A stretch of 64,000 nucleotides of DNA, taken from positions 1 through 64,000 of the forward strand of contig SHUT01000003.1 of the NCBI GenBank assembly GCA_009691255.1. Reading direction: 5' to 3'. The notes beneath the pieces were generated by a model that was not told the origin of the DNA, did no database searches, and saw only the letters and a list, made by a program, of their open reading frames with translations. The stretch comes from Ilumatobacteraceae bacterium (lineage in GTDB: Bacteria; Actinomycetota; Acidimicrobiia; Acidimicrobiales; Ilumatobacteraceae). Of this stretch, positions 1-64,000 are shown piece after piece. The translations under genes and the position numbers were made by a program. How positions within the stretch are numbered: position 1 is the stretch's first letter; each line of letters starts with the position of its first letter.

Positions 1-485
1 TGTATTTTCGCAACAAAATGGGAACCGATTTTTCGTATCACAATGACGAAGAAAAAACCAAGGCTGCACACCTCGAACCCGGAGTCTTTACTACCGGAGA
101 TGTTGGCTATGTCGATGATGATGGGTACCTCTGGTTATCTGATCGCAAGATCGACATGATTATCAGTGGTGGTGTAAATATTTATCCAGCAGAGATAGAA
201 GGTGTTCTTTCGATGCATCCATCGGTGGATGACGTGGCTGTTATCGGGGTTCCTGATGAAGAGTTTGGCGAGAGCGTTAAAGCACTCGTTCAGCTTTTTG
301 AGAATGTACAACCATCAGACGATCTAAAATCTGAAATCTTGACGTATTGCCGCGGACTCTTGGCTGGCTATAAGGTTCCGCGCTCAATTGATTTCATTGC
401 TCTCGTTCCCAGAACCGGAACCGGAAAAATACAGAAGCAACCATTGCGTGCGCCTTTTTGGGAAGGGCATCAACGCCGTATCTGA
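1..485 (+). CDS. Acyl-CoA synthetase (ANL superfamily), C-terminal fragment at window edge
   Basis: Would activate a carboxylic acid to its CoA thioester through an acyl-adenylate. Only the C-terminal part is in the window. The frame is open back to base 3, so the ATG at 18 is internal rather than the start. The hinge motif GDVGYVDDDGYLWLSDR, the A8 loop IISGGVNIYPAEIE and the distal lysine motif GTGKIQKQPLRAPFW are all visible. The C-terminal lid domain resembles that of the full-length ligase at 6104, so the two are probably paralogues. A VOC-family gene follows 12 bases later on the same strand and is probably cotranscribed. The substrate cannot be inferred from this fragment. Confidence 0.9.
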   Translation, partial: YFRNKMGTDFSYHNDEEKTKAAHLEPGVFTTGDVGYVDDDGYLWLSDRKIDMIISGGVNIYPAEIEGVLSMHPSVDDVAVIGVPDEEFGESVKALVQLFENVQPSDDLKSEILTYCRGLLAGYKVPRSIDFIALVPRTGTGKIQKQPLRAPFWEGHQRRI

Positions 486-497
486 AACGGAGACACG

Positions 498-965
498 ATG
501 ATCGACTACAGCAGGTGTTATCACAATGGCGTACGAGTTGCGCATCTTGAAACAGCGATGGACGAGATAGGTGCGGCGTTGGGAGTGACGTGGTGCGAAC
601 CCCAAGTTCGGGAACAAAATGTTTGGTTACCTGGTGCTGGTGAGACAACTATTCCGTTGCGCTTTACTTATTCAGCGCAAGGCCCACAACACATCGAACT
701 ACTTGAAGGAGCTCCTGGATCAATCTGGGATGGTCGAGTGACGCCTGGTCTGCACCACGTTGGAGTGTGGTCAGACGACGTTGCAGGTGACACGACTGAA
801 TTGCTTAAATCCGGCTGGACTTTGGCAATGGCCCAGGCCAGCCCAGAGAAAGGATTTGGAGCATTCACCTATGTTCAACCACCTAGTGGGTTGATTGTGG
901 AGCTGGTGTGGAGCGCAATTCAGCCGATGTTTGAGCGCTGGTTTGCAGGGGGTCCGCTGGCATAG
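498..965 (+). CDS. VOC (glyoxalase/dioxygenase superfamily) protein
   Basis: A 155-residue single-module vicinal-oxygen-chelate protein. Candidate metal ligands occur at the expected places: His in VRVAHLE near the N-terminus, Glu in HIELLEG, His in GLHHVGVW and Glu in IVELVWS near the C-terminus, giving the 2-His/2-Glu arrangement of glyoxalase-like folds. ATG at 498 has an ACGGAGA ribosome site 6-7 bases upstream. It follows the acyl-CoA synthetase fragment with a 12-base gap. Members of this fold include epimerases such as methylmalonyl-CoA epimerase, isomerases and ring-cleavage dioxygenases; the specific reaction is unknown. Confidence 0.8.
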   Translation: MIDYSRCYHNGVRVAHLETAMDEIGAALGVTWCEPQVREQNVWLPGAGETTIPLRFTYSAQGPQHIELLEGAPGSIWDGRVTPGLHHVGVWSDDVAGDTTELLKSGWTLAMAQASPEKGFGAFTYVQPPSGLIVELVWSAIQPMFERWFAGGPLA

Positions 966-973
966 GGCTGCGC

Positions 974-2212
974 TTATTTGGGCTTGTCGCCCCATTCAAG
1001 ATGTAGTTCGTTCAGTGCGCGCAAGACAAAGCCGGGCATGTGAGTGAAATCATTTGTATCGGGAGCAAGCCTGAGATTTGGAAGTCGATCCAGAAGAGCG
1101 TTTAGAGCAGTTTTTTGCTCAAGACGGCTTAAGCCACTGCCCGGGCAGTGATGTTCTCCAAGTGAGAAAGCCATGTGACGTTTTGTGTTAGCACGAGTGA
1201 GATCGACTTGGTCTGCATTTGGAAAAATTGTGTCGTCGCGATTAGCGGCGGCGTATCGGATATGCACCGTTGCCCCAGCTGGAATATCAACTCCGGCTAT
1301 TTGCGTGTCAGTGACGACAGTGCGATACAAACCTTGAGTTGGAGACTCTAAGCGCATTGATTCTTCGAGAAATTGTTCGACAAGAGAACGGTCGTTGTAG
1401 ACGGCGTCATACAGACCGGGCTGGCGCAAGAGAATCCATAGTGCTGAAGTCATCGCAAACGTTGTTGTTTCGTTGCCGCCGATGTAGAGATGATCAATAA
1501 TGGTGATGATTTCGTGGTTAGTGAGTGGGCGCTCGCCATTGTAAACAGCGGTAGTGAGCGCCGAGATAACGTCATCATCTGGATTAATTCTCTTTTCTTC
1601 GATGGCGTGGTTGATGTAGTGCTGAAACTCGACAACTTGTCTTGCAACCCAGTTGTCTTGTTCGAGGGTCAGTGGACCCGAGAAGGGCAAGACCCATGCA
1701 GTGGACCATGCCTTGAGCTGAGGAATATCGCTAGCCGGAAAACCAAGAATGCGAGTGATGGCACGCACTGGCATTGGAACTGCAAAGGACTGCACAAACT
1801 CTGTTGTGCCGTGAGTGCTGATGCTGGCGCCTGCAAAATTATCAATTAGTTCATGAATCGTGGTTTCGATGAAGGACAACCAATGAAGAGATCCGGTTGT
1901 ATCGAAAAAATGATCCACCATGTCGCGGTATTGGCGATGCTCAGGTGGGTTCAAGGACAGAGGCGCAATGCGCTCCCAGCCAGTATTTTTATAGATGTCT
2001 AGGGACTGGCCAGATCTGGCTACAGCTGTGCCAGTGCGAAAAATTTCTTGATGCCTTAAAACATGAAGAACATCTTGGTAACGGGTGATGACAAACATTT
2101 TTGTTCCGGGCATTTGGTACACGGGCAATTCGTCTCGCAACCTTTGGTAGGTGGGGTACCAGTCTTCTTGTGTTGCTGGTGCATATAAATCAATTATTTG
2201 TTCGTTTGACAT
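974..2212 (-). CDS. Cytochrome P450 (soluble bacterial class)
   Basis: Haem-thiolate monooxygenase of about 412 residues with no membrane anchor. The I-helix motif GGNETTTF (near residue 247), the ExxR motif ESMR (near 284) and the haem loop FSLGEHHCPG with the axial Cys near 356 are all present. The ORF track begins at an upstream ATG (2242), but GGGGG sits four bases before the ATG at 2212, so MSNEQ is the better start. It is a single minus-strand gene, convergent with the VOC gene and divergent from the SDR at 2287. Electrons would come from a ferredoxin and reductase that are not encoded in this window. Substrate unknown; an isoprenoid or steroid is plausible from context only. Confidence 0.93.
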   Translation of the reverse strand: MSNEQIIDLYAPATQEDWYPTYQRLRDELPVYQMPGTKMFVITRYQDVLHVLRHQEIFRTGTAVARSGQSLDIYKNTGWERIAPLSLNPPEHRQYRDMVDHFFDTTGSLHWLSFIETTIHELIDNFAGASISTHGTTEFVQSFAVPMPVRAITRILGFPASDIPQLKAWSTAWVLPFSGPLTLEQDNWVARQVVEFQHYINHAIEEKRINPDDDVISALTTAVYNGERPLTNHEIITIIDHLYIGGNETTTFAMTSALWILLRQPGLYDAVYNDRSLVEQFLEESMRLESPTQGLYRTVVTDTQIAGVDIPAGATVHIRYAAANRDDTIFPNADQVDLTRANTKRHMAFSLGEHHCPGSGLSRLEQKTALNALLDRLPNLRLAPDTNDFTHMPGFVLRALNELHLEWGDKPK

Positions 2213-2286
2213 CATCCCCCAATCACTGCCCACGATAGTCAATCTTGGGCTATCTCGTTACAGGTGGAGTTGGTTACTGTGGGCTG

Positions 2287-3246
2287 ATGACAACACAGAG
2301 CGGGTTTAGTGCAACATCAACAACGCAAGACGTCTTGGCCGGCATGGATCTCGCTGGCAAACGCTATTTAGTTACTGGTTCATCAGGTGGCCTCGGGCTC
2401 GAAACGACGCGTGCGCTCGCTGCACATGGTGCAACAGTTGTGATGGCAGCGCGAGATGAGGCCAAGAATGCAGCAGCAGCAGAATCAATTCGTCAAGAGC
2501 ATCCAGGCGCCGAACTTGAATTTATGACGGTTGATCTTGGGTCACTGGCATCAGTGCGCACTGCGGCGGCAACTTTTATGGCAGACCCACGACCGTTGCA
2601 TGCCTTGATTGCCAATGCGGGCGTGATGGCAACTCCGTACGGCACAACTGTTGATGGTTTTGAAACACAGTTTGGAGTCGATCATTTGGGGCACTTCTTG
2701 CTTGTACGTGAAATCTTGCCCAAGCTTGTGCAATCTGCTCCAGCACGGGTGGTTCTGTTGACCTCGGCTGGACATCGATTGGGAGATATTGATCTTGATG
2801 ATGTCAACTTTGAGAGTCGTCCATACGACCCACTGCTTTCATATGGTGCTGCTAAATCGGCAAACATCTTGCATGCAGTAGAGATAGACCGGCGCTACCG
2901 CGACAAAGGAGTACGTGCATTTGCCGTCCATCCTGGAGGCATTCACACCGAATTGGGTAGATATATGACAATGGAAGTGATCACCTCATTGATGGACCGC
3001 ATCGGTGAGCAAGGATCTTCATTTTCTTGGAAAACGATCCCCCAAGGCGCAGCAACAACGGCCTGGGCTACAACATCAGAGTTGCTCAATAACATGGGCG
3101 GTGCCTATTGCGAAGACTGCAATGTTTCGCCAGTGCTGGCAGAGGACGACGAAGGAATCAATGGCGTCGGGGTTGCTGCTCGTGCAGTAGATGCCACAAA
3201 GGCCGCGGCGTTGTGGCATCTCAGTGAGCGATTAGTCGCCCTATAG
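2287..3246 (+). CDS. Short-chain dehydrogenase/reductase, retinol-dehydrogenase-like
   Basis: NAD(P)-dependent alcohol/ketone oxidoreductase of about 319 residues. It has the Rossmann glycine motif TGSSGGLGLE, the NAGVM motif, a conserved Ser in LLTSAGH and the catalytic YGAAK. The extended C-terminus and the NAGVMATPYGTTVDGFE context resemble retinol-dehydrogenase/WWOX-like SDRs. The track starts at a TTG (2245); the ATG at 2287 (MTTQSGF) is preferred because it clears the divergent P450 start and leaves the fold intact. It is the first gene of a plus-strand run reaching LivF. Next to a carotenoid oxygenase, oxidation or reduction of an apocarotenoid-like alcohol or aldehyde is a reasonable but unproven guess. 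Confidence 0.88.
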   Translation: MTTQSGFSATSTTQDVLAGMDLAGKRYLVTGSSGGLGLETTRALAAHGATVVMAARDEAKNAAAAESIRQEHPGAELEFMTVDLGSLASVRTAAATFMADPRPLHALIANAGVMATPYGTTVDGFETQFGVDHLGHFLLVREILPKLVQSAPARVVLLTSAGHRLGDIDLDDVNFESRPYDPLLSYGAAKSANILHAVEIDRRYRDKGVRAFAVHPGGIHTELGRYMTMEVITSLMDRIGEQGSSFSWKTIPQGAATTAWATTSELLNNMGGAYCEDCNVSPVLAEDDEGINGVGVAARAVDATKAAALWHLSERLVAL

Positions 3247-3290
3247 TCAGAAGTTTTTTGGCATGCGGTGGGCTTGCTACGGTGCTTGGT

Positions 3291-3698
3291 ATGGCAACAA
3301 TATTGGTTCACATTGTTATTCGCGACGGCCATGAGGCCGAGTTTGAAGCAATTGCAAGAGATCTACATCGAGCGAGTCATGCGGGTGAAAAAGGTTTGTT
3401 GCGCTATGAGTACTGGCGAGGGAGCGAACCCCGCTCGTATTACACGCTGTTGTCGTTTGTTGATTTTGCGACGTTTATTGCTCATCAAACAAGCGAGCAT
3501 CATGAAACTGCCTCTCCGCAACTTGGTCCGATGGTGGAGTCTTTGCGCCTGGAATGGGTAGACCCAGTGGATGGGGCATCGGATTTGCCAGCCACGAACG
3601 CCCAAGACTTGTCTGCTGCGTCAGATGAATTGACGCGGGTCTATGCTGGTCGTTTCGCGGCAAGTGTCGCACCGTGGTGGGGGCCACTACGGCACTAA
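3291..3698 (+). CDS. Antibiotic-biosynthesis-monooxygenase (ABM) domain protein
   Basis: About 135 residues beginning MATILVHIVIRDG; the upstream start at 3258 in the track lacks support. The N-terminal half has the ABM/dimeric alpha-beta barrel pattern: first strand ILVHIVI, EAEFEAIARDL helix, then GLLRYEYWRG and YYTLLSFVDFATFIAHQTSEHH. This family includes cofactor-free quinol monooxygenases and haem-degrading enzymes. The C-terminal third (after LEWVDPVDG) is not recognisable. It lies between an SDR and a carotenoid oxygenase, 44 bases after the first and 17 before the second, so it is probably cotranscribed. Function unassigned beyond the fold. Confidence 0.7.
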   Translation: MATILVHIVIRDGHEAEFEAIARDLHRASHAGEKGLLRYEYWRGSEPRSYYTLLSFVDFATFIAHQTSEHHETASPQLGPMVESLRLEWVDPVDGASDLPATNAQDLSAASDELTRVYAGRFAASVAPWWGPLRH

Positions 3699-3715
3699 TA
3701 AATGGGGAGAGCACA

Positions 3716-5077
3716 ATGACCGACATTCTTGATAAGCCTGGTGATCAAGAGAAGCCTTGGTTTTTGAGCGGCAACTACGGCCCAGTTTTTAATGAAGCGA
3801 CTGCTCATAATTTGCCAGTCACTGGGGCAATTCCGCCAGCACTGTCGGGGTTGTATGTGCGTAATGGTTCAAACCCTCATGATGGCACCGCCGGCCATTG
3901 GTTTTTTGGTGACGGAATGGTGCACGGTGTTCGCATTGAAGGCGGACAAGCGAAGTGGTATCGCAATCGTTATGTTCGTACAACAAAGTTGGCACAAAAT
4001 CTTGACGCGATGGATCCCGTTGCAATGTTTGACCCAACGGCAAGTGCCGCCAATACACATGTGATCGGACATGCTGGTCGTATTTGGGCGCTTGAAGAAG
4101 GTCATCTTCCGTATGAGTTGAGCCAAGAACTCGAAACACTTGGATGCGATAATTTTGGCGGCAAGCTCAATACCGCATTCACTGCACACCCAAAGTTATG
4201 TCCAGAGACAAAAGAATTGCACTTCTTTGGATACGGGGCAGTTGCACCATTTTTGACCTATCACGTGCTTGATGCGAAAGGCCAACTTGTGCACTCGGCG
4301 CCGATTACAACACCCAAAGGAACCATGATGCATGACTTCATGATCACGCGCGATCATGCAATCTTTATGGATCTTCCTGTGGTCTTTGATCTTGACAATG
4401 CAGCTAAAGGCTTGTCTCCCATTGGATGGGACGACAACTACGGGGCACGCATCGGCATCGTGCCGCGCATGGGAACAAATGCCGACATTCGTTGGTTCGA
4501 TGTCAACCCGTGCTATGTGTTTCATCCACTTAATGCCTATGTCAGCGGTGACGAAGTCATCTGCGACGTTGGTCGTCACGAATCAATGTGGCGTGGTTCG
4601 ATGGAAAATGGAACACCATCATTCATGCACCGCTGGAGATTCAACATGGTCACTGGTGCTGTACATGAAGAACAAATGGACGATGTTGCCCACGCGTTCC
4701 CGCGTGTTGATGACCGCGTTGTCGGCTTAAAGCATCGCTTTGGCTATGTTGCGTCACCTCGTGACGGAACCAAGGGAGACTTTAGTGACCCGAGCACAAT
4801 TGTTAAATACGATATGTCCAACGGTTCAAAGACAAGCCATGATTTAGGACCTGCTGCGTTTCCGGGTGAGTTTGTCTTTGTGCAAGACACCGCCACCGGA
4901 GCAGAAGACGACGGATGGGTGATGGGATTTGTGTATGACAGGATGACTGATTCGAGCGATCTTGTGATTCTTGACGCTAAAGATATGTCTAAGCCTCCAG
5001 TTGCACGTGTGCATTTGCCACAGCGAGTTCCGTTTGGTTTTCACGGTAGTTGGATCGATGATTCAACGATGCCCTAA
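3716..5077 (+). CDS. Carotenoid oxygenase family protein (RPE65/CCD/lignostilbene dioxygenase)
   Basis: A 453-residue non-haem Fe(II) dioxygenase that would cleave a C=C bond of a carotenoid, apocarotenoid or stilbene. The four Fe-binding His contexts of the seven-bladed propeller are visible: FTAHPKL, GTMMHDFMIT, YVFHPLNAY and GFHGSWI close to the C-terminus. The N-terminal GLYVRNGSNP and GHWFFGDGMVHG motifs are typical of the family. The start at 3716 follows a GGGGAG ribosome site, so the 14-residue extension in the track is dropped. It is followed by a SnoaL gene. A second, divergent family member lies at 20767. Substrate class cannot be decided from sequence. Confidence 0.92.
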   Translation: MTDILDKPGDQEKPWFLSGNYGPVFNEATAHNLPVTGAIPPALSGLYVRNGSNPHDGTAGHWFFGDGMVHGVRIEGGQAKWYRNRYVRTTKLAQNLDAMDPVAMFDPTASAANTHVIGHAGRIWALEEGHLPYELSQELETLGCDNFGGKLNTAFTAHPKLCPETKELHFFGYGAVAPFLTYHVLDAKGQLVHSAPITTPKGTMMHDFMITRDHAIFMDLPVVFDLDNAAKGLSPIGWDDNYGARIGIVPRMGTNADIRWFDVNPCYVFHPLNAYVSGDEVICDVGRHESMWRGSMENGTPSFMHRWRFNMVTGAVHEEQMDDVAHAFPRVDDRVVGLKHRFGYVASPRDGTKGDFSDPSTIVKYDMSNGSKTSHDLGPAAFPGEFVFVQDTATGAEDDGWVMGFVYDRMTDSSDLVILDAKDMSKPPVARVHLPQRVPFGFHGSWIDDSTMP

Positions 5078-5094
5078 GAGAGCAGGTTGTCGCG

Positions 5095-5544
5095 ATGGCA
5101 TCTGATGCACTGCAATTATTGACTGACCGGACAGAGATTGTTGAGTTGACGGCAATGTATTGCTGGGCTCTTGATACTTGCTCTTATGATGCACTTGACA
5201 ACGTTTTTGTGGCTGATGCCACTGCTGATTTGTTTGAAGATCTCGTCGGAAGAGATGCCATCAAAGCGCGCATTAAACGGGCCCTTGAGCCACTTGACGG
5301 CACTCAACACATGGTTTCTAATCATGTTGTCAGCATTACTGGTGACACTGCGACATGTCGGTGTTATTTGCAGTCGCAGCATATTCGCAAGCAAGACAGC
5401 GGTGGCTCAAACTTCATGGTTGCTGGTCGATACGAAGACACATTAAAACGCACGTCTGATGGCTGGAGAATCACACATCGCGTTCTTACCACTATGTGGA
5501 CAGACGGAAACCCTGCCGTTGCTGGCGGTGGTCCACGTGCGTAA
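5095..5544 (+). CDS. SnoaL-like (NTF2-fold) protein
   Basis: A 149-residue NTF2-superfamily protein. SnoaL_4-type signatures are present: the helix TEIVELTAMYCWALD, the pocket strand GTQHMVSNHVV, and the C-terminal GRYEDTLKRT then GWRITHRVLTTMW. Homologues include polyketide cyclases, ring-hydroxylating dioxygenase small-subunit-like proteins, dehydratases and ketosteroid-isomerase-like enzymes, so the fold alone does not fix a reaction. ATG at 5095 follows the carotenoid oxygenase by 17 bases. It shares its fold with the next gene but little obvious sequence. Confidence 0.8.
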   Translation: MASDALQLLTDRTEIVELTAMYCWALDTCSYDALDNVFVADATADLFEDLVGRDAIKARIKRALEPLDGTQHMVSNHVVSITGDTATCRCYLQSQHIRKQDSGGSNFMVAGRYEDTLKRTSDGWRITHRVLTTMWTDGNPAVAGGGPRA

Positions 5545-5580
5545 TCACAATCATCAATTCAAAACAGCAAGGACACCCTC

Positions 5581-6075
5581 ATGACAAACGAACTTGATCC
5601 GATCAACATCAATGACTACGTATCAATTCAAAGACTCATTAATCGGTACGCAGATGCGGTGATTCATCGCACTGGTTCACAATGGGCAAGTTGCTGGGCT
5701 GACGATGCAGTCTGGGATCTTGGTGGCGGACGCTTAGTTGAGGGCAAAGATGCAATCGTGAAGTTGTGGTATGCCGCAATGGGCGGAATCTCGTCCGTAG
5801 TACAGAATGTGCACAACGGAGAAGTTTGGCAAGTCGCTGATAGTTCAGCAGAGGCCACAGGACGTTGGACAATCAGTGAGCGTTTTAAGCGTGCCGATGG
5901 GGCAACCGGAATCTTGCTGGCACATTATGACGATGCGTACCGCAAGATAAATGGAGAATGGTTGTTCACTCGGCGCTTTTTGCAACCCCACTACCACGGC
6001 CCAGCCGATCTTTCTGGGGAATTTCTCAATAGCAAAGAAATGTTGGCCAAGCGAGGTGTCCCCGCTGATGTCTAA
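5581..6075 (+). CDS. SnoaL-like (NTF2-fold) protein
   Basis: 164 residues; a second NTF2-fold protein in tandem with the one at 5095. Recognisable elements are IQRLINRYADAV, the acidic pocket CWADDAVWDL, the strand VVQNVHNGEVWQV and the C-terminal YRKINGEWLFTRRFLQPHY. The pair may form a heteromer or be an old duplication; both are inference. An AAGGAC ribosome site lies just upstream of ATG 5581. The AMP-ligase follows 28 bases after the stop. Confidence 0.78.
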   Translation: MTNELDPININDYVSIQRLINRYADAVIHRTGSQWASCWADDAVWDLGGGRLVEGKDAIVKLWYAAMGGISSVVQNVHNGEVWQVADSSAEATGRWTISERFKRADGATGILLAHYDDAYRKINGEWLFTRRFLQPHYHGPADLSGEFLNSKEMLAKRGVPADV

Positions 6076-6103
6076 CGGGTATGAAATCTTCTAGCGTTGA
6101 CAC

Positions 6104-7642
6104 ATGCCTTCTTTTGTAACTGAACTTGCGCGAGCACGTCCACAAGAAATTGCTGTTCGCGATTCAGATCACACATTTACATGGCAGCAGGTTGGAGACA
6201 TTCTTAATCGCACTGCCAACAATGTCTTGGCAGTAGATCTAGGGCTCCGTCGTCGCGTTGCAGTTTTTGCAGAGAACGCTGCCGAGACAGCGTTTGCGCA
6301 TCTTGGATGTTTGTTCGGTAGCGCGTCTACGGTGCCAGTTAATTTTCATCTCAACGCCGAGGAGGTCGCCTATATATTGGTCGACTCAGATTCGCGCATA
6401 CTTTTTGTCGGACCAGAAACATTTGAGCGAGGCATCGCCGCTGCAGAGTTGGCTCGTGCGCAAGGAGTACAGCTCAGCGTTGTTGGATGGGGAGTCAGCC
6501 ATGCACAGGTGACTAATTGGGATGACTGGCTGAGTGCTGGTGATGCCACTGATCCGCCCCTTGATGTGCAACCACGCGCCAACCTCTTGTATACGTCTGG
6601 CACAACAGGTCAACCCAAGGGAACCGAATTGCCGCCAACCATGTTTGCTGGCGGTAGCACGATGGCAGAGCACATTGAAGGCATGAAGAAGAATCGCTTT
6701 GCTGACTTTGGAACACATCTCGTGGTTGGTCCGATGTATCACACTGGTCCACTTAACGGAATGCGTTTGTTGGTATGTGGTATTGCGATGGTGATCCTGA
6801 ACAAGTTTGACGCGCAAGGCACTTTAGAAGCAATCGACCTATATAAAACAGAGTCCTCCGTGATGGTTCCGACTCACTTTGTGCGACTGCTGGCATTACC
6901 TGCGGATGTGCGTAACAAATATGATCTGTCGTCTATGAAGTTGGTGGCGCACACTGGCGCAACGTGTCCTGTCGATGTCAAGCGCTCGATGATTGAGTGG
7001 TGGGGTCCTGTGTTTACTGACGCCTATGGTGCAACTGAGGTCGGAACAACATGTTCTATTTCAAGCCAGGAGTGGTTAGAGCATCCTGGTTCGGTTGGGC
7101 GCACGGTTCCGCCGTTCTCGGCACTTGTGTTAGACGACAACGACAACGAGTTGCCTGCCAATACAGAAGGTCGACTGTTTTTTAAAGATGCGACTGGGCG
7201 GGGAGTGATTTATCCTAATGATGCTCAAAAAACAAAAGCGGCAAATATTACCCCTGGTGTATTTACGCTCGGAGAAATTGGCTACATCGATCAAGATGGG
7301 TATGTATTTATTACTGATCGTTTCAGCGACATGGTGGTGTCTGGTGGTGTAAATATTTATCCCGCAGAAGCTGAACAAGTGTTGGTTCAACACCCTGGCA
7401 TTCTTGATGTGGCATGTATCGGAATCCCTTCTGCTGATATGGGTGAAGAACTCAAAGCAATTGTGATTCCCCGCGATGTATCGAACCCACCTGCTGCCAC
7501 AGAAGTATTGGCTTTTTGCCAAGAACGGCTAAGCAAATACAAGTGCCCACGAACAGTTGAGTTCGTTAGTGATTTGGGTCGCAACACGATGGGCAAAATA
7601 AATAAACGAAAATTGCGCGCGCCGTATTGGGAGAAAACCTAA
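6104..7642 (+). CDS. Acyl-CoA synthetase (ANL superfamily), full length
   Basis: A 512-residue acid:CoA ligase. The P-loop LLYTSGTTGQPKG (about residue 165), the A5 motif AYGATEVG, the hinge GEIGYIDQDGYVFITDR, the A8 loop VVSGGVNIYPAEAE and the terminal lysine motif MGKINKRKLRAPYW are all present, so it is intact. Its C-terminal domain closely resembles the truncated ligase at the left edge of the window. It lies just before a crotonase gene, the usual pairing for CoA-dependent catabolism of an aromatic or fatty acid. No membrane segment. Substrate unknown. Confidence 0.93.
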   Translation: MPSFVTELARARPQEIAVRDSDHTFTWQQVGDILNRTANNVLAVDLGLRRRVAVFAENAAETAFAHLGCLFGSASTVPVNFHLNAEEVAYILVDSDSRILFVGPETFERGIAAAELARAQGVQLSVVGWGVSHAQVTNWDDWLSAGDATDPPLDVQPRANLLYTSGTTGQPKGTELPPTMFAGGSTMAEHIEGMKKNRFADFGTHLVVGPMYHTGPLNGMRLLVCGIAMVILNKFDAQGTLEAIDLYKTESSVMVPTHFVRLLALPADVRNKYDLSSMKLVAHTGATCPVDVKRSMIEWWGPVFTDAYGATEVGTTCSISSQEWLEHPGSVGRTVPPFSALVLDDNDNELPANTEGRLFFKDATGRGVIYPNDAQKTKAANITPGVFTLGEIGYIDQDGYVFITDRFSDMVVSGGVNIYPAEAEQVLVQHPGILDVACIGIPSADMGEELKAIVIPRDVSNPPAATEVLAFCQERLSKYKCPRTVEFVSDLGRNTMGKINKRKLRAPYWEKT

Positions 7643-7663
7643 TTTGTTACATGAAAGGTAAAT

Positions 7664-8485
7664 ATGTCTGAATCAGTGCTACTCATTGATAATCCCGCAC
7701 CAATGGTGCGACGTTTCACGCTTAATAGACCAGAGAAACGTAACGCCCTCAACGACGACATTCGAGGTGCATTGTTTGATGCATTGCGCCAAGGGGACCG
7801 TGATCGCTCTATTTCGGTGATGATTATTCGCGGCGCCGGATCGTGTTTTTGCGCGGGATATGACTTAGGTTCGCCAAACAGCGATGTCGAACGAGCAATT
7901 TCGCGTGCCGACGGTTGGTGGTCGCGACATGTGGTGAATAACTGGTTCGAGATGTGGGATATGTCAACACCCATCATCGGTCAGGTGCACGGATATTGCT
8001 TGGCTGGCGGAACAGAGTTGGCAACTGCGTGTGATCTTGTGTACGTCGCAGAAGATGCAAAAATCGGGTACCCACCTGTTCGACTGATGTCGCCTCCTGA
8101 CATGCAGTGGCAAACATGGATGATGGGTTTGCGGCGTGGCATGGAGGCGTTGCTCACCGGAGACTCGATGTCTGGCACCGAAGCCGTGGCAGCAGGTTTT
8201 GCTAATCGCGCCTATCCAGAAGCAGACCTTGATGCAGCGGTGCTCGCAATGGCTGAGCGTGTAGCCAAGATTCCGCTTGATCTGTTAGCACTCAATAAGC
8301 GCGCGGCTCACCGAGCCATGGAAGTTATGGGAATTAGAGCAGGAATACGAGCCACAGCAGAGATCCAGGCACTCGGGTTTCATCAACGCTCATCAATAGA
8401 CTATATGGGTTCGTTTGCGACCAAAGGAGTTACTGCGGCGCTCAGCGAGCGAGATGCGAAATTTTCAGACTATCGAGAGGCGTAA
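7664..8485 (+). CDS. Enoyl-CoA hydratase/isomerase (crotonase) family protein
   Basis: 273 residues. Oxyanion-hole segments are FCAGYDLG and HGYCLAGGTELATACD, the latter carrying the Glu that corresponds to the first catalytic Glu of rat hydratase. At the second catalytic position (normally PE in the IGxPE motif) this protein has IGYPPVRL, so the second Glu is missing. That makes classical hydratase activity doubtful and points to an isomerase, hydrolase or other crotonase chemistry. It starts 21 bases after the acyl-CoA synthetase stop, with GAAAGG upstream of ATG 7664, and precedes the LivG/LivF pair. Confidence 0.88.
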   Translation: MSESVLLIDNPAPMVRRFTLNRPEKRNALNDDIRGALFDALRQGDRDRSISVMIIRGAGSCFCAGYDLGSPNSDVERAISRADGWWSRHVVNNWFEMWDMSTPIIGQVHGYCLAGGTELATACDLVYVAEDAKIGYPPVRLMSPPDMQWQTWMMGLRRGMEALLTGDSMSGTEAVAAGFANRAYPEADLDAAVLAMAERVAKIPLDLLALNKRAAHRAMEVMGIRAGIRATAEIQALGFHQRSSIDYMGSFATKGVTAALSERDAKFSDYREA

Positions 8486-8505
8486 GATAGCCATGGGGGT
8501 ATGAC

Positions 8506-9264
8506 ATGGATCTTTTAACCACGAACGGAATGTCTGTCACATTTGGGGGACTACGAGCGGTCAACAATGTTGATATCACGGTAGAAGAGGGAAAACTTGT
8601 CGGACTGATTGGCCCCAATGGTGCTGGCAAGACAACCTTCATTGACGGCATCACCGGATTTGTTCAGACGACTGGGCGTATCCAGTTCAAAGGCAAAGAA
8701 ATTGATGCGATGCCGGTACATGCCAGGAGTCGTTTAGGAATGGCGCGCACATGGCAGTCTCTCGAGCTATTTGATGACCTAACAATCGAAGAAAATCTGC
8801 AAGTAGCGGCAGAGCGACAGACGGTCAAGAGTTTTTTGACAGACATCATTCGTCCGACTCGTCAGCGTGAGAGAAGCGGAGTTGATTTTGCGATTGAAGT
8901 ATTGGGAATCCAAGATCTCGTAAAAAAACTTCCTAACGAAATCAGCCAGGGACAACGAAAACTAGTGTCGGCGGCGCGTGCATTGGCATCTCGACCTGAG
9001 TTGATCTGTATGGACGAACCTGCTGCAGGTCTTGACACGAGCGAATCCCGCGAACTCGGACTAAGTCTGAGGCGCATTATTGATGCTGGGATGACAATAT
9101 TTTTAGTAGACCACGACATGGGTCTAGTGCTAGATGTATGTGACTACATTTACGTCATTGAGTTTGGTCAAAAAATCGCCGAAGGAACACCGGCACAAAT
9201 AAAAACAGATTCGCGAGTGATTGAGGCATACCTCGGAAGCAGCGCAACAGAAGGAACACACTGA
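8506..9264 (+). CDS. livG: ABC transporter ATP-binding protein, LivG type
   Basis: A 252-residue ATPase of the branched-chain-amino-acid (HAAT) transporter family. Walker A GPNGAGKTT, the C-loop ISQGQRKLV (SQGQ rather than the usual SGGQ), Walker B ELICMDEPAAGLD and the switch His in VDHDM are all seen. GGGGG lies 6 bases before ATG 8506. It overlaps the next gene by one base (TGATG), so the two ATPases are translationally coupled. In known systems LivG and LivF form a heterodimer on permeases LivH/LivM with a periplasmic binding protein; none of those is in this window. In catabolic islands such transporters often take up aromatic or acidic substrates rather than amino acids. Confidence 0.9.
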   Translation: MDLLTTNGMSVTFGGLRAVNNVDITVEEGKLVGLIGPNGAGKTTFIDGITGFVQTTGRIQFKGKEIDAMPVHARSRLGMARTWQSLELFDDLTIEENLQVAAERQTVKSFLTDIIRPTRQRERSGVDFAIEVLGIQDLVKKLPNEISQGQRKLVSAARALASRPELICMDEPAAGLDTSESRELGLSLRRIIDAGMTIFLVDHDMGLVLDVCDYIYVIEFGQKIAEGTPAQIKTDSRVIEAYLGSSATEGTH

Positions 9265-9977
9265 TGACGGCATTGCTGGAAATCACTGATCTCAATACTG
9301 GATACAACGGCGTGTCTGTTGTGCGCGGTCTTAACTTGCATGTCAACGAAGGAGAAGTCGTGGCATTGCTGGGGCCAAATGGCGCAGGCAAAACCACAAC
9401 ACTGCTCACGATATCTGGTCTTGTTCCGATCATTTCGGGTGAGGTCAAAGTGTTTGGCAAGAGCGTAAAAGGTCGGCGACCACACCTGATTGCGCGTGAA
9501 GGACTCGCGCATGTGCCAGAGGGCCGGGCACTTTTTTACCAACTAACCGTAGGTGAGAACTTGCGATTGGGTGGGGCTAGGAGTGGAGCAGACGTCAAGC
9601 AAGCATTGGCCTATTTTCCAGTGCTGGCTGAAATCACGGATAGACGGGCAGGTCTTCTATCTGGCGGAGAACAACAGATGCTTGCAATGGCGCGCGCACT
9701 CACCGTCAAGCCAAAGTTGTTGATGGTGGATGAAATGAGCCTTGGCTTGGCTCCCATCATTGTTGAGCGACTCTTGCCCATCTTGCGCAAAATTGCCAAG
9801 GAGACCGGAGCAGGTGTTTTGATTGTCGAACAACACGTCAACATGGCGCTTCAGGTTGCTGACCGCGCCTATATCTTGAGTCATGGAGAACTCGTCACTG
9901 AAGGTGATGCCAAAGAGCTAGCACAGAATCGTTCGCTACTCGAGGCAAGTTATTTGGGCGAGACTGCCGCGCACTAA
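9264..9977 (+). CDS. livF: ABC transporter ATP-binding protein, LivF type
   Basis: A 237-residue partner ATPase. Walker A GPNGAGKTTT, C-loop LSGGEQQMLAMARAL, Walker B KLLMVDEMSLGLAP and switch His in VEQHVNMAL mark the LivF subfamily. ATG 9264 shares a base with the livG stop codon. It is the last gene of the plus-strand run begun by the SDR at 2287, and its stop lies 10 bases from the stop of the convergent CMD gene with no visible terminator hairpin. No permease or solute-binding gene follows. Confidence 0.9.
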   Translation: MTALLEITDLNTGYNGVSVVRGLNLHVNEGEVVALLGPNGAGKTTTLLTISGLVPIISGEVKVFGKSVKGRRPHLIAREGLAHVPEGRALFYQLTVGENLRLGGARSGADVKQALAYFPVLAEITDRRAGLLSGGEQQMLAMARALTVKPKLLMVDEMSLGLAPIIVERLLPILRKIAKETGAGVLIVEQHVNMALQVADRAYILSHGELVTEGDAKELAQNRSLLEASYLGETAAH

Positions 9978-9987
9978 ATAAGTTTGA

Positions 9988-10497
9988 TCAGACAGCCTGA
10001 GGTCTTGGTTCTCGGCTCCAAAGGACATCAAAATCTTTAGCAACATCAAGCACGTGAAATGCACGACCCATGCCGATGCAGAATCCGATCGTGACAGTTA
10101 GTTCGAGTAGTTCGGTATCGGAGTACTGCGCTTGTAGTCGTTCCCAGAGGGCGTCGTCAATGTCAGTATGGTCAACAGCAAATCTCTCGGCGTACTCAGC
10201 AGCGAGGCGTTCGCGCAGAGTGAAAGCAGGGTTGTCGTGGTAGTTCTGCACTGAGTTATACAGCTCGTCTGTTAGGCCTTGTGCCATCGCTGATGCTGCT
10301 CGCGTGTTAAGACACACCACGCACTGATTAAGTTGAGCGATACGCATTCTGGCAACTTCGCGTTCGCGGATGCCAAGACTGGATTTCTCGTACACGGCTT
10401 CGCTCATTGCATGCATTGCTGTGCCCATGTGTGGGGCAAGCATCCACATACGATGCGCTTCGAGTCCTTCACCTTCTGGAATATTTAGTCGTGACAT
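9988..10497 (-). CDS. Carboxymuconolactone decarboxylase (CMD/AhpD) family protein
   Basis: A 169-residue all-helical CMD-domain protein. The redox motif of AhpD is partly kept: CVVC is present in QLNQCVVCLNTR, but the His that usually follows the CxxC at +4 is Arg here. AhpD-type peroxidase or disulfide-reductase activity is therefore uncertain, and a decarboxylase or hydrolase-like role is equally possible. The ribosome site AGGAGGC precedes ATG 10497. It lies 34 bases downstream of the molybdopterin oxidoreductase gene and is probably in its operon. Confidence 0.85.
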   Translation of the reverse strand: MSRLNIPEGEGLEAHRMWMLAPHMGTAMHAMSEAVYEKSSLGIREREVARMRIAQLNQCVVCLNTRAASAMAQGLTDELYNSVQNYHDNPAFTLRERLAAEYAERFAVDHTDIDDALWERLQAQYSDTELLELTVTIGFCIGMGRAFHVLDVAKDFDVLWSREPRPQAV

Positions 10498-10531
10498 GGT
10501 GATTGCCTCCTATGTAGTGACGATATGAAAC

Positions 10532-12712
10532 TTAAGTAGTGAGTCGTTCAAGAAGTTTGATCGCAACAGGGATGGCACTCTGTACCACCATTCCGGTGAG
10601 CGGGTCAAAACCTTGATCAACAGACACCAACCTGCTCGTTGGCGTTCCGATGTCGCGCACTTTTTCATCCGTAAGTGACGAGCCACCCCATGAGTGCGCC
10701 ATTGAGATAACGCCTGTTCGTACATCTGGTGCTGACTCGACGACGGCGTGTACTGATGCACGGGGTGATGTGATTTGGATTAGGTCACCTTCGGCGATGT
10801 CGTATGCCGCCATATCGGCAGGGTTCATGTATGCAGGATTAGTGCTGCCTTTGGCGGCAAGGACTGAGAGTTCGTTACCAAGTGAGTTCAGTCGATGCTT
10901 GAGTCGACGACTGACAAGCCTAAATGGGAACCGCGTGGAGTCGATTCCGAGTACATCAGCGCCATCAGTTTCGTTGCGCACGACTGCTAATTCTTCGACA
11001 ATGTCATCTGGAGCCATTGTGAATTTGGCAGTGCATGACGGATCGGCCGCAGTGACAACCATTGCTTTTTCAGGATGGATCTTGCGTCGATTGTTTCGGA
11101 CTTCTTCAATTGGCATGCGGGAGTTGGCATACGCCAGTTCAATGATGTCGTGGTCAGTTGGCCGCGTGTCAGTAGGTGCATCGCCGCCAGGGAAAGGCAA
11201 GGTGGAGCCCAACCGTTGTGACAGTTCCCAAAATACTTCCCACTCGTTGAGCACATCTCCGTCGCGTTCGAGAACTGCGTCTGTGTAGTTGGTGTATGGA
11301 GCAGCAAACCATCTGTCCATAAGGTGAGGTACATCAGCGCGCTCAAGTGCAAGCGTTGGAGCGATCACGTAGTCAGCAAACTCAGCAGTAGCCGACATGC
11401 GATGATCGATAACAACGAGTAGTTCGAGGTCTTTCATGGCACGAATAGTGAGTTCTTGGTCTGGCCACGCCACAACGGGGTTTCCGCCACTCACGATGAG
11501 CGCTCTAATGCGACCTTCCCCGGGGGTGATGATTTCTTCTGACAATGTGGCAGTGGGCATTTCGCCGCGGTATCCACGCAAATTGCGGAAACGTGCTGGC
11601 GCACCAGTAACAGCAGAACGTGGAGCAATTACCTGAGCGCGTTTTGGTGTCTCTGGATACAAGAACAAGCCACTTTCCAAAAGATCGCCTTCGCGATTGA
11701 CTCGTCCGCAAATTGTATTGAGCACGATTCCCAGATGTTCTGTGAGGCTTGGGTGCGGAGCCATATTTGGACCAGTGCCCGTGCCGCATGTGCCTTTTGT
11801 GCCCGCCGCAAACATGCGTGCTGCAGCAATGATTTGATCTGCTGGCACGTCGCATCGCTTGGCAACATAGTCAGTCGTAAACATTGCAACGCTTTTGCTG
11901 AGTGCATCAAGATCCGAGATCCACTGATCGCAGAATTCATGGTCAAAGAGGCCTTCATCTAAAATAATATTGATGAGACCTGCCAACAATGTTGGGTCCT
12001 CGCCAGGCTTAACGGCAAGATGAATGTCGGCGCGACTTGCAAGTTCTGTGCGTCGGGGATCGATAACAATGAGTTTCATGCCGCGCGCTTTTGCTTCGCG
12101 CAGTTTGACGAACGGATCGGTTCCTTGTAAACCTCCCACTGGTCCGTAGCTTGAGACCATCGGGTTGTAGCCAACGGCTAGCAACACATCTGCATCACGA
12201 AAGTTGTGATAGCCGGCTTCCCAGATTCCGGTGCGGAAAGGTGCAATGCTTTTTGCTGGTTGATCGATGGTGACGGATGTGTAAAACGATGATGATTTTA
12301 TGCCATCATGAAATGCGTGGGCGGCCGGCACGGCAACACTGTTTTGGTATCCACCTGTGCCTGTATAGCTTGCGACTGCGCGCGGGCCGTAAGTGTCGAT
12401 AATGCGACGAAGCTCTGCAGCAATGCCATCGAGTGCATCAGTGGATGACACTTCTTCAAAAGTTCCATCAGCACGTCGACGCAATGATTGGCGAATGCGT
12501 GCGGGGTGCGACATTTGTTCTGGGATCTGTCGTCCTTTGATGCAGGTGTATCCGGCAAAAAGTGGATCATCGGCAACGCCACGCACTGCTGTGACACGAC
12601 CAAGTGTGACGTCAACTTCCATTGGGCAGCTGGCGTGACACACGCGACAAAACGAGAGATGGGTAGATGTTGTGGAATCTTGTGCTGGTGTCATCGCTTC
12701 ATCTATTGACAT
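10532..12712 (-). CDS. Molybdopterin (bis-MGD) oxidoreductase with 4Fe-4S cluster
   Basis: A 726-residue catalytic subunit of the DMSO-reductase superfamily, formate-dehydrogenase/nitrate-reductase-like. An N-terminal CxxCxxxC with a distal Cys (CRVCHASC, then YTCIKGRQ) binds a 4Fe-4S cluster. MGD-binding elements DVLLAVGYNP and MKLIVIDPRRTE follow, and the C-terminal MopB domain includes FPFRLVSRR and MAHSWGG. At the loop where formate dehydrogenases carry Sec or Cys (ARVUHGP), this protein reads SVTIDQPAK, so neither a Cys nor a Sec ligand is evident. No TAT signal is seen, so it is probably cytoplasmic. AAGGGGGC precedes ATG 12712. Substrate unknown. Confidence 0.9.
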   Translation of the reverse strand: MSIDEAMTPAQDSTTSTHLSFCRVCHASCPMEVDVTLGRVTAVRGVADDPLFAGYTCIKGRQIPEQMSHPARIRQSLRRRADGTFEEVSSTDALDGIAAELRRIIDTYGPRAVASYTGTGGYQNSVAVPAAHAFHDGIKSSSFYTSVTIDQPAKSIAPFRTGIWEAGYHNFRDADVLLAVGYNPMVSSYGPVGGLQGTDPFVKLREAKARGMKLIVIDPRRTELASRADIHLAVKPGEDPTLLAGLINIILDEGLFDHEFCDQWISDLDALSKSVAMFTTDYVAKRCDVPADQIIAAARMFAAGTKGTCGTGTGPNMAPHPSLTEHLGIVLNTICGRVNREGDLLESGLFLYPETPKRAQVIAPRSAVTGAPARFRNLRGYRGEMPTATLSEEIITPGEGRIRALIVSGGNPVVAWPDQELTIRAMKDLELLVVIDHRMSATAEFADYVIAPTLALERADVPHLMDRWFAAPYTNYTDAVLERDGDVLNEWEVFWELSQRLGSTLPFPGGDAPTDTRPTDHDIIELAYANSRMPIEEVRNNRRKIHPEKAMVVTAADPSCTAKFTMAPDDIVEELAVVRNETDGADVLGIDSTRFPFRLVSRRLKHRLNSLGNELSVLAAKGSTNPAYMNPADMAAYDIAEGDLIQITSPRASVHAVVESAPDVRTGVISMAHSWGGSSLTDEKVRDIGTPTSRLVSVDQGFDPLTGMVVQSAIPVAIKLLERLTT

Positions 12713-12734
12713 AGAGCCCCCTTGCGTTGTGGGA

Positions 12735-12750
12735 GTTCGGGTGGGCGAAC
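12735..12750. promoter_or_regulatory. Short inverted repeat in the Mo-enzyme/P450 divergent promoter
   Basis: GTTCG and CGAAC are separated by six bases within the 81-base gap between the divergent molybdopterin oxidoreductase and P450 genes. It could be an operator for either direction. Five-base arms are weak evidence and no second copy was noticed. Confidence 0.25.
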
Positions 12751-12793
12751 ATATGGGATAGTTTATGTCAAGTCCAGCAGTGAAGGAGTATGG

Positions 12794-14098
12794 GTGGCTA
12801 CCAATACAGCGTCTTCTCGGGTCGATGACCTAATTAATCGGGAGCAATCGGCGATTGCCTGCCCGTATCCGATCTTTGCCGAACTCCGTGAGCATGACGG
12901 CCCAACCTTTCATGAGCATCTCGGAGCTTGGCTGGTAACTAAATATGACGATGTGCGGATGATTTTGCGCGATACCGAGAGATTCTCGAGTCGCAGCCCG
13001 ACAGGTCCGCAGGCGGCCGGAACCGTGTTGATGGAGCGGTTCATGGAGTTATCGCAAGATCCGACGATGGCGCCGTATTTGACATCAATCACCGCTGGAC
13101 GCGGGCAGGCAGCCGTGTTGCTTAACGCTGATCCGCCAGATCACCGACGTCAACGAAAACTTGTCAATCCCGCGTTTCGTCCCGATCGATTGCGCAGTAT
13201 GGAACCTGCAATCACCCAGACGGCGAGTCGCTTGCTCGATGATGTAGCCGCCCAGATTAAAGCATCTGGTCAAGTAGACATTGTGACGCAGTTTGCGGTG
13301 GGTCTGCCAATGACAATTATTGCACTGGCGCTAGGCGTGTTGGGTGATGATTTAGCAACGTTTAAGCGATGGTCAGATGACATCGTGATGCCTGTTGGAA
13401 ATCATTCGCCGTCGCTTGACCAAGTGCGCGGTTTCATTATTTCTTCTAACGAGTTCAAGGAGTATTTCTTGGCGCGTATTGCCTTAAGCAAGATAGAGCC
13501 GGCAGAAAATATTTTGTCAGACATTGCTAACGCTGTGATTGACGGTGAAGAACTTACTGACGATGAGCAGTTAGGGATGTTGCAGCAGTTCTTGGTTGCT
13601 GGCAACGAGACAACAACCAAGCTAATCACCAACATTATTCATGCGCTCGCTGCAGACAGTGCTCTACAGATGCGCGTGCGGGCAGACCGCACGTTGATTG
13701 AGCCGTTGGTTGAAGAAATATTGCGCATTGAAGCGCCAGTGGGAGGCCTGTTTCGCCAAGCCAAGGTGGATGTGCAAATCGGGGCAACGACTGTGCCTGC
13801 CGGGGACCACCTCTGGTTGTTATTTGCTGCCGCCAATCGAGACGAGTGCAAATTTGCCAAGCCAGATGCCGTTGACATTGACAGGACAAATGCCAAAGAC
13901 CATTTGGCCTTTGGCAACGGAGAACATTTTTGTCCTGGCGCTGGCTTGGCCAGACTAGAAGCCTGTATTGCCACTGGCTTGCTGCTGGACCGTCTTGACA
14001 ACATCAGTGTGGCCCCCGACAATGACTTTGTCTACGAGGATTCCTTCGTCTTGCGAGGACTCAAGCACCTCAACATCATTGCCACCCCGTTTTCCTGA
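12794..14098 (+). CDS. Cytochrome P450 (soluble bacterial class)
   Basis: About 434 residues. I-helix VAGNETTTKL (near 270), EEILRIEAP carrying the ExxR, and haem loop AFGNGEHFCPGAG (Cys near 380). The track starts at 12722; GTG 12794 is preferred because GAAGGAG lies five bases before it, whereas the upstream ATG has no such site and would extend the protein by 24 unusual residues. It is divergent from the molybdopterin enzyme. The haem-loop region resembles those of the P450s at 974 and 16964. Together with the following genes it forms a P450-rich plus-strand run. Confidence 0.93.
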   Translation: MATNTASSRVDDLINREQSAIACPYPIFAELREHDGPTFHEHLGAWLVTKYDDVRMILRDTERFSSRSPTGPQAAGTVLMERFMELSQDPTMAPYLTSITAGRGQAAVLLNADPPDHRRQRKLVNPAFRPDRLRSMEPAITQTASRLLDDVAAQIKASGQVDIVTQFAVGLPMTIIALALGVLGDDLATFKRWSDDIVMPVGNHSPSLDQVRGFIISSNEFKEYFLARIALSKIEPAENILSDIANAVIDGEELTDDEQLGMLQQFLVAGNETTTKLITNIIHALAADSALQMRVRADRTLIEPLVEEILRIEAPVGGLFRQAKVDVQIGATTVPAGDHLWLLFAAANRDECKFAKPDAVDIDRTNAKDHLAFGNGEHFCPGAGLARLEACIATGLLLDRLDNISVAPDNDFVYEDSFVLRGLKHLNIIATPFS

Positions 14099-14156
14099 TT
14101 CAGGGTGCGGGCTTTGTATCCGTGCTGGGGTGGGCTGGCGCTTGGGATAGTGCGCG

Positions 14157-14176
14157 AACTAATCCATCGGTTAGTT
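14157..14176. promoter_or_regulatory. Candidate operator: AACTAA-N8-TTAGTT palindrome
   Basis: A 20-base imperfect palindrome with perfect six-base arms lies 46 bases upstream of the swivelling-histidine gene. It sits in the longest intergenic gap of the window (14099-14222). Size and symmetry suit a TetR- or GntR-type dimer. It differs from the TCTGACA palindrome of the right half of the window. No repeat of it was found elsewhere by eye. Confidence 0.35.
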
Positions 14177-14222
14177 TGGCAAGACACGCATACGGTCAGA
14201 TGATTACTAACGGGGGCTAAAA

Positions 14223-15965
14223 ATGTCAGAGCGCTGGATAACAGACAGGGATCCAAGTGTTAGGTGGCCCCACTACACACGTGCAAATGCTGGCGAAGTA
14301 TTACCGACTGCTGCGAGTCCACTTGGGCAGCAGTTCAGTTGGGAAAAAGGAATTCTTCTGGGATGGCGTGATGGATACGTGCGAAGTGGAAACTATTCAC
14401 TCGATGAGTTCACGGAGAGCCCACCCGCAGTGGCCGGATTCTTTGCCGGATATTTTTATATCAACTTGGCAAATGTCCGCATGCAGGGAGTGCGTAGTCC
14501 TGCTGTCACCGTTGAGCAACTTGACTTAGCATTTTTTGGAAATCATCCCGAGGTTCCGCCATATGTTGCCCATCCACTCGATGAGCGACCCGACTTGCTG
14601 GAGTTGATCGGTGCCCACTTGGGTTGGCTCATGACAGCCACGACGTGGCCAGAGATTAATGAAGAAAAAGTGCAGACGATTGCATTTCGCGCGTCTCGAC
14701 CTGACTTGACAAAACTGACGGATTCGGCACTTCTTGAACGCGCTCGTTCTACACAACCAATGTTGCAAAAACTTTTTGAGAGTCATACTTTGCCTTCATC
14801 TGGCTCTGGAGTCGCTCCCGGAATTTTGTTTGCTGTTGGTGAGGCGATTGGTGATCCAACAATCCCGATGAAGATTGTGGCCGGAATCGGCGAAGTTGAT
14901 TCAGCAGAACCAAGTTATGAAATGTGGAAGATCTCGCGTGTGATCCGAAGTTCTCAAGAATTGACGGCTGCTTTTAATGCAGGCGTGACCGGACTGCTCG
15001 ATCGCTTGCGCAACTCAGGCTCTGCGGACGCCAAGAGATTCTTGGCACAGTTCAGTCAGTTCATCGCAGACTTTGGATCTCGTGGTCCAAATGAGTGGGA
15101 GATGAGTGCAGAAGTTTGGGAGACAAAACCAGAAATAGTTTTGGCAGCATTCGATCGTGTTCGCTTTCAGAATGATGATGAGTCTCCCGAGATTCGCAAC
15201 AAGCGTCAGGCCAAAGAGCGTGAGCAAGCAATTATTGAAGTTCGTGCCAAGGTGCAAGTTTTGGGAGAAGAACTTGCTGGAATGTTTGAGTCAGCGATTG
15301 TTGCATCTGCACAATTGATGTTTAGAGAGCGCACAAAGACGAACATCATTCGAGTTGTACACGAGGGCCGTATGGTGTTTCGCGAACTCGGTCGGCGTCA
15401 CGCTGCAACAGGAGCGATTCAACAAGCTGGTCATATTTTTATGTTGCTTGACGACGAAGTTGAAGCATTTATTGCTGATCCAGGTTCGATGGGGGCCACT
15501 CTGGCAACTCGGTACGGACAATGGCTGAATCTGCAAACGCTCGAGCCACCATTTTTTATAAAAAACGGAATCGTGCCGCCACTAAGTCAGTATCCTCCCA
15601 AAGGCAGTTCATCGGCCGTAAAAGGAAAGCCGGGAGAATCGATTCAGGGTGTCGCTGGTTGCCCTGGTCACTACATCGGACGTGCCCGCGTGATTCTGGA
15701 CGCAGCCGAGCCCGGAGATCTGCAGCCAGGAGACGTCATGATTGCCCCGAACACCGACCCAGCATGGACTCCACTGTTTATGTCTTGCGGTGCAGTGGTT
15801 GTCAATGTCGGTGGACAAATCAGTCATGCAATTATCGTTAGCCGTGAACTTGGCTTGCCGTGCGTGGTGTCAGCGACAGATGCAACTGTGCGTATTCCAG
15901 ATGGTGCCTTGGTAGAAGTAAACGGAGACAACGGAATCGTCACAATATTGGAGATGCCAGCATGA
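14223..15965 (+). CDS. PEP-utilising/swivelling phosphohistidine-domain protein lacking ATP-grasp
   Basis: 580 residues. The C-terminal ~80 residues form a swivelling domain with the phospho-acceptor His in NVGGQISHAIIVSRELGLP. The middle contains FGSRGPNEWEMS and MLLDDEVEAF, which resemble the substrate-binding region of rifampicin phosphotransferase and PEP-synthase-like proteins. The N-terminal ATP-grasp (nucleotide-binding) domain of those enzymes is absent; the first ~200 residues are unrecognised. If active, it would need a separate ATP-binding partner, as in phenylphosphate synthase. GGGGGC lies upstream of ATG 14223, and the stop overlaps the next start (ATGA). Its place between P450 and F420-type enzymes suggests phosphorylation of a catabolic intermediate, which is inference. 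Confidence 0.8.
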   Translation: MSERWITDRDPSVRWPHYTRANAGEVLPTAASPLGQQFSWEKGILLGWRDGYVRSGNYSLDEFTESPPAVAGFFAGYFYINLANVRMQGVRSPAVTVEQLDLAFFGNHPEVPPYVAHPLDERPDLLELIGAHLGWLMTATTWPEINEEKVQTIAFRASRPDLTKLTDSALLERARSTQPMLQKLFESHTLPSSGSGVAPGILFAVGEAIGDPTIPMKIVAGIGEVDSAEPSYEMWKISRVIRSSQELTAAFNAGVTGLLDRLRNSGSADAKRFLAQFSQFIADFGSRGPNEWEMSAEVWETKPEIVLAAFDRVRFQNDDESPEIRNKRQAKEREQAIIEVRAKVQVLGEELAGMFESAIVASAQLMFRERTKTNIIRVVHEGRMVFRELGRRHAATGAIQQAGHIFMLLDDEVEAFIADPGSMGATLATRYGQWLNLQTLEPPFFIKNGIVPPLSQYPPKGSSSAVKGKPGESIQGVAGCPGHYIGRARVILDAAEPGDLQPGDVMIAPNTDPAWTPLFMSCGAVVVNVGGQISHAIIVSRELGLPCVVSATDATVRIPDGALVEVNGDNGIVTILEMPA

Positions 15966-16933
15966 AAAAACCATTTCGTTTTGGAGTACAAGGGTATGCG
16001 CCTGCGTCTGCAGGAGAGTGGCGCATGCTTGTTCGTACCGCTGAGTCTCTAGGATTTTCTTCTTTTCATTTGGCAGACCATGTAATCGGACCAGGGCCTG
16101 CGCTTGCAGCGACGGGTCACCCTGTGCAAACAGTTGCAGCAATTCCGGCAATGGCAGTTGCTGCAGAAGCGACAAGCACAATCAAGATCGGCTGTCGCGT
16201 ATTGTGCGTGGATTATCGCAATCCGGTCATGCTGGCCAAAGAACTCGCTACGCTCGATTTTTTTTCTGAGGGTCGCCTCGAGATCGGATTAGGTGCAGGC
16301 TGGTTGCAAAACGAGTACGACGCAATGGGGATTACTTTTGATCGTGCCGGAGTTCGATTAGATCGACTCGAAGAAGTTATTGCGTTGATTCGCGCTTCAA
16401 GTGCGGACGGAGAACTCAATATCGCAGGCAAACATGTTCATGCCGTTGGATTTGACGCTGTTCCAAAACCAGTGCAGCGACCATTGCCTCCAATCATGAT
16501 CGGCGGAGGAGCACAACGCATCTTGGGAATTGCCGGACGAGAAGCCGACATTGTGAGTCTGAACTTCAACAACTCATCTGGCAAGCTTGGCCCGGAAGGC
16601 ATTGGCTCTTCCACGGCTGAACTAACGGATCAAAAGATTCAATGGATCAAAGATGGTGCTGGTAAGCGTTTTGATGACATTGAGATCGAAATCGCTGCGT
16701 ACTTTACGGTTGTCACGCCAGATGGCGCAGCAACTCGGGCCAAAATGGCGCCAATGTTTGGTTTAACACCAGAAGTTTTTGCTGAACACCCCAATGCGCT
16801 TATCGGCTCGGTCGACGAAATATGTGACCGCATTGTTGAGCGACGTGAGCGTTACGGAATCAGCTATATCACATTTGGATCGTCGGTTATGCAAGCTGCC
16901 GCTCCAATTGTTGAACGACTCTCAGGAAAATAA
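15962..16933 (+). CDS. LLM-class (probably F420-dependent) oxidoreductase
   Basis: A 323-residue TIM-barrel luciferase-like protein. It starts FRFGVQGYAPASAGEW and includes FSSFHLADHV, the GLGAGWLQNEYDAMG loop, RPLPPIMIGGGAQRILGIAGREAD and the C-terminal GSVDEICDRI. These fit the actinobacterial F420-binding family with FRFGVQ starts. ATG 15962 overlaps the previous stop by four bases (ATGA), so the track start at 15860 is rejected. It would transfer hydride between F420 and a substrate; that substrate is unknown. A P450 gene follows 30 bases later. Confidence 0.9.
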   Translation: MKKPFRFGVQGYAPASAGEWRMLVRTAESLGFSSFHLADHVIGPGPALAATGHPVQTVAAIPAMAVAAEATSTIKIGCRVLCVDYRNPVMLAKELATLDFFSEGRLEIGLGAGWLQNEYDAMGITFDRAGVRLDRLEEVIALIRASSADGELNIAGKHVHAVGFDAVPKPVQRPLPPIMIGGGAQRILGIAGREADIVSLNFNNSSGKLGPEGIGSSTAELTDQKIQWIKDGAGKRFDDIEIEIAAYFTVVTPDGAATRAKMAPMFGLTPEVFAEHPNALIGSVDEICDRIVERRERYGISYITFGSSVMQAAAPIVERLSGK

Positions 16934-16963
16934 AACTGTACAAATCAAATAGATGGAGAAAAT

Positions 16964-18229
16964 ATGAAAACTGACCTTGCAACATTTAACCCTTTTGATG
17001 CTGAGACATTGCAGTGCCCATTTCCGCACTATGCCCAGATGCGTGAAGAAGCTCCCGTCTTGTTAGTCGAAGGCATTGGCGTACATCTTGTGACGCGGCA
17101 CGATTTAGTGATGGAAGTTTTGCGTGACCCGCAGACGTATTCTTCGATGTTTGGTGGTGCCGGAATGCCACTCAGTGCAGAAGCACGCGAACGCTTGAGT
17201 GCCGTTGTCAAAGAAGGGTACCCACGCGTACCCACCATGTTGACTGCTGATCAGCCAGACCACACGCGCTATCGCCGACTGGTCTCGAAGGCGTTTCACC
17301 CCAAGGTCATTGCTGAACTTGAGCCATTCGTCCGTCAATTGACTGTGCGCTTGATTGATTCTTGGATTGCCAATGGACACATTGAATTCGTTAAGGAGTT
17401 CGGCGTGCCGTTGCCGGTAGAAGTGATTGCTCATGCTCTCAATGTTCCGCAAAGTCGCTTGGCAGATTTCAAGCGTTGGTCTGACGACTCAATCGCCGGA
17501 ATCGGGACAAACATTTCTCTTGATGAGCGAGTGCGTGCAGAAGGCGGAGTCAATGAGTTTCAGCACTACTTTGCTGAGCAGATCGAGCTTCGTCGTACTG
17601 ATCCGCGTGACGACATCTTGACGAACTTACTGAATGCCAGCATTGAAGACGACGACCCAGAAGTCACTGATAGGCGACCACTTGATATGCCCGAGATGCT
17701 CAGCATCGTGGCGCAGTTGCTTGTGGCGGGCAACGAAACAACGACCAAGATGTTGACCGAAATGATGCGTTTGCTAGCAGAAAATCCAGAGCAGTGGCAA
17801 ATGATCAGAGACGATCCATCGCGAATCGATCGCGTTGTTGATGAGACACTCCGTTTGTCGACACCAACTCAGGGAATGTGGCGCATTGTCACCAAAGATA
17901 CAGAACTTGGTGGTACCCAGTTAACAAAGGGGTCGCGTATTGTGATCGTGTTCTCGTCTGCTAATCGTGACGAGCGCTTGTTTGACGAGCCAGATGCGTT
18001 TGATCCTGACAGAGAAAACCTTCGCGAGAACTTGGCGTTCGGAAAAGGAATCCACTTCTGCCTAGGTGCAAACTTGTCGCGCCTTGAGGGAAGAGTGGCA
18101 TTAGAAGAATTATCCAAGCGGATTGAAAGTTTTAGCTTGTCACCAACAAACAAATATGAGTATTTCCCTAGCTTCATGTTGCGTGGGCTCATCAGCCTTG
18201 ACGTTGACTTTGTAGCGGTGCCTAAATAA
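16964..18229 (+). CDS. Cytochrome P450 (soluble bacterial class)
   Basis: 421 residues. I-helix VAGNETTTKM (near 256), ExxR in DETLRLSTP, haem loop AFGKGIHFCLGANLSRLE with Cys near 366. A GATGGAG ribosome site lies close to ATG 16964. It is the third P450 of region A and shares with the others the PDHTRYRRLVSKAF helix-C region typical of actinobacterial terpenoid/steroid P450s. The SDR gene starts 3 bases after its stop, so hydroxylation followed by alcohol oxidation is a plausible two-step module. Confidence 0.93.
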   Translation: MKTDLATFNPFDAETLQCPFPHYAQMREEAPVLLVEGIGVHLVTRHDLVMEVLRDPQTYSSMFGGAGMPLSAEARERLSAVVKEGYPRVPTMLTADQPDHTRYRRLVSKAFHPKVIAELEPFVRQLTVRLIDSWIANGHIEFVKEFGVPLPVEVIAHALNVPQSRLADFKRWSDDSIAGIGTNISLDERVRAEGGVNEFQHYFAEQIELRRTDPRDDILTNLLNASIEDDDPEVTDRRPLDMPEMLSIVAQLLVAGNETTTKMLTEMMRLLAENPEQWQMIRDDPSRIDRVVDETLRLSTPTQGMWRIVTKDTELGGTQLTKGSRIVIVFSSANRDERLFDEPDAFDPDRENLRENLAFGKGIHFCLGANLSRLEGRVALEELSKRIESFSLSPTNKYEYFPSFMLRGLISLDVDFVAVPK

Positions 18230-18231
18230 CG

Positions 18232-19041
18232 ATGGGCTCTCAACTCGCGGGCAAGATTGCTGTAGTTACAGGATCAAGTCGCGGAATTGGACGCGGCACA
18301 GCAATCGCACTCGCAGAAATGGGCGCAACTGTTTATATCACTGGTCGCACAACAGGCAGTGATCCGCTTTCAATCGACACAACTGCGTCAATGGTCAACG
18401 ATGCTGGTGGACGTGGAATCGCAGTTCAGGTTGATCATGGCAATGACAATGAAATTGCAGCATTGTTTGCCCGAATACAAGCAGAGTCGGGCAAACTAAA
18501 TATTCTCATCAACAATGTTTACAAAATTCCAGATCCACCTGCATGGGGTGGTGGATTCTGGGATCACCCCGTGAGTATTTGGGATGACCAAGTTGGAATC
18601 GGATTGCGCGCACATTATGTGGCGTCATGGCATGCAGCACCATTGCTATTTGCTGCAGGCATAGGCGGGTCAATTATCAATGTGTCGTCGCCTGGGGGCA
18701 CCTCGTATCACTTCAGTTCGTCGTACGGTGCTGGCAAGGCTGGACTAAATCGATTGAGTGCCGACATGGCGATCGAACTAGAACCCAAAGGCATTGCCTG
18801 TTGTTCGGTGTATCCAGGATCGGTTGCCACAGAGTTCATTCAGAAATGGGCTGGCGAACGCGGAATAGATCTATCAACATCTCAAACAACTCTTGGTGTG
18901 GGGCGTGCGATTGCCGCACTGGTGATCGCACCGGATTTGATGCAACGCTCGGGTTCGATTCAGTGGGTTGAAGACATCTCGGAAGAGTTTGATGTGCGCG
19001 ACGAAAACGGAAATCGGGCAGTCAAATACGCTGGCCGCTAA
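18232..19041 (+). CDS. Short-chain dehydrogenase/reductase (DHRS1-like)
   Basis: 269 residues. Cofactor motif VTGSSRGIGRG; TGRTT after the second strand suggests NADPH; active-site Ser in NVSSPGG and catalytic YGAGK. The segment NNVYKIPDPPAWGGGFWDHP replaces the usual NNAG and resembles DHRS1-type SDRs. It begins 3 bases after the P450 stop without its own clear ribosome site, so translation is probably coupled. It ends the plus-strand operon that starts at 14223 and converges on the PhyH pair. Confidence 0.9.
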   Translation: MGSQLAGKIAVVTGSSRGIGRGTAIALAEMGATVYITGRTTGSDPLSIDTTASMVNDAGGRGIAVQVDHGNDNEIAALFARIQAESGKLNILINNVYKIPDPPAWGGGFWDHPVSIWDDQVGIGLRAHYVASWHAAPLLFAAGIGGSIINVSSPGGTSYHFSSSYGAGKAGLNRLSADMAIELEPKGIACCSVYPGSVATEFIQKWAGERGIDLSTSQTTLGVGRAIAALVIAPDLMQRSGSIQWVEDISEEFDVRDENGNRAVKYAGR

Positions 19042-19059
19042 ATACTTAGTTCGGCAAAA

Positions 19060-19896
19060 TTATTCGTCCCATGAGCGATGCCACAGCAGTGGATTGCTCG
19101 AGGATGTTGCCGGAGTTCCGATTTGGGCGCCACCAAGCCACAGTGCGAGGTCGAGTTCACGCGCGGGGTGGTCTGTGACCCCGATGTTGGTGCCGTCTGC
19201 AAAATAAATAATTGTCATGACCCCGCGCATGATGTCCGTGCTGTTGGCTGGGGCCGAATGCAATGTCCACCCCCGATGAAACGTGGCATCTCCTGGAGAG
19301 AATGGTCCGTGAGTAGACAATGAGAACCCGCGTTCTTGAACGACTGTTTCAAAATGAGCCTGGGATTCGTCACCAATGACTTGTTCTCCAAGATTGCCGT
19401 GTCGCCAACTCTGGTCGGCAAATATCATTCCACCAATATTGCTCGGCACATCAACAAGAGGCATCCACATTGTGATTGTTTTGTTGGTGTCTAGTGGCCA
19501 ATACACCTGATCTTGATGCCACGGCGTGAATCCGCCGCCAGGTTCTTTGTAGAGGGCTTGATCGTGATACAGCCGCACGCCGTCGCACTGCAATAGTTCG
19601 GCCGCAACGCGAGCGAATCGTCGGGCGTACACGAACGCGGCAACTATGGGATCGTGTTGACAAATATTGGCAGATTGAATGAATGCTTTTCCGTATGTAT
19701 CGCGTTGCTCAAGCGGACGATTGTCCCATCGACATGCCATCGTGGCTTCATCGATATTGTCTTTATAGGCAGCTATCTCTTGGCGAGAAGCCAATCCACG
19801 CACGACTGTGTGGCCATCTCGCTCAAAGTCGTCAATTGTTGATCGTGAAAGTGAAAAGTATTCAGTTAGCGGACGGGCATCAGATGCTGCGGTCAT
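19060..19896 (-). CDS. Phytanoyl-CoA dioxygenase (PhyH) family protein, copy 1
   Basis: About 278 residues; Fe(II)/2-oxoglutarate-dependent hydroxylase fold. The HxD metal motif is WHQDQVYW, and the distal His is in GWTLHSAPAN, followed by an Arg (DIMRGVM) that could bind 2-oxoglutarate. The track start is 19923, but ATG 19896 forms an exact ATGA overlap with the stop of the upstream PhyH gene and is preferred. It is paralogous to that neighbour, since both contain LYHDQA-YK and WHQD. Family members hydroxylate acyl-CoAs, ectoine precursors, halogenated compounds and terpenoids, so the substrate is open. Confidence 0.88.
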   Translation of the reverse strand: MTAASDARPLTEYFSLSRSTIDDFERDGHTVVRGLASRQEIAAYKDNIDEATMACRWDNRPLEQRDTYGKAFIQSANICQHDPIVAAFVYARRFARVAAELLQCDGVRLYHDQALYKEPGGGFTPWHQDQVYWPLDTNKTITMWMPLVDVPSNIGGMIFADQSWRHGNLGEQVIGDESQAHFETVVQERGFSLSTHGPFSPGDATFHRGWTLHSAPANSTDIMRGVMTIIYFADGTNIGVTDHPARELDLALWLGGAQIGTPATSSSNPLLWHRSWDE

Positions 19897-20714
19897 ACGG
19901 GAGAGCCGTTGCGCAATACCCATGGGAATCGTGCATCATCAGTGAGTGAAGTACCTGTGGCATCCGTAGGTCCATCAAACCTTCTGGCACTTGGTCCGAC
20001 ATATTGCAAAATGTACGCCTTGCGCATGTGGTCTGACACGTTTGGCCCAGTGAGGTGTGGCGTGAGGCTAGAAAAAATAACTGCACCACCAGCCTTGATG
20101 GGTGCAGCAACGGGAGTCACGGGTGGTTTTTCAAATATCTCCCAACCCAATGGTTCGACGTATGTGTGCAGAAGTGTTCCGCGTCGATGTAGTCCAGGCG
20201 CTGCCCACACGCAACCAGCCTCAATGGGCACGTCGTTTAGCGCAATCCAAACAGTGAGATAGTGCTCTGGCATGACGAAGGTGTAGCCGTTGTCTTGATG
20301 CCACGGAAACCTACGGGGCTTTTCGTTCGCTTTGTATACCGCTTGATCGTGATACAGACGAGCATCAGGTCCGATGAGATCATGCACGAGTCTGGTGATT
20401 GGCAAAGACGAGACAAACTTCAGTAGTACATCTGATTTGAGAGCGATATTTGGAGCAAACGTAATCGCACCTTTTTCAGCGATAAACATTCTGCTGTCCG
20501 GTAATTTTTCAAGAAATTCATCAACTTGTTCACAAAATGCATCAGTCTCAGTGCAGACTTCAGCGAGAGTCTGCTCATCGATGAGATTTTCGATGACAAA
20601 ATATCCGTCCGTGTTGAATTGGTTCCACTGCTCATCTGTGAGCGTTGTTCGCCCGTGCGAGGGGATCACAGTGTCCCAGTCAAAGCCAGACGACATGGGA
20701 TGAGAAGCGACCAT
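19893..20714 (-). CDS. Phytanoyl-CoA dioxygenase (PhyH) family protein, copy 2
   Basis: 273 residues; intact Fe(II)/2OG core with HxD in FPWHQDNGY, the second His in LTPHLTGPN and an Arg in MRKAYI. The helix EQWNQFNTDGYFVIENL is the standard PhyH N-terminus. ATG 20714 or the internal ATG 20696 could be the start. It is translationally coupled to the PhyH copy downstream. The carotenoid oxygenase gene upstream (ending 20767) is on the same strand 52 bases away, so the three may form one operon. Confidence 0.88.
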   Translation of the reverse strand: MVASHPMSSGFDWDTVIPSHGRTTLTDEQWNQFNTDGYFVIENLIDEQTLAEVCTETDAFCEQVDEFLEKLPDSRMFIAEKGAITFAPNIALKSDVLLKFVSSLPITRLVHDLIGPDARLYHDQAVYKANEKPRRFPWHQDNGYTFVMPEHYLTVWIALNDVPIEAGCVWAAPGLHRRGTLLHTYVEPLGWEIFEKPPVTPVAAPIKAGGAVIFSSLTPHLTGPNVSDHMRKAYILQYVGPSARRFDGPTDATGTSLTDDARFPWVLRNGSPV

Positions 20715-20766
20715 GACACTATTGTGCCATTTCTGGAGCGTGTGAGCACTCTTTTAAATCAGAGCA

Positions 20767-22230
20767 TTACGGGGTTTGGTTGCTCCAGTATGAATGAGTT
20801 CCGCTACAGATTTTTTCGGGCAGTCGTATCTTGGCGATGGGACCATCGCTGACGCGTTGTGCGTCAAAGACAACGCAATCACTCGCATCGGCCACGGTAT
20901 CTGTGGTGAAAGAGACAAGGTAGCCATCGTCTTCTGACCGAGAGTTAGTGCGTGGTGCAAATACAGTTTCGCTGCAGTAGACACCATCATCAAAGCGAAA
21001 TGACTCTTCGGTTTCGGTTTGAACAGAGTGCTTAATGATGCCCTCGAAGAGGAACCATCCATTTACTGGTATCGCACTATATGTGTAGTCGTATTTGCGA
21101 CCGGCATATGCATTGTTAATCATGCCGAATTCAGTGATGGTGTCTGAGATAGGGCCTTCTTTCACCAATCCGGTTCGACGATTGAGGCGCCAGCGGTATG
21201 GACGCGATTGCAGCGCATACAGATCAAGAAAACGGAACAGCCGCGTGTTGAGATCGGCGTCTGGGGGCATCGTGGGGGAAGGATCAAACTCAAAATAGCC
21301 ATCCAGAATAATCTCATCGCCTTCTTCGTAGGCGTTGATCCAGTGCAATACATATGTTGCCTCACACTCAAACCACTGGACGTCGCTACTTGAGCCATGA
21401 CGCGGAATAACAGCAATACGCGTGGGCATCTCTTTATGGAATTGAGTGGCGTATACGTCACGCTTGAGCAGTTCTTCGTCCCAAAATAGTGGACAGTCAT
21501 TAAGAATCGAAAAGTTTGTCGTGTAGGCCATGTCGTGGGGCAAGCGTGGACCAGGCAGTGGGATGTCGGTGTATGTCACTAGGTCTCCGGTGGCAGAAAC
21601 AACTCCGTAATGCAGGTATGGATATGTCGTTGAGTAATTAAAAAATAGCAACTCGCCAGTGTTCTCATCGACCTTGGTATGCGCAGAGACACCTTCTTGC
21701 GGAAAAGCACCGTTCCATGATGTGGTGCCGAGATTGTCGAGTGTATGAGGGTCTAATTGATACAGGTCTCCGCATTGGTAAAAACTTGTGAGGGCGATTC
21801 CATTATGAACAACGACGTCTGTACTTGACGCATCTTTCATTCGTGTTCGTGCACCCCATCCATCTTGGCGTATAGATTTTTTTGGTGATTCAGCAAGACC
21901 AGACCACAACGGACCTCCGTGTTTGAGTTCTGCGGCGAGTCCTTGGGTCTGAATCATTCTGTTGCGATACGAAGCAGATCCGCCATTAAAGGACATTGAG
22001 TGCAACATGCCGTCACCATCAAAAGGGTGATAGCGATCTAGTGCGGGCACTAACGGATTTTCGGTATTACGCAGGTACACCCCATTGAGGTCGCTAGGTA
22101 TTTCTCCTTGCACCTGCATCTCGGTGGCGTTCCATTCGCGAGTCTGGGGTGCCCATGCCCCAATGCGGTATGGGTGGTCATCATCTAATGGCAACAGTGA
22201 TGGCCATGTGTTGATCAAAATGTTCGTCAT
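20767..22230 (-). CDS. Carotenoid oxygenase family protein, second copy
   Basis: 487 residues. The family hallmarks LNGVYLRNTENP and YHPFDGDGMLHSM are present, and Fe-ligand His contexts are seen at VSAHTKVDE, RLPHDMAYT, VLHWINAYE and, near the C-terminus, GTHSYW. The overall sequence is clearly different from the copy at 3716, so this is not a recent duplicate. AAGGAG lies 6 bases before ATG 22230. It is divergent from the cupin gene. Expected activity is oxidative cleavage of a polyene or stilbene double bond. Confidence 0.9.
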   Translation of the reverse strand: MTNILINTWPSLLPLDDDHPYRIGAWAPQTREWNATEMQVQGEIPSDLNGVYLRNTENPLVPALDRYHPFDGDGMLHSMSFNGGSASYRNRMIQTQGLAAELKHGGPLWSGLAESPKKSIRQDGWGARTRMKDASSTDVVVHNGIALTSFYQCGDLYQLDPHTLDNLGTTSWNGAFPQEGVSAHTKVDENTGELLFFNYSTTYPYLHYGVVSATGDLVTYTDIPLPGPRLPHDMAYTTNFSILNDCPLFWDEELLKRDVYATQFHKEMPTRIAVIPRHGSSSDVQWFECEATYVLHWINAYEEGDEIILDGYFEFDPSPTMPPDADLNTRLFRFLDLYALQSRPYRWRLNRRTGLVKEGPISDTITEFGMINNAYAGRKYDYTYSAIPVNGWFLFEGIIKHSVQTETEESFRFDDGVYCSETVFAPRTNSRSEDDGYLVSFTTDTVADASDCVVFDAQRVSDGPIAKIRLPEKICSGTHSYWSNQTP

Positions 22231-22239
22231 CGGTGCTCC

Positions 22240-22266
22240 TTGACCTTAACCCTATGTCGTTATAGT
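22240..22266 (+). promoter_or_regulatory. Candidate sigma70-type promoter for the cupin gene
   Basis: TTGACC and TATAGT occur 15 bases apart in the gap between the divergent carotenoid oxygenase and cupin genes. The spacing is short for a housekeeping promoter, but both boxes are close to consensus. The GGGGAGG ribosome site follows at 22280. Confidence 0.35.
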
Positions 22267-22290
22267 CGGTTCACGGGCAGGGGAGGTTCG

Positions 22291-22713
22291 ATGACTGAGG
22301 ATATGCCACATAATCCCAACAAAGCAGTAGCAGTTTTTCGCCGTGAGGCGGACTGCGAAACCCAAGAATGGTCAGATTCCGTAAGGGGGTCTGTGCAATG
22401 GCGGACCTTGTTTAGCGCCGACCGCACTCCGACGGCTGACCTAACAGTAGGAGTGGCCGAGATACCCGTTGGCGCCCCCGTCCCGATACGTGGTCATTGG
22501 CACTCGCTAGCGGAGGTGTATTACATCTTGAGCGGTAGCGGGTATGTGTGGATTGCCGGCGATACAACTTCAGTTGTCGCCGGCGATGCAGTTTTTATTC
22601 CTGGCGACATCGAGCATTTTGCAGTCAATACAGGCATCGAACCGCTGCGTCTGTTGTATTTCTTTCCGACGAATTCGTTCGCTGATGTTAAGTACGAGTT
22701 TCCGCCGCACTAA
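22291..22713 (+). CDS. Single-domain cupin protein
   Basis: About 140 residues. Cupin motif 1 reads GHWHSLAEVYYILSGSG and motif 2 reads PGDIEHFAVNTG, giving a likely His-His-Glu-His metal site. The track begins at a TTG within the promoter; ATG 22291 follows GGGGAGG by 4 bases. Small cupins of this kind can be dioxygenases, isomerases or binding proteins. It stands alone between the divergent carotenoid oxygenase and the convergent ALDH. Confidence 0.82.
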   Translation: MTEDMPHNPNKAVAVFRREADCETQEWSDSVRGSVQWRTLFSADRTPTADLTVGVAEIPVGAPVPIRGHWHSLAEVYYILSGSGYVWIAGDTTSVVAGDAVFIPGDIEHFAVNTGIEPLRLLYFFPTNSFADVKYEFPPH

Positions 22714-22719
22714 TTGTTG

Positions 22720-24126
22720 TTATGAATGTTTGAGATGAAATGATTTGAGTTTTGTATATGGCCCAAATCCAAGTTCTGATAACGCAATTCCAGAACCGGT
22801 GTTTTTTACTCCCGTCCATACCAAAGAGGGATCTAAGTAATCACATCTGTTCATAAAGCATGTACCCGTCTCAATGAGATGGCCGAGTGCTTCGGCGCGC
22901 TCAATGTCTTTGGTCCAGAGACAAGCAGTCAGGCCATATGGCGAGTCATTCATTAGTGCCACAGCTTCTTGGTCTCCGGAGACTTTCATGATGCCAATCA
23001 CTGGACCAAATGATTCGTCTCGCATCACACTCATTGAGTGGTCGACATCAAGCAAAACAGTCGGTCCTAGATACGGAGAATCGATTCGTGATGCCGCAAA
23101 GTCGTACTCGTTGACAATTGCTCGTGCACCCTGAGCGATTGCAGCAGCAATCTGGTCACGCACGAACTGCGCGCTGTTGGTGTTGACCATTGGTCCGAGC
23201 GTGGTCGAATCTTGAAGAGGATCACCGAGCACATATTTACGAGTCAAATCAGCAAAGCCATCAACGAAGTCGTCATACACGTCAGCATGGACATAGATTC
23301 GCTCGATACCACAACAGGATTGACCACTGTTGAAAAATGATCCGTCCACGTTGTCGGCTATTGCTAGTGCAAGATCTGCGTCGGCACGCACGTACGAAGG
23401 ATCCTTGCCCCCGAGTTCTGTTCCGACACCGATAAAACGCCCTGCAGCAGCGCGTTCCATTGCAGCGCCACCCTCAACTGATCCGGTAAAGACAACAAAG
23501 TTAATACGCCAGTCACTGATCATCTTGCTTACGGCTACATGACTGGCATGTACATGCTGAAAAACGCCATCTGGGAATCCGGCGGCAGCGCAAGCATCAG
23601 AAAATCTTTCAGCACAGAGCAGGGTTTGGGAGGCATGTTTCATGATGATTGTGTTGCCACTAAGCAATGCTGGAACCACCGAGTTGATGGCAGTCAAATA
23701 GGGGTAATTCCAGGGCGCAACAACAAGCACTGTTCCGACCGGATTGCGACGAATGAACTTGGTAAAACCATCGACATGGGGAACTGCTAAGTCACAGAGT
23801 TCGCGTTGAGCGATTGACATCATGTATCGCGCACGTTCTTGCACGCCGCGCAAGATCTCGTTGGGGGTGTAACGAATAGGTCTCCCCATCTGCTGTGTGA
23901 TTTCTAGTCCGATTTCATTGGCGTTGGCTTCAAGGTATTGCACCATGCGTTCGCACAGACGAATTCTGTCGGCGATAGAAGTGCTCTGCCACTCTGATTT
24001 GGCTTTTGCCGCTTTTGCGAGAATGTTTTCTATCTGTGAATTATCTGCTAGTTCGCGCGTTGCAAGAGTTGAGCCATCAATCGGGGAAACTATACTTTGC
24101 GTTGGCACGGTATCTACACTAGACAT
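22720..24126 (-). CDS. Aldehyde dehydrogenase (NAD(P)+)
   Basis: 468 residues. Oxidises an aldehyde to the acid. Seen are the N-terminal cofactor segment VLVVAPWNYPYL, the glycine loop FTGSVEGG, the general-base Glu in GTELGGKDP and the nucleophile Cys in NSGQSCCG (two adjacent Cys). The track begins at TTG 24147; ATG 24126 (MSSVDTVPTQ) is preferred and leaves 6 bases to the divergent pirin start. Near carotenoid oxygenases and P450s, the substrate could be a cleavage-derived aldehyde; that is inference. Confidence 0.92.
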   Translation of the reverse strand: MSSVDTVPTQSIVSPIDGSTLATRELADNSQIENILAKAAKAKSEWQSTSIADRIRLCERMVQYLEANANEIGLEITQQMGRPIRYTPNEILRGVQERARYMMSIAQRELCDLAVPHVDGFTKFIRRNPVGTVLVVAPWNYPYLTAINSVVPALLSGNTIIMKHASQTLLCAERFSDACAAAGFPDGVFQHVHASHVAVSKMISDWRINFVVFTGSVEGGAAMERAAAGRFIGVGTELGGKDPSYVRADADLALAIADNVDGSFFNSGQSCCGIERIYVHADVYDDFVDGFADLTRKYVLGDPLQDSTTLGPMVNTNSAQFVRDQIAAAIAQGARAIVNEYDFAASRIDSPYLGPTVLLDVDHSMSVMRDESFGPVIGIMKVSGDQEAVALMNDSPYGLTACLWTKDIERAEALGHLIETGTCFMNRCDYLDPSLVWTGVKNTGSGIALSELGFGPYTKLKSFHLKHS

Positions 24127-24132
24127 TAAGCC

Positions 24133-25071
24133 ATGCCAGCTCTTCAAGTTGCCAACACTTTGATTCTGCCGCGGCTTGCAGTGGCACTGCCAGAATCAGT
24201 CGAGCGAAGCGTAGTGAAGATTGCTCCCGGTCGAGCCGGACTCGAAGGCGCCGGATTTCCGGTGTATCGGGGCTTTGCTGAGCTGACGATGCAAGACATC
24301 GACCCATTTTTGATGCTCGATCAGTTAGGGCCAGTGCTGAATGGACCGTTCGAGACAAAAGGTGCACCTTGGCATCCACATCGTGGTTTTGAAACAGTGA
24401 CCTATGTTCTTGATGGCGAAATTGTGCACCATGATTCAAATGGCGGCGGCGGTATTATCGGCGATGGCGACACACAATGGATGACCGCAGGTGCAGGCAT
24501 CTTGCACGACGAAGTACCCAGCGACAAAGTTTTGAACACCGGCGGATGGCAACATGGCATCCAGTTGTGGGTGAATCTGCCAAAAACATTGAAGTTTTCT
24601 GCTCCGCGATATCAGGGAATTGTGGCGAACAAATTAACGCTGACAACTTCTCATGATGGTGGAGCGCTTGTTCGGATTATTGCTGGAGACATTGCGGCGC
24701 ACTCAGGCCCTGGCAGTACGCATACGCCCATTGCCATCGCCCATGTCACTCTTGCCCCAGGCGCCCAACTGGTAGTGCCATGGAATCCAGAGTTCAACGC
24801 CATGGTGTACATGTTGTTGGGTAGCGCAACTCTAGGAAGCAAACGCCATGTTTTGGCGCCCCATCATGTGGCTCTTTTTGGACCTGGAGGTCATCTGATG
24901 GTGTCAGCAGGTGACCAAATAGCCGATTTCTTGTTGCTCGGGGGTTGGCCGATTCGCGAGCCCGTGGTGCAATACGGGCCGTTCGTGATGAACACTCAGG
25001 ATCAGATTCGGCAGGCTTTTCGCGACTACGAGGCCGGAAGGCTGGGGAGGATTCCGGCGCAGATGGGGTGA
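24133..25071 (+). CDS. Pirin family protein
   Basis: 312-residue bicupin. The metal-binding residues of pirin are visible: HPHRGFETVTYVLDGE supplies two His, and GILHDEVPSD supplies the third His and the Glu. Bacterial pirins include quercetin-dioxygenase-like enzymes and redox-sensing regulators of metabolism; which applies here is unknown. It is divergent from the ALDH gene with only 6 bases between starts, so the promoters must overlap the coding regions. Confidence 0.9.
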   Translation: MPALQVANTLILPRLAVALPESVERSVVKIAPGRAGLEGAGFPVYRGFAELTMQDIDPFLMLDQLGPVLNGPFETKGAPWHPHRGFETVTYVLDGEIVHHDSNGGGGIIGDGDTQWMTAGAGILHDEVPSDKVLNTGGWQHGIQLWVNLPKTLKFSAPRYQGIVANKLTLTTSHDGGALVRIIAGDIAAHSGPGSTHTPIAIAHVTLAPGAQLVVPWNPEFNAMVYMLLGSATLGSKRHVLAPHHVALFGPGGHLMVSAGDQIADFLLLGGWPIREPVVQYGPFVMNTQDQIRQAFRDYEAGRLGRIPAQMG

Positions 25072-25107
25072 GCAGACAAGAGGGTGTAATATTGTTATAG
25101 ATTGTAT

Positions 25108-28100
25108 ATGCGTGGTCCAATAGAATCTTTCAAGACAGAACGGAGCAGGGTATTGCGCTGGGTTGTAGTAGGTGCCACTATCGCAAGTGTTGGCGTGGTC
25201 TTTTTGCCCAGGGCTGCTCAGGCGGTAGCCACTTCCTCTGACTACATAGTGGTGTTGCGCGATGGCGTAAATCTGTCAAAAAAAGTCGCTTCTGAAGAAA
25301 AACGTGGCAACGACGTAGGCGATACATTCTCGGCTGGTTCTGATGGTTTTGTTGCGTCACTTGATAGTTCTGATGTCGCGCGATTACGCAAAGACCATGA
25401 TGTGCGAATCATCGAACGTGATGCCCCTGTGTCGCTTGTTGCTGACAACGAAACCGACACAATCAGTTCGCTATCCACCCCAACTGGTGCGGTTGGCGAG
25501 GTCATTCCTGGCCGCTATATCGTGCGATACAAGTCCAACGATGCGTTGCTTGCTTCGGTAAATTCTTTAGAAATCTCGGTATTAGCTAACTACACCAATG
25601 TGTTTCCTGGATACGTCGCCAATCTTAGTGATGCGACAGCCAATCAGTTGCGCACAACGCAAGGCGTTGTGCTGGTCGAACAAGACAAAGTGGTTTCAAT
25701 TAATACAGATCAACCGATCGGGGTGGGCGACTCATGGGGTCTTGACAGAGTCGATCAGCGGTTGCTTCCGATGAACATGATGTATTCGTATTCTACAAAC
25801 GGTACGGGTGTCTCGGCGTATATCATCGACACTGGTATTCGTGCCACGCACGTGGAGCTCGCAGGCAGAGTGGGGAGTGGTTTCACGGCGGTGAACGACG
25901 GAAATGGTTCCTCTGATTGTCATGGTCACGGAACCCATGTCTCTGGAACTGTTGGCGGCACAAGATATGGTATTGCAAAAAATGTCAATTTCTTCCCAGT
26001 GCGCGTATTAGATTGCAACGGCTCTGGAAGTCTCTCCGGTGTTATTGCCGGAATTGATTGGGTGATTGCGAATCACGCCGCTGGCGTGCCAGCAGTCGCC
26101 AATATGAGTCTTGGTGGTGGCTACAGCTCAAGCCTCAATGCTGCTGTGGCACGTGGCGTCGCAGATGGAGTGGTGTTTGCGGTTGCCGCCGGCAATGAGT
26201 CATCACTTGCATGCAACGTGTCTCCTGCATCGGAGCCGACAGCCATCACTGTCGGAGCAACCGATACCAGTGATGCGCGTGCGTATTTCTCGAACTACGG
26301 AGCATGTGTCGACATCTTTGCTCCTGGGGTTGGCATAAAGTCGTCAACTGCGTCGAGCGATACATCTACTGCGTCATGGTCAGGCACCTCAATGGCCACA
26401 CCACATGTCGCAGGTGTTGCTGCGCAGTATTTACAGTCTCACCCCACTGATACGCCAGCTCAAGTGGCTCGGGCATTAGATGCCGCCACTACTTCAAATG
26501 TAATAGTCAACCCCGGTACGGGTTCGCCAAACAAGTTGTTGTACAACGTTTCGTTTTATCCAGCTCCGATAACCGTGCCAAGTGCTCCAAACTCACTTAC
26601 GTCAGTTGCTGGATCCTCGCTAGTCACTCTGAGTTGGGGAGCGCCTTTAACTGACGGAGGAGTCGCTATTTCTAACTATGTAGTGGAGTATTCATCTGCA
26701 TCAGGCTCGTGGACTACTTTTGCTCACCCTGCGTCAACGGCATTGTCGATTATTGTTACTGGTCTCACAAACGCAACGGCGTACTCATTTCGAGTATCAG
26801 CAACTAACAGCGTCGGCACCAGTGTTTCTTCGGCGACAACAACCGTTACCCCCCGTGATCCAACTCTTCCGTCTGCACCAACTGCAGTATCAGCTATTGC
26901 GGGAAACGCCTCTGCTGTCGTGCGTTGGACAGCCCCGAGCAGTGCAACTATTTCTTCGATCACCATTAACTCCACTACTCCTTATGTAGATATTCCTTTG
27001 ACTGCCGGAGCACTTGATGTCATTGGTCATTCTGACCACTCATGTTCTGCTCATGTTGCGAGCGCAATTGATCCGTGGCTCGACGTCATTCAAGTGTCAA
27101 CTGGTCGAATTATTTTCTCTAATGACGATGGTGCTCACAACTATTCAACAGATTGCTATGCATCTCGCATCACCACCACTATCTCTGGATCAGGGTATGT
27201 CTTGAGAGTCAGGGGCTGCTGTGGTCATCCTTATGGAGTCGTGCGACTCGAACAACGCTCTACGGTTGTAGATGTCACTGGCTACACGGTCAAATCGTCT
27301 CCTGCTGGCCTGACATGCACCACTGCAACTTTGTCTTGCACAGTTGCTGGTCTGACAAATGGCACGCCATATACATTCACAGTCATTGCCACTAATGCAG
27401 TAGGCAACAGTGTTTCATCGTCACCGTCTGGTGCAGTCACTCCAACTAATCCAGCTCTGCCGTCTGCGCCAACTGCAGTATCAGCTACTGCCGGAAACGC
27501 ATCTGCTGTCGTGCGTTGGACTGCACCAGTGATCTCGTCTCCGCGTTGGCAACGAGAAGCTGGCTCCATCCAAGCCACGGAAGTTGATCTAGATGCTCCG
27601 TACGACTCTGGCTATTCAATCCGCCAATGGGCTGACTGTGCATGCGCTCGATTTAGATGGGTGAGCCTAACGCGTATTTCTGATGTCTATGACACGGATA
27701 TTGTGCTGGTCGATGCAAAGTGGCCCGTCACTGGCTACACGGTCAAATCGTCTCCTGCTGGCCTGACATGCACCACTGCAACTTTGTCTTGCACAGTTGC
27801 TGGTCTGACAAACGGCACGCCATATACATTCACAGTCATTGCCACTAATGCAGTAGGCAACAGTGTTTCATCGTCACCGTCTGGTGCAGTCACTCCAACA
27901 GAACCAGTACCGTCTGCACCAACTGCAGTATCAGCTACTGCCGGAAACGCATCTGCTGTCGTGCGTTGGACAGCCCCAGTAAGCTCGTTTGTCACTGGCT
28001 ACACGGTCAAATCGTCTCCTGCTGGCCTGACATGCACCACTGCAATTTTGTCTTGCACAGTTGCTGGTCTGACAAACGGCACGTCGTATACATTCACAGT

Positions 28101-29445
28101 CATTGCCACTAATGCAGTAGGCAACAGTGTTTCATCGTCACCGTCTGGTGCAGTAATCCCGCTTACTTATGTTCCTGGTGATGTTGTGGCTGCATCGTGG
28201 GGTCTTGATCGCATCGACCAACGCGCACTGCCACTGAACGGACGCATCACTCGTGCCGGATCCGGAGCCGGAGTCACGGCGTACGTCATTGACACTGGTA
28301 TTTATGCAGGACATAGTGAATTTGGTGCTCGTGTGAGGTCAGGTTTTAATGCAATCAACGATGGCAACGGGACCCAGGACTGCCAAGGACACGGAACGCA
28401 TGTCAGCGGAACGGTCGGTGGTACGACTTATGGTGTCGCACCACTCGTCACGCTTGTGCCGGTGCGTGTTTTGGACTGCAACGGAAGCGGTTCGGTGTCA
28501 GGGGTCATCGCAGGAATTGATTTTATGATTCAGGATCATGCCACAGGGGTTCCAGCAGTTGCAAACATGAGCCTTGGTGTAGCCGGTGTGAGCGCTGCTC
28601 TAAATGATGCCGTCGCACGCGCCATCGCTGATGGCATCACGGTCGTGGTTGCAGCCGGAAATAGTTATGCCGATGCATGCGGATCCTCGCCGGCATCTGC
28701 TCCGCTTGCTGTCACCGTAGGAGCAACGACATCATCTGACTCAATGTCGTATTTCTCAAACTACGGATCATGTGTTGACATCTTTGCTCCGGGAAGTTCG
28801 ATCACTTCTGCTGCAATATCTTCGAGTTCTGCAACAACAACAATGTCAGGAACTTCTATGGCGAGCCCACATGTGGCTGGCGTGGCTGCTGTGATCTTGG
28901 GTACGCAAAACTTACTCACGCCAGCAGAGGTAGCGACAGCAATGAAGGCAGCCGCAACAACAGGGGTCATCACCTCCATCGGGGCGGACTCACCTAATTT
29001 GCTGCTCTTCTCGCGCGTTGCCTCAACAACTGTTGCTCCCGTGACACCACCAACTGTTGCTCCCGTTACACCACCAACAACTGTTGCTCCCGTGACACCA
29101 CCAACAACTGTTGCTCCCGTGACACCACCAACAACTGTTGCTCCCGTGACACCACCAACAACTGTTGCTCCCGTGACACCACCAACAGCAGTTGCTGTTG
29201 ATTCTGCTCTGCAGATAACCACAGTCAGTAATGTTGGTCGCAACGTCACGATCACGGTCAACTCGCCAGCCGGAGCGCTAGTCACCATCATTCGTGATGG
29301 AAAGGTTGTGGCGAAGGGCAAGTCCTCGGTCTTTACTCTCAAAAATGTTGCTCGCGGAAACCACAGTTTCCAAGCAAAAGTTAAAGTTGGCAAGCGAACC
29401 TTAAAGTCGCAAGTGGTCAATTTTTCTGTCTCCACAAAGCGTTGA
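25108..29445 (+). CDS. Giant secreted protein with two subtilisin (S8) domains and FN3 repeats
   Basis: 1,445 residues. Basic N-terminus, hydrophobic segment and AQA-V cleavage site near residue 39 form a Sec signal peptide. Two I9-like propeptide segments follow (DYIVVLRDG; GRYIVRYKS). S8 domain 1 has Asp 241 (IDTGI), His 274 (GHGTHVSG), Asn 363 (AAGN) and Ser 428 (GTSMATPH). Four FN3 modules span about residues 490-1017; the second and third carry insertions. S8 domain 2 also has a full set: Asp 1062, His 1095, Asn 1185 and Ser 1250. A TPP-rich linker (VAPVTPP six times) leads to a C-terminal beta-sandwich-like tail with no LPxTG or membrane anchor. The track start is TTG; ATG 25108 is preferred. 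No ribosome site is evident, and AT-rich sequence directly upstream suggests a leaderless transcript. Confidence 0.92.
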   Translation: MRGPIESFKTERSRVLRWVVVGATIASVGVVFLPRAAQAVATSSDYIVVLRDGVNLSKKVASEEKRGNDVGDTFSAGSDGFVASLDSSDVARLRKDHDVRIIERDAPVSLVADNETDTISSLSTPTGAVGEVIPGRYIVRYKSNDALLASVNSLEISVLANYTNVFPGYVANLSDATANQLRTTQGVVLVEQDKVVSINTDQPIGVGDSWGLDRVDQRLLPMNMMYSYSTNGTGVSAYIIDTGIRATHVELAGRVGSGFTAVNDGNGSSDCHGHGTHVSGTVGGTRYGIAKNVNFFPVRVLDCNGSGSLSGVIAGIDWVIANHAAGVPAVANMSLGGGYSSSLNAAVARGVADGVVFAVAAGNESSLACNVSPASEPTAITVGATDTSDARAYFSNYGACVDIFAPGVGIKSSTASSDTSTASWSGTSMATPHVAGVAAQYLQSHPTDTPAQVARALDAATTSNVIVNPGTGSPNKLLYNVSFYPAPITVPSAPNSLTSVAGSSLVTLSWGAPLTDGGVAISNYVVEYSSASGSWTTFAHPASTALSIIVTGLTNATAYSFRVSATNSVGTSVSSATTTVTPRDPTLPSAPTAVSAIAGNASAVVRWTAPSSATISSITINSTTPYVDIPLTAGALDVIGHSDHSCSAHVASAIDPWLDVIQVSTGRIIFSNDDGAHNYSTDCYASRITTTISGSGYVLRVRGCCGHPYGVVRLEQRSTVVDVTGYTVKSSPAGLTCTTATLSCTVAGLTNGTPYTFTVIATNAVGNSVSSSPSGAVTPTNPALPSAPTAVSATAGNASAVVRWTAPVISSPRWQREAGSIQATEVDLDAPYDSGYSIRQWADCACARFRWVSLTRISDVYDTDIVLVDAKWPVTGYTVKSSPAGLTCTTATLSCTVAGLTNGTPYTFTVIATNAVGNSVSSSPSGAVTPTEPVPSAPTAVSATAGNASAVVRWTAPVSSFVTGYTVKSSPAGLTCTTAILSCTVAGLTNGTSYTFTVIATNAVGNSVSSSPSGAVIPLTYVPGDVVAASWGLDRIDQRALPLNGRITRAGSGAGVTAYVIDTGIYAGHSEFGARVRSGFNAINDGNGTQDCQGHGTHVSGTVGGTTYGVAPLVTLVPVRVLDCNGSGSVSGVIAGIDFMIQDHATGVPAVANMSLGVAGVSAALNDAVARAIADGITVVVAAGNSYADACGSSPASAPLAVTVGATTSSDSMSYFSNYGSCVDIFAPGSSITSAAISSSSATTTMSGTSMASPHVAGVAAVILGTQNLLTPAEVATAMKAAATTGVITSIGADSPNLLLFSRVASTTVAPVTPPTVAPVTPPTTVAPVTPPTTVAPVTPPTTVAPVTPPTTVAPVTPPTAVAVDSALQITTVSNVGRNVTITVNSPAGALVTIIRDGKVVAKGKSSVFTLKNVARGNHSFQAKVKVGKRTLKSQVVNFSVSTKR
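26944..27273 (+). other. ~110-residue segment inserted in FN3 module 2 of the protease
   Basis: It interrupts FN3 module 2 between WTAPSS and VTGYTV, where module 4 has only SSF. It contains paired Cys and an acidic DPWLDVIQV segment followed by FSNDDGAHN, like bacterial pre-peptidase C-terminal (PPC) beta-sandwich domains. Assignment to PPC is inference. Confidence 0.6.
27274..27446 (+). repeat. FN3-coding DNA repeat, copy 1
   Basis: 173-base unit encoding the second half of an FN3 module (VTGYTVKSS to VTPT). It is nearly identical at DNA level to copies at 27727 and 27991, which points to recent duplication or gene conversion inside the protease gene. Confidence 0.85.
27532..27726 (+). other. 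~65-residue segment inserted in FN3 module 3 of the protease
   Basis: It occupies the same position as the insertion in module 2 (after WTAPV, before VTGYTV) but is unrelated in sequence. It contains CACARF and an acidic, aromatic-rich stretch; no known domain recognised. Confidence 0.6.
27727..27899 (+). repeat. FN3-coding DNA repeat, copy 2
   Basis: 173 bases, nearly identical to copy 1 at 27274, differing by only a few bases by eye. Confidence 0.85.
27991..28155 (+). repeat. FN3-coding DNA repeat, copy 3
   Basis: Third copy, diverging from the other two at its 3' end where the code runs into the second protease domain. Its module has no insertion between WTAPV and VTGYTV, so it shows the uninterrupted form. 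Confidence 0.83.
29026..29191 (+). repeat. 27-base tandem repeat encoding TTVAPVTPP linker
   Basis: Six tandem copies of a VAPVTPP-coding unit, most with a 27-base period, one shortened to 24 bases. It encodes a Thr/Pro-rich extended linker between the second protease domain and the C-terminal domain. It is in frame and not a CRISPR-type array, since there are no spacers. Confidence 0.9.
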
Positions 29446-29551
29446 CTAAGTCTTACGAAGTAGGGTTTCTCTGCGGAGGCACTCATGTTTGATTTCATAA
29501 TTCAGGCCGAAATAATAGTTGTCGAACGAGTGTTGGGCGAGTAGTACACGC

Positions 29552-30082
29552 ATGCTTTTACAACGACTCGACGACTATCAGACCTGGTTGCTGACTCATG
29601 GCTCGACTGCTCTTCTTGTCGACCCCACAACACCAGTTTATGGCACACCCAAAGCCGCCAAAGCCGCCCGCAAGATCGGCATGACATCCACGCACGCACA
29701 TAAACCAGGCGACACCTTTGTCATCGAGCCAGTGGTTGGCGGAACACGGGTCTATTTTGACCCTCATTTACCATCGTCGACATTGGCAACCTCAGTTGGT
29801 CATGCAGATGTATTAGTGGCCCCTGTGCGCGGTATGCGTGCCGTCATCATTTCAGCGACCGCTGGACCTAAGCGAGTTGTTGGCAGTGCTCGAGCTGTTG
29901 GCGCATCAGTGATTGTTCCGACAGCACTTGATCCCAAACGAGATATGAATTGGTGGCAACGCACTGCATATCGCGGATGGGGAAGTGTCACTGCCCTACA
30001 GAAATGTGCCAGTTCGAGTGTGCTTGTTTTGCCAGAGAATCAAGTGTTGATAGATCTTGACGACTTGATTACTGCTAACTGA
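29552..30082 (+). CDS. Degenerate metallo-beta-lactamase-fold protein
   Basis: 176 residues beginning MLLQRLDDYQTWLL. LDDYQTWLL followed by TALLVDP resembles the first strands of UlaG/YcjX-like metallo-beta-lactamase-fold hydrolases. The HxHxDH zinc motif expected after the second strand is absent, and the later TRVYFDPHLP and VSGxDH-type His are not evident either, so it probably does not bind two zincs. The ATG at 29552 is preferred to the TTG at 29519. It converges on the CYP125-like gene with an 8-base overlap of coding ends (30075-30082). Confidence 0.55.
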   Translation: MLLQRLDDYQTWLLTHGSTALLVDPTTPVYGTPKAAKAARKIGMTSTHAHKPGDTFVIEPVVGGTRVYFDPHLPSSTLATSVGHADVLVAPVRGMRAVIISATAGPKRVVGSARAVGASVIVPTALDPKRDMNWWQRTAYRGWGSVTALQKCASSSVLVLPENQVLIDLDDLITAN

Positions 30083-31283
30083 GGCGAATCGGCAATTTCT
30101 TAATGCCGTGAACAAAATGTGATCGCATACGCTTGACATCGCCGATCAATTCAATATTTGTTACTTGCTTCGCTAGTTCTTCAAAGATAATTCGCATTTC
30201 TAGCTTTGCCAAGTTTGACCCTAGGCAAAAGTGAGGTCCGCCTCCGCCAAACGTGACATGCGGATTAGGGTTTCGCCGAATATCAAAGGTGAACGGATCA
30301 GCAAATACTTCTTCGTCGCGGTTGGCTGAGACATAGAACATTACAACGCAGTCGCCTTCTTTGATCTGATGGCCACGCAAGTCCACGTCACACACTGCAG
30401 TGCGGCGAAAAGAGTTGACAGGTGTGGCCCATCGGAGGATTTCTTCCACGGCTGACGGCACAAGTGATAGATCGGCACGCATCTGCTGAAAAGAGTCAGG
30501 GTTCTCTGTTAGTGCCAGTACACCATGACTGATTCCGTTTCGGGTGGTTTCATTACCTGCAACTGACAACAGCAACATAAATAGTTCAAACTCATGTGAG
30601 CCCAAGTGGTCGTCTGCTGTCTCGTCAATGAGTGCAGTGATGATGTCGTTGCGCGGGTCGGTACGCCTAGTGGCAGCAACTCCGTTGAAGTACATGTAAA
30701 GATCTGCAGCGGCGCTTTGGGCGTCTTCTGGACCACTAGACATGTCTGGATCGGTTGATCCGATCATGCGGTTAGACCAGTCGAATACTTTGTGGCGATC
30801 TTCAACAGGGATGCCTACTAACTCGGCAATTGCAATCAGGGGCAGTTCAGCAGATATTTTTTCGACAAATTCGACATCACCTGAGGCGAGCCCAGCCGCT
30901 ACGAGTTCGGCTGCAACTTCTCGAAAATGATCTTCGAGCATGCGCATTGCTTTTGGAGTGAATCCGCGGTTGACCAATGTGCGAAGTCGAGTGTGGTCTG
31001 GTGGATCTGTGTCAATCATTAAGCGAGAATCTTCAAGGTCTGGACGGTTCTCTGACATCAAAGAACCCTTGAGTGCTGATGAGTAGATTTGAAATTGTCG
31101 GCTCACAGACACAAGGTCGGCATGCTTAGTAATAGCCCAGAACTTGTCTGGGAAACCGTCTTCAAGGCCAGGAGCCAAAATGATTGGCGACTCATGACGC
31201 AAACGAGTAAATATTTCATGCGGCGGACCATTGCGGTAGGCCTCGTTGCTAATGATGTCAATATCGACTACTTCGTTGCTCAT
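30075..31283 (-). CDS. cyp125: Cytochrome P450, CYP125-like (steroid side-chain hydroxylase family)
   Basis: 402 residues. In mycobacteria CYP125 oxidises the terminal C26/27 methyl of cholesterol and cholestenone to start side-chain breakdown. Resemblance is specific: FWAITK, HTRLR-x5-RGFTPKA, FDWSNRMIG, VAGNETTRNGI (near 242), EEILRWATPV, VVMFYVSANRDEEVF and RNPNPHVTFGG before the haem Cys (FCLGSNLA, near 352). ATG 31283 overlaps the Ltp2-like stop by four bases, placing it last in the igr-like operon, whereas in M. tuberculosis cyp125 is first. A CYP124- or CYP142-type specificity cannot be excluded from sequence alone. Confidence 0.85.
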   Translation of the reverse strand: MSNEVVDIDIISNEAYRNGPPHEIFTRLRHESPIILAPGLEDGFPDKFWAITKHADLVSVSRQFQIYSSALKGSLMSENRPDLEDSRLMIDTDPPDHTRLRTLVNRGFTPKAMRMLEDHFREVAAELVAAGLASGDVEFVEKISAELPLIAIAELVGIPVEDRHKVFDWSNRMIGSTDPDMSSGPEDAQSAAADLYMYFNGVAATRRTDPRNDIITALIDETADDHLGSHEFELFMLLLSVAGNETTRNGISHGVLALTENPDSFQQMRADLSLVPSAVEEILRWATPVNSFRRTAVCDVDLRGHQIKEGDCVVMFYVSANRDEEVFADPFTFDIRRNPNPHVTFGGGGPHFCLGSNLAKLEMRIIFEELAKQVTNIELIGDVKRMRSHFVHGIKKLPIRLS

Positions 31284-32458
31284 CTGTCCGCTCCTAATAT
31301 TAGACCACTCGTTGGTACACCTGTTCCCGCTGTTACGAGGACATGTTCGACGTCGGGTACCTGATTAACACTAGTGCCGCGTACTTGACGCACACCCTCG
31401 GCGATGCCGTTCATGCCATGTATATAGGCCTCACCGAGTTGACCGCCATGAGGGTTGATAGGCAAAGACCCACCCATTTCTATGCGCCCGTTTTTGATGA
31501 AGTCTTTGGCATCTCCACGAGCGCAAAATCCGAACTCTTCTAGTTGCATTAATACGTATGGCGTGAAATGGTCATACAGCACAGCAGTCTGAATATCTGC
31601 GGGAGTTAATCCACTCGAGCTCCACAGTTCGTCTGCAACTAGTTTCATTTCTGGAAGTTGAGCAATGTCATCGCGGTAAAAACTCGTCATTGTCCACTGA
31701 TCTTTGCCGGCACCCTGCGCCACGGCCTTGACGATGGCTGGTGTTTGTGGCATGTCTCGGGCCCGCTCGACCGTGGTGACGATTAAGGCTTGAGCACCAT
31801 CGCTTTCTTGACAACAATCCAATAGATGCAAGGGCTCAACAATCCAGCGACTGTTTTGATGATCTTCAAGCGTGATGGGCTGTTCATAAAACCAAGCGGC
31901 TGGATTAGTTGCAGCATGTTTACGATCAGCAACTGCGACACGACCCAGATCTTGGCTCGTTGCTCCGTATAGATGCATATAGCGCTGAGCAACCATTGCC
32001 ACCCAACTCGCAGGTGTTAGTAAACCTTGAGACGATGTATACGAAAACTGCGCGCGTTCGGCTGTTGCGGCATTTGGCAGATCTTGAACACCTGAACCAA
32101 AGCGACGACCACTGCGTTCATTGAAAGCGCGGTAACACACCACGTAGTCTGCAACTCCAGTCGCAACTGCCATGGCAGCTAGTTCGATTGTTCCGCAAGC
32201 AGCGCCACCGCCGTAATGGACGCGACTGAAATGTCGAAGATCGCCAATGCCAAGGTGACGAGCGATCTCGATTTCTGGATTGTTGTCGGCGCTGTATGTC
32301 ACCATGCCATCGATGTCTGAGGGTTTGAGTCCAGCATCTTGAATAGCCGCCAGAACTGCTTCGCAGGCCAGTTTCATCTCGCTGCGTCCAGAGTCTTTTG
32401 AGAACTCTGTTGCCCCGATACCAACGATGGCTGTTTTATTGCCGAGTTGATTACTCAT
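31280..32458 (-). CDS. ltp2: Ltp2-like thiolase-fold aldolase (steroid side-chain retro-aldolase)
   Basis: 392 residues. Ltp2 with the DUF35 domain of ChsH2 cleaves the 17-hydroxy-C3 side chain CoA thioester to a 17-ketosteroid and propionyl-CoA. The sequence starts KTAIVGIGATEFS, contains HYGGGAACGTIELAAMAVATG in place of a classic thiolase Cys loop, and ends with NPHGGQLGEAYIHG. Tyr 295 (LYDHF) and Tyr 345 (EAYIHG) match the positions of the two catalytic tyrosines I recall for Ltp2 (about 294 and 344). ATGA overlaps join it to the ChsH1-like gene upstream and the P450 downstream. Confidence 0.88.
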   Translation of the reverse strand: MSNQLGNKTAIVGIGATEFSKDSGRSEMKLACEAVLAAIQDAGLKPSDIDGMVTYSADNNPEIEIARHLGIGDLRHFSRVHYGGGAACGTIELAAMAVATGVADYVVCYRAFNERSGRRFGSGVQDLPNAATAERAQFSYTSSQGLLTPASWVAMVAQRYMHLYGATSQDLGRVAVADRKHAATNPAAWFYEQPITLEDHQNSRWIVEPLHLLDCCQESDGAQALIVTTVERARDMPQTPAIVKAVAQGAGKDQWTMTSFYRDDIAQLPEMKLVADELWSSSGLTPADIQTAVLYDHFTPYVLMQLEEFGFCARGDAKDFIKNGRIEMGGSLPINPHGGQLGEAYIHGMNGIAEGVRQVRGTSVNQVPDVEHVLVTAGTGVPTSGLILGADR

Positions 32459-32865
32459 GGCAAAACTACTTCGACGGTTGCCGTGACATGGTCACCCATT
32501 GAGTTGCTTCCAGTAACAAGAACTGTGACGGTCTTGGCGTCGACCGCAGTTATCTTGCCCCGCATCTTCATGGTCTCGCCAGGATAGTTCGGCACCCCAA
32601 GACGAACTTTTACCGACCTAATAAATGCGTTGGGTCCGGCCCAGTCTGTGATGTAACGCCCGACAAAACCGTTTGTGCTGAGAATATTCATGATGATGTC
32701 TTGCGAACCACGCTCGACAGCAATGCTTGGGTCATGATGTACTTCTTGGTAGTCGCGAGAGGCGATTGCGGTGGCGGTAATCAAAGTGCGGGTCAGTGGA
32801 ATATCGAGTGCAGGTAATTCTTGCCCAACCTGAACATCGGCGATGGTGAGAGATGGCGTATTCAT
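32455..32865 (-). CDS. chsH1: ChsH1-like MaoC hot-dog hydratase subunit
   Basis: 136 residues from ATG 32865; the track start at 32943 lies inside the preceding gene. It has a single hot-dog fold with the catalytic pair Asp 38 and His 43 in SRDYQEVHHDP, the spacing seen in ChsH1 of M. tuberculosis. ChsH1 and the N-terminal half of ChsH2 together hydrate the side-chain enoyl-CoA. The start overlaps the ChsE1-like stop by ATGA, and the stop overlaps the Ltp2-like start by ATGA, so the three genes are tightly coupled. Length agrees with the known subunit (about 130 residues). Confidence 0.87.
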   Translation of the reverse strand: MNTPSLTIADVQVGQELPALDIPLTRTLITATAIASRDYQEVHHDPSIAVERGSQDIIMNILSTNGFVGRYITDWAGPNAFIRSVKVRLGVPNYPGETMKMRGKITAVDAKTVTVLVTGSNSMGDHVTATVEVVLP

Positions 32866-33974
32866 CGGGATGCAATCAACTTTCCGAGTCTGGCAAGGTG
32901 TTGGCTTGCACCACCAAGTTGCGTACTGATTTGGATTCCCCACAAAAAGAAGCGATGAACGGGATAACTAATGTCAGCGCCGACACCTCCGTGTAGGTGT
33001 TGACCTGCCAACACAACCGAATGTCCACCCTCTGTGGCCCAATACATTGCCACCAAGACATCTTGGCGCGCATCAAAGCCTTCTGCCAAGCGCCATGCCG
33101 CATTAAGCATGGTGACACGCATTGCCTCTGTGGTGATGTAGGCGTCTGCCGCACGAACTGCAACCGCCTGTTGGGCGCTAAGTGGCTTGCCAAACTGATG
33201 GCGTGTCTTGACGTGTTCTGCTGTGATGGCGATTGATCCTTGGGCGACTCCAAGTTGTATTGCGCACAGGGCCACAAGCGAATGTTCGTGCATCCAACGC
33301 AACGCCTCGCGTCCGTCGTTTGTTAGGCCCGCAATGATGTGGCTTGCCGGCACGACGACATCAATGTCCATGTTGGCCTGGGGTTGGTGATCACTACCGT
33401 CAACTGCAGTGAGTATGACTCCACGTGCATCAGTCTCGACCAGCGCAAGAACGACTGATCCATCTACCCGCTTTGCAGATACCACGACAAAGTGTGCATT
33501 TTGAGCATATGGAACCGCAGGTTTTGATCCGACCAAGCGAACTCCACCATCTACATCTGTCGCCTCGACTGAAGGGTTCATTGAGTCATTGGCGCCGAAG
33601 TTGGCAAGTGCACAAGAAAGCACTGTGGTCCCGTTGCAAACACCTGGCAAAACCAAAGTCTGTAATGCAGGGCTGCCGTACTGAGCCACAGTCATTGCTG
33701 CAATTGACGACGACCACAGCGGAACCTGGGCGATGTGTTTTCCTTGCTGTTCGAGCACAAGAGATAGCTCCACCATATGCATCGCAAGACCACCGTGCTC
33801 TTCTGCCACACACAGACCAAGGAGTCCGGCTTTTGCAAGTTCGTTCCAGAGCGTGGCGTCAAAGCCATCACCTGTTTGAAGTTCGGTGATGCGCTCGATC
33901 GTGGAGAGTCCACTAAATATCTGTTGTGCTAAATCACTAAGCACGTGTTGTTCGTCGGAGAGATCAAAATTCAT
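32862..33974 (-). CDS. chsE1: ChsE1/FadE28-like acyl-CoA dehydrogenase subunit
   Basis: 370 residues. Acyl-CoA dehydrogenase fold: N-terminal FDLSDEQHVLSDLAQQIF, central GLLGLCVAEEHGGLAM and C-terminal RHQFGKPLSAQQAV then HLHGGVGADISYPVHRFFLW. The helix position where the long partner carries SERA reads HEHSLVALC here, so the catalytic Glu is not evident. This fits the non-catalytic half of the heterotetrameric steroid dehydrogenases (FadE28-FadE29), which desaturate the propanoyl-CoA side chain. AAGGAAC precedes ATG 33974. Confidence 0.85.
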   Translation of the reverse strand: MNFDLSDEQHVLSDLAQQIFSGLSTIERITELQTGDGFDATLWNELAKAGLLGLCVAEEHGGLAMHMVELSLVLEQQGKHIAQVPLWSSSIAAMTVAQYGSPALQTLVLPGVCNGTTVLSCALANFGANDSMNPSVEATDVDGGVRLVGSKPAVPYAQNAHFVVVSAKRVDGSVVLALVETDARGVILTAVDGSDHQPQANMDIDVVVPASHIIAGLTNDGREALRWMHEHSLVALCAIQLGVAQGSIAITAEHVKTRHQFGKPLSAQQAVAVRAADAYITTEAMRVTMLNAAWRLAEGFDARQDVLVAMYWATEGGHSVVLAGQHLHGGVGADISYPVHRFFLWGIQISTQLGGASQHLARLGKLIASR

Positions 33975-33983
33975 GGTGTTCCT

Positions 33984-34943
33984 TTACTTGTGAACTCGGG
34001 CGAAGGGGAGTGTCAGTTCGTCATCGGTGGCCAGCAGTACGATGTCAACTTTTTTACCGATAGCGATGTCAGCAATATCTGTATCAATAGGGTTCATCAC
34101 CATGCGAACACCTTCGTCTAGGTCGACGAGCAAGACCGGAAGCGGATACTCCAGTCCCGGAACTTGCGGATAGTGCGTCACAACAAAACTATGGATAGTG
34201 CCAGTGCCGACGGCCTCAACAGGGTGCCAGTCCATCGACACACATGACGGACAGACAGGCCCTGGAGGAAACCGTAGAGCCTGACAGTTTGTACAACGTT
34301 GGACAAAGAGTTTTCCGTTTTGTAGACCGTCAAACCACCAACTGTTGTCGTGTGTTGTTGCAGGTCGCGGACGCACCACATGGGGGGAGGGGTTTTTGCG
34401 CGTCGCTGGTCTAAAACGAATAATCCGAAACAACATTGAACCAACACGTTGGTTGTTTTGATCAAAATAATCCTGTCGAGTTGTGACGAAGTGCCCTGTT
34501 CCGAGCGCAGTCGTTTTTTCCGTGCTAATTGCATCAATGGTGGTGGTCATTGAGAGTCTGTCGCCGGGATGCAGGTATCGGTCGTAGGTCTGCTCACAAT
34601 TAGTGGCAACCACGCTGGTGAATTGCTTAGAAAAGAGTAGTTGGTTCATGTCTTCGTATGGATTGGTGCCGGAAAGTACTCGTGGTTTGAGACCCGCCAT
34701 TACCCATGCCTGCAGCATCGTTGGTGGAGCGACGATCTGGCCATGTACCGATGCCTCGGCCGCTGTCGTATCAAGATAGATGGGGTTGTTGTCGCCGATT
34801 GCTTCGCACCAATGACGAATCATTGGGATGTTGACTTCATCTGGGGACAACTGTGCTGGCCCAATTTCTTTTCCGACGAACGCTTGTAATTTTTGCCAGA
34901 AAGCCTGTTTGTCTTTTTCTGTTTCTTGGTCGACTGAAGTCAT
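33984..34943 (-). CDS. chsH2: ChsH2-like MaoC-DUF35 fusion protein
   Basis: 319 residues in two parts. Residues ~1-180 form a hot-dog domain whose motif reads AIGDNNPIYLD, with Tyr replacing the usual His, so it is not catalytic alone and must pair with ChsH1. Residues ~190-319 are a DUF35 unit: a zinc ribbon with two CxxC (RCTNCQ and VCPSC) and an OB-fold (GTGTIHSFVV). In mycobacteria the DUF35 domain docks onto Ltp2 to channel the hydrated product. Fusion and length match ChsH2 (about 311 residues). It lies 14 bases after the ChsE2-like gene and 9 before the ChsE1-like gene. Confidence 0.9.
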   Translation of the reverse strand: MTSVDQETEKDKQAFWQKLQAFVGKEIGPAQLSPDEVNIPMIRHWCEAIGDNNPIYLDTTAAEASVHGQIVAPPTMLQAWVMAGLKPRVLSGTNPYEDMNQLLFSKQFTSVVATNCEQTYDRYLHPGDRLSMTTTIDAISTEKTTALGTGHFVTTRQDYFDQNNQRVGSMLFRIIRFRPATRKNPSPHVVRPRPATTHDNSWWFDGLQNGKLFVQRCTNCQALRFPPGPVCPSCVSMDWHPVEAVGTGTIHSFVVTHYPQVPGLEYPLPVLLVDLDEGVRMVMNPIDTDIADIAIGKKVDIVLLATDDELTLPFARVHK

Positions 34944-34957
34944 TGTTTAGCCCTTGT

Positions 34958-36169
34958 TTAACCTTTCACGAGTTCGCGCCACGGCAGATTGCGATCTACC
35001 GATGGCTCTCGCGGTAATCCAAGACCGCGCTCACCGATGATATTTTGTTGAATTTCATTTGTTCCGCCACCAAGACGTATTGCGAATTGACTCAACAGAC
35101 GGTGTTGCCATTCGCCATTATCAATGACATTGTCTCCCCATAACATTGCGTCAGCCCCTAGAACTTCCATCGCGGTATCCATTGTTTTTTCCCAATGACG
35201 AGCGTATGCCAATTTCATAACAAACATTTCAGGGCCGGGTATTAGTCCGAGTGATGATGCTGTGCGCAGGCGGTAGCCCAAGTACGACAGTGTTTGAGCG
35301 CGAGTATATGCGGCGGCGAGCTTTTGGCGCACAACAGGGTCTTGAGTGCGCCCCAGCTTTTGGGCAGTTTCAATTAGCGCTTCAACGGTCCAAGAACTTC
35401 CGCCACCGCCGATGAATGCTCGCTCGCTTGTCAAGGTCGTGTTGGCAACAGCCCATCCGTTGTTAACTTGGCCCAATACGTTGGCAGCCGGAATTCGAAC
35501 ATCGGACAAAAACACCTCATTGAAATGAGCCACGCCAGTGATTTGTACAAGTGGTCGCACTTCGATTCCGGCTGATTTCATGTCAACAATAAAATAAGTA
35601 ATGCCTTTGTGTTTTGGTGACTCTGGCTCGGTGCGAGTGAGCAAGATTCCGTAGTCAGAAAATTGACCAAAAGATGTCCAGACCTTTTGACCATTTACAA
35701 TCCAGGTGTCGCCATCGAGCACGGCGCGTGTGCCGATGTTTGCTAAGTCGCTGCCAGCGTTTGGTTCGCTGAACAATTGGCACCACACATGGTCACCGCG
35801 CAGCATCGGCGCTAAAAACTCCGCATGCTGTTGTGGTGTGCCGTGGGCCATCAACGTGGGGCCCACCATGCCCAGACTGACGGCAAATGAACCGGTCGCT
35901 ACATCGAATTTAGATTGCTCTTCCGCAAAAATTGAGGCTTGCAAACTGGTGCCGCCTCGTCCGCCAAATTGTTTAGGCCAAGAAATACCAGCCCAGCCGT
36001 TGTCGTACAAAACGTGCTGCCATTTCTTGCAGGCCACGACATGTCCACCAAGGTCATCATGCCAATTGGCAACATCGTCAGAGCGCAGGGATGCATGTTG
36101 ACTGAGCCATGTGCGAGCCTGATCTCGAAAGATGGCTTCTGCGGCTGAGTCTCCGATCTGCATTGACAT
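34958..36169 (-). CDS. chsE2: ChsE2/FadE29-like acyl-CoA dehydrogenase subunit
   Basis: About 403 residues from ATG 36169 (track begins at TTG 36181). FAD/substrate loop CQLFSEPNAGSDLA, IVNGQKVWTSFGQFSDYGILLTRT, a candidate catalytic Glu in TLTSERAF, and the C-terminal GGGTNEIQQNIIGERGLGLPRE are present. It is the catalytic-type partner of the short dehydrogenase at 32862. First gene of the igr-like operon; the 21-bp palindrome lies 54 bases upstream. Order here is chsE2-chsH2-chsE1-chsH1-ltp2-cyp125, a shuffled version of the mycobacterial igr order. Confidence 0.88.
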   Translation of the reverse strand: MSMQIGDSAAEAIFRDQARTWLSQHASLRSDDVANWHDDLGGHVVACKKWQHVLYDNGWAGISWPKQFGGRGGTSLQASIFAEEQSKFDVATGSFAVSLGMVGPTLMAHGTPQQHAEFLAPMLRGDHVWCQLFSEPNAGSDLANIGTRAVLDGDTWIVNGQKVWTSFGQFSDYGILLTRTEPESPKHKGITYFIVDMKSAGIEVRPLVQITGVAHFNEVFLSDVRIPAANVLGQVNNGWAVANTTLTSERAFIGGGGSSWTVEALIETAQKLGRTQDPVVRQKLAAAYTRAQTLSYLGYRLRTASSLGLIPGPEMFVMKLAYARHWEKTMDTAMEVLGADAMLWGDNVIDNGEWQHRLLSQFAIRLGGGTNEIQQNIIGERGLGLPREPSVDRNLPWRELVKG

Positions 36170-36222
36170 GTGTTGTCCCAACTTCAGGCGGAGAAACGCT
36201 CTCTGAGGCCTGTCCTGTATCG

Positions 36223-36243
36223 TTTCTGACAGTCTGTCAGAAA
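36223..36243. promoter_or_regulatory. 21-bp palindromic operator, site 1 (igr-like operon / LLM gene)
   Basis: Perfect inverted repeat: half-sites TTTCTGACA and TGTCAGAAA flank three bases, extended by one more matching pair (G/C) outside and one inside. It lies in the divergent region between the ChsE2-like start (54 bases away) and the LLM start (48 bases away). The best of four related sites in this window (others at 39933, 51768, 59384). Confidence 0.8.
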
Positions 36244-36290
36244 CAAGCCGTACAACGGAAATGGAGCGAACCCATGCTAGGAATAGCCGT

Positions 36291-37196
36291 ATGAAGTTTT
36301 GGTGCGCAAGTGCGTTTATGGATACCCGTCAACTAGTCAAGGTGGCCACCATCCTTGATCAGTCGGGTTATCACGGCCTGATGGTGTCTGATCACCTGGT
36401 CTACCCGCAACATTTGGTGAGCAAGTACCCATACTCGCCCCACGAAGATGGGCGGCCAATGTGGGAGCCAAGTGCCTCGTGGCCAGACCCCTGGGTGCTG
36501 ATTGGTGCGATGAGTGCTGTGACAACACGACTGCATTTCAATACCAACATCTATGTGGCTCCGCATCGTCCACTTGTGCAGTTGGCCAAAGAAGTATCGA
36601 CGGCAGCAGTAATTTCATCAGATCGCGTTGCTCTTGGTGTCGGGGCTGGATGGATGAAAGAGGAGTTCGACCTGCAGGGTGTTGATTTTTCGACACGCGG
36701 TAAACGACTCAATGAAATGATTCCGGCTCTCCGTGCGCTCTGGAAAGGCGGATGGGTGGAGTGGCATGGTGATTTCTACGATGTTCCGGCCTGCACGATT
36801 GAACCGCACACTGATGTTGCTATCCCGATCTATGGCGGAGGCCATACCAATGCTGCGCTAAAGCGCGCTGCAAAATATTGCGATGGATGGATTGGCAACG
36901 CGTATCCGTGGGATGAGGCCGCTAACTATGTGGGCAAGCTAAAAAGTTTTTTGCATGAGTTCGGTCGCGACAATGATGACTTTGACATCATCTGTGGTTT
37001 GTACGCACTTCCTGCACCAGACTTGTATCGGCGCGCAGAAGAAGAACTCGGCATCACGGGCACAATGTGCATGCCGTGGGCTCTTGATCAAAATGTGAGC
37101 AAGGGCGAGATGAGCGGTCTTACTCAGAGCGCTGATGTTTATCGACCGTCAATCGAAAAATTTGCTGAAGAGATATTGTCTAAGGCGCAAAACTGA
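36291..37196 (+). CDS. LLM-class (probably F420-dependent) oxidoreductase
   Basis: 301 residues from ATG 36291 (MKFWCASAFMD), with CTAGGAA upstream; the track start at 36261 is less likely. Luciferase-like TIM barrel: GYHGLMVSDHLVYPQ, TNIYVAPHRPLVQLAKEVSTAAV, LGVGAGWMKEEFDLQG and IPIYGGGHTNAALKRAA. Shares operator site 1 with the igr-like operon, so it is probably co-regulated and may carry out an F420-linked redox step on the same substrate. Converges on the CoA-transferase gene, with 7 bases between stops. Confidence 0.9.
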   Translation: MKFWCASAFMDTRQLVKVATILDQSGYHGLMVSDHLVYPQHLVSKYPYSPHEDGRPMWEPSASWPDPWVLIGAMSAVTTRLHFNTNIYVAPHRPLVQLAKEVSTAAVISSDRVALGVGAGWMKEEFDLQGVDFSTRGKRLNEMIPALRALWKGGWVEWHGDFYDVPACTIEPHTDVAIPIYGGGHTNAALKRAAKYCDGWIGNAYPWDEAANYVGKLKSFLHEFGRDNDDFDIICGLYALPAPDLYRRAEEELGITGTMCMPWALDQNVSKGEMSGLTQSADVYRPSIEKFAEEILSKAQN

Positions 37197-37203
37197 TTGC
37201 TTG

Positions 37204-38445
37204 TTAACCCAAGGCACCAGTTGCGCGCAGAGCAGCAATAGCAGCAGCATCAAGACCAAGAATATTTTTTAGGACGTCATCGGTGTGTTCGCCATTTGTT
37301 GGTGCCATTGTCGGCATTGGCAGTTCTTCGCCCAGCACATGCAGTGGCAATAAAAGCTGTTCGCAGCCGAGTTGTTCGGTGCTTCCCCATGTGAATCGGT
37401 TCTTAAACTGTGCGTCGTCCATAACTGTTTGAGGTGTATTGACGGGCGCGATTGTGGTGTTGTGTTCGTCAGCAAACAACAACCATTGCGCCGTTGTTTT
37501 AGTTTTAAAGATTTCGCGCAATTGGGTCTGTAACGCCGTGTTTCCTCTTGCGTGATCGGCGTAGGTGCTGCCTGGAAATGCTTCAAATAGGTCATCACGG
37601 CCGATTCCATGGCAGAAGTTTTTCCAAAAACTTTGTTCGCTTGCCATGAACAACACGTATCCATCTTGAGACGCATAAAACTGGTACCGCACGCCTTCCC
37701 ACATGCCGCCAAGTCCGGGTGCTCTGCGCTCAAAATTATCGCTGGAGTTTCCAGTGACCTCGCTCTGTGGACGCTCGTAGGCTTTGTGGGTCTCGATGCG
37801 ATACCAATCAAAATAGGCGGCCGAGTCGCTCTGGGCGATCTCCATGCATGCTGGTTTACCAGTCGTTCGCGCCCGCACGAGGGCTGCCATGATTGACATT
37901 GCTGCAAACGCAGGACCCGCAGTAATGCCGATATTTGTTTGTGCAGGGATGCGTGCAAAGCCTTCGTCATCAATAACTGGGGCAATCGTTCCGGACCACG
38001 CATCATAAGCAACACCATGACTTGCTAAATCGCGATATGGCCCAGTTGCCCCGTAACCAGAGATCGTGCAGAACACAATTTTGGGCTGAAGTTGTTTGAG
38101 ACGCTCAAAGCCAAGGCCCATTTTGTCTAAGAAACCTGGCCGCATCGCCTCAATGACTACGTCGGCCGAACGCACAAGGTCTTCGAAGATGGCGATTGCT
38201 TCTGGTGTTTTTAGATTGAGTGTCACTGATTTCTTGCCACGATTAATGTGTAAGTGCAATAAAGATGAACCCTCAACGATGGGCCATGTCATTTGCCGTA
38301 CGTAGTCACCAGCAGGGGATTCCACTTTGATGACTTCAGCCCCAAAGTCAACAAGGTGTCCACCTAATGCAGCAGGACCAAGCAAGGAGCACTCAATAAC
38401 ACGAACACCTGCCAAGAATCCGGAGTTAATCGACTCAGAAGTCAT
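37204..38445 (-). CDS. CaiB/BaiF family III CoA-transferase
   Basis: 413 residues from ATG 38445; the track start at 38511 lies inside the ALDH. The N-terminal LAGVRVIECS, FGAEVIKVESPAGDYVR, NRGKKSVTLNL and the motif YGATGPYRDLASHGVAYDAWSG, whose Asp is the expected acyl-enzyme carboxylate, mark the family. It would move CoA between carboxylic acids or act as a racemase-type member (AMACR), which is relevant because cholesterol side-chain breakdown needs epimerisation at C25. It follows the ALDH stop by 4 bases, so the two form an operon behind operator site 2. Confidence 0.88.
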   Translation of the reverse strand: MTSESINSGFLAGVRVIECSLLGPAALGGHLVDFGAEVIKVESPAGDYVRQMTWPIVEGSSLLHLHINRGKKSVTLNLKTPEAIAIFEDLVRSADVVIEAMRPGFLDKMGLGFERLKQLQPKIVFCTISGYGATGPYRDLASHGVAYDAWSGTIAPVIDDEGFARIPAQTNIGITAGPAFAAMSIMAALVRARTTGKPACMEIAQSDSAAYFDWYRIETHKAYERPQSEVTGNSSDNFERRAPGLGGMWEGVRYQFYASQDGYVLFMASEQSFWKNFCHGIGRDDLFEAFPGSTYADHARGNTALQTQLREIFKTKTTAQWLLFADEHNTTIAPVNTPQTVMDDAQFKNRFTWGSTEQLGCEQLLLPLHVLGEELPMPTMAPTNGEHTDDVLKNILGLDAAAIAALRATGALG

Positions 38446-38449
38446 AACG

Positions 38450-39916
38450 TCACCCAGGCCAAACGATGGATTGCATCTCGGTGTAGGCATGGAGTCCGAA
38501 TTCTCCGCCATCGCGTCCGACGCCGCTCAATTTGAATCCACCAAAAGGTGTCTCTGGATTTCGTTGTGCGGTGTTGACCCCGACATTGCCGCTGCGTAAA
38601 AGACGAGCCACGCGGTATGCGCGAGCAGTGTCTTTGCTAAAGACATAGTCATATAAACCAAAGTCTGTTCCGTTGGCAATCGAGATTGCTTCTTCTTCGT
38701 CATCAAAAGGCAGAACCACAACGACTGGTCCAAAAATTTCTTCTTGCACCGGTGTCATGTCAGGGCGACAGTCTGCCAACAAGGTTGGAGCCACATAGAA
38801 ACCACGTTCCATATGACTCGGACGACGACCATCAACGACAATGGTGGCGCCCTGTTGCGCGCCAGTGGCAATGTATCCGTCGATGCGATCACGCTGTATT
38901 GCTGAAATAACTGGACCAACCATTGTGTCTGCAGCAGTGGGATCTCCGACTTTGAGAGATCGTGCCGCACCAGCAAGTTTTTCTACTAGCTCGTCATATT
39001 TACTGCGGTGCACGATGGCGCGTGTCGGGGCTGTACAAATCTGTCCGCTGTGAAAACCCCAGACGCTAGCGATTCCGCCAACAGCAGTGGCGATGTCGGC
39101 GTCGTCAAAGACAAGCGCAGCACCTTTGCCCCCAAGTTCAAGCAAGAGTCGTTTCATGGTCAGTGAGCCAGCAGCAAAAATTCGTTGGCCAATGGCGGTG
39201 CTGCCAGTGAATGACACCATGTCAACATCGCGAGTCTCTGTTAGAACTGCGGCTGGCTCTGGTTTAGACGAAGTGATGATGTTGACTACGCCTGGTGGGA
39301 AGCCGATTTCGTGCATGATCTCAACAAGTTCGATGACTGCGAGCGGATCTTGTGGTGCAGGCTTGATTACAACAGTGCAACCCATCGCCAACGCCGGTGC
39401 AATTTTTCCGGCAACGTTAACGACTGGAAAGTTATAGGGAGAAATACAGGCGACAACACCAACAGGTTGACGATTAATGACAGCGCCAATCAATCCGCCG
39501 GGGGCGAGAGGTGTTGCCAGCGTTGCTGATGGCGGTAGCGGAATATCAAATGACTTGGCAGCAGCTTTTGCATAACGAGCGAATCGCTCAACAGCGACGG
39601 GTACTTGCATGCGCGAACCAACGGTTGCTGTCGCGCCAGTCTCGGAAATAATTAAGGGCACTAAATCACTGGCACGTTCTTGCAGTCGCACGGACACGGC
39701 GTGCAAAAGGCGAGCACGTTCTTCTGGTGCCGTGGCAGCCCATTTTGGAAACGCCTCGCGAGCAGCACGAGCGGCCTGCAGGGCCTGATCGACAGACGCT
39801 TCGGGGGCGTGTCCGACAATGGTCTCGGTGGCCGGGTTAATAATGGGAGAAGTGCCAAGGGCACCCTTGACCCATTGTCCCCCGATGAGTAACTTGTAGG
39901 TCTTTGGATTGGTCAT
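38450..39916 (-). CDS. Aldehyde dehydrogenase (NAD(P)+)
   Basis: 488 residues. Complete ALDH: VACISPYNFPVVNVAGK, cofactor loop SFTGSTAIGQ, base Glu in LLELGGKGA, nucleophile Cys in FHSGQICTAPTR and C-terminal FGGFKLSGVGRDGG. ATG 39916 with TTGAGGCGC upstream; operator site 2 begins 17 bases before the start, so a bound repressor would block the promoter. Could oxidise a side-chain aldehyde formed by P450 action, which is inference. Different in sequence from the ALDH at 22720. Confidence 0.92.
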   Translation of the reverse strand: MTNPKTYKLLIGGQWVKGALGTSPIINPATETIVGHAPEASVDQALQAARAAREAFPKWAATAPEERARLLHAVSVRLQERASDLVPLIISETGATATVGSRMQVPVAVERFARYAKAAAKSFDIPLPPSATLATPLAPGGLIGAVINRQPVGVVACISPYNFPVVNVAGKIAPALAMGCTVVIKPAPQDPLAVIELVEIMHEIGFPPGVVNIITSSKPEPAAVLTETRDVDMVSFTGSTAIGQRIFAAGSLTMKRLLLELGGKGAALVFDDADIATAVGGIASVWGFHSGQICTAPTRAIVHRSKYDELVEKLAGAARSLKVGDPTAADTMVGPVISAIQRDRIDGYIATGAQQGATIVVDGRRPSHMERGFYVAPTLLADCRPDMTPVQEEIFGPVVVVLPFDDEEEAISIANGTDFGLYDYVFSKDTARAYRVARLLRSGNVGVNTAQRNPETPFGGFKLSGVGRDGGEFGLHAYTEMQSIVWPG

Positions 39917-39932
39917 AGCGCCTCAATGGTAC

Positions 39933-39953
39933 AATCTGACACACCGTCAGATT
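39933..39953. promoter_or_regulatory. 21-bp palindromic operator, site 2
   Basis: Half-sites AATCTGACA and CGTCAGATT around a three-base centre. It lies between the divergent ALDH/CoA-transferase operon and the amidohydrolase/crotonase/FadH/FadD17 operon. The ORF track runs the amidohydrolase through it, but that gene's better start is 40037, so the site is intergenic. Confidence 0.75.
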
Positions 39954-40036
39954 TCATTGGCTGGAAGATGACGGCTAGTTACAACGGCCCGATGGCCGCC
40001 AAAACGATGAAAAGGACACAACTTGAGGGGCCCAGA

Positions 40037-41758
40037 ATGCTTGACCATCTGATCACAGGAGCAACAATCGTTGATGGCACCGGTGCCTCTGGTCGTCGGG
40101 GTGATATCGGAATCAAAGACGGACGCATTGTCGTAGTGGGAACCACAGATGAACCTGCCCAGAATGTGATTGACGCAACAGGAATGGTTGTTGCACCCGG
40201 ATTTATCGACCCACATACGCACTACGACGCGCAATTGCTTTGGGACCCAATGGCAACACCATCGAGTTTTCATGGCGTCACAACAGTGATTGGTGGCAAC
40301 TGTGGATTCACTCTTGCACCACTCAAGCCAGGTGACGGTGATTACTTGCGCAAGATGATGTCAAAAGTTGAAGGAATGCCGTTGCCTGCACTCGAACACG
40401 GAACAGATTGGTCATGGGAAACTTTTGCAGATTTCTTGCAACGCTTCGAAGGAAACATTGCTGTTAACGCAGGCTTCTTGGTGGGACATTGCGCAATCAG
40501 GCGATACGCAATGGGCCTTGATGCGGTCGGTAGTCCTGCTGACGCTAAACAAATTGTTGGAATGCGCGCGGAGTTGGCAAAAGCAATTGAAGCGGGTGCG
40601 CTCGGATTTTCATTTACGAACTCAACATCACACTCAGACGGAGAAGGTGAGCCAGTCGCAAGCCGATGGGCGACACATGACGAGTTAATCGCGCTCTGCG
40701 AAGAAACCGGAAAATATCCAGGAACAACTCTAGAAGGAATCGTTCCTGGCTGCCTAGACACATTTTCTGATGACGAGATCGACCTACTGGCCAAGATGAG
40801 CGCTATTGCCAACAGACCAATGAACTGGAATGTGCTCACTGTTGATTCACGAGAGCCTGATCGTGTGCCACGCCAACTGCAAGCAGCTGCAAGAGCTAAA
40901 GAACTTGGTGGGCGAGTCGTAGCACTCACGATGCCGATCCAAGTGCCAATGAATATGTCGTTTCTGAATTTTTGTGGTTTGTGGTTGATGCCTCACTGGA
41001 ACGACATAATGGCTGGCACTGTGGCGCAACGCATTAAACGCCTGCAAGACCCCGATACGCGGATCAAATTGTTGGAGTGGAGCCTGTCCAAAGAAGCGGG
41101 TGTATTCCGGCGTCTTGCAGATTGGGCTGACTACATCATTGGCGACACATTTGCTGAAGTAAATGCTGGTCTTTCTGGTCGTAGCGTACGCGATATTGCC
41201 AACGAGCGACAAACATCAGCCTTTGGAACTCTGCTTGACATTGTGATTGCCGATGAGTTGCGCACCGTGTTGTGGCCAACACCTCAAGATAACGATGCAG
41301 AGTCGTGGCGGATGCGTGCCGAACTATGGCTTGATGACCGCGCCATGATCGGTGGATCTGATGCAGGAGCACATCTTGATCGGATGTGTGGTGCTCCGTA
41401 TCCAACCAAGTTTCTCAATGATTGTCTGCATGGTCACAAACTCATCAGCATGGAAATAGCGGTGAAACTTATGACCTCTGATCCTGCGGCATTGTTTGGG
41501 CTCAAAGATCGCGGAGTCTTGCGCGTTGGTGCGCTAGCTGATGTTGTTGTGTTCGATCCCGCAACCGTGGGCAGCCAAGAGCCTCGCTTGGTGACCGACT
41601 TGCCCGGAAACTCGGCACGACTCACCGCTGACTCTGTCGGAATGCATCATGTCTTTGTCAATGGTGTCGCAATTTTGCGTGACGGCATTGCCACAGGCGC
41701 AACACCCGGAACAGTACTTAAATCTGGTCGCGATACCGAGACCGTAACGGCACGATAG
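40037..41758 (+). CDS. Amidohydrolase, N-acyl-D-amino-acid deacylase-like
   Basis: 573 residues from ATG 40037, which has GAGGGG six bases upstream. Urease-type amidohydrolase: LDHLITGATIVDGTG, the metal-binding VAPGFIDPHTHYDAQLLWDP, a further candidate NGG/NCGF loop, GHCAIRRYAMG and the late GGSDAGAHLDRM with the catalytic Asp, ending in the small beta-domain ADVVVFDPATV. D-aminoacylase, dihydroorotase-like and lactonase-like enzymes share this architecture. In this setting it could hydrolyse a lactone, lactam or ring intermediate rather than an amino acid derivative; not determinable from sequence. First gene of a five-gene plus-strand run. Confidence 0.87.
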   Translation: MLDHLITGATIVDGTGASGRRGDIGIKDGRIVVVGTTDEPAQNVIDATGMVVAPGFIDPHTHYDAQLLWDPMATPSSFHGVTTVIGGNCGFTLAPLKPGDGDYLRKMMSKVEGMPLPALEHGTDWSWETFADFLQRFEGNIAVNAGFLVGHCAIRRYAMGLDAVGSPADAKQIVGMRAELAKAIEAGALGFSFTNSTSHSDGEGEPVASRWATHDELIALCEETGKYPGTTLEGIVPGCLDTFSDDEIDLLAKMSAIANRPMNWNVLTVDSREPDRVPRQLQAAARAKELGGRVVALTMPIQVPMNMSFLNFCGLWLMPHWNDIMAGTVAQRIKRLQDPDTRIKLLEWSLSKEAGVFRRLADWADYIIGDTFAEVNAGLSGRSVRDIANERQTSAFGTLLDIVIADELRTVLWPTPQDNDAESWRMRAELWLDDRAMIGGSDAGAHLDRMCGAPYPTKFLNDCLHGHKLISMEIAVKLMTSDPAALFGLKDRGVLRVGALADVVVFDPATVGSQEPRLVTDLPGNSARLTADSVGMHHVFVNGVAILRDGIATGATPGTVLKSGRDTETVTAR

Positions 41759-41766
41759 GAACCACT

Positions 41767-42588
41767 ATGACCACCGAGACTGATGATCTGCTGTACACCG
41801 TTATTAATGGAGTTGCGCGCGTCACGCTAAATCGGCCCGACGCCGCAAACTCAATTACCCCAGATCAACGAAACCGATTGATTGAACTTTTCGCTCAAGC
41901 ATCTGCAGATCTCAATGTTCGTGTGGTTGTTCTGAGCGCTACTGGAAAACATTTTTGCACCGGTGCTGATTTGCGAGTGTCTCGCATTGAAGAAACTTCT
42001 CGACCTGACGGTGCTCCTGAACGTACCGTTGGCGATGTTGGTCGCAATATTAAAAATGGTGCGCAGCGGTTGATTATGTCAATCATGGATTGTGAAAAAC
42101 CAGTAATTGCAGCAGTCAATGGCACTGCCGCTGGTATCGGTGCGCACATTGCATTTGCATGTGATCTGATTATTGCTGTCGATACAGCGCGATTCATCGA
42201 AGTCTTTGTGCGACGCGGCATTACCCCTGATGGTGGAGGTGCCTATTTATTGCCGCGCATGATTGGTTTAGCGAAAGCAAAAGAACTGATCTTCTTCGGA
42301 GATGATCTATCTGCACCTGATGCTGAGCGCATTGGTCTTATTAATCGGGCCGTGAGTGCCGATCAGTTCAGTGGCGTCGTCGACGAATGGGCTGGTCGTT
42401 TGGCAATTGCGCCCACCAAAGCGTTGTCGTTGGCAAAAGGCCTTCTGAATAGTTCACTTGATGTAGATCGCACAACGGCGTTTGATCAAGAAGCATGGGC
42501 TCAAGAACTGGCATCACGAACCGAAGATTTCAACGAGGGCGTTCAGGCTTTCATCCAGAGACGTGACCCAACATTTAGAGGTTGGTGA
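41767..42588 (+). CDS. Enoyl-CoA hydratase/isomerase (crotonase) family protein
   Basis: 273 residues. Oxyanion-hole segments HFCTGADLRVSR and NGTAAGIGAHIAFACD; the Glu normally in the second segment is replaced (GIGAHIA). Catalytic acids may instead be in FIEVFVRRGITPDGGGAYLLP, where FIEVF and PDGG place Glu and Asp as in some dienoyl-CoA isomerases. An isomerase or ring-opening hydrolase role therefore seems likelier than simple hydration. Starts 8 bases after the amidohydrolase stop. Confidence 0.88.
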   Translation: MTTETDDLLYTVINGVARVTLNRPDAANSITPDQRNRLIELFAQASADLNVRVVVLSATGKHFCTGADLRVSRIEETSRPDGAPERTVGDVGRNIKNGAQRLIMSIMDCEKPVIAAVNGTAAGIGAHIAFACDLIIAVDTARFIEVFVRRGITPDGGGAYLLPRMIGLAKAKELIFFGDDLSAPDAERIGLINRAVSADQFSGVVDEWAGRLAIAPTKALSLAKGLLNSSLDVDRTTAFDQEAWAQELASRTEDFNEGVQAFIQRRDPTFRGW

Positions 42589-42589
42589 A

Positions 42590-44647
42590 ATGGGCTTCAA
42601 CTCACTACTGGGCGCTGGCCAGATCGGCGCCATGACGCTTGCTAATCGAGTGGTTCTGCCCGCGATGGACATGAACTTATGCGATGACGGCGATTTCTCG
42701 GCAGCAGAGATTGCACATTACACCGCTCGCGCAGCAGGTGGAGTTGGTCTCATCATCACAGGCACAGGAGCCGTGGCGTGGCCAATCGGAGCCTGCTCGT
42801 GGCATCAGCCGTCATTTAGCGATGATCGCCACATCCCAAGTATCAAAGCTCTAGCCGACAGTGTCCATGCTGCCGGAAGCAAGTTGTGCGTACAGATTTG
42901 TCATCACGGCAAGACTGCTGGTGTCGACACAGCGCAAGGCAGACCGTTGTTGGTGCCATCGTTGCCCGAGGGCAAACTTGATCTCGCAGCATTGCAAGAC
43001 AACACGATTGATGAACTCATGAAACTTGGCTCGGCGTCACGTGGCAAGCAAGCAATACACAAAGAAGCCGACGAAGACGATCTTGCTTGGGTGATTGATC
43101 AATTTGCTCAGGGCGCAAACCGTGCGTCACGGGCTGGGGTGGATGCCATTGAGATCCATGCGGCACATGGGTATTTGGTGAACACATTCTTGTCTAGTGG
43201 CTACAACAAGCGCACCGATCGTTGGGGTGGCTCAGTTGAGAACCGTGGTCGTTTGATGACTGACATAATTCGTGCAGTGCGGGCGCAAGTTGGTCACACC
43301 ATCGCCATCAGTGTTCGCCTAAACGGGATGGAATACGGACTACAAGATGGCATGACTCCAAGCGAGGCCGCAATTTTTGCGCTAATGGCTCAAGATGCTG
43401 GTGCCGATGCAATTCATGTTTCAGCAAATGCACATAACCCGTTTGGAGACTTCACGGATGGACCGCTGCCAAGCGGCGAGGCACAATATCGCGAGTTTGC
43501 ACGCATTGTAAAAAAATCAGTAACTATTCCGGTTATTGCAGTTGGGCGTATCAGCCCTGAAATCGGTGACGAAATGATCACGCGCGGAGAATGCGACTTT
43601 GTTTCGATGGGGCGCCAGTTATTGGCCGATGCAGATCTAGTGAACAAACTCAAGGCTGGCCAACGCAAGTCAATTCGTCCGTGCATCAACTGCTATGTCT
43701 GCGTTGAACAGAATTTCTTTGATGCACCACCCAAGTGTGCTGTTAATCCTGCATTGTGCAACGAACCACTGGCGCAATTGATACCGGCTCCACGTGCAAA
43801 GAGAGTGCTTGTTGTCGGCGGGGGGCCTGCGGGTCTGGAGGCGGCACGCATTGCCGCGATGCGCGGACATTTAGTGTCGCTGTATGAAGCATCGTCACGC
43901 CTGGGCGGTACGGCTTGGTTTTCACAACTCACGACACCAGCCAATGGTCCATTGGTGGAGTGGCTCGAGCATGAGGTGCGCAGATTAGGCGTGCAAATTT
44001 TTCTTAAGACGCGACTTCTGGCGGCTGATATTTTAGAGTTGGTCCCCGATGAAGTAGTTGTCGCAACGGGTGCGGTGCGCAATCGTCCAGCGAATGAACA
44101 TACTGATTATGCAGAGTCGCGCGTGTACACCGGCGATGACCTACGCGCGTTGTTGACGGGTGAAGGCATCGTGTTGAGTGCTTCAATAAAGACCAGATTG
44201 ATTGCACAACTAGCGCGACTTTTTGGGATATCGCGCAGCATCACTCGCGTGCGGACATGGTCCAAGATGTATTTGCCGCTTAGTAAAGACATCACGGTTG
44301 TCGGTGGTGGACTCGTTGGTCTAGAACTCGCTGAGTTTTTAGCCACGCGTGGCCGAACAGTCACTGTTGTTGAAGAACAAGCCCAGTTAGGCCTGCCAAT
44401 GGCCATGCCTCGCCGCTGGACCGCCGTACAAAATGCCACCCGTCATGGCGTGCAATTGCGCCGTTCAAGCACAGACGTCATTGCATCAAAAGATGTCATC
44501 ATTGCTAATAATGTCGTAGCAGCGGCGCCAATTGCTGATGAGTTGCGCACTGCGGGAATGCTCGTACATGTCATCGGTGACGCACACGACATTGGTTATA
44601 TTGAGGGCGCAATTCATTCTGCTGGCATAGTGGCACGAGAGATATAG
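42590..44647 (+). CDS. FadH-like 2,4-dienoyl-CoA reductase / NADH:flavin oxidoreductase
   Basis: 685 residues from ATG 42590, one base after the crotonase stop; the track's start at 42482 lies inside that gene. An N-terminal old-yellow-enzyme FMN barrel (LANRVVLPAMDMN, VDAIEIHAAHGYLVNTFLS, CDFVSMGRQLLAD) is followed by a 4Fe-4S motif CINCYVC...C and then a pyridine-nucleotide/FAD domain with two Rossmann motifs (VLVVGGGPAGLEAARIA and ITVVGGGLVGLELAEFL). This is the FadH/trimethylamine-dehydrogenase layout. It would reduce an unsaturated acyl-CoA or enone; a steroid-derived substrate is inferred from the neighbours. Confidence 0.92.
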   Translation: MGFNSLLGAGQIGAMTLANRVVLPAMDMNLCDDGDFSAAEIAHYTARAAGGVGLIITGTGAVAWPIGACSWHQPSFSDDRHIPSIKALADSVHAAGSKLCVQICHHGKTAGVDTAQGRPLLVPSLPEGKLDLAALQDNTIDELMKLGSASRGKQAIHKEADEDDLAWVIDQFAQGANRASRAGVDAIEIHAAHGYLVNTFLSSGYNKRTDRWGGSVENRGRLMTDIIRAVRAQVGHTIAISVRLNGMEYGLQDGMTPSEAAIFALMAQDAGADAIHVSANAHNPFGDFTDGPLPSGEAQYREFARIVKKSVTIPVIAVGRISPEIGDEMITRGECDFVSMGRQLLADADLVNKLKAGQRKSIRPCINCYVCVEQNFFDAPPKCAVNPALCNEPLAQLIPAPRAKRVLVVGGGPAGLEAARIAAMRGHLVSLYEASSRLGGTAWFSQLTTPANGPLVEWLEHEVRRLGVQIFLKTRLLAADILELVPDEVVVATGAVRNRPANEHTDYAESRVYTGDDLRALLTGEGIVLSASIKTRLIAQLARLFGISRSITRVRTWSKMYLPLSKDITVVGGGLVGLELAEFLATRGRTVTVVEEQAQLGLPMAMPRRWTAVQNATRHGVQLRRSSTDVIASKDVIIANNVVAAAPIADELRTAGMLVHVIGDAHDIGYIEGAIHSAGIVAREI

Positions 44648-44656
44648 GACACTTAT

Positions 44657-46312
44657 ATGGCAACTTTTGCTGATCATGTGCGAGCTCGTGCCGATGATGA
44701 CAACACAGCATTGCTGTTTGAAGACCAACGCTGGACCTATCGACAATGGGTTGCAGACATTGCAGCACGGGCTGCGCTATGGCAACACATGCGACTTGAT
44801 GGTCCAGCGCATATTGGAGTGCTGCTTGAAAATATCCCAGACTTCACGATGTGGCTTGGCGCTGCAGCCGTTACGGGCAGCACGGTAGTAGGCATAAACC
44901 CGACACGGCGCGGTACAGAACTTGAACGCGATATCACATACACCGATTGTCAACTCATCATCACGCAGCGCAGCCAGTTGGCCTTGCTTGATGGCCTTGA
45001 CCTAGGCGTAGCAAATAACCGCATCTTGGTGGTGGATGACGAATCATACGCCGATCAGCTTGCACCATATGTTGGCCAAGATTTACCAAATGTCGAGGTC
45101 AAGGAGTCTGACTGCTTCTTGTTGTTATTTACTTCGGGAACGAGTGGCGCGCCAAAGGCTGTAATCACGTCGCATAGCCGGTTCACTTTTGTCGGTGGTG
45201 CAATGAACTACATCATTCATCTTGAGCCCACAGACGTGACCTACATAGCGATGCCCTTATTCCATTCGCTTGCATTATTTTCTGGCTGGGCGCCCACGGT
45301 GATGGCAGGTGCAGCGACGGCTTTGCGCCCCAAGTTTTCGGCATCAGCCTTTTTGGATGACGTCCGCAGATACGGCGCTACCTATTTCAATTATGTTGGC
45401 AGGCCACTGGCGTATATCTTGGCAACTCCAGAATCCAAGCACGACAAAGATCATTCATTGCGACTCGGATTTGGCAATGAAGGTGCCGATTCCGATATCG
45501 GTCGTTTTGCGCAACGTTTTGGAGTTGAACTCATTGATGGGTACGGCCAAACTGAAATGGGCGCCTCGATCACTCGGGTCCCCAATATGCCCCAAGGTTC
45601 TTTGGGCGTTGCTATTTCTCCAGCGCTCAAGGTGTTGAATCCTCAAACAAATGAAGAATGTCCTGTCGCAATATTTGACGCAAATGGCCAGTTATTAAAT
45701 GCCGAAGAGGCAACTGGAGAAATCACCAACACTGCTCAGTCGGCATTTGAGGGGTACTGGAAAAATGACGAAGCAAATCGCGAGCGGTTGCGCAACGGCT
45801 TCTACTGGACGGGGGATTTGGCTTATCGCGATGTAGATGGCTTTTTTTATTTTGCTGGTCGGACCGCAGATTGGATCAGGGTGGACGGTGAGAATTTTGC
45901 GGTAGCGCCTATCGACCGTATCGTCTCTCGATTTCCTGGCGTCGTGTTGGCCGCAGCGTACGGAGTGCCAGATGTTGATATCGGAGATCGGGTGATGGTG
46001 GCGTTGCAACTAAAAGATGGAGTGACATTTGATCCAAACAAGTTCACTGAATTTTTGCGCGCGCAATCCGATCTTGGTCCAAAGTGGTTGCCGTCGTTTG
46101 TACGCATCATGCTTGAGTTGCCTCTCACTCAAACCAACAAGGTGCTCAAACGTGAACTCACTAAAGATAAGTGGCAGAGCGTGGTCCGTGGCGAAGGTTC
46201 AATGTATATGCGGGCCCAAAAGAGCGATAGGTTCGAATCTTTTGGTAGAGCAGAGTATGACGAGCTTCAGAGTCGGTTTGTCGCCTCAGGGCGACAGGGT
46301 ATATTTTCCTAA
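44657..46312 (+). CDS. Acyl-CoA synthetase, FadD17-like
   Basis: 551 residues. P-loop LLFTSGTSGAPKAV, DGYGQTEMG, TGDLAYRDVDGFFYFAGRTADWIRVDGENFA and the distal lysine region TNKVLKREL. GINPTRRGTELERDI resembles FadD17 and related bile-acid-CoA-synthetase-like proteins of mycobacteria; recognition is from memory and substrate is unproven. Starts 9 bases after the FadH-like gene. The ligase at 48772 is a paralogue (shared GVLLEN-P and GINPTRRG-EL motifs). Confidence 0.9.
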   Translation: MATFADHVRARADDDNTALLFEDQRWTYRQWVADIAARAALWQHMRLDGPAHIGVLLENIPDFTMWLGAAAVTGSTVVGINPTRRGTELERDITYTDCQLIITQRSQLALLDGLDLGVANNRILVVDDESYADQLAPYVGQDLPNVEVKESDCFLLLFTSGTSGAPKAVITSHSRFTFVGGAMNYIIHLEPTDVTYIAMPLFHSLALFSGWAPTVMAGAATALRPKFSASAFLDDVRRYGATYFNYVGRPLAYILATPESKHDKDHSLRLGFGNEGADSDIGRFAQRFGVELIDGYGQTEMGASITRVPNMPQGSLGVAISPALKVLNPQTNEECPVAIFDANGQLLNAEEATGEITNTAQSAFEGYWKNDEANRERLRNGFYWTGDLAYRDVDGFFYFAGRTADWIRVDGENFAVAPIDRIVSRFPGVVLAAAYGVPDVDIGDRVMVALQLKDGVTFDPNKFTEFLRAQSDLGPKWLPSFVRIMLELPLTQTNKVLKRELTKDKWQSVVRGEGSMYMRAQKSDRFESFGRAEYDELQSRFVASGRQGIFS

Positions 46313-46314
46313 CT

Positions 46315-46848
46315 ATGAGTTTGCGTAAATCCCATCCGATGGCTTGGCTAATAGCCCATGAAGATATTCGCCAGTTGGCAAGTCGATATGCGGTGCTCCT
46401 TGATGCACGTAACTTTGCCGCAGTCGCTGAACTATTTGTCCCCGATGTGCGAGTAGGGTCCAAACAAGTTGGGCATGATGCCTTGATTGCAAATCTGCGG
46501 CAACAATTTAGTTCTCTTGGTCGCAGTATTTTGCAAGTTACAAATCATGTCATTGATGTCACTGATGCTGACAAAGCCACAGGCATCGTGAGTTGTCGTG
46601 CAGAGATCGAACCTCTTGACTCAGCCGCAGTCTGGGTTGTGCAGCAGATTCAGTATCACGACATCTACGCTCGCGTTGATGACCACTGGTTATTTGTGCG
46701 ACGCAAACACTTGTTGTGGTACGGAGCAGACATATTGCAACACCCCAACGACTTGCCTGATGCGAATTGGCCTGCTAATCATTCCGGCAAGGGTGAACTG
46801 CCTGAGTGGTATGACTCATGGCAAGAATGGATCGCATCGCGTCGTTAG
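46315..46848 (+). CDS. SnoaL-like (NTF2-fold) protein
   Basis: 177 residues. The helix HEDIRQLASRYAVLLDARNFAAVAELF, strand QVTNHVIDV and C-terminal YARVDDHWLFVRRKHLLWYG fit the NTF2/SnoaL fold, which includes ketosteroid isomerases and dehydratases. Starts 2 bases after the FadD17-like gene, closing that operon. Its last 4 bases overlap the 3' end of the convergent class II aldolase gene. Reaction unknown. Confidence 0.8.
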   Translation: MSLRKSHPMAWLIAHEDIRQLASRYAVLLDARNFAAVAELFVPDVRVGSKQVGHDALIANLRQQFSSLGRSILQVTNHVIDVTDADKATGIVSCRAEIEPLDSAAVWVVQQIQYHDIYARVDDHWLFVRRKHLLWYGADILQHPNDLPDANWPANHSGKGELPEWYDSWQEWIASRR

Positions 46849-47579
46849 CGAACGTCACCCGCAACAATACTCGGGTCGCGGCGAATCTCGCGTCGAGCCA
46901 TGGCTTCCCAGAATCCGATGAATTTGTTGCCATCACTCAGCGACGAACGTTCTTGTGCTTCTAGGGGAAGTGGATGTCCTCCACCGATTGCCTCTACATG
47001 CCAGGCATGTTTGCATCGTTGTTCAAGTGCAACTGCTCGTTGATGAGCAGCGCGGATAGAAATACCTGTCACCATCACGCCATGATTAGCAAGTAACGCC
47101 ATATCAGCGGAGCCCATTGCTTGTGCGGCAGCGCGTGCTGCATCTGCATCGTTAACTGCTGTTGTGTATTCGTCTACGAGTACGACAGTTCCGCCACCGA
47201 GTGCACTGCTTTGGTCATATGGTGGCGGTACACGACCTGCGTTGGCAAACGTGGTGGCAAATAACGGGTGATTGTGAACCAAAACCACAACATCAGGACG
47301 CAACTGATGCAGTGCCACATGAAGCGGAATACCAAGGGGTATCTGCCATTTGCCAGAAATTTTTTCACCAAGTTGGTTCATAACGATGACATCATCTGGA
47401 CCGAACTCATCCCACAGGAGTGGCCATGGATTTACCAAGAAGGTGCCATCTGATTGTTTGTATGTAATGTGACCCGCTAGATGATCGTTGTAACCCTCTT
47501 GCAAAAGAGTGCGTGCCAGCAAGACCAGTTCTTGACGCGGACCAAGAGGTGGCAACAAAGCGTCAGGTGAAGGCGTCAT
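46845..47579 (-). CDS. Class II aldolase/adducin family protein
   Basis: 244 residues. Zn-binding His in LVHNHPLFA and a third in LLANHGVMV are visible, together with GYNDHLAGHITY near the N-terminus. Family reactions are retro-aldol cleavages or decarboxylations of hydroxy-carbonyl compounds. ATG 47579 overlaps the preceding amidohydrolase stop by four bases (ATGA). Last gene of the minus-strand run governed by operator site 3; may cleave a product of the two amidohydrolases, which is inference. Confidence 0.88.
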   Translation of the reverse strand: MTPSPDALLPPLGPRQELVLLARTLLQEGYNDHLAGHITYKQSDGTFLVNPWPLLWDEFGPDDVIVMNQLGEKISGKWQIPLGIPLHVALHQLRPDVVVLVHNHPLFATTFANAGRVPPPYDQSSALGGGTVVLVDEYTTAVNDADAARAAAQAMGSADMALLANHGVMVTGISIRAAHQRAVALEQRCKHAWHVEAIGGGHPLPLEAQERSSLSDGNKFIGFWEAMARREIRRDPSIVAGDVR

Positions 47580-48775
47580 AGGGGCAAGACAGTTTTGGGA
47601 AGTGGGTGCCTATACAAACTTGCGGCGTTTTCACTGCAGAGTTTGCGCAGTATGTGATTGGGTAGATGACCCCATGCCGATTTCAGTACGTTTTGCGTAT
47701 CTGGCCAAGTGCTGTCGCCGTGCGGGTAATCAACTTCAACCATGATGTGGTCTTGCCCGATGACGTCATATAAATCAATTGTGCTCGGATCATCAATCGT
47801 GCAGAAATAAAAGTTGCGCTTCAATACATCGGCAGGTCGTATATCCCATCCTTGGCCGTAACCGCTGCGGTCAACAACGTTTTCGAGGCGGTCGATGAGC
47901 ATTGGCACCCATCCGATGCCGCCTTCGCTCATTGCGATTTTGAGAGTCGGAAAACGGTACGCGTATCCGCTCCACAGCCACTCCGCGCACGCGTTGAGCG
48001 AAAGTTGTCCAAACATCGTGGCTCCCAGTTGCAGGACGGGTGCGTTTTCTGGCATCGGGTACATACCGCTTGAGCCAACATGTAATGAGATAACCGTGTC
48101 GGTCTCGACACACGCTTGGATAATGGGATCCCACCAGCCAGTGAACAAGGAGGGCAATCCGATGTTGTGTGGACGTTCTGGCAGAGTGACTGTATGAAAT
48201 CCGCGTGCTGCATTGCGCCTGATCTCATCTGCGCCCAACTGGGCATCAGCCATCCATGTAATACCGCACGGAATAAATCGGTCGGGGTACTGCTGCCACC
48301 ACTCTTCGTACATCCAGTCGTTCCAGGCCCGCATGGTGGCGTGACCAACTTCTGGATCACTGCAACCACTAAAAATTCGACCTGCGAAACCAGTGATTTG
48401 AGACGGAAAATTCAGCGAGGCCCAACATCCGATGATGTCCATGTCTTTGACTCGTTCGTGCACATCAAAACAGCCACGACGCATGTCTTCAAGGCGGGTC
48501 GGCTCGAGCGAACGAGCCTCTGGTTTGCGTCCTACAACTGCATTCATGCCCACCTGTGTAAATGTCTGTCCGTCAAAGTTCCAGATTTGGTGCCCCTGTT
48601 CGTTGACGATCAACCGCGGTGCGCGATCTTGAAGACGAGACGGCAGGCGACCATCAAACATGTCGGGTGGTTCTACTAAGTGATCGTCAACCGAAATGAG
48701 CGTGTAGTGCACTGGCTTGTCGTGGGGGTCTGGCAACAATAGGTCAGTATTGGTGGTGCCAACTGCATATGTCAT
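47576..48775 (-). CDS. Amidohydrolase (PF04909/ACMSD-like type), copy 1
   Basis: 399 residues from ATG 48775, which overlaps the ligase stop by ATGA; the track's 48892 start is internal to that gene. LISVDDHLVEPPDMF at the N-terminus, SLHVGSSGMYPMP in the middle and VEVDYPHGDSTWPDT near the end are typical of actinobacterial amidohydrolase_2 proteins; candidate metal ligands are His in these three segments plus the final Asp. Members are decarboxylases or hydrolases of aromatic and ring-cleavage products. The gene at 50466 is a clear paralogue sharing SVDDH-VEP and DYPH-DSTWPD. Confidence 0.86.
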   Translation of the reverse strand: MTYAVGTTNTDLLLPDPHDKPVHYTLISVDDHLVEPPDMFDGRLPSRLQDRAPRLIVNEQGHQIWNFDGQTFTQVGMNAVVGRKPEARSLEPTRLEDMRRGCFDVHERVKDMDIIGCWASLNFPSQITGFAGRIFSGCSDPEVGHATMRAWNDWMYEEWWQQYPDRFIPCGITWMADAQLGADEIRRNAARGFHTVTLPERPHNIGLPSLFTGWWDPIIQACVETDTVISLHVGSSGMYPMPENAPVLQLGATMFGQLSLNACAEWLWSGYAYRFPTLKIAMSEGGIGWVPMLIDRLENVVDRSGYGQGWDIRPADVLKRNFYFCTIDDPSTIDLYDVIGQDHIMVEVDYPHGDSTWPDTQNVLKSAWGHLPNHILRKLCSENAASLYRHPLPKTVLPL

Positions 48776-50469
48776 GCCGGTGCTCCTACGGGCAGAAATG
48801 CCGTTCGTTGATTTTGGTGAAATTCTTGATGCAATGTTACCACGAGAAGCAGTGTAAGAGGTTCGAGCGCTGCATCTTTTGTTGTACGCCACCAGACTTG
48901 ATCAGGTGTGATCCATGCCTCCGAGCGCAGTGGAGTTTTATTGACTTTGTTATTGGCAGTCAGTGGAATAGAGGTGGTTATCCGCACAAAGCGCGGTGCC
49001 CACTTTGTGCCTAGATCACGTTGCGATGACAAAAAAGTATCAAAAGAGACAGGATCAAAGATGCTGCCGGGAGTCATCTCTAGGGTCACCATTACCTGAT
49101 CTCCTGTGCGTGGATCAGGCACTGGGTAGGCGGCCACCATCACAACCCCGGCAAACCGACGCAAGATTTCTTCAACAGGTGCTGTCGCAAAATTTTCACT
49201 ATCGACACGCAGCCAGTCCGCATCGCGACCTGCAAAATAAAAAAACCCATCCGCATCGCGGTATGCAAGATCACCGCTCCAGTACCAGCCTCGGCGCAGA
49301 CGTGCGTCAGTAGCAGAGTCATTGTTGTAGTAGCCCTCAAAAGCTCCGCCGCCATTGCGGTTCACGAGCTCACCAATAGCCTCGGTTGGGTTAATGATTG
49401 CGCCGTGTTCGGTGAATTTGGCTGCCACACATTCTTGGCCAGTATCAGGATTAACGACCGCAATGTCGTCGGCGGGATTGCGAGGGCGCCCAAGAGACCC
49501 GAGCGGACTATCCGGCGTGAGGCTAATCACGATCACGCTTTCGCTTGAGCCATAGCCCTCAATAAGGCGGCATCCAAATCGTTTCTCGAATAGTTCGCGA
49601 TCAAGTGCGCTCGCTTCTGTTCCAAAAGCATGGCGAAGTTTGTGCTGTTTATCGTATTGAGTTTCGGGTTGAGCCAAGATGTAGGCAATAGTGCGACCAA
49701 CGTATGTAAAAAAAGTGCAGTTATGTTGGCGCACATCATCAAGAAACTTCGTAGCCGAAAATTTACGGCGCATGACAAAAGTTGCACCATGGGCTAGAGC
49801 AGATGACCAGTTAGCCATCAGTGCATTACCGTGAAACAACGGCATTGGCGAGTAACACACATCGTTTCTGGTAACGCCCGTAATTTCTGAAGCCCTGATT
49901 CCAGACATTGCCATTCGAGTTGTGCTGCAAACCACGGCCTTTGGGGCGCTAGTGCTGCCACTCGTGAATAATAAAAACAGAGGCGTGCTCGGACTCGGAT
50001 CTTGTGAGGCATGCTGCATTAGAGCATCTGAATGCTGAGCAATGAGAGTGACGTACTCGGTGGAGTCCACAAGCAAGGTGGTGTGTACGTCACCCAGATC
50101 AAGGTCTGTCAGCAACTCCTGTTGTGCTGAATCTGTGATGATTATTTGGCAGTTGGTATGGCGAATATCGCGTGCGAGTTCTGCGCCCCGACGAGTGGGA
50201 TTGATGCCCACGATTGCTGCTCCGATAAAAGATGCTCCACCGGCCAAGAACAAATACTCAGGTGTGTTTTCAAGTAGCACGCCAATGTGTGGCGGCGAGT
50301 TCTGCAATAGAGATTTCAGCATTGATGCACGAATAACTGACTGTTGCGCAACTTGATGCCACGAATAGCGTTGTTCATCAAGGACATATCCAAGATGATC
50401 ATCCCCGATGCGGGCACGCAACTGCGACGCAATAGTGGCAGGAGTCTCCATGAGTAATTGAAGCGTCAC
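48772..50469 (-). CDS. Acyl-CoA synthetase, FadD17-like, copy 2
   Basis: 565 residues from GTG 50469, which overlaps the upstream amidohydrolase stop (GTGA); ATG 50451 (METPATIAS) with AGAGG upstream is an alternative. P-loop LLFTSGSTSAPKAV, IEGYGSSESV, SGDLAYRDADGFFYFAGRDADWLRVDSENFA. Paralogue of the ligase at 44657 (HIGVLLEN, GINPTRRGAELARDI, FLDDVRQHNCTFFTYVGR). It sits between two paralogous amidohydrolases, so acid activation and hydrolase steps are presumably linked. Confidence 0.9.
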   Translation of the reverse strand: MTLQLLMETPATIASQLRARIGDDHLGYVLDEQRYSWHQVAQQSVIRASMLKSLLQNSPPHIGVLLENTPEYLFLAGGASFIGAAIVGINPTRRGAELARDIRHTNCQIIITDSAQQELLTDLDLGDVHTTLLVDSTEYVTLIAQHSDALMQHASQDPSPSTPLFLLFTSGSTSAPKAVVCSTTRMAMSGIRASEITGVTRNDVCYSPMPLFHGNALMANWSSALAHGATFVMRRKFSATKFLDDVRQHNCTFFTYVGRTIAYILAQPETQYDKQHKLRHAFGTEASALDRELFEKRFGCRLIEGYGSSESVIVISLTPDSPLGSLGRPRNPADDIAVVNPDTGQECVAAKFTEHGAIINPTEAIGELVNRNGGGAFEGYYNNDSATDARLRRGWYWSGDLAYRDADGFFYFAGRDADWLRVDSENFATAPVEEILRRFAGVVMVAAYPVPDPRTGDQVMVTLEMTPGSIFDPVSFDTFLSSQRDLGTKWAPRFVRITTSIPLTANNKVNKTPLRSEAWITPDQVWWRTTKDAALEPLTLLLVVTLHQEFHQNQRTAFLPVGAPA

Positions 50470-51704
50470 CTCTTACGCCAAAGACCAGTTACGGGATCGA
50501 GTCCCAGCATCTTGATGGCATTACCGCGCACGATTTTAAACACACTTGCATCATCAAGATGTTGTACTTGTTCTGCAAATATTTTTTGCGAATCTGGCCA
50601 AGTCGAGTCGGTGTGTGGATAATCAGTTTCGAACGTCACATTGTCTAGTCCGATGCGGTGCAGACTCTCCATCCCGTGACGGTCTCGATAGAAACATCCG
50701 TATATTTGACGAAACCAGTAGGTGCTTGGTGGCTCGGGGACAAGTTCACGTACGCCGCCCCAAGCACGATGCTCCATCCACACATCGTCTGCTCGTTCCA
50801 AGATGTATGGGATCCAACCGATTTGTCCCTCGCTGTAAGCAAGTTTGAGATTGGGGTGTTTGACTAAAATGCCACTAAACAAAAAGTCTGTGAGCGAACT
50901 CATTGCATTTCCAAAACTAAGTGTTGCTGCTACGGCCGGAGGAGCATCAGGCGATGTTGCAGGCATCTGGCTACTCGAGCCGATATGCATACAAATAATT
51001 GTGTTGGTGTCTTCACAAGCCTGGAAAAATGGCTCCCAGTATCCGGAATGAATTGACGGCAAGCCCAACTTTGCAGGGATTTCACTAAACGCAACCGCGG
51101 TGCATCCGCGTTCTGCGTTGCGGCGCACTTCTTTAGCTGCTGCTTCAACATCCCACAACGGAATAATTGGCAACGGAATCAATCGACCACCGCTGTCTCC
51201 GCACCATTCTTCGACCATCCAGTCGTTGTACGCAGTCACGCAACCCATCGCCAGTTCTTTATCTTTTGCTTCGGCAAAAGTTTGTCCGCAAAAACGGGGC
51301 ATAGTGGGGAAACAGAGCGAACCTTGAAGGTGATCAACGTCCATGTCGGCTAGTCGCTCTTTGGGGTCATAGCAACCAGGGCGCATCTCGTCGTATGTGA
51401 TTGGCGACAGCGTCATGTCATCGCGTGCAAAACCAACGGCGGCAACATGGCGCTTGTGTGGAGCAACAAGGTCTTCATAGAACCATGTATCTGCTTTGGG
51501 TGCTGATTCGTCCCACTCGATTTCATACTTGGTTCCGCCCACGTATTTCATTCCGGCGATTCCGCGGCGCTCAATGCGAGGGGCATCAGGATGGCTTCGC
51601 AACTTCGCTGGCAACCAACGCTCAAACAGATGCGCAGGCTCGACGACATGATCGTCCACGCTAATGATGAGGGGGATTTGGCGATCACTCATTTCTTGGC
51701 TCAT
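50466..51704 (-). CDS. Amidohydrolase (PF04909/ACMSD-like type), copy 2
   Basis: 412 residues from ATG 51704, with AGGAGA five bases upstream; the track start at 51908 would run through operator site 3 and is rejected. IISVDDHVVEPAHLF, ICMHIGSSSQMP and FETDYPHTDSTWPDS match the copy at 47576. Operator site 3 ends in front of this gene, 64 bases upstream, so it heads the operon amidohydrolase-ligase-amidohydrolase-aldolase. Confidence 0.87.
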   Translation of the reverse strand: MSQEMSDRQIPLIISVDDHVVEPAHLFERWLPAKLRSHPDAPRIERRGIAGMKYVGGTKYEIEWDESAPKADTWFYEDLVAPHKRHVAAVGFARDDMTLSPITYDEMRPGCYDPKERLADMDVDHLQGSLCFPTMPRFCGQTFAEAKDKELAMGCVTAYNDWMVEEWCGDSGGRLIPLPIIPLWDVEAAAKEVRRNAERGCTAVAFSEIPAKLGLPSIHSGYWEPFFQACEDTNTIICMHIGSSSQMPATSPDAPPAVAATLSFGNAMSSLTDFLFSGILVKHPNLKLAYSEGQIGWIPYILERADDVWMEHRAWGGVRELVPEPPSTYWFRQIYGCFYRDRHGMESLHRIGLDNVTFETDYPHTDSTWPDSQKIFAEQVQHLDDASVFKIVRGNAIKMLGLDPVTGLWRKR

Positions 51705-51767
51705 TGGGTTCTCCTGCTTCTGCGTACTTTGGTCTGCGTTTAAGGCGTAAAGCCTTGTCTTTGTTGA

Positions 51768-51788
51768 TTTCTGACAGAGTATCAGAAA
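51768..51788. promoter_or_regulatory. 21-bp palindromic operator, site 3
   Basis: Half-sites TTTCTGACA and TATCAGAAA around a three-base centre (one mismatch from perfect symmetry). Lies 64 bases upstream of the amidohydrolase operon and just after the stop of the LLM gene at 51802, both on the minus strand. Confidence 0.75.
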
Positions 51789-51801
51789 CTTTTTAGAGCG
51801 C

Positions 51802-52722
51802 CTAGGGGAGCGCTGAAATGATGTCAGATCCGAGTTGGGCGACACGATCGGCGTATTCCAGGGGGTGTGCTGCTGCAACATTGACCACCAAAACCGTGGC
51901 ACCGGCATCGGCCAATTGCCCTATTTCGTCGTGTAGTGCGTCACTCGACCAGCCACCATGCCCAAACCCTGACAACGTGGTGGGCACAACAGCAATGTCC
52001 AGACTGTCGGTGCGACCTGAGGCGGCAAAGAGTTCACGGAGCAATTTCATTCGTTCTTTAAAATCAGCGATTGATTCCATTCCTGGCGTGCCCAAGTATC
52101 GCGCGCTTGCCGCAGTACTCGGCATCGGTGACCATCCGTTGCCATAAGCCACGACGCGCTCAATGGCACGTTTGGAGTTTCCGCCGATCCAGAGTGGTGG
52201 ATGTGGTTGTTGCATCGGTATCGGTTGCACCACTGTGTTGCGGGCGTTGTAGCCAATCCCGTCATGGTCAAATGGTTCGCCTTTCCAGGCAACAAGCATG
52301 GTCATAAGGGCGTCATCTGTGAGTGCTGCGCGATCGGAAAACGTCACTCCGAGTGCTCTATATTCTGATTGCAAATACCCGACTCCGACTCCCACGATGA
52401 CACGACCCTTGCTCAAGACATCCAAGCTCGCCACAGATTTTGCTGTCAACAGCGGATTGCGATATGGCAGTACCAATAAATTCGTATGCAGGCAAATATC
52501 TTCCGCCGCCGCCGCAGCAAAACTCAATGCCACAAATGGGTCCAGCGTTGGATGGCCCCCGGTGCGTAGCCATCTGGCGTCTGGCGCTGGATGGTCAGTG
52601 GCAAAGACAGCATGAAACCCTGCTCTTTGGGCGGCCTGCGCGCACGTGCTGATGCCAGCGGCCGTCAAGAATTGTCCTGTCGTGTCGACTCGGTCGATTG
52701 GTAGGCCTACGGATACGCGCAC
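51802..52722 (-). CDS. LLM-class (probably F420-dependent) oxidoreductase
   Basis: 306 residues. GLPIDRVDTTGQF, GFHAVFATDHPAPDARWL, the loop VGVGVGYLQSEYRALG and PPLWIGGNSKRAIERVVAYG are typical of actinobacterial F420-type LLM proteins. Third of the family in the window and distinct in sequence from the other two. Divergent from the SDR at 52791 with a 68-base gap that lacks the 21-bp palindrome. Operator site 3 lies downstream of its stop, so the gene is probably outside that control. Confidence 0.9.
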   Translation of the reverse strand: MRVSVGLPIDRVDTTGQFLTAAGISTCAQAAQRAGFHAVFATDHPAPDARWLRTGGHPTLDPFVALSFAAAAAEDICLHTNLLVLPYRNPLLTAKSVASLDVLSKGRVIVGVGVGYLQSEYRALGVTFSDRAALTDDALMTMLVAWKGEPFDHDGIGYNARNTVVQPIPMQQPHPPLWIGGNSKRAIERVVAYGNGWSPMPSTAASARYLGTPGMESIADFKERMKLLRELFAASGRTDSLDIAVVPTTLSGFGHGGWSSDALHDEIGQLADAGATVLVVNVAAAHPLEYADRVAQLGSDIISALP

Positions 52723-52790
52723 TGTGTCAGCATAGAGTTATTGCTCGTGTCCGCCAGAACGGTGTACACATCACAGACAAGGGTAAATAC

Positions 52791-53684
52791 ATGGGTTCAT
52801 TAGATGGCAAGATTGCAATTGTTACTGGCGCTGGACAAGGAGTTGGTCGCTGTCACGCTGAGTATTTGGCACGTGAAGGCGCAACTGTGGTGGTGAACGA
52901 CATCACCGATAGCGCTGATGAAGCAGTTGCTGCAATTATTGCTGCAGGAGGCAAGGCGTCGGCGCACAAAGGCAGCGTTGCTGATTGGAGTGCGTGTGAA
53001 GCGCTCGTCAACGGAACAATCGCCACCTATGGAGATCTTGATATTTTGGTTAACAACGCTGGACTCGTGCGTGACAACATGGTTTTTTCGATGACCGAAG
53101 AACAATGGGACATCGTGATTGATGTGCACCTCAAAGGACATTTTGCGTGCAGTCATTTTGCGGCTATACATTGGCGCAACGCCGCAAAGACAGTCGGAGA
53201 AGGTGTCGCTCTGAAGTCGCGCAAGATTGTGAACACCACGTCAGAGAGTGGTCTGTTTGGGGGCACTGCGCAGAGCAACTATGCCGCTGCCAAAGGGGGC
53301 ATCATCACAATGACAGTGGTTCATGCTCGCGAGATGGGCAAATATAATGTGCATGTCAATTGCATTGCGCCTCGTGCTCGCACGCCAATGACCCAAGCGA
53401 TTCCTATGTTTGCCAAACCGGAGAGTGGTTGGGATAAGTACGATCCCACGCATATTTCGCCAATGGTGGCGTGGTTGTCATCGGCAGATTCAGATGGCGT
53501 CAACGGACAGGTATTTATCGTGACAGGCGAAGAGATTCACCGCATTCAGCAACATCAGGTTGCAACATCAGTATATGCCGGTAAAAAACAGTGGACTGTT
53601 GCTGGTATTTCTGCCAACAAAGGTGTTCTGTTTGCCGGAATGGACTCGCTTGATGTGGCGCCATTCGGCAGCCCCCAAATGTAA
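52791..53684 (+). CDS. Short-chain dehydrogenase/reductase
   Basis: 297 residues from ATG 52791 (AAGGG upstream); track start 52698 overlaps the divergent gene. TGAGQGVGRCHAEYLA, NNAGLVRDNMVF, TTSESGLFG and catalytic YAAAK. The NAGxxRDxM pattern and the long C-terminal tail resemble the (3R)-hydroxyacyl-CoA dehydrogenase-type SDRs of steroid and fatty-acid catabolism (and the SDR at 56245). Predicted to oxidise a 3-hydroxyacyl-CoA or hydroxysteroid; specificity unknown. Converges on rmuC. Confidence 0.88.
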   Translation: MGSLDGKIAIVTGAGQGVGRCHAEYLAREGATVVVNDITDSADEAVAAIIAAGGKASAHKGSVADWSACEALVNGTIATYGDLDILVNNAGLVRDNMVFSMTEEQWDIVIDVHLKGHFACSHFAAIHWRNAAKTVGEGVALKSRKIVNTTSESGLFGGTAQSNYAAAKGGIITMTVVHAREMGKYNVHVNCIAPRARTPMTQAIPMFAKPESGWDKYDPTHISPMVAWLSSADSDGVNGQVFIVTGEEIHRIQQHQVATSVYAGKKQWTVAGISANKGVLFAGMDSLDVAPFGSPQM

Positions 53685-53686
53685 AT

Positions 53687-54871
53687 CTATTCGTCTTCCT
53701 CAACATCAATAATGTCATCGCCGGCGGCCTCTAGCTCTGGGATGCCTCGTCTTGTGCGCAAGTTGTCAATGTAACGAACTGGAACAGAGAGTTTTTTGAA
53801 ACGTGTGCCACCAGTGCTGATTTCCCCGATACTGTCAGTGAGTTTTGTAAAATTACTCTCGACAGTTTTAACGGCTTTTTCGTAATTTGCCCATTCGTTT
53901 TCAAATTTTTTGATTTGCTGCATAATCTCTGCCGCAGTTTTTTCGGTGTGGAAACTATCTGCAGCCTGACGCACTACGACGAGAAATGCATACAGAGTAA
54001 GCGGCGAACAAAGAAGAACTTTTTTCTCCAGTGCATTATCGATGAGGGTAGGGCTGGCTTCGTGCACGAAAGAGCTGATGCTCTCGTTTGGAACAAACAT
54101 CAGCACATAGTCGACTGCGTTTTCGGTTGCTTTGTCGATGTAATCACGTTTAGCGAGCGTGTCTACGTGCCCGCGAACCGCTTTAATAAAAGCTTCTTTT
54201 GCTAATGATCGCAAGCCTTCGTCGGTGGCTGAAATGTATTCGGCATATTTGTCGAGGGGGAACTTGACGTCCATAAACAACACGCGATCAGGCGGCATAT
54301 CAAATCGGTAATCAGGCCGACCTCCGCCTTCGATTTGTTTTTGCTTGTCGTAGTTGATGCCTTCGACGAATCCGGCGGCACGCAACATGTCTTCGGCTAG
54401 GCGTTCACCCCATTGTCCGCGCTTTTGAGAATTGGAGAGAATGTCGGTCAGGTTCTCGGTGCGTTTGGCGAGTGCTGTCACGGCGGTCTCGACACTTGAA
54501 AGTTGTTTGTCGTTGTCTGAGCGCAGACTCTGTAGTGCGAGATTGAGCTCTGATAAGCGACCGGTAACACTTTCTTGCATTGCTCTCATGCTGGTATCGA
54601 TAATGTCGGCACGTTGGCCAAGTTGTTCGCCACCTGCGCGGGCGATGAGATCTGCTCCGAGCTTAAGGGCTTCTTCGCGATCTTTGGTCGAGCGGTCTGC
54701 CAGTGTGCTCATGGCGTTTGCAAGTTCGGCTCGAACGGTGCGTGAAAGTTCGTCCGCCACACTGCCATTGTCGGGAGCCTCGGCGTATTGGTTTTGGCGC
54801 CGCACCATGACAATAAGGACGACTAATAGCGCAAGAGTGGCAACGACGAGAGCACCAAGAATGAGTTCCAT
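53687..54871 (-). CDS. rmuC: DNA recombination protein RmuC
   Basis: 394 residues. An N-terminal membrane helix (ILGALVVATLALLVVLIVMV) is followed by a coiled-coil region and the RmuC nuclease-like core: KRGQWGERLAEDMLRAAG, DYRFDMPPDRVLFMDVKFPLDKY and YVLMFVPNE. RmuC limits inversions and recombination at repeats in E. coli. It is the only informational gene in the right half and is unrelated in function to its neighbours, so it may mark a housekeeping boundary between catabolic blocks. Confidence 0.93.
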   Translation of the reverse strand: MELILGALVVATLALLVVLIVMVRRQNQYAEAPDNGSVADELSRTVRAELANAMSTLADRSTKDREEALKLGADLIARAGGEQLGQRADIIDTSMRAMQESVTGRLSELNLALQSLRSDNDKQLSSVETAVTALAKRTENLTDILSNSQKRGQWGERLAEDMLRAAGFVEGINYDKQKQIEGGGRPDYRFDMPPDRVLFMDVKFPLDKYAEYISATDEGLRSLAKEAFIKAVRGHVDTLAKRDYIDKATENAVDYVLMFVPNESISSFVHEASPTLIDNALEKKVLLCSPLTLYAFLVVVRQAADSFHTEKTAAEIMQQIKKFENEWANYEKAVKTVESNFTKLTDSIGEISTGGTRFKKLSVPVRYIDNLRTRRGIPELEAAGDDIIDVEEDE

Positions 54872-54897
54872 TTAGTCAACAGTACAGATGCCTTGTG

Positions 54898-55602
54898 TCA
54901 GCGTTCGTTGACGGCGATACCGCCGTCAACCCAGATGGTGGTGCCCGTGACAAAAGATGATTGATCTCCTGCTAACCAGGCAATAGCGTCAGCCACATCG
55001 TTGGGTTGGCCAAGACGTCCAAGGGGAGTGATAGCGACAACTTTGTCGCGTCGTCCAGGCGCGTCAAGAAACGCTTGGGTCATTGGAGTTTCAATGAATC
55101 CGGGAGCTACGGCGTTCACTCGAATCTGGCGGTGAGCCAGTTCCAGTGCCAATGTTTTGGTAAGCATCCAGACTCCAGATTTGGCAACACAATATGCACC
55201 GTTGCCAGGCGTGGCATGTTGGTATTCACCAGATGTAATCGTGATGATTGAGGCATTATTGGCGATGTATGGCTCAAGGGCTCGCAGGGGCAAAAGTGTT
55301 CCGGTGAGATTGACATCAATGACGCGGCTCCATGCATCGAGGCTGTCGGTGAGCACTCGATGATCAGCAGACAAGACGATTGCTGCTGCCAACACCACAA
55401 TGTCGACGTGGCCGTGAGCATCAACAACTCGTTGTGCAAACTCAATACAAGATGTCTCGTTCGTAATATCTGTGGCAGGCGACGACGCAATGTCGGCAAT
55501 CTCGACAATGGCGCCATCAGCCAAGAGGCGTTGGACAATGGCGGCACCGATTCCGCTAGCGCCTCCGGTGACAACTGCAATTCGTCCCGCAAGAGAACTC
55601 AT
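54898..55602 (-). CDS. Short-chain dehydrogenase/reductase
   Basis: 234 residues from ATG 55602; GTG 55626 overlaps the tetR end and is an alternative. Motifs: TGGASGIGAA, Asp after the second strand (EIADIA) favouring NAD, ITSGEYQH with the active-site Ser, catalytic YCVAK and the C-terminal GTTIWVDGGIA. A classical 3-oxoacyl-type SDR. It is the last gene of the minus-strand operon that starts with the acyl-CoA dehydrogenase at 59368 and includes the TetR regulator. Confidence 0.88.
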   Translation of the reverse strand: MSSLAGRIAVVTGGASGIGAAIVQRLLADGAIVEIADIASSPATDITNETSCIEFAQRVVDAHGHVDIVVLAAAIVLSADHRVLTDSLDAWSRVIDVNLTGTLLPLRALEPYIANNASIITITSGEYQHATPGNGAYCVAKSGVWMLTKTLALELAHRQIRVNAVAPGFIETPMTQAFLDAPGRRDKVVAITPLGRLGQPNDVADAIAWLAGDQSSFVTGTTIWVDGGIAVNER

Positions 55603-55612
55603 GCTAGTTGTA

Positions 55613-56248
55613 TCAGCATTTTTCACCGGTGAGAATTTGTAGAATCAAGCACGAGAGTGTTTCGACCATTTCGTTTGGCTGCACACCGCGACGATTGAAC
55701 TCTGGCAGGTATGCAACTAAACGCTCAAGCATGGCCATGATGGCTGCTGCAGTTGCATATGCATTGATGTGGGCCGAGACGCGTCCGTCTGCTTGGCCTG
55801 CCTCAATCTTGGAAGTAAGACCTTTCATAAATGGCTGAATCGCTTTGCCACGCAAATCACGAAACTTAGTGTCACCTTCTTCTGCTTGCAGATTGCGCAA
55901 GCGCAATATTGCTGAGTGTTCTTGCCAGTGAGCGACGAACTCGGTAGTGAATGCAATTGCGTGTTGCTTGCCTGCTTCGCCATCCCATGATTGATCAAGA
56001 TGCACAAGCATCGGAAGAGCGTCTTGTCCGGCTTGAAGAGCGAGATCTAAAATAGCATCAGAGACATCAGCAAAATATTGATAAAAAGTTGCAGGTGATG
56101 TATTTGCTTCGCGCGTGATGTCAATTACCTTTAAGTCAAGAGCGCTGCTTTCGTTGAGCAACTTTGCAGTCGCCTCCAGTAAGCGAACACGAGTGATCGT
56201 GGCTCGTGAGCCGATGATGCGACCGTCTGTTGCGATTACTTGTGTCAT
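55613..56248 (-). CDS. TetR family transcriptional regulator (candidate regulator of the 21-bp operator)
   Basis: 211 residues. N-terminal helix-turn-helix VIDITREANTSPATFYQYFADVSDAI is a strong TetR signature; the C-terminal ~150 residues are the ligand/dimer domain. ATG 56248 overlaps the upstream SDR stop (ATGA). It lies inside an operon with operator site 4 at its front, so autoregulation is expected. It is the only DNA-binding regulator seen in the window. TetR repressors of this kind usually respond to acyl-CoA intermediates. The sequence does not obviously match KstR or KstR2. Confidence 0.92.
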   Translation of the reverse strand: MTQVIATDGRIIGSRATITRVRLLEATAKLLNESSALDLKVIDITREANTSPATFYQYFADVSDAILDLALQAGQDALPMLVHLDQSWDGEAGKQHAIAFTTEFVAHWQEHSAILRLRNLQAEEGDTKFRDLRGKAIQPFMKGLTSKIEAGQADGRVSAHINAYATAAAIMAMLERLVAYLPEFNRRGVQPNEMVETLSCLILQILTGEKC

Positions 56249-57147
56249 GATGCTCCGTACACCGGCGCAGGGTGCGGTCCGTTTTGAATCAGGTCAGCGA
56301 TTACTGCTCCGATTTCCTCTGCATCGTACTTTGCGCCTTTGTCAAATGGCACGCCATGTTGCCAACCATCAGCAATGCTCAGTTCGCCCCCCGCGATTTC
56401 AAAGGCACGTCCGGTTACCGTGCAGTCACTACTGCCAAGCCACACCACGACTGGAGAGATGTTGGCGGGGTCCATCTTGTCAAAACCAGTTTCTGGTTTG
56501 GACATCATCTCGGCAAATGCTTCTTGGGTCATGCGGCTACGAGCACTCGGAGCAATGGTGTTTGCCAAGATCTCATAGCGCTCCAACTCAGCAGCAGCAA
56601 CAATTGTAAATGTAGCGATACCGGCCTTCGCCGCTGAATAATTGCCCTGCGACACGCTGCCAAATAATCCTGCTCCAGAAGATGTGGTGACGATTCGTGC
56701 CTGGCGAGCGAGGCCGGCTTTGTGTTGTTCGCGCCAGTATGTGATGGCGTGACGAACAGGGCAAAACGTGCCGCGCAGATGCACGCGCATTACGGCGTCC
56801 CACTCGTCAACGCTCATGTTTACCAACATGCGGTCGCGCACAATTCCGGCATTACACACCAGCGTGTCGAGTGTCCCATAAGCGTCGATTGCTTGCGCTA
56901 TGAAACGACCAGCACCATCCCAATCAGAGATGTCATCGGTGTTGACTACTGCTTGACCACCCGTCTCGACAATCATCCGTACGACTTCTTGAGCAGGTGT
57001 TTCGTCAGTTGCGTCACCTGTCAATGATGCTCCGACATCATTGACGACTACCTGTGCGCCAGCAGCAGCAAAAGCGAGTGCATGCTCACGCCCAATGCCG
57101 CGACCTGCACCAGTGATTGCAACTACTCGTCCATCGCAGATTTTCAT
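56245..57147 (-). CDS. Short-chain dehydrogenase, Rv3548c-like
   Basis: 300 residues. CDGRVVAITGAGRGIGREHALAFAAAGAQVVVND closely matches my memory of M. tuberculosis Rv3548c, an SDR gene adjacent to the igr/cholesterol region. Also NAGIVRDRMLVNM, TTSSGAGLFG and catalytic YSAAK. Likely oxidises a 3-hydroxyacyl-CoA or hydroxysteroid intermediate. AAAGAAAGG lies before ATG 57147. A 15-bp tandem duplication sits just upstream. Confidence 0.88.
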   Translation of the reverse strand: MKICDGRVVAITGAGRGIGREHALAFAAAGAQVVVNDVGASLTGDATDETPAQEVVRMIVETGGQAVVNTDDISDWDGAGRFIAQAIDAYGTLDTLVCNAGIVRDRMLVNMSVDEWDAVMRVHLRGTFCPVRHAITYWREQHKAGLARQARIVTTSSGAGLFGSVSQGNYSAAKAGIATFTIVAAAELERYEILANTIAPSARSRMTQEAFAEMMSKPETGFDKMDPANISPVVVWLGSSDCTVTGRAFEIAGGELSIADGWQHGVPFDKGAKYDAEEIGAVIADLIQNGPHPAPVYGAS

Positions 57148-57166
57148 GGTGAGCCTTTCTTTATGC

Positions 57167-57196
57167 GCAGTGTCATGGTTTGCAGTGTCATGGTTT
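57167..57196. repeat. Tandem 15-bp direct repeat upstream of an SDR gene
   Basis: GCAGTGTCATGGTTT occurs twice in direct succession in the 62-base gap between the acyl-CoA dehydrogenase stop and the SDR start at 57147. Probably a replication-slippage duplication; on the minus strand each unit contains ACCATGACAC. Confidence 0.8.
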
Positions 57197-57209
57197 CGTA
57201 GTGGGGTGA

Positions 57210-58169
57210 TTACATTGAGTCAGCAAGAGCATCGGCGTGCATCTCGCTATTGCCGTAGTGGGTATCTAAGACAACGGCACGTTTCCAGTACCGCTGGGCG
57301 TTGACTTCCCAAGTGAAACCCATTCCGCCGTGAATCTGAATACCAGTCTTGCCACAAAATAACGCAGAGTCTCCGGCAAGCATTTTAGCAACGCTGACTA
57401 CGCGGTCTAGAGCGTCGTCGCCATTACCGTCAAGGTTGACTGCTGCTGCGTATGTGGCCGCACGGGCAACTTCGGCTTTGACCAACATGTCTGCCGCCAT
57501 GTGTTTGACGGCTTGGAAGGCGCCGATAGGTCGACCAAATTGTTCACGTCCCTTGGCGTATTCAACGGCGAGATCAATTGCGGCAAAACTTGCACCGACT
57601 TGCATGGCTGCAGTCATGACTGCACCTTCGCGACACCATTGACGCACTACATCACCCGTGGCAATGATTTCGCCACCACTGGTTGCCAAAGCAACATGAA
57701 CGGGCGTGAGCGGATCAAGGGGCCTCGACACAATTTGAGTTGGAACAGAATTGGGGTCAACTAGTGCTATCGAGTCGGGTCCCAAAATGAGTAACGAGTC
57801 GAGATCAAGCAGATGCTCAATCATTGTGACTGGTTCGGCAATCTGGGCGAGTCCCACAATGCGTTCACCAGAGTCTGTGCCACGCAAGATGCTGGCTAAA
57901 TGTGTGGCTGCTAAGTATGTTGCAGTGAGCGGTCCCGGGATGAGTGCGCGTCCAAGTTCTTCGAAAACTAAAACCGAATCCGTGATACTAAAACCATCAT
58001 GGCGTAGTGAAAACACACCCATGCCAGCAAGGTCTTTCCAGGCAGTGCGATCGAGGCGCCCGCCTGTTGCTTCGATGAGTTGCAACGATTCAATCGGAAA
58101 ACGGCCTTGGCAAAAAGTACGAATACCATCTTGTAGTGCCTCTTGATCTTCTGTGCGCCAAAAATCCAT
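57210..58169 (-). CDS. Acyl-CoA dehydrogenase, short subunit (FadE33-like)
   Basis: 319 residues, shorter than a typical 380-residue acyl-CoA dehydrogenase. N-terminal DFWRTEDQEALQDGIRTF; C-terminal KGREQFGRPIGAFQAVKHMAADM and GGMGFTWEVNAQRYWKRA. The position of the catalytic Glu in the partner (SFERG) reads CREGAVMTAAM, so a conventional Glu is not clear. Short subunits of this kind pair with a full-length protein in the heterotetrameric steroid dehydrogenases; the partner is the gene 11 bases upstream. Length matches my memory of FadE33 (about 318 residues). Confidence 0.85.
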   Translation of the reverse strand: MDFWRTEDQEALQDGIRTFCQGRFPIESLQLIEATGGRLDRTAWKDLAGMGVFSLRHDGFSITDSVLVFEELGRALIPGPLTATYLAATHLASILRGTDSGERIVGLAQIAEPVTMIEHLLDLDSLLILGPDSIALVDPNSVPTQIVSRPLDPLTPVHVALATSGGEIIATGDVVRQWCREGAVMTAAMQVGASFAAIDLAVEYAKGREQFGRPIGAFQAVKHMAADMLVKAEVARAATYAAAVNLDGNGDDALDRVVSVAKMLAGDSALFCGKTGIQIHGGMGFTWEVNAQRYWKRAVVLDTHYGNSEMHADALADSM

Positions 58170-58180
58170 CAGTGTTGTCC

Positions 58181-59368
58181 TTATTGATCCTTGGGCATGC
58201 CAAGTGTTCGTTCGGCAACGATGTTGCGTTGTACCTGAGATGTTCCGGCCGCAATGCCGATTGAGAGTGCATGGATGCGTCCGTGGATGTGTTTGCCAGT
58301 TGGTAATTCATGAACATCTTCGAGTGAGAGCGATGCGCGGTCAAGTAAGCGCAATGATAATTCTCCGAGTCGCTGCCGAAGTTCGCTGTAGGCGAGTTTA
58401 AAAACGTTTCCACCAACACCCACAAACCCAGTGCGTTGCGCTTGGCTGATGTTGCGCTTGGTGAGAGACCAGAGGGCATCAAGTTCACCAGATAAGTGGG
58501 CAATATCGCGACGTAGCCCGGTGTCTTCCCATGCCGTTGCTTGGTGACGCGTGACTTTTTTAGCAAGATCTACAAGGTCACGTACGAGTTCCATCGATTG
58601 CAACATTTCGCTCACAAATGCCGTGCCTCGCTCAAATGACAAAGTCACCATCGCAACACGCCAGCCATCGTTTTCGTCGCCCACGCGATTGGCAACCGGC
58701 ACGCGAACCTCATCAAAGAAGACTTCGCAAAACTCTGTGCTGCCTTCCATTGTTCGCAGCGGTCGAATATCCATTCCCTTGGAGTTCATTGGCAGAATTA
58801 ACCAAGTGATTCCGCGATGCTTTGGTACTTCGGTGTCGGTGCGCACGAGCATCTCGCAGTAGTCAGCAATGTGAGCAAAACTTGTCCAGATCTTTTGACC
58901 AGTAATGACATAGTCGTCGCCATCTCGAATTGCCCGACATTGCAAACTCGCCAAGTCGCTTCCGGCATTTGGTTCGCTGAAGCCCTGACACCACACGTGT
59001 TCTCCTTTGAGAATCGCCGGCAGGTGGTGGGCTTTTTGCTCGGGGCTTGCTTCGACAACAAGAGTAGGCCCCGCATGCAAAAGACCAACAAAGTTCATAC
59101 CTACGTATGGCGCTCGCATCCGCTCAGTTTCTTCTAAGAAAATCAAATGTTCAGTTGGCGTGGCACCACGGCCACCGTATTCTTTGGGCCAATTGATGCC
59201 CGCATAGCCAGCATCAAAAAGCATCCGTTGCCACCCTGTGTCCCAGGCGCGTCGACCACGCCAATCATCACGATGTGGTTCGGGGGCAACAGATGTCAAG
59301 ACGTCGGCTAACCAAGCCCGCAGTTCGGCCCGAAAGGTCTGTTCTTGTTCGGTGTAGCGAAGGTCCAT
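58181..59368 (-). CDS. Acyl-CoA dehydrogenase, long subunit
   Basis: 395 residues from ATG 59368 (AGGTGG upstream; the track start 59395 lies within operator site 4). CQGFSEPNAGSDLASLQ, ITGQKIWTSFAHIADYCEMLVRT, candidate catalytic Glu in TLSFERGT and C-terminal GTSQVQRNIVAERTLGMPKDQ. Paralogue of the ChsE2-like protein at 34958 with a similar layout; with the 319-residue partner it forms a second probable heteromeric steroid-type dehydrogenase. Heads the operon ACAD-ACAD-SDR-TetR-SDR. Confidence 0.88.
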   Translation of the reverse strand: MDLRYTEQEQTFRAELRAWLADVLTSVAPEPHRDDWRGRRAWDTGWQRMLFDAGYAGINWPKEYGGRGATPTEHLIFLEETERMRAPYVGMNFVGLLHAGPTLVVEASPEQKAHHLPAILKGEHVWCQGFSEPNAGSDLASLQCRAIRDGDDYVITGQKIWTSFAHIADYCEMLVRTDTEVPKHRGITWLILPMNSKGMDIRPLRTMEGSTEFCEVFFDEVRVPVANRVGDENDGWRVAMVTLSFERGTAFVSEMLQSMELVRDLVDLAKKVTRHQATAWEDTGLRRDIAHLSGELDALWSLTKRNISQAQRTGFVGVGGNVFKLAYSELRQRLGELSLRLLDRASLSLEDVHELPTGKHIHGRIHALSIGIAAGTSQVQRNIVAERTLGMPKDQ

Positions 59369-59383
59369 AGCCACCTGCGAGAG

Positions 59384-59404
59384 TATCTGATACACCGTCA
59401 GAAA
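59384..59404. promoter_or_regulatory. 21-bp palindromic operator, site 4
   Basis: Half-sites TATCTGATA and CGTCAGAAA around a three-base centre. Lies 16 bases before the long acyl-CoA dehydrogenase start and 71 before the TauD-like start, so it could control both directions. The minus-strand operon it fronts includes the TetR gene. Confidence 0.72.
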
Positions 59405-59474
59405 CCATCAGGAGAGCCACTAGTATGAGTTTTGGCGGCTGTGGGGACGAGCGATCCAGAAGGAGAAGTCGAAC

Positions 59475-60449
59475 ATGTCAATGACCAGCGAGCGAGATTT
59501 GGCCAAGGCCAAAGCAGCCGGAGATCCAGCTATCAGGTTTGGCAACAAGCAAATACATGTTGGCCAGATGACCATTGGCCCAGTCCTTTTTTTGGCTCCT
59601 GAGAGAGCACGACTGAGTGCATTGCAATGGCAGACATTTAGTGTCAAGCGTCTTGGCGCCACAGTTGGTGCCGAACTGCACGGTATTGACATCACGAAGC
59701 CATTAACGCCAACAGCGCTGGCAGAAGTCAAACAAGCACTTGCCGAATATAAAGTGATTTTTTTTCGCGATCAGCCATTAAATGCTGATCAACATATTGC
59801 TTTTGCTGCACAGTTCGGTGAACTTGAGTTACATCCATTTTTGCCTGGAACCGATGACAAGCCTGAGCTAGTGAGGTTTGCAAAATCTGCTGAAGTCGGC
59901 GGATATGAAAATGCTTGGCATCACGACGTCACATGGCGAGAGATTCCATCCATGGGAGCAGTGTTGCATGCGATTCAGGTTCCAGAGACTGGCGGAGACA
60001 CATTGTTTTGTGACATGTATGCGGCCTATGACGGATTATCAGATGAGGTAAAGGTGCAGATTGAAAATCTAGAAGCTGAGCATGACTTTATGCCATCATT
60101 TGGGCTTCGACTGACCAAAGAAAAGCAAGCAGAAATGCGATTGCAATATCCAGTCGTGCATCATCCGCTTGCGCCGCGGCACCCAGTCACTGGTCGTCGG
60201 TATTTGTATGTCAATCAATTTTTTGTTACTCGCATTATCGGATTGACAGAGCAAGAGAGCGAAGACCTCATTACGTTCCTGACGCAGCAATCAACTTTTC
60301 TTGAGTATCAGTGTCGTTTTCAGTGGCAAAAAGATAGCGTCGCGTTTTGGGATAATCACGCCGTACAGCATTACGCCGCTAGCGATTATTATCCAGATAT
60401 TCGCATAATGGAACGCGCCAGCATTATTGGGCATCGACCAACGAAGTAA
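59475..60449 (+). CDS. TauD/TfdA-family Fe(II)/2-oxoglutarate dioxygenase
   Basis: 324 residues. HxD motif WHHDVTW, distal His in NHAVQHYAA and an Arg (RIMERA) for 2-oxoglutarate are present, with KVIFFRDQPLNADQHIAFAAQFGEL typical of TauD/TfdA. The usual start (about FSVKRLGATVGAELHGID) is preceded by some 55 extra residues with no recognised domain. GGAGAAG lies 7 bases before ATG 59475. Shares operator site 4 with the dehydrogenase operon. Substrate unknown; TfdA-type ether cleavage or TauD-type desulfonation are possible. Confidence 0.9.
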   Translation: MSMTSERDLAKAKAAGDPAIRFGNKQIHVGQMTIGPVLFLAPERARLSALQWQTFSVKRLGATVGAELHGIDITKPLTPTALAEVKQALAEYKVIFFRDQPLNADQHIAFAAQFGELELHPFLPGTDDKPELVRFAKSAEVGGYENAWHHDVTWREIPSMGAVLHAIQVPETGGDTLFCDMYAAYDGLSDEVKVQIENLEAEHDFMPSFGLRLTKEKQAEMRLQYPVVHHPLAPRHPVTGRRYLYVNQFFVTRIIGLTEQESEDLITFLTQQSTFLEYQCRFQWQKDSVAFWDNHAVQHYAASDYYPDIRIMERASIIGHRPTK

Positions 60450-60450
60450 C

Positions 60451-61191
60451 TCAGCAGACGATTCCACCATCAATGGTGAGAATTGATCCGGTAATAAATC
60501 GACCTTCGTCGCTTGCAACGAATGCAAATGCTCCAGCAATTTCTGATGGATCTGCATTTTCTACTGGCGTCATCAGTTTGGTGATTAATTTGCGGTCGGC
60601 TCCTTCTGGAATGCTTGAAAACGAACTAAGAATATTTGTGTTGGTGCCACCTGGAGCAATGCCAACGACTCGAATGTTTTGATCACGGTACTCATAGGCC
60701 AGAGCCTTGGTAAGCATCACGACTCCACCCTTGCTGGCACAATATGCCGCACTCCATGGTTGACCAATTAAGCCAGCCGTGCTTGCAGTATTTACGATTA
60801 CTCCACCACCAGCCGCCAGCAGATGCGGCAGTACAAATCGGCAGGCGTAAAAAGTTCCGTTGAGATTGACGGCAAGTATTTTGTCAAACTCGGCTGGTGG
60901 TTCTTGGTGGCTCCACGCAAAGTGACCAATGCCGGCAATGTTGCACAAAATATCAAGGCCTCCCATCATGGCAACAGCACTGTCGACCATTGATTCGACT
61001 GCGCTGGCGTCTGCAATGTCGCAGTCAAGAGCAAACGCACGGCCACCTATCTCTGAAGCAGTATCTTGTGCTCCGCGTAGATCGACGCAGCCAACATGAG
61101 CGCCTTCAGCGGCAAATCGAATCGCCGTGGCTTTGCCGATGCCGGAACCGGCGCCCGTGATGATTACCTTTTTCCCATTTAATTTGCCCAT
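60451..61191 (-). CDS. Short-chain dehydrogenase/reductase
   Basis: 246 residues. TGAGSGIGKATA, Asp after the second strand (CVDLRG) favouring NAD, NIAGIGHFAW, NTASTAGL and catalytic YCASK; ends GSILTIDGGIV. Classical SDR, possibly a hydroxysteroid or hydroxyacyl dehydrogenase. It follows the ligase at 61206 by 14 bases in a minus-strand run whose promoter lies outside the window, and it ends 1 base from the TauD-like gene end. Confidence 0.9.
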   Translation of the reverse strand: MGKLNGKKVIITGAGSGIGKATAIRFAAEGAHVGCVDLRGAQDTASEIGGRAFALDCDIADASAVESMVDSAVAMMGGLDILCNIAGIGHFAWSHQEPPAEFDKILAVNLNGTFYACRFVLPHLLAAGGGVIVNTASTAGLIGQPWSAAYCASKGGVVMLTKALAYEYRDQNIRVVGIAPGGTNTNILSSFSSIPEGADRKLITKLMTPVENADPSEIAGAFAFVASDEGRFITGSILTIDGGIVC

Positions 61192-61205
61192 ATTGTCTTC
61201 TTTCG

Positions 61206-62753
61206 TTAGGCCTTGCCACCATAGGTGGCACGGAGATCTTTCTTGAGTACTTTGCCACTCGGGTTGCGCGGAAGCACATCAATAATTTCGAGTTGCTCTG
61301 GAACCTTGTGCATTGAGAGTTGTTTGTCGCGCAGATAATCCACCATCTCTTGCTGGGATAGTTTCGAATCAATTTTTAGCACGACAACAGCACAAGCACG
61401 TTCTCCGCTGGCGTCATCAGGAAGTCCGATCACTGCACAATCGGCAATTGAAGGGTGAGCGTAGAGCAAGTCTTCGATTTCTTTGGCGCTGATGTTTTCA
61501 CCCTTGCGAATAATGATGTCTTTAAGGCGTCCCGTAATGCTGATGTATCCGTCCTCGTCAATGATGCCCAAGTCGCCCGTACGAAACCATCCGTCTTCAT
61601 CAAAAGCTTCAGCATCGAGCGATGCATCAAGGTATCCCATACAAACTTGAGGTCCTTTGACGCGCAGTTCTCCTTCTTCGCCAGAAGCACAGACATGTCC
61701 GTCAATGACAGTTCTTAGCAATACGTCAGGGCATGCACGACCATCAGTTTCGGCTTTTTTGATGTCGGCGTCGTCAACATGCACCATCGTGTTGATTGGG
61801 CTTTCGGTGAGACCCCAGCCCCCAATTACTGGCGCACCCAACTCAGCGAGCATTTCATAGTGCAGGGTCTTTGGTTTTGCTGCGCCGCCACCGTTAAAAA
61901 TACGAACCGTCGGCATTAATTTTTCATCAGGGAGCAACTGTCGTTGCGCATTGAGGTAGGCGAGCCAAAATACGGTGCCAGCACCTGCGCATGTGACTCC
62001 GTGTCGACCCAAATATGCTGGCGTCTGGGCAGGACTAAAAGTTTCTACCATCAATAATTCCACGCCAGTTTGCATCGCATTAAACAACCAGACCAACCCA
62101 CCAACATGTGTAATCGGAAACACTACGGCTGCTTTGTCGTTTGGTCCCACCTGCATACTCCATTGCATGCCGTTATTCGCCGCTGACATGGAGTAGTCGC
62201 TGTGTTTTGCACCTTTTGGATCTGCAGTGGTGCCAGAGGAGTAGAACAACCAGCGCAGTTCTTTGAGTACGGGGACATATTCTGGCAAAAGATGCGGATT
62301 GCCTTGGGGCAAATCTGGATCAGCAATCAAAACTTGAGCATCTAACCCAAGAAGTGCTTCTGTTGCCATTGGTGGATATTCAAAACCGCGAAAAATGTTA
62401 GGGACAATCATGAATTCGCAACCGCTTTGCTTGGCTATAAAACTAACTTCACGGGCACGATAGATAGTCAGAATCGGATTTTGAATTGCACCAAGTCTGC
62501 TCAGTGCTCCGGTTAGGACAAATGATTCAAGTCGTGACGGCATAATCCAGGAGACTTTCGTGCCGACATCGATTCCGATGGCGTGCAAACCAGCGGCCGC
62601 CTCAAGACACCACTGGTGGTATCGCCCGTATGTCATCGTGCGACCAGACTCATCACGAGCCATGCACTTGTTCGGAGTCAGGGAGGCGCGTTCTTCTATG
62701 AGTTGCCACAGTGTCTTATTGGTGGTGTCAAGGATCGTGTCTAACGAACCCAT
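61206..62753 (-). CDS. Acyl-CoA synthetase (ANL superfamily)
   Basis: 515 residues, complete. P-loop LFYSSGTTADPKGAK, GGWGLTESP, TGDLGIIDEDGYISITGRLKDIIIRKGENI and distal lysine motif RNPSGKVLKKDLR. The hinge and terminal motifs resemble mycobacterial ligases of the cholesterol regulon (FadD3-like), but the match is not specific enough to name. ATG 62753 overlaps the end of the next ligase by 13 bases. Confidence 0.92.
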   Translation of the reverse strand: MGSLDTILDTTNKTLWQLIEERASLTPNKCMARDESGRTMTYGRYHQWCLEAAAGLHAIGIDVGTKVSWIMPSRLESFVLTGALSRLGAIQNPILTIYRAREVSFIAKQSGCEFMIVPNIFRGFEYPPMATEALLGLDAQVLIADPDLPQGNPHLLPEYVPVLKELRWLFYSSGTTADPKGAKHSDYSMSAANNGMQWSMQVGPNDKAAVVFPITHVGGLVWLFNAMQTGVELLMVETFSPAQTPAYLGRHGVTCAGAGTVFWLAYLNAQRQLLPDEKLMPTVRIFNGGGAAKPKTLHYEMLAELGAPVIGGWGLTESPINTMVHVDDADIKKAETDGRACPDVLLRTVIDGHVCASGEEGELRVKGPQVCMGYLDASLDAEAFDEDGWFRTGDLGIIDEDGYISITGRLKDIIIRKGENISAKEIEDLLYAHPSIADCAVIGLPDDASGERACAVVVLKIDSKLSQQEMVDYLRDKQLSMHKVPEQLEIIDVLPRNPSGKVLKKDLRATYGGKA

Positions 62754-64000
62754 CGTGCGGCCTCCTGATCTGCTGCTGTCTGTAGTTGCTTCTTGTCTAC
62801 TTTGCCTAACGATGTCAGCGGAAGTTCTGTCACCACCACTAGTGCGTCTGGCGCTTTGTAATCCGCAAGTGTTTGTTTGGTGAACGAGCGGATGTCGGTC
62901 AGGTTAAGTGTGGCACCTGCGCGGGCGACAGCAAAAAGTATGCCAATTTCTCCGAGCCTGTCCTGCACCGACGCACCCAAAACGGCCGCTCCAGCAATAT
63001 CAGGATGGGCACCGAGAGTATTTTCAATCTCAATAGGATAAACGTTATAGCCACCTCGGATATACATCTCCGTCGTGCGCCCTGCTAGGCGCAAGTTGCC
63101 GTCTGTGTCCACGCGACCAAGATCTCCAGTTACCAGCCATCCCTCAGATGTGATGGCCTGTGTTGTGAGTTCAGGGTCTTTCCAGTATCCGCGCATGATT
63201 GCTCGACTGCGCAATTGCAGCGTGCCCACTCGGTCAGGTGCACATAGTGAGCCGTCATCTGCAACGATGCGTAATTCGACTTCGCCGTTGGGCCGACCCA
63301 CGGTGTTGCAAATGGTGTCAATGTCATCATCAAGGCGAGTACCTGTCGCCAGGCATCCTTCTGTGCTGGCGTAACGCACTACGACAGGACAGCCAAGTTT
63401 TTCTTGCATCTCGAGTACTAACTCTGCAGGAATACGCGCAGCTCCAATGCCAGCAATTCGCAAGCACGAAGTGTCAGTGGTTGCAAAGTCGCGATGATCA
63501 AACATCATTCGATACTGCGTTGGTACACCTTGACAAACTGTGACTCGTTCAGAACTAATAGCAGCCAATGTTGTGGCAGCTGTCCACGGGGACGGCGCAA
63601 TAACAGTGGTGATGACATGCATCAGTTCATCCCAAACACGCGTCATGGCTCCCACATGAGCAAAAGGAAGCGGTGATAATCGACGGTCGCCAACAGCACT
63701 CAAGGGTGCCGCACCATGCGACATTGCCTCAAGACATGCATGATCAAACCATGCTCCTTTGGGGTAACCCGTTGTTCCGCCTGTCCACACAATTGCGATT
63801 GGATCGGTGGCGTCAATGGCGACGCGTCTGCGCAGGGGGTCGCCGCCGTCACATTCTGGCAAGTCACCATCAAAGACAAACACGGGTTCACAACGCCTTT
63901 GAATGTGAGTAATTTCTGCTGAACCAAGACGCGGGTTGATGCCTGTTGCAATTGCGCCTGCCCGAACGATGGCTTGGTAGGCAATCGCGTAATCAAGACC
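62741..64000 (-). CDS. Acyl-CoA synthetase (ANL superfamily), 5'-truncated by window edge
   Basis: The frame stays open through base 64000; upstream of the track's GTG start the translation reads AYQAIVRAGAIATGINPRLG, a normal ANL N-terminal segment, so the gene continues off the window. P-loop IVWTGGTTGYPKG, TGDLGRVDTDGNLRLAGRTTEMYIRGGYNVYP and terminal TSLGKVDKKQLQ are present. Second ligase in tandem with 61206, but only distantly similar. Substrate unknown. Confidence 0.9.
   Translation of the reverse strand, partial: GLDYAIAYQAIVRAGAIATGINPRLGSAEITHIQRRCEPVFVFDGDLPECDGGDPLRRRVAIDATDPIAIVWTGGTTGYPKGAWFDHACLEAMSHGAAPLSAVGDRRLSPLPFAHVGAMTRVWDELMHVITTVIAPSPWTAATTLAAISSERVTVCQGVPTQYRMMFDHRDFATTDTSCLRIAGIGAARIPAELVLEMQEKLGCPVVVRYASTEGCLATGTRLDDDIDTICNTVGRPNGEVELRIVADDGSLCAPDRVGTLQLRSRAIMRGYWKDPELTTQAITSEGWLVTGDLGRVDTDGNLRLAGRTTEMYIRGGYNVYPIEIENTLGAHPDIAGAAVLGASVQDRLGEIGILFAVARAGATLNLTDIRSFTKQTLADYKAPDALVVVTELPLTSLGKVDKKQLQTAADQEAARWVR

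Follow-up and report, generated by a model that had tools for sequence, protein, structure and literature searches.

A Rifampicin-Phosphotransferase-Like Protein without an ATP-Grasp Domain in a Conserved P450 Operon of an Ilumatobacteraceae Bacterium

Organization of the Locus

The DNA analyzed here, referred to as the window, comprises the first 64,000 nucleotides of contig SHUT01000003.1 (assembly GCA_009691255.1, forward strand) from an Ilumatobacteraceae bacterium. We focused on an open reading frame encoding a protein of 580 amino acids related to rifampicin phosphotransferase (RPH), and on the genes around it. The protein and its relatives that stand without an ATP-grasp partner are called here the lone family. 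The features were assigned as follows:

10532..12712 (-), molybdopterin oxidoreductase, divergent neighbor (PF00384, 2.7e-26)
12722..14098 (+), upstream cytochrome P450 (start at 12794 in codon-based gene calls; PF00067, 1.2e-31)
14223..15965 (+), lone protein of 580 aa with an RPH-type substrate-binding domain and a His swivel, no ATP-grasp (Pfam, NCBIfam, model and tree)
14223..15632 (+), substrate-binding (RIF-BD-like) domain, residues ~1-470 (alignment, column comparison and model)
15723..15935 (+), PEP-utilizers swivel domain, residues 501-571 (PF00391, 4e-20; H535 invariant)
15962..16933 (+), F420-dependent LLM oxidoreductase, 323 aa (TIGR03621, 281.9 bits against a cut-off of 213.15)
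16964..18229 (+), cytochrome P450, 421 aa (PF00067, 4e-29)
18232..19041 (+), SDR oxidoreductase (PF00106, 1.8e-33)

The stop codon of the 580-aa gene and the start codon of the LLM gene share the ATGA at 15962-15965, and the P450 and SDR genes follow downstream, as had been read in the original prediction. The conserved gene order is a divergent molybdopterin oxidoreductase, followed by P450, the 580-aa gene, LLM, P450, and SDR. This operon was wholly or largely kept in seven other loci (L061-L063, L081, L082, L084, and L086) and partly in four more (L065, L083, L087, and L088), and in other genera it was still conserved where the 580-aa protein had as little as about 58% identity. Because orthologues from both congeners and other genera keep the operon in whole or in part, the association is far beyond chance. 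When the genes were taken one by one, the overlap with the LLM gene recurred in L081, L082, L084, L091, and L092; the downstream P450 was beside the gene also in L061-L063, L065, L081, L082, L084, and L086-L088; the SDR was kept in L061-L063, L081, L082, L084, and L086, and the upstream P450 in L061-L063, L081, and L086. The molybdopterin oxidoreductase was conserved at 58-96% in 11 loci (L061-L063, L065, L081-L083, and L086-L089).

The neighborhood was then counted within four genes of 110 non-redundant lone-family members. The co-occurrence with P450 and LLM genes that had been proposed as a check was observed, with a P450 near 21 members and an LLM near 18; 17 of these LLM genes were on the same strand, and 14 were adjacent within 150 bp. 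SDR genes were found near 40 members, Rieske oxygenases near 13, and molybdopterin oxidoreductases near 10. A literature search on the lone family with P450, F420, or LLM enzymes found nothing specific.

The window is a catabolic island with P450s, LLMs, SDRs, and carotenoid-oxygenase-type and PhyH-type genes. Two RPE65-type carotenoid oxygenase genes lie at 3674-5077 (+) and 20767-22230 (-), and two overlapping genes occupy 19060-20714 (-), of which 19060-19923 encodes a PhyH-type dioxygenase according to Pfam. A subtilase of 1430 aa with four fibronectin III repeats is encoded at 25153-29445 (+). The neighboring inositol monophosphatase and NucS genes were rejected as pathway evidence, since they are on the opposite strand and in shared synteny blocks. 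Long open reading frames around some homologues, considered as possible fusions, were judged with codon-based gene calls to be frame artefacts of GC-rich DNA.

Domain Content and Structure Model

The open frame around the gene has 584 codons in all, which leaves no room for an overlooked domain in frame upstream. The PEP-utilizers domain was the sole Pfam domain of the protein, and neither PPDK_N nor the PEP-binding barrel PF02896 was found in this search. From residue ~213 to its end, the protein aligned with the C-terminal part of the NCBIfam models for RPH, RedH, PigC, and PEP-synthase-like proteins, and all these partial matches were far under the model cut-offs; with the RPH model NF041857, it scored 119 of 999 bits and did not reach the cut-off. 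The likeness to the prodigiosin and undecylprodigiosin ligases PigC and RedH lies in this C-terminal region, whereas their models span about 880 aa, with cut-offs that the 580-aa protein is far from reaching. Against the PDB, the top phmmer match was RPH-Lm of Listeria (5fbs, 7.9e-25).

An AlphaFold2 model built on an alignment of 53 sequences had a mean pLDDT of 93.2 and a pTM of 0.91, with a mostly helical N-terminal part and the swivel at the C-terminus. When this model was compared with the PDB by Foldseek, six RPH-Lm entries ranked first, the best being 5fbt (E 6e-21, 611 columns, TMq 0.68); the lower-ranking matches, i.e., PPDK, enzyme I (EI), and pyruvate kinase, covered the model only partially. 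A cryptic ATP-grasp was looked for in the full-length model, and none was seen. The 580-aa protein is an RPH minus its ATP-grasp, with the whole RIF-binding-like domain and the C-terminal His swivel carrying H535. This agrees with the domain content of the original prediction, in which the swivelling His domain and the middle region were kept and the nucleotide-binding domain was missing.

The protein resembles RPH (RPH-Lm, PDB 5fbt/5hv1) over its full length in structure, in the RIF-binding-type domain, in the C-terminal His swivel, and in the R-E-x-x-K phosphate site, but it has about 18% identity to it, lacks the N-terminal ATP-grasp (PPDK_N) of the RPH chain, and has V where RPH has T at position -8 of the swivel loop. 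With PPDK and PTS enzyme I it shares the His swivel domain, but neither a PEP-binding barrel (PF02896) nor an ATP-grasp is present.

Conserved Residues and a Separate Clade

Relatives of the protein were found at 91-94% identity in three congeners, at 66-70% in other genera, and at 66-67% in other families of the order, and the contig scan gave at least 591. Among the matches listed, most were from Acidimicrobiia, and others came from Nocardiaceae (Rhodococcus, Gordonia, and Williamsia), Saccharopolyspora, Chloroflexota, and Tepidiforma. Many genomes carry several members each, and where annotation exists, they are named just 'PEP-utilizing enzyme'. A profile search of 150 genomes of the order detected the lone family at E<=1e-80 in 33 of them, the source genome counted, with 1-5 matches each; the genomes surveyed were mostly MAGs.

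Across 53 homologues, the acceptor histidine H535 was invariant, as the earlier proposal required, and so were E369 and K372, while R368 was kept in at least 90%. In the alignment with RPH-Lm, R368, E369, K372, and H535 correspond to R666, E667, K670, and H825, and the substitutions R666A and E667A abolished rifampin inactivation by that enzyme (PMC4844700). The homologue alignment showed that N22, R239, R287, and E291 of the substrate-binding domain were also invariant; together with E381, they make up an invariant set peculiar to the lone family. A column comparison showed that R239, R287, E291, and E381 are not common, as a set, to the ATP-fed relatives.

The closest comparison in domain content is with the two-component phenol dikinases HpeHI, CreHI, and PpsAB, whose HpeH, CreH, and PpsA subunits are also stand-alone substrate and swivel proteins of about 580-610 aa encoded in catabolic operons, some with P450. 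However, in a tree of 48 rows built with a quick method, the 37 lone proteins and the seven paired, two-component-type proteins formed separate groups (SH-aLRT 99 each). The residues R368 and K372 of the lone family are not shared by the two-component proteins, nor are N22, R239, R287, E291, and E381 as a set.

The swivel loop differed too. The two-component systems have the loop T/S-x-x-G-G-x-x-x-H, whereas that of the window protein is V527-N-V-G530-G531-Q-I-S534-H535, with V527 at the T/S position, yet with both glycines intact. At position -8 from the histidine, V was found in 35 of the 37 lone proteins versus T/S in the ATP-fed relatives: the paired proteins had T/S in six of seven and C in one, and of the fused, ATP-grasp-bearing proteins, L169 had T and L168 had L. 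The second Gly was replaced by A or S in 28 of the 37 lone proteins, and only nine kept GG. To judge from these alignments, the lone clade keeps the phosphotransfer residues of RPH (R368, E369, K372, and H535), and the T/S of the swivel loop and often its second Gly have been lost.

These differences could also mean that the RPH fold has been re-used for a non-phosphoryl role, for example in binding or in a lyase- or isomerase-type enzyme with H535 as acid/base. Such a role would fit the four invariant residues that are not common as a set to the ATP-fed relatives, the lost T/S..GG signature, and the fact that no donor was found, but it does not require the retained H535 and R-E-x-x-K phosphate site, and we regard it as quite improbable.

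Search for an ATP-Grasp Partner

HpeH, which provides the substrate and swivel domains, needs the ATP-grasp protein HpeI, and HpeH H581Q is inactive (PMC12167813). The original prediction offered two mechanisms: phosphorylation of an intermediate with a separate ATP-grasp subunit, as in phenylphosphate synthase, or use of phosphohistidine in another way. The first was not supported by the searches described here, and the second is what remains.

A two-component-type pair is present in the order at L164 (genome G052), and it was used to collect six annotated control loci, among them one of Azoarcus beside phenylphosphate carboxylase and two P450 operons of Rhodococcus (R. oxybenzonivorans and R. 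ruber, both with the order P450, ATP-grasp, PEP-utilizing protein, SDR). The ATP-grasp gene was adjacent in 6/6. In the 150 genomes of the order, a profile of the two-component clade gave seven strong matches, G191 having weak ones only, and by coordinates each of the seven had a stand-alone PPDK_N at a distance of about 0.1-1.2 kb. The pair of G052 is one of these seven, so the distinct controls amount to 13 loci, and in 13/13 the ATP-grasp gene was adjacent or within about 1.2 kb. Profiles of both ATP-grasp types were run over 123 lone-family loci (about 2.0 Mb, with L164 set aside), and a stand-alone ATP-grasp was found in 0/123, versus 7/7 control loci.

The search was extended to whole genomes. 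In the source genome, which is 84.6% complete, PPDK_N was present solely inside a full-length PPDK; the lone PPDK_N partner looked for as a check on the original prediction was not found. No PPDK_N was detected at E<=1 in 12 gene-bearing genomes that are 94-98% complete, a search that a highly diverged, non-PPDK_N ATP-grasp could escape, and PPDK_N was likewise not found in three Nocardiaceae genomes with the gene. The gene-bearing G022, G031, and G190 had PPDK_N in PPDK only, and the closed genome G124, also with the gene, had a PPDK plus one weak PPDK_N match in an 889-aa frame. Among 149 genomes, PPDK_N was present in 21/32 with the gene and 85/117 without it, i.e., there was no association (p=0.51, computed with 86/118 before the recount to 85/117). 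Since PPDK_N-less genomes carry the gene and the two are not associated, the system does not, as a rule, include a dedicated ATP-grasp subunit.

Five truncated PPDK were found among the 123 lone-family loci. In three, a form with ATP-grasp and swivel and no PEP barrel adjoins the lone-family member (L111, 5721-7901; L121, 7463-9670; L147, 11536-13716), and similar ones lie farther away in L137 and L161. The three adjoining genes suggest that some of the lone family may receive phosphate from ATP in trans.

A classical two-component dikinase, in which H535 is charged by an undetected or shared ATP-grasp such as the N-terminal domain of the resident PPDK, is in our judgment unlikely. The domain content equals that of HpeH and PpsA, the operons of R. 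oxybenzonivorans and R. ruber are precedents for P450 and kinase together, and CreHI starts 4-cresol catabolism, as cited in PMC12167813; the full PPDK of the source genome and the ATP-grasp and swivel proteins beside three members would also suit it. Nevertheless, it has to be set against the absence of a stand-alone ATP-grasp near the 123 loci, the 12 near-complete genomes without any PPDK_N, the separation of the lone and paired clades, and the diverged swivel loop.

Proposed Mechanism

Tentatively, and ahead of the other readings, we favor the view that the 580-aa protein is the acceptor, or substrate-side, half of a dikinase of the RPH type and operates with no ATP-grasp component dedicated to it. 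Since genomes with the gene can be without any recognisable ATP-grasp of this type, the donor that charges H535 is most likely not ATP, and the protein would most likely transfer phosphate through its phosphohistidine, independently of ATP, to a hydroxylated intermediate of catabolism. In this mechanism, H535 on the swivel would carry the phosphoryl group and exchange it with a hydroxyl of the intermediate held in the RIF-binding-like site (R368, E369, and K372), and the P450, F420-LLM, and SDR of the operon would act on, or release, the phosphorylated intermediate. The preferred donor would be a small phosphorylated molecule that binds at this site too, giving a ping-pong transphosphorylation as for HpeH alone, which transfers phosphate from 4-phosphoacetophenone to acetovanillone (PMC12167813).

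If these relatives do phosphorylate substrates without an ATP-binding partner, a novel route by which catabolism makes or transfers phosphate esters lies behind the common annotation. The analysis yields a sequence signature and gene pairs that can be used for testing the donor.

PPDK-Type Proteins as Possible Donors

The alternative to a small molecule is a PPDK-type protein. In seven loci of PPDK_N-less genomes with the gene, the alignment of PPDK to that of the source genome began only at position ~340-400 of 893, and a residue-by-residue alignment of three of them showed intact swivel and PEP-site motifs. The N-terminal part of PPDK was searched in 16 PPDK_N-less genomes with the gene, and no match was found; the PF02896 proteins fetched from PPDK_N-less genomes were truncated PPDK. 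Of 43 PPDK_N-less genomes, 11/11 with the gene had a PF02896 protein, versus 6/32 without the gene that had a non-EI one (p=2e-6, ignoring descent); the EI filter was used only on the gene-negative side, and the gene-positive G109 has EI too.

These data bear on a relay in trans, in which the swivel His of a PPDK-type protein would hand its phosphate to H535 for onward transfer to the substrate. The PPDK would be the full-length form in the source genome, an ATP-grasp-less, PEP-fed form in other families, and the ATP-grasp and swivel form in Chloroflexota. The association with PF02896, the intact motifs, and the truncated PPDK adjoining members in L111, L121, and L147 are consistent with it. 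On the other side, the tree would allow the truncated PPDK to have arisen just once, only some four family-level lineages underlie the association, PF02896 proteins of similar size occur without the gene in family f34 and G047, and the gene is present in Nocardiaceae genomes in which PPDK_N is missing altogether. We consider the relay improbable. Its PEP-driven version, a split system in which the ATP-grasp-less PPDK takes the phosphate of PEP and passes it swivel-to-swivel to acceptors like the 580-aa protein, is very doubtful; if true, halves of PPDK and RPH would together form an ATP-free system that phosphorylates catabolic intermediates.

Two further donors were rejected. PTS enzyme I was discarded because PF05524 is absent from the PPDK_N-less genomes of the 150-genome sample except G109, and APH/EcKL kinases were discarded as a general donor because they occur near some members only. 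APH- or ecdysteroid-kinase-like genes were seen in L161 (14621-15706), L162 (10469-11494), L163 (1898-3001), and the cluster-17 loci.

The ATP-grasp-less PPDK are encoded at 4095-5669 (+) of L201, 5008-6594 (-) of L206, and about 5757-7493 (-) of L204; two have 524-528 aa, and the third lies in a longer frame. The PPDK of L202, L203, L205, and L207 align in the same way as these three. The glyS gene is beside the ATP-grasp-less PPDK in L201, L204, and L206, with dnaG there too in L204 and a dnaG-like gene one gene farther in L206.
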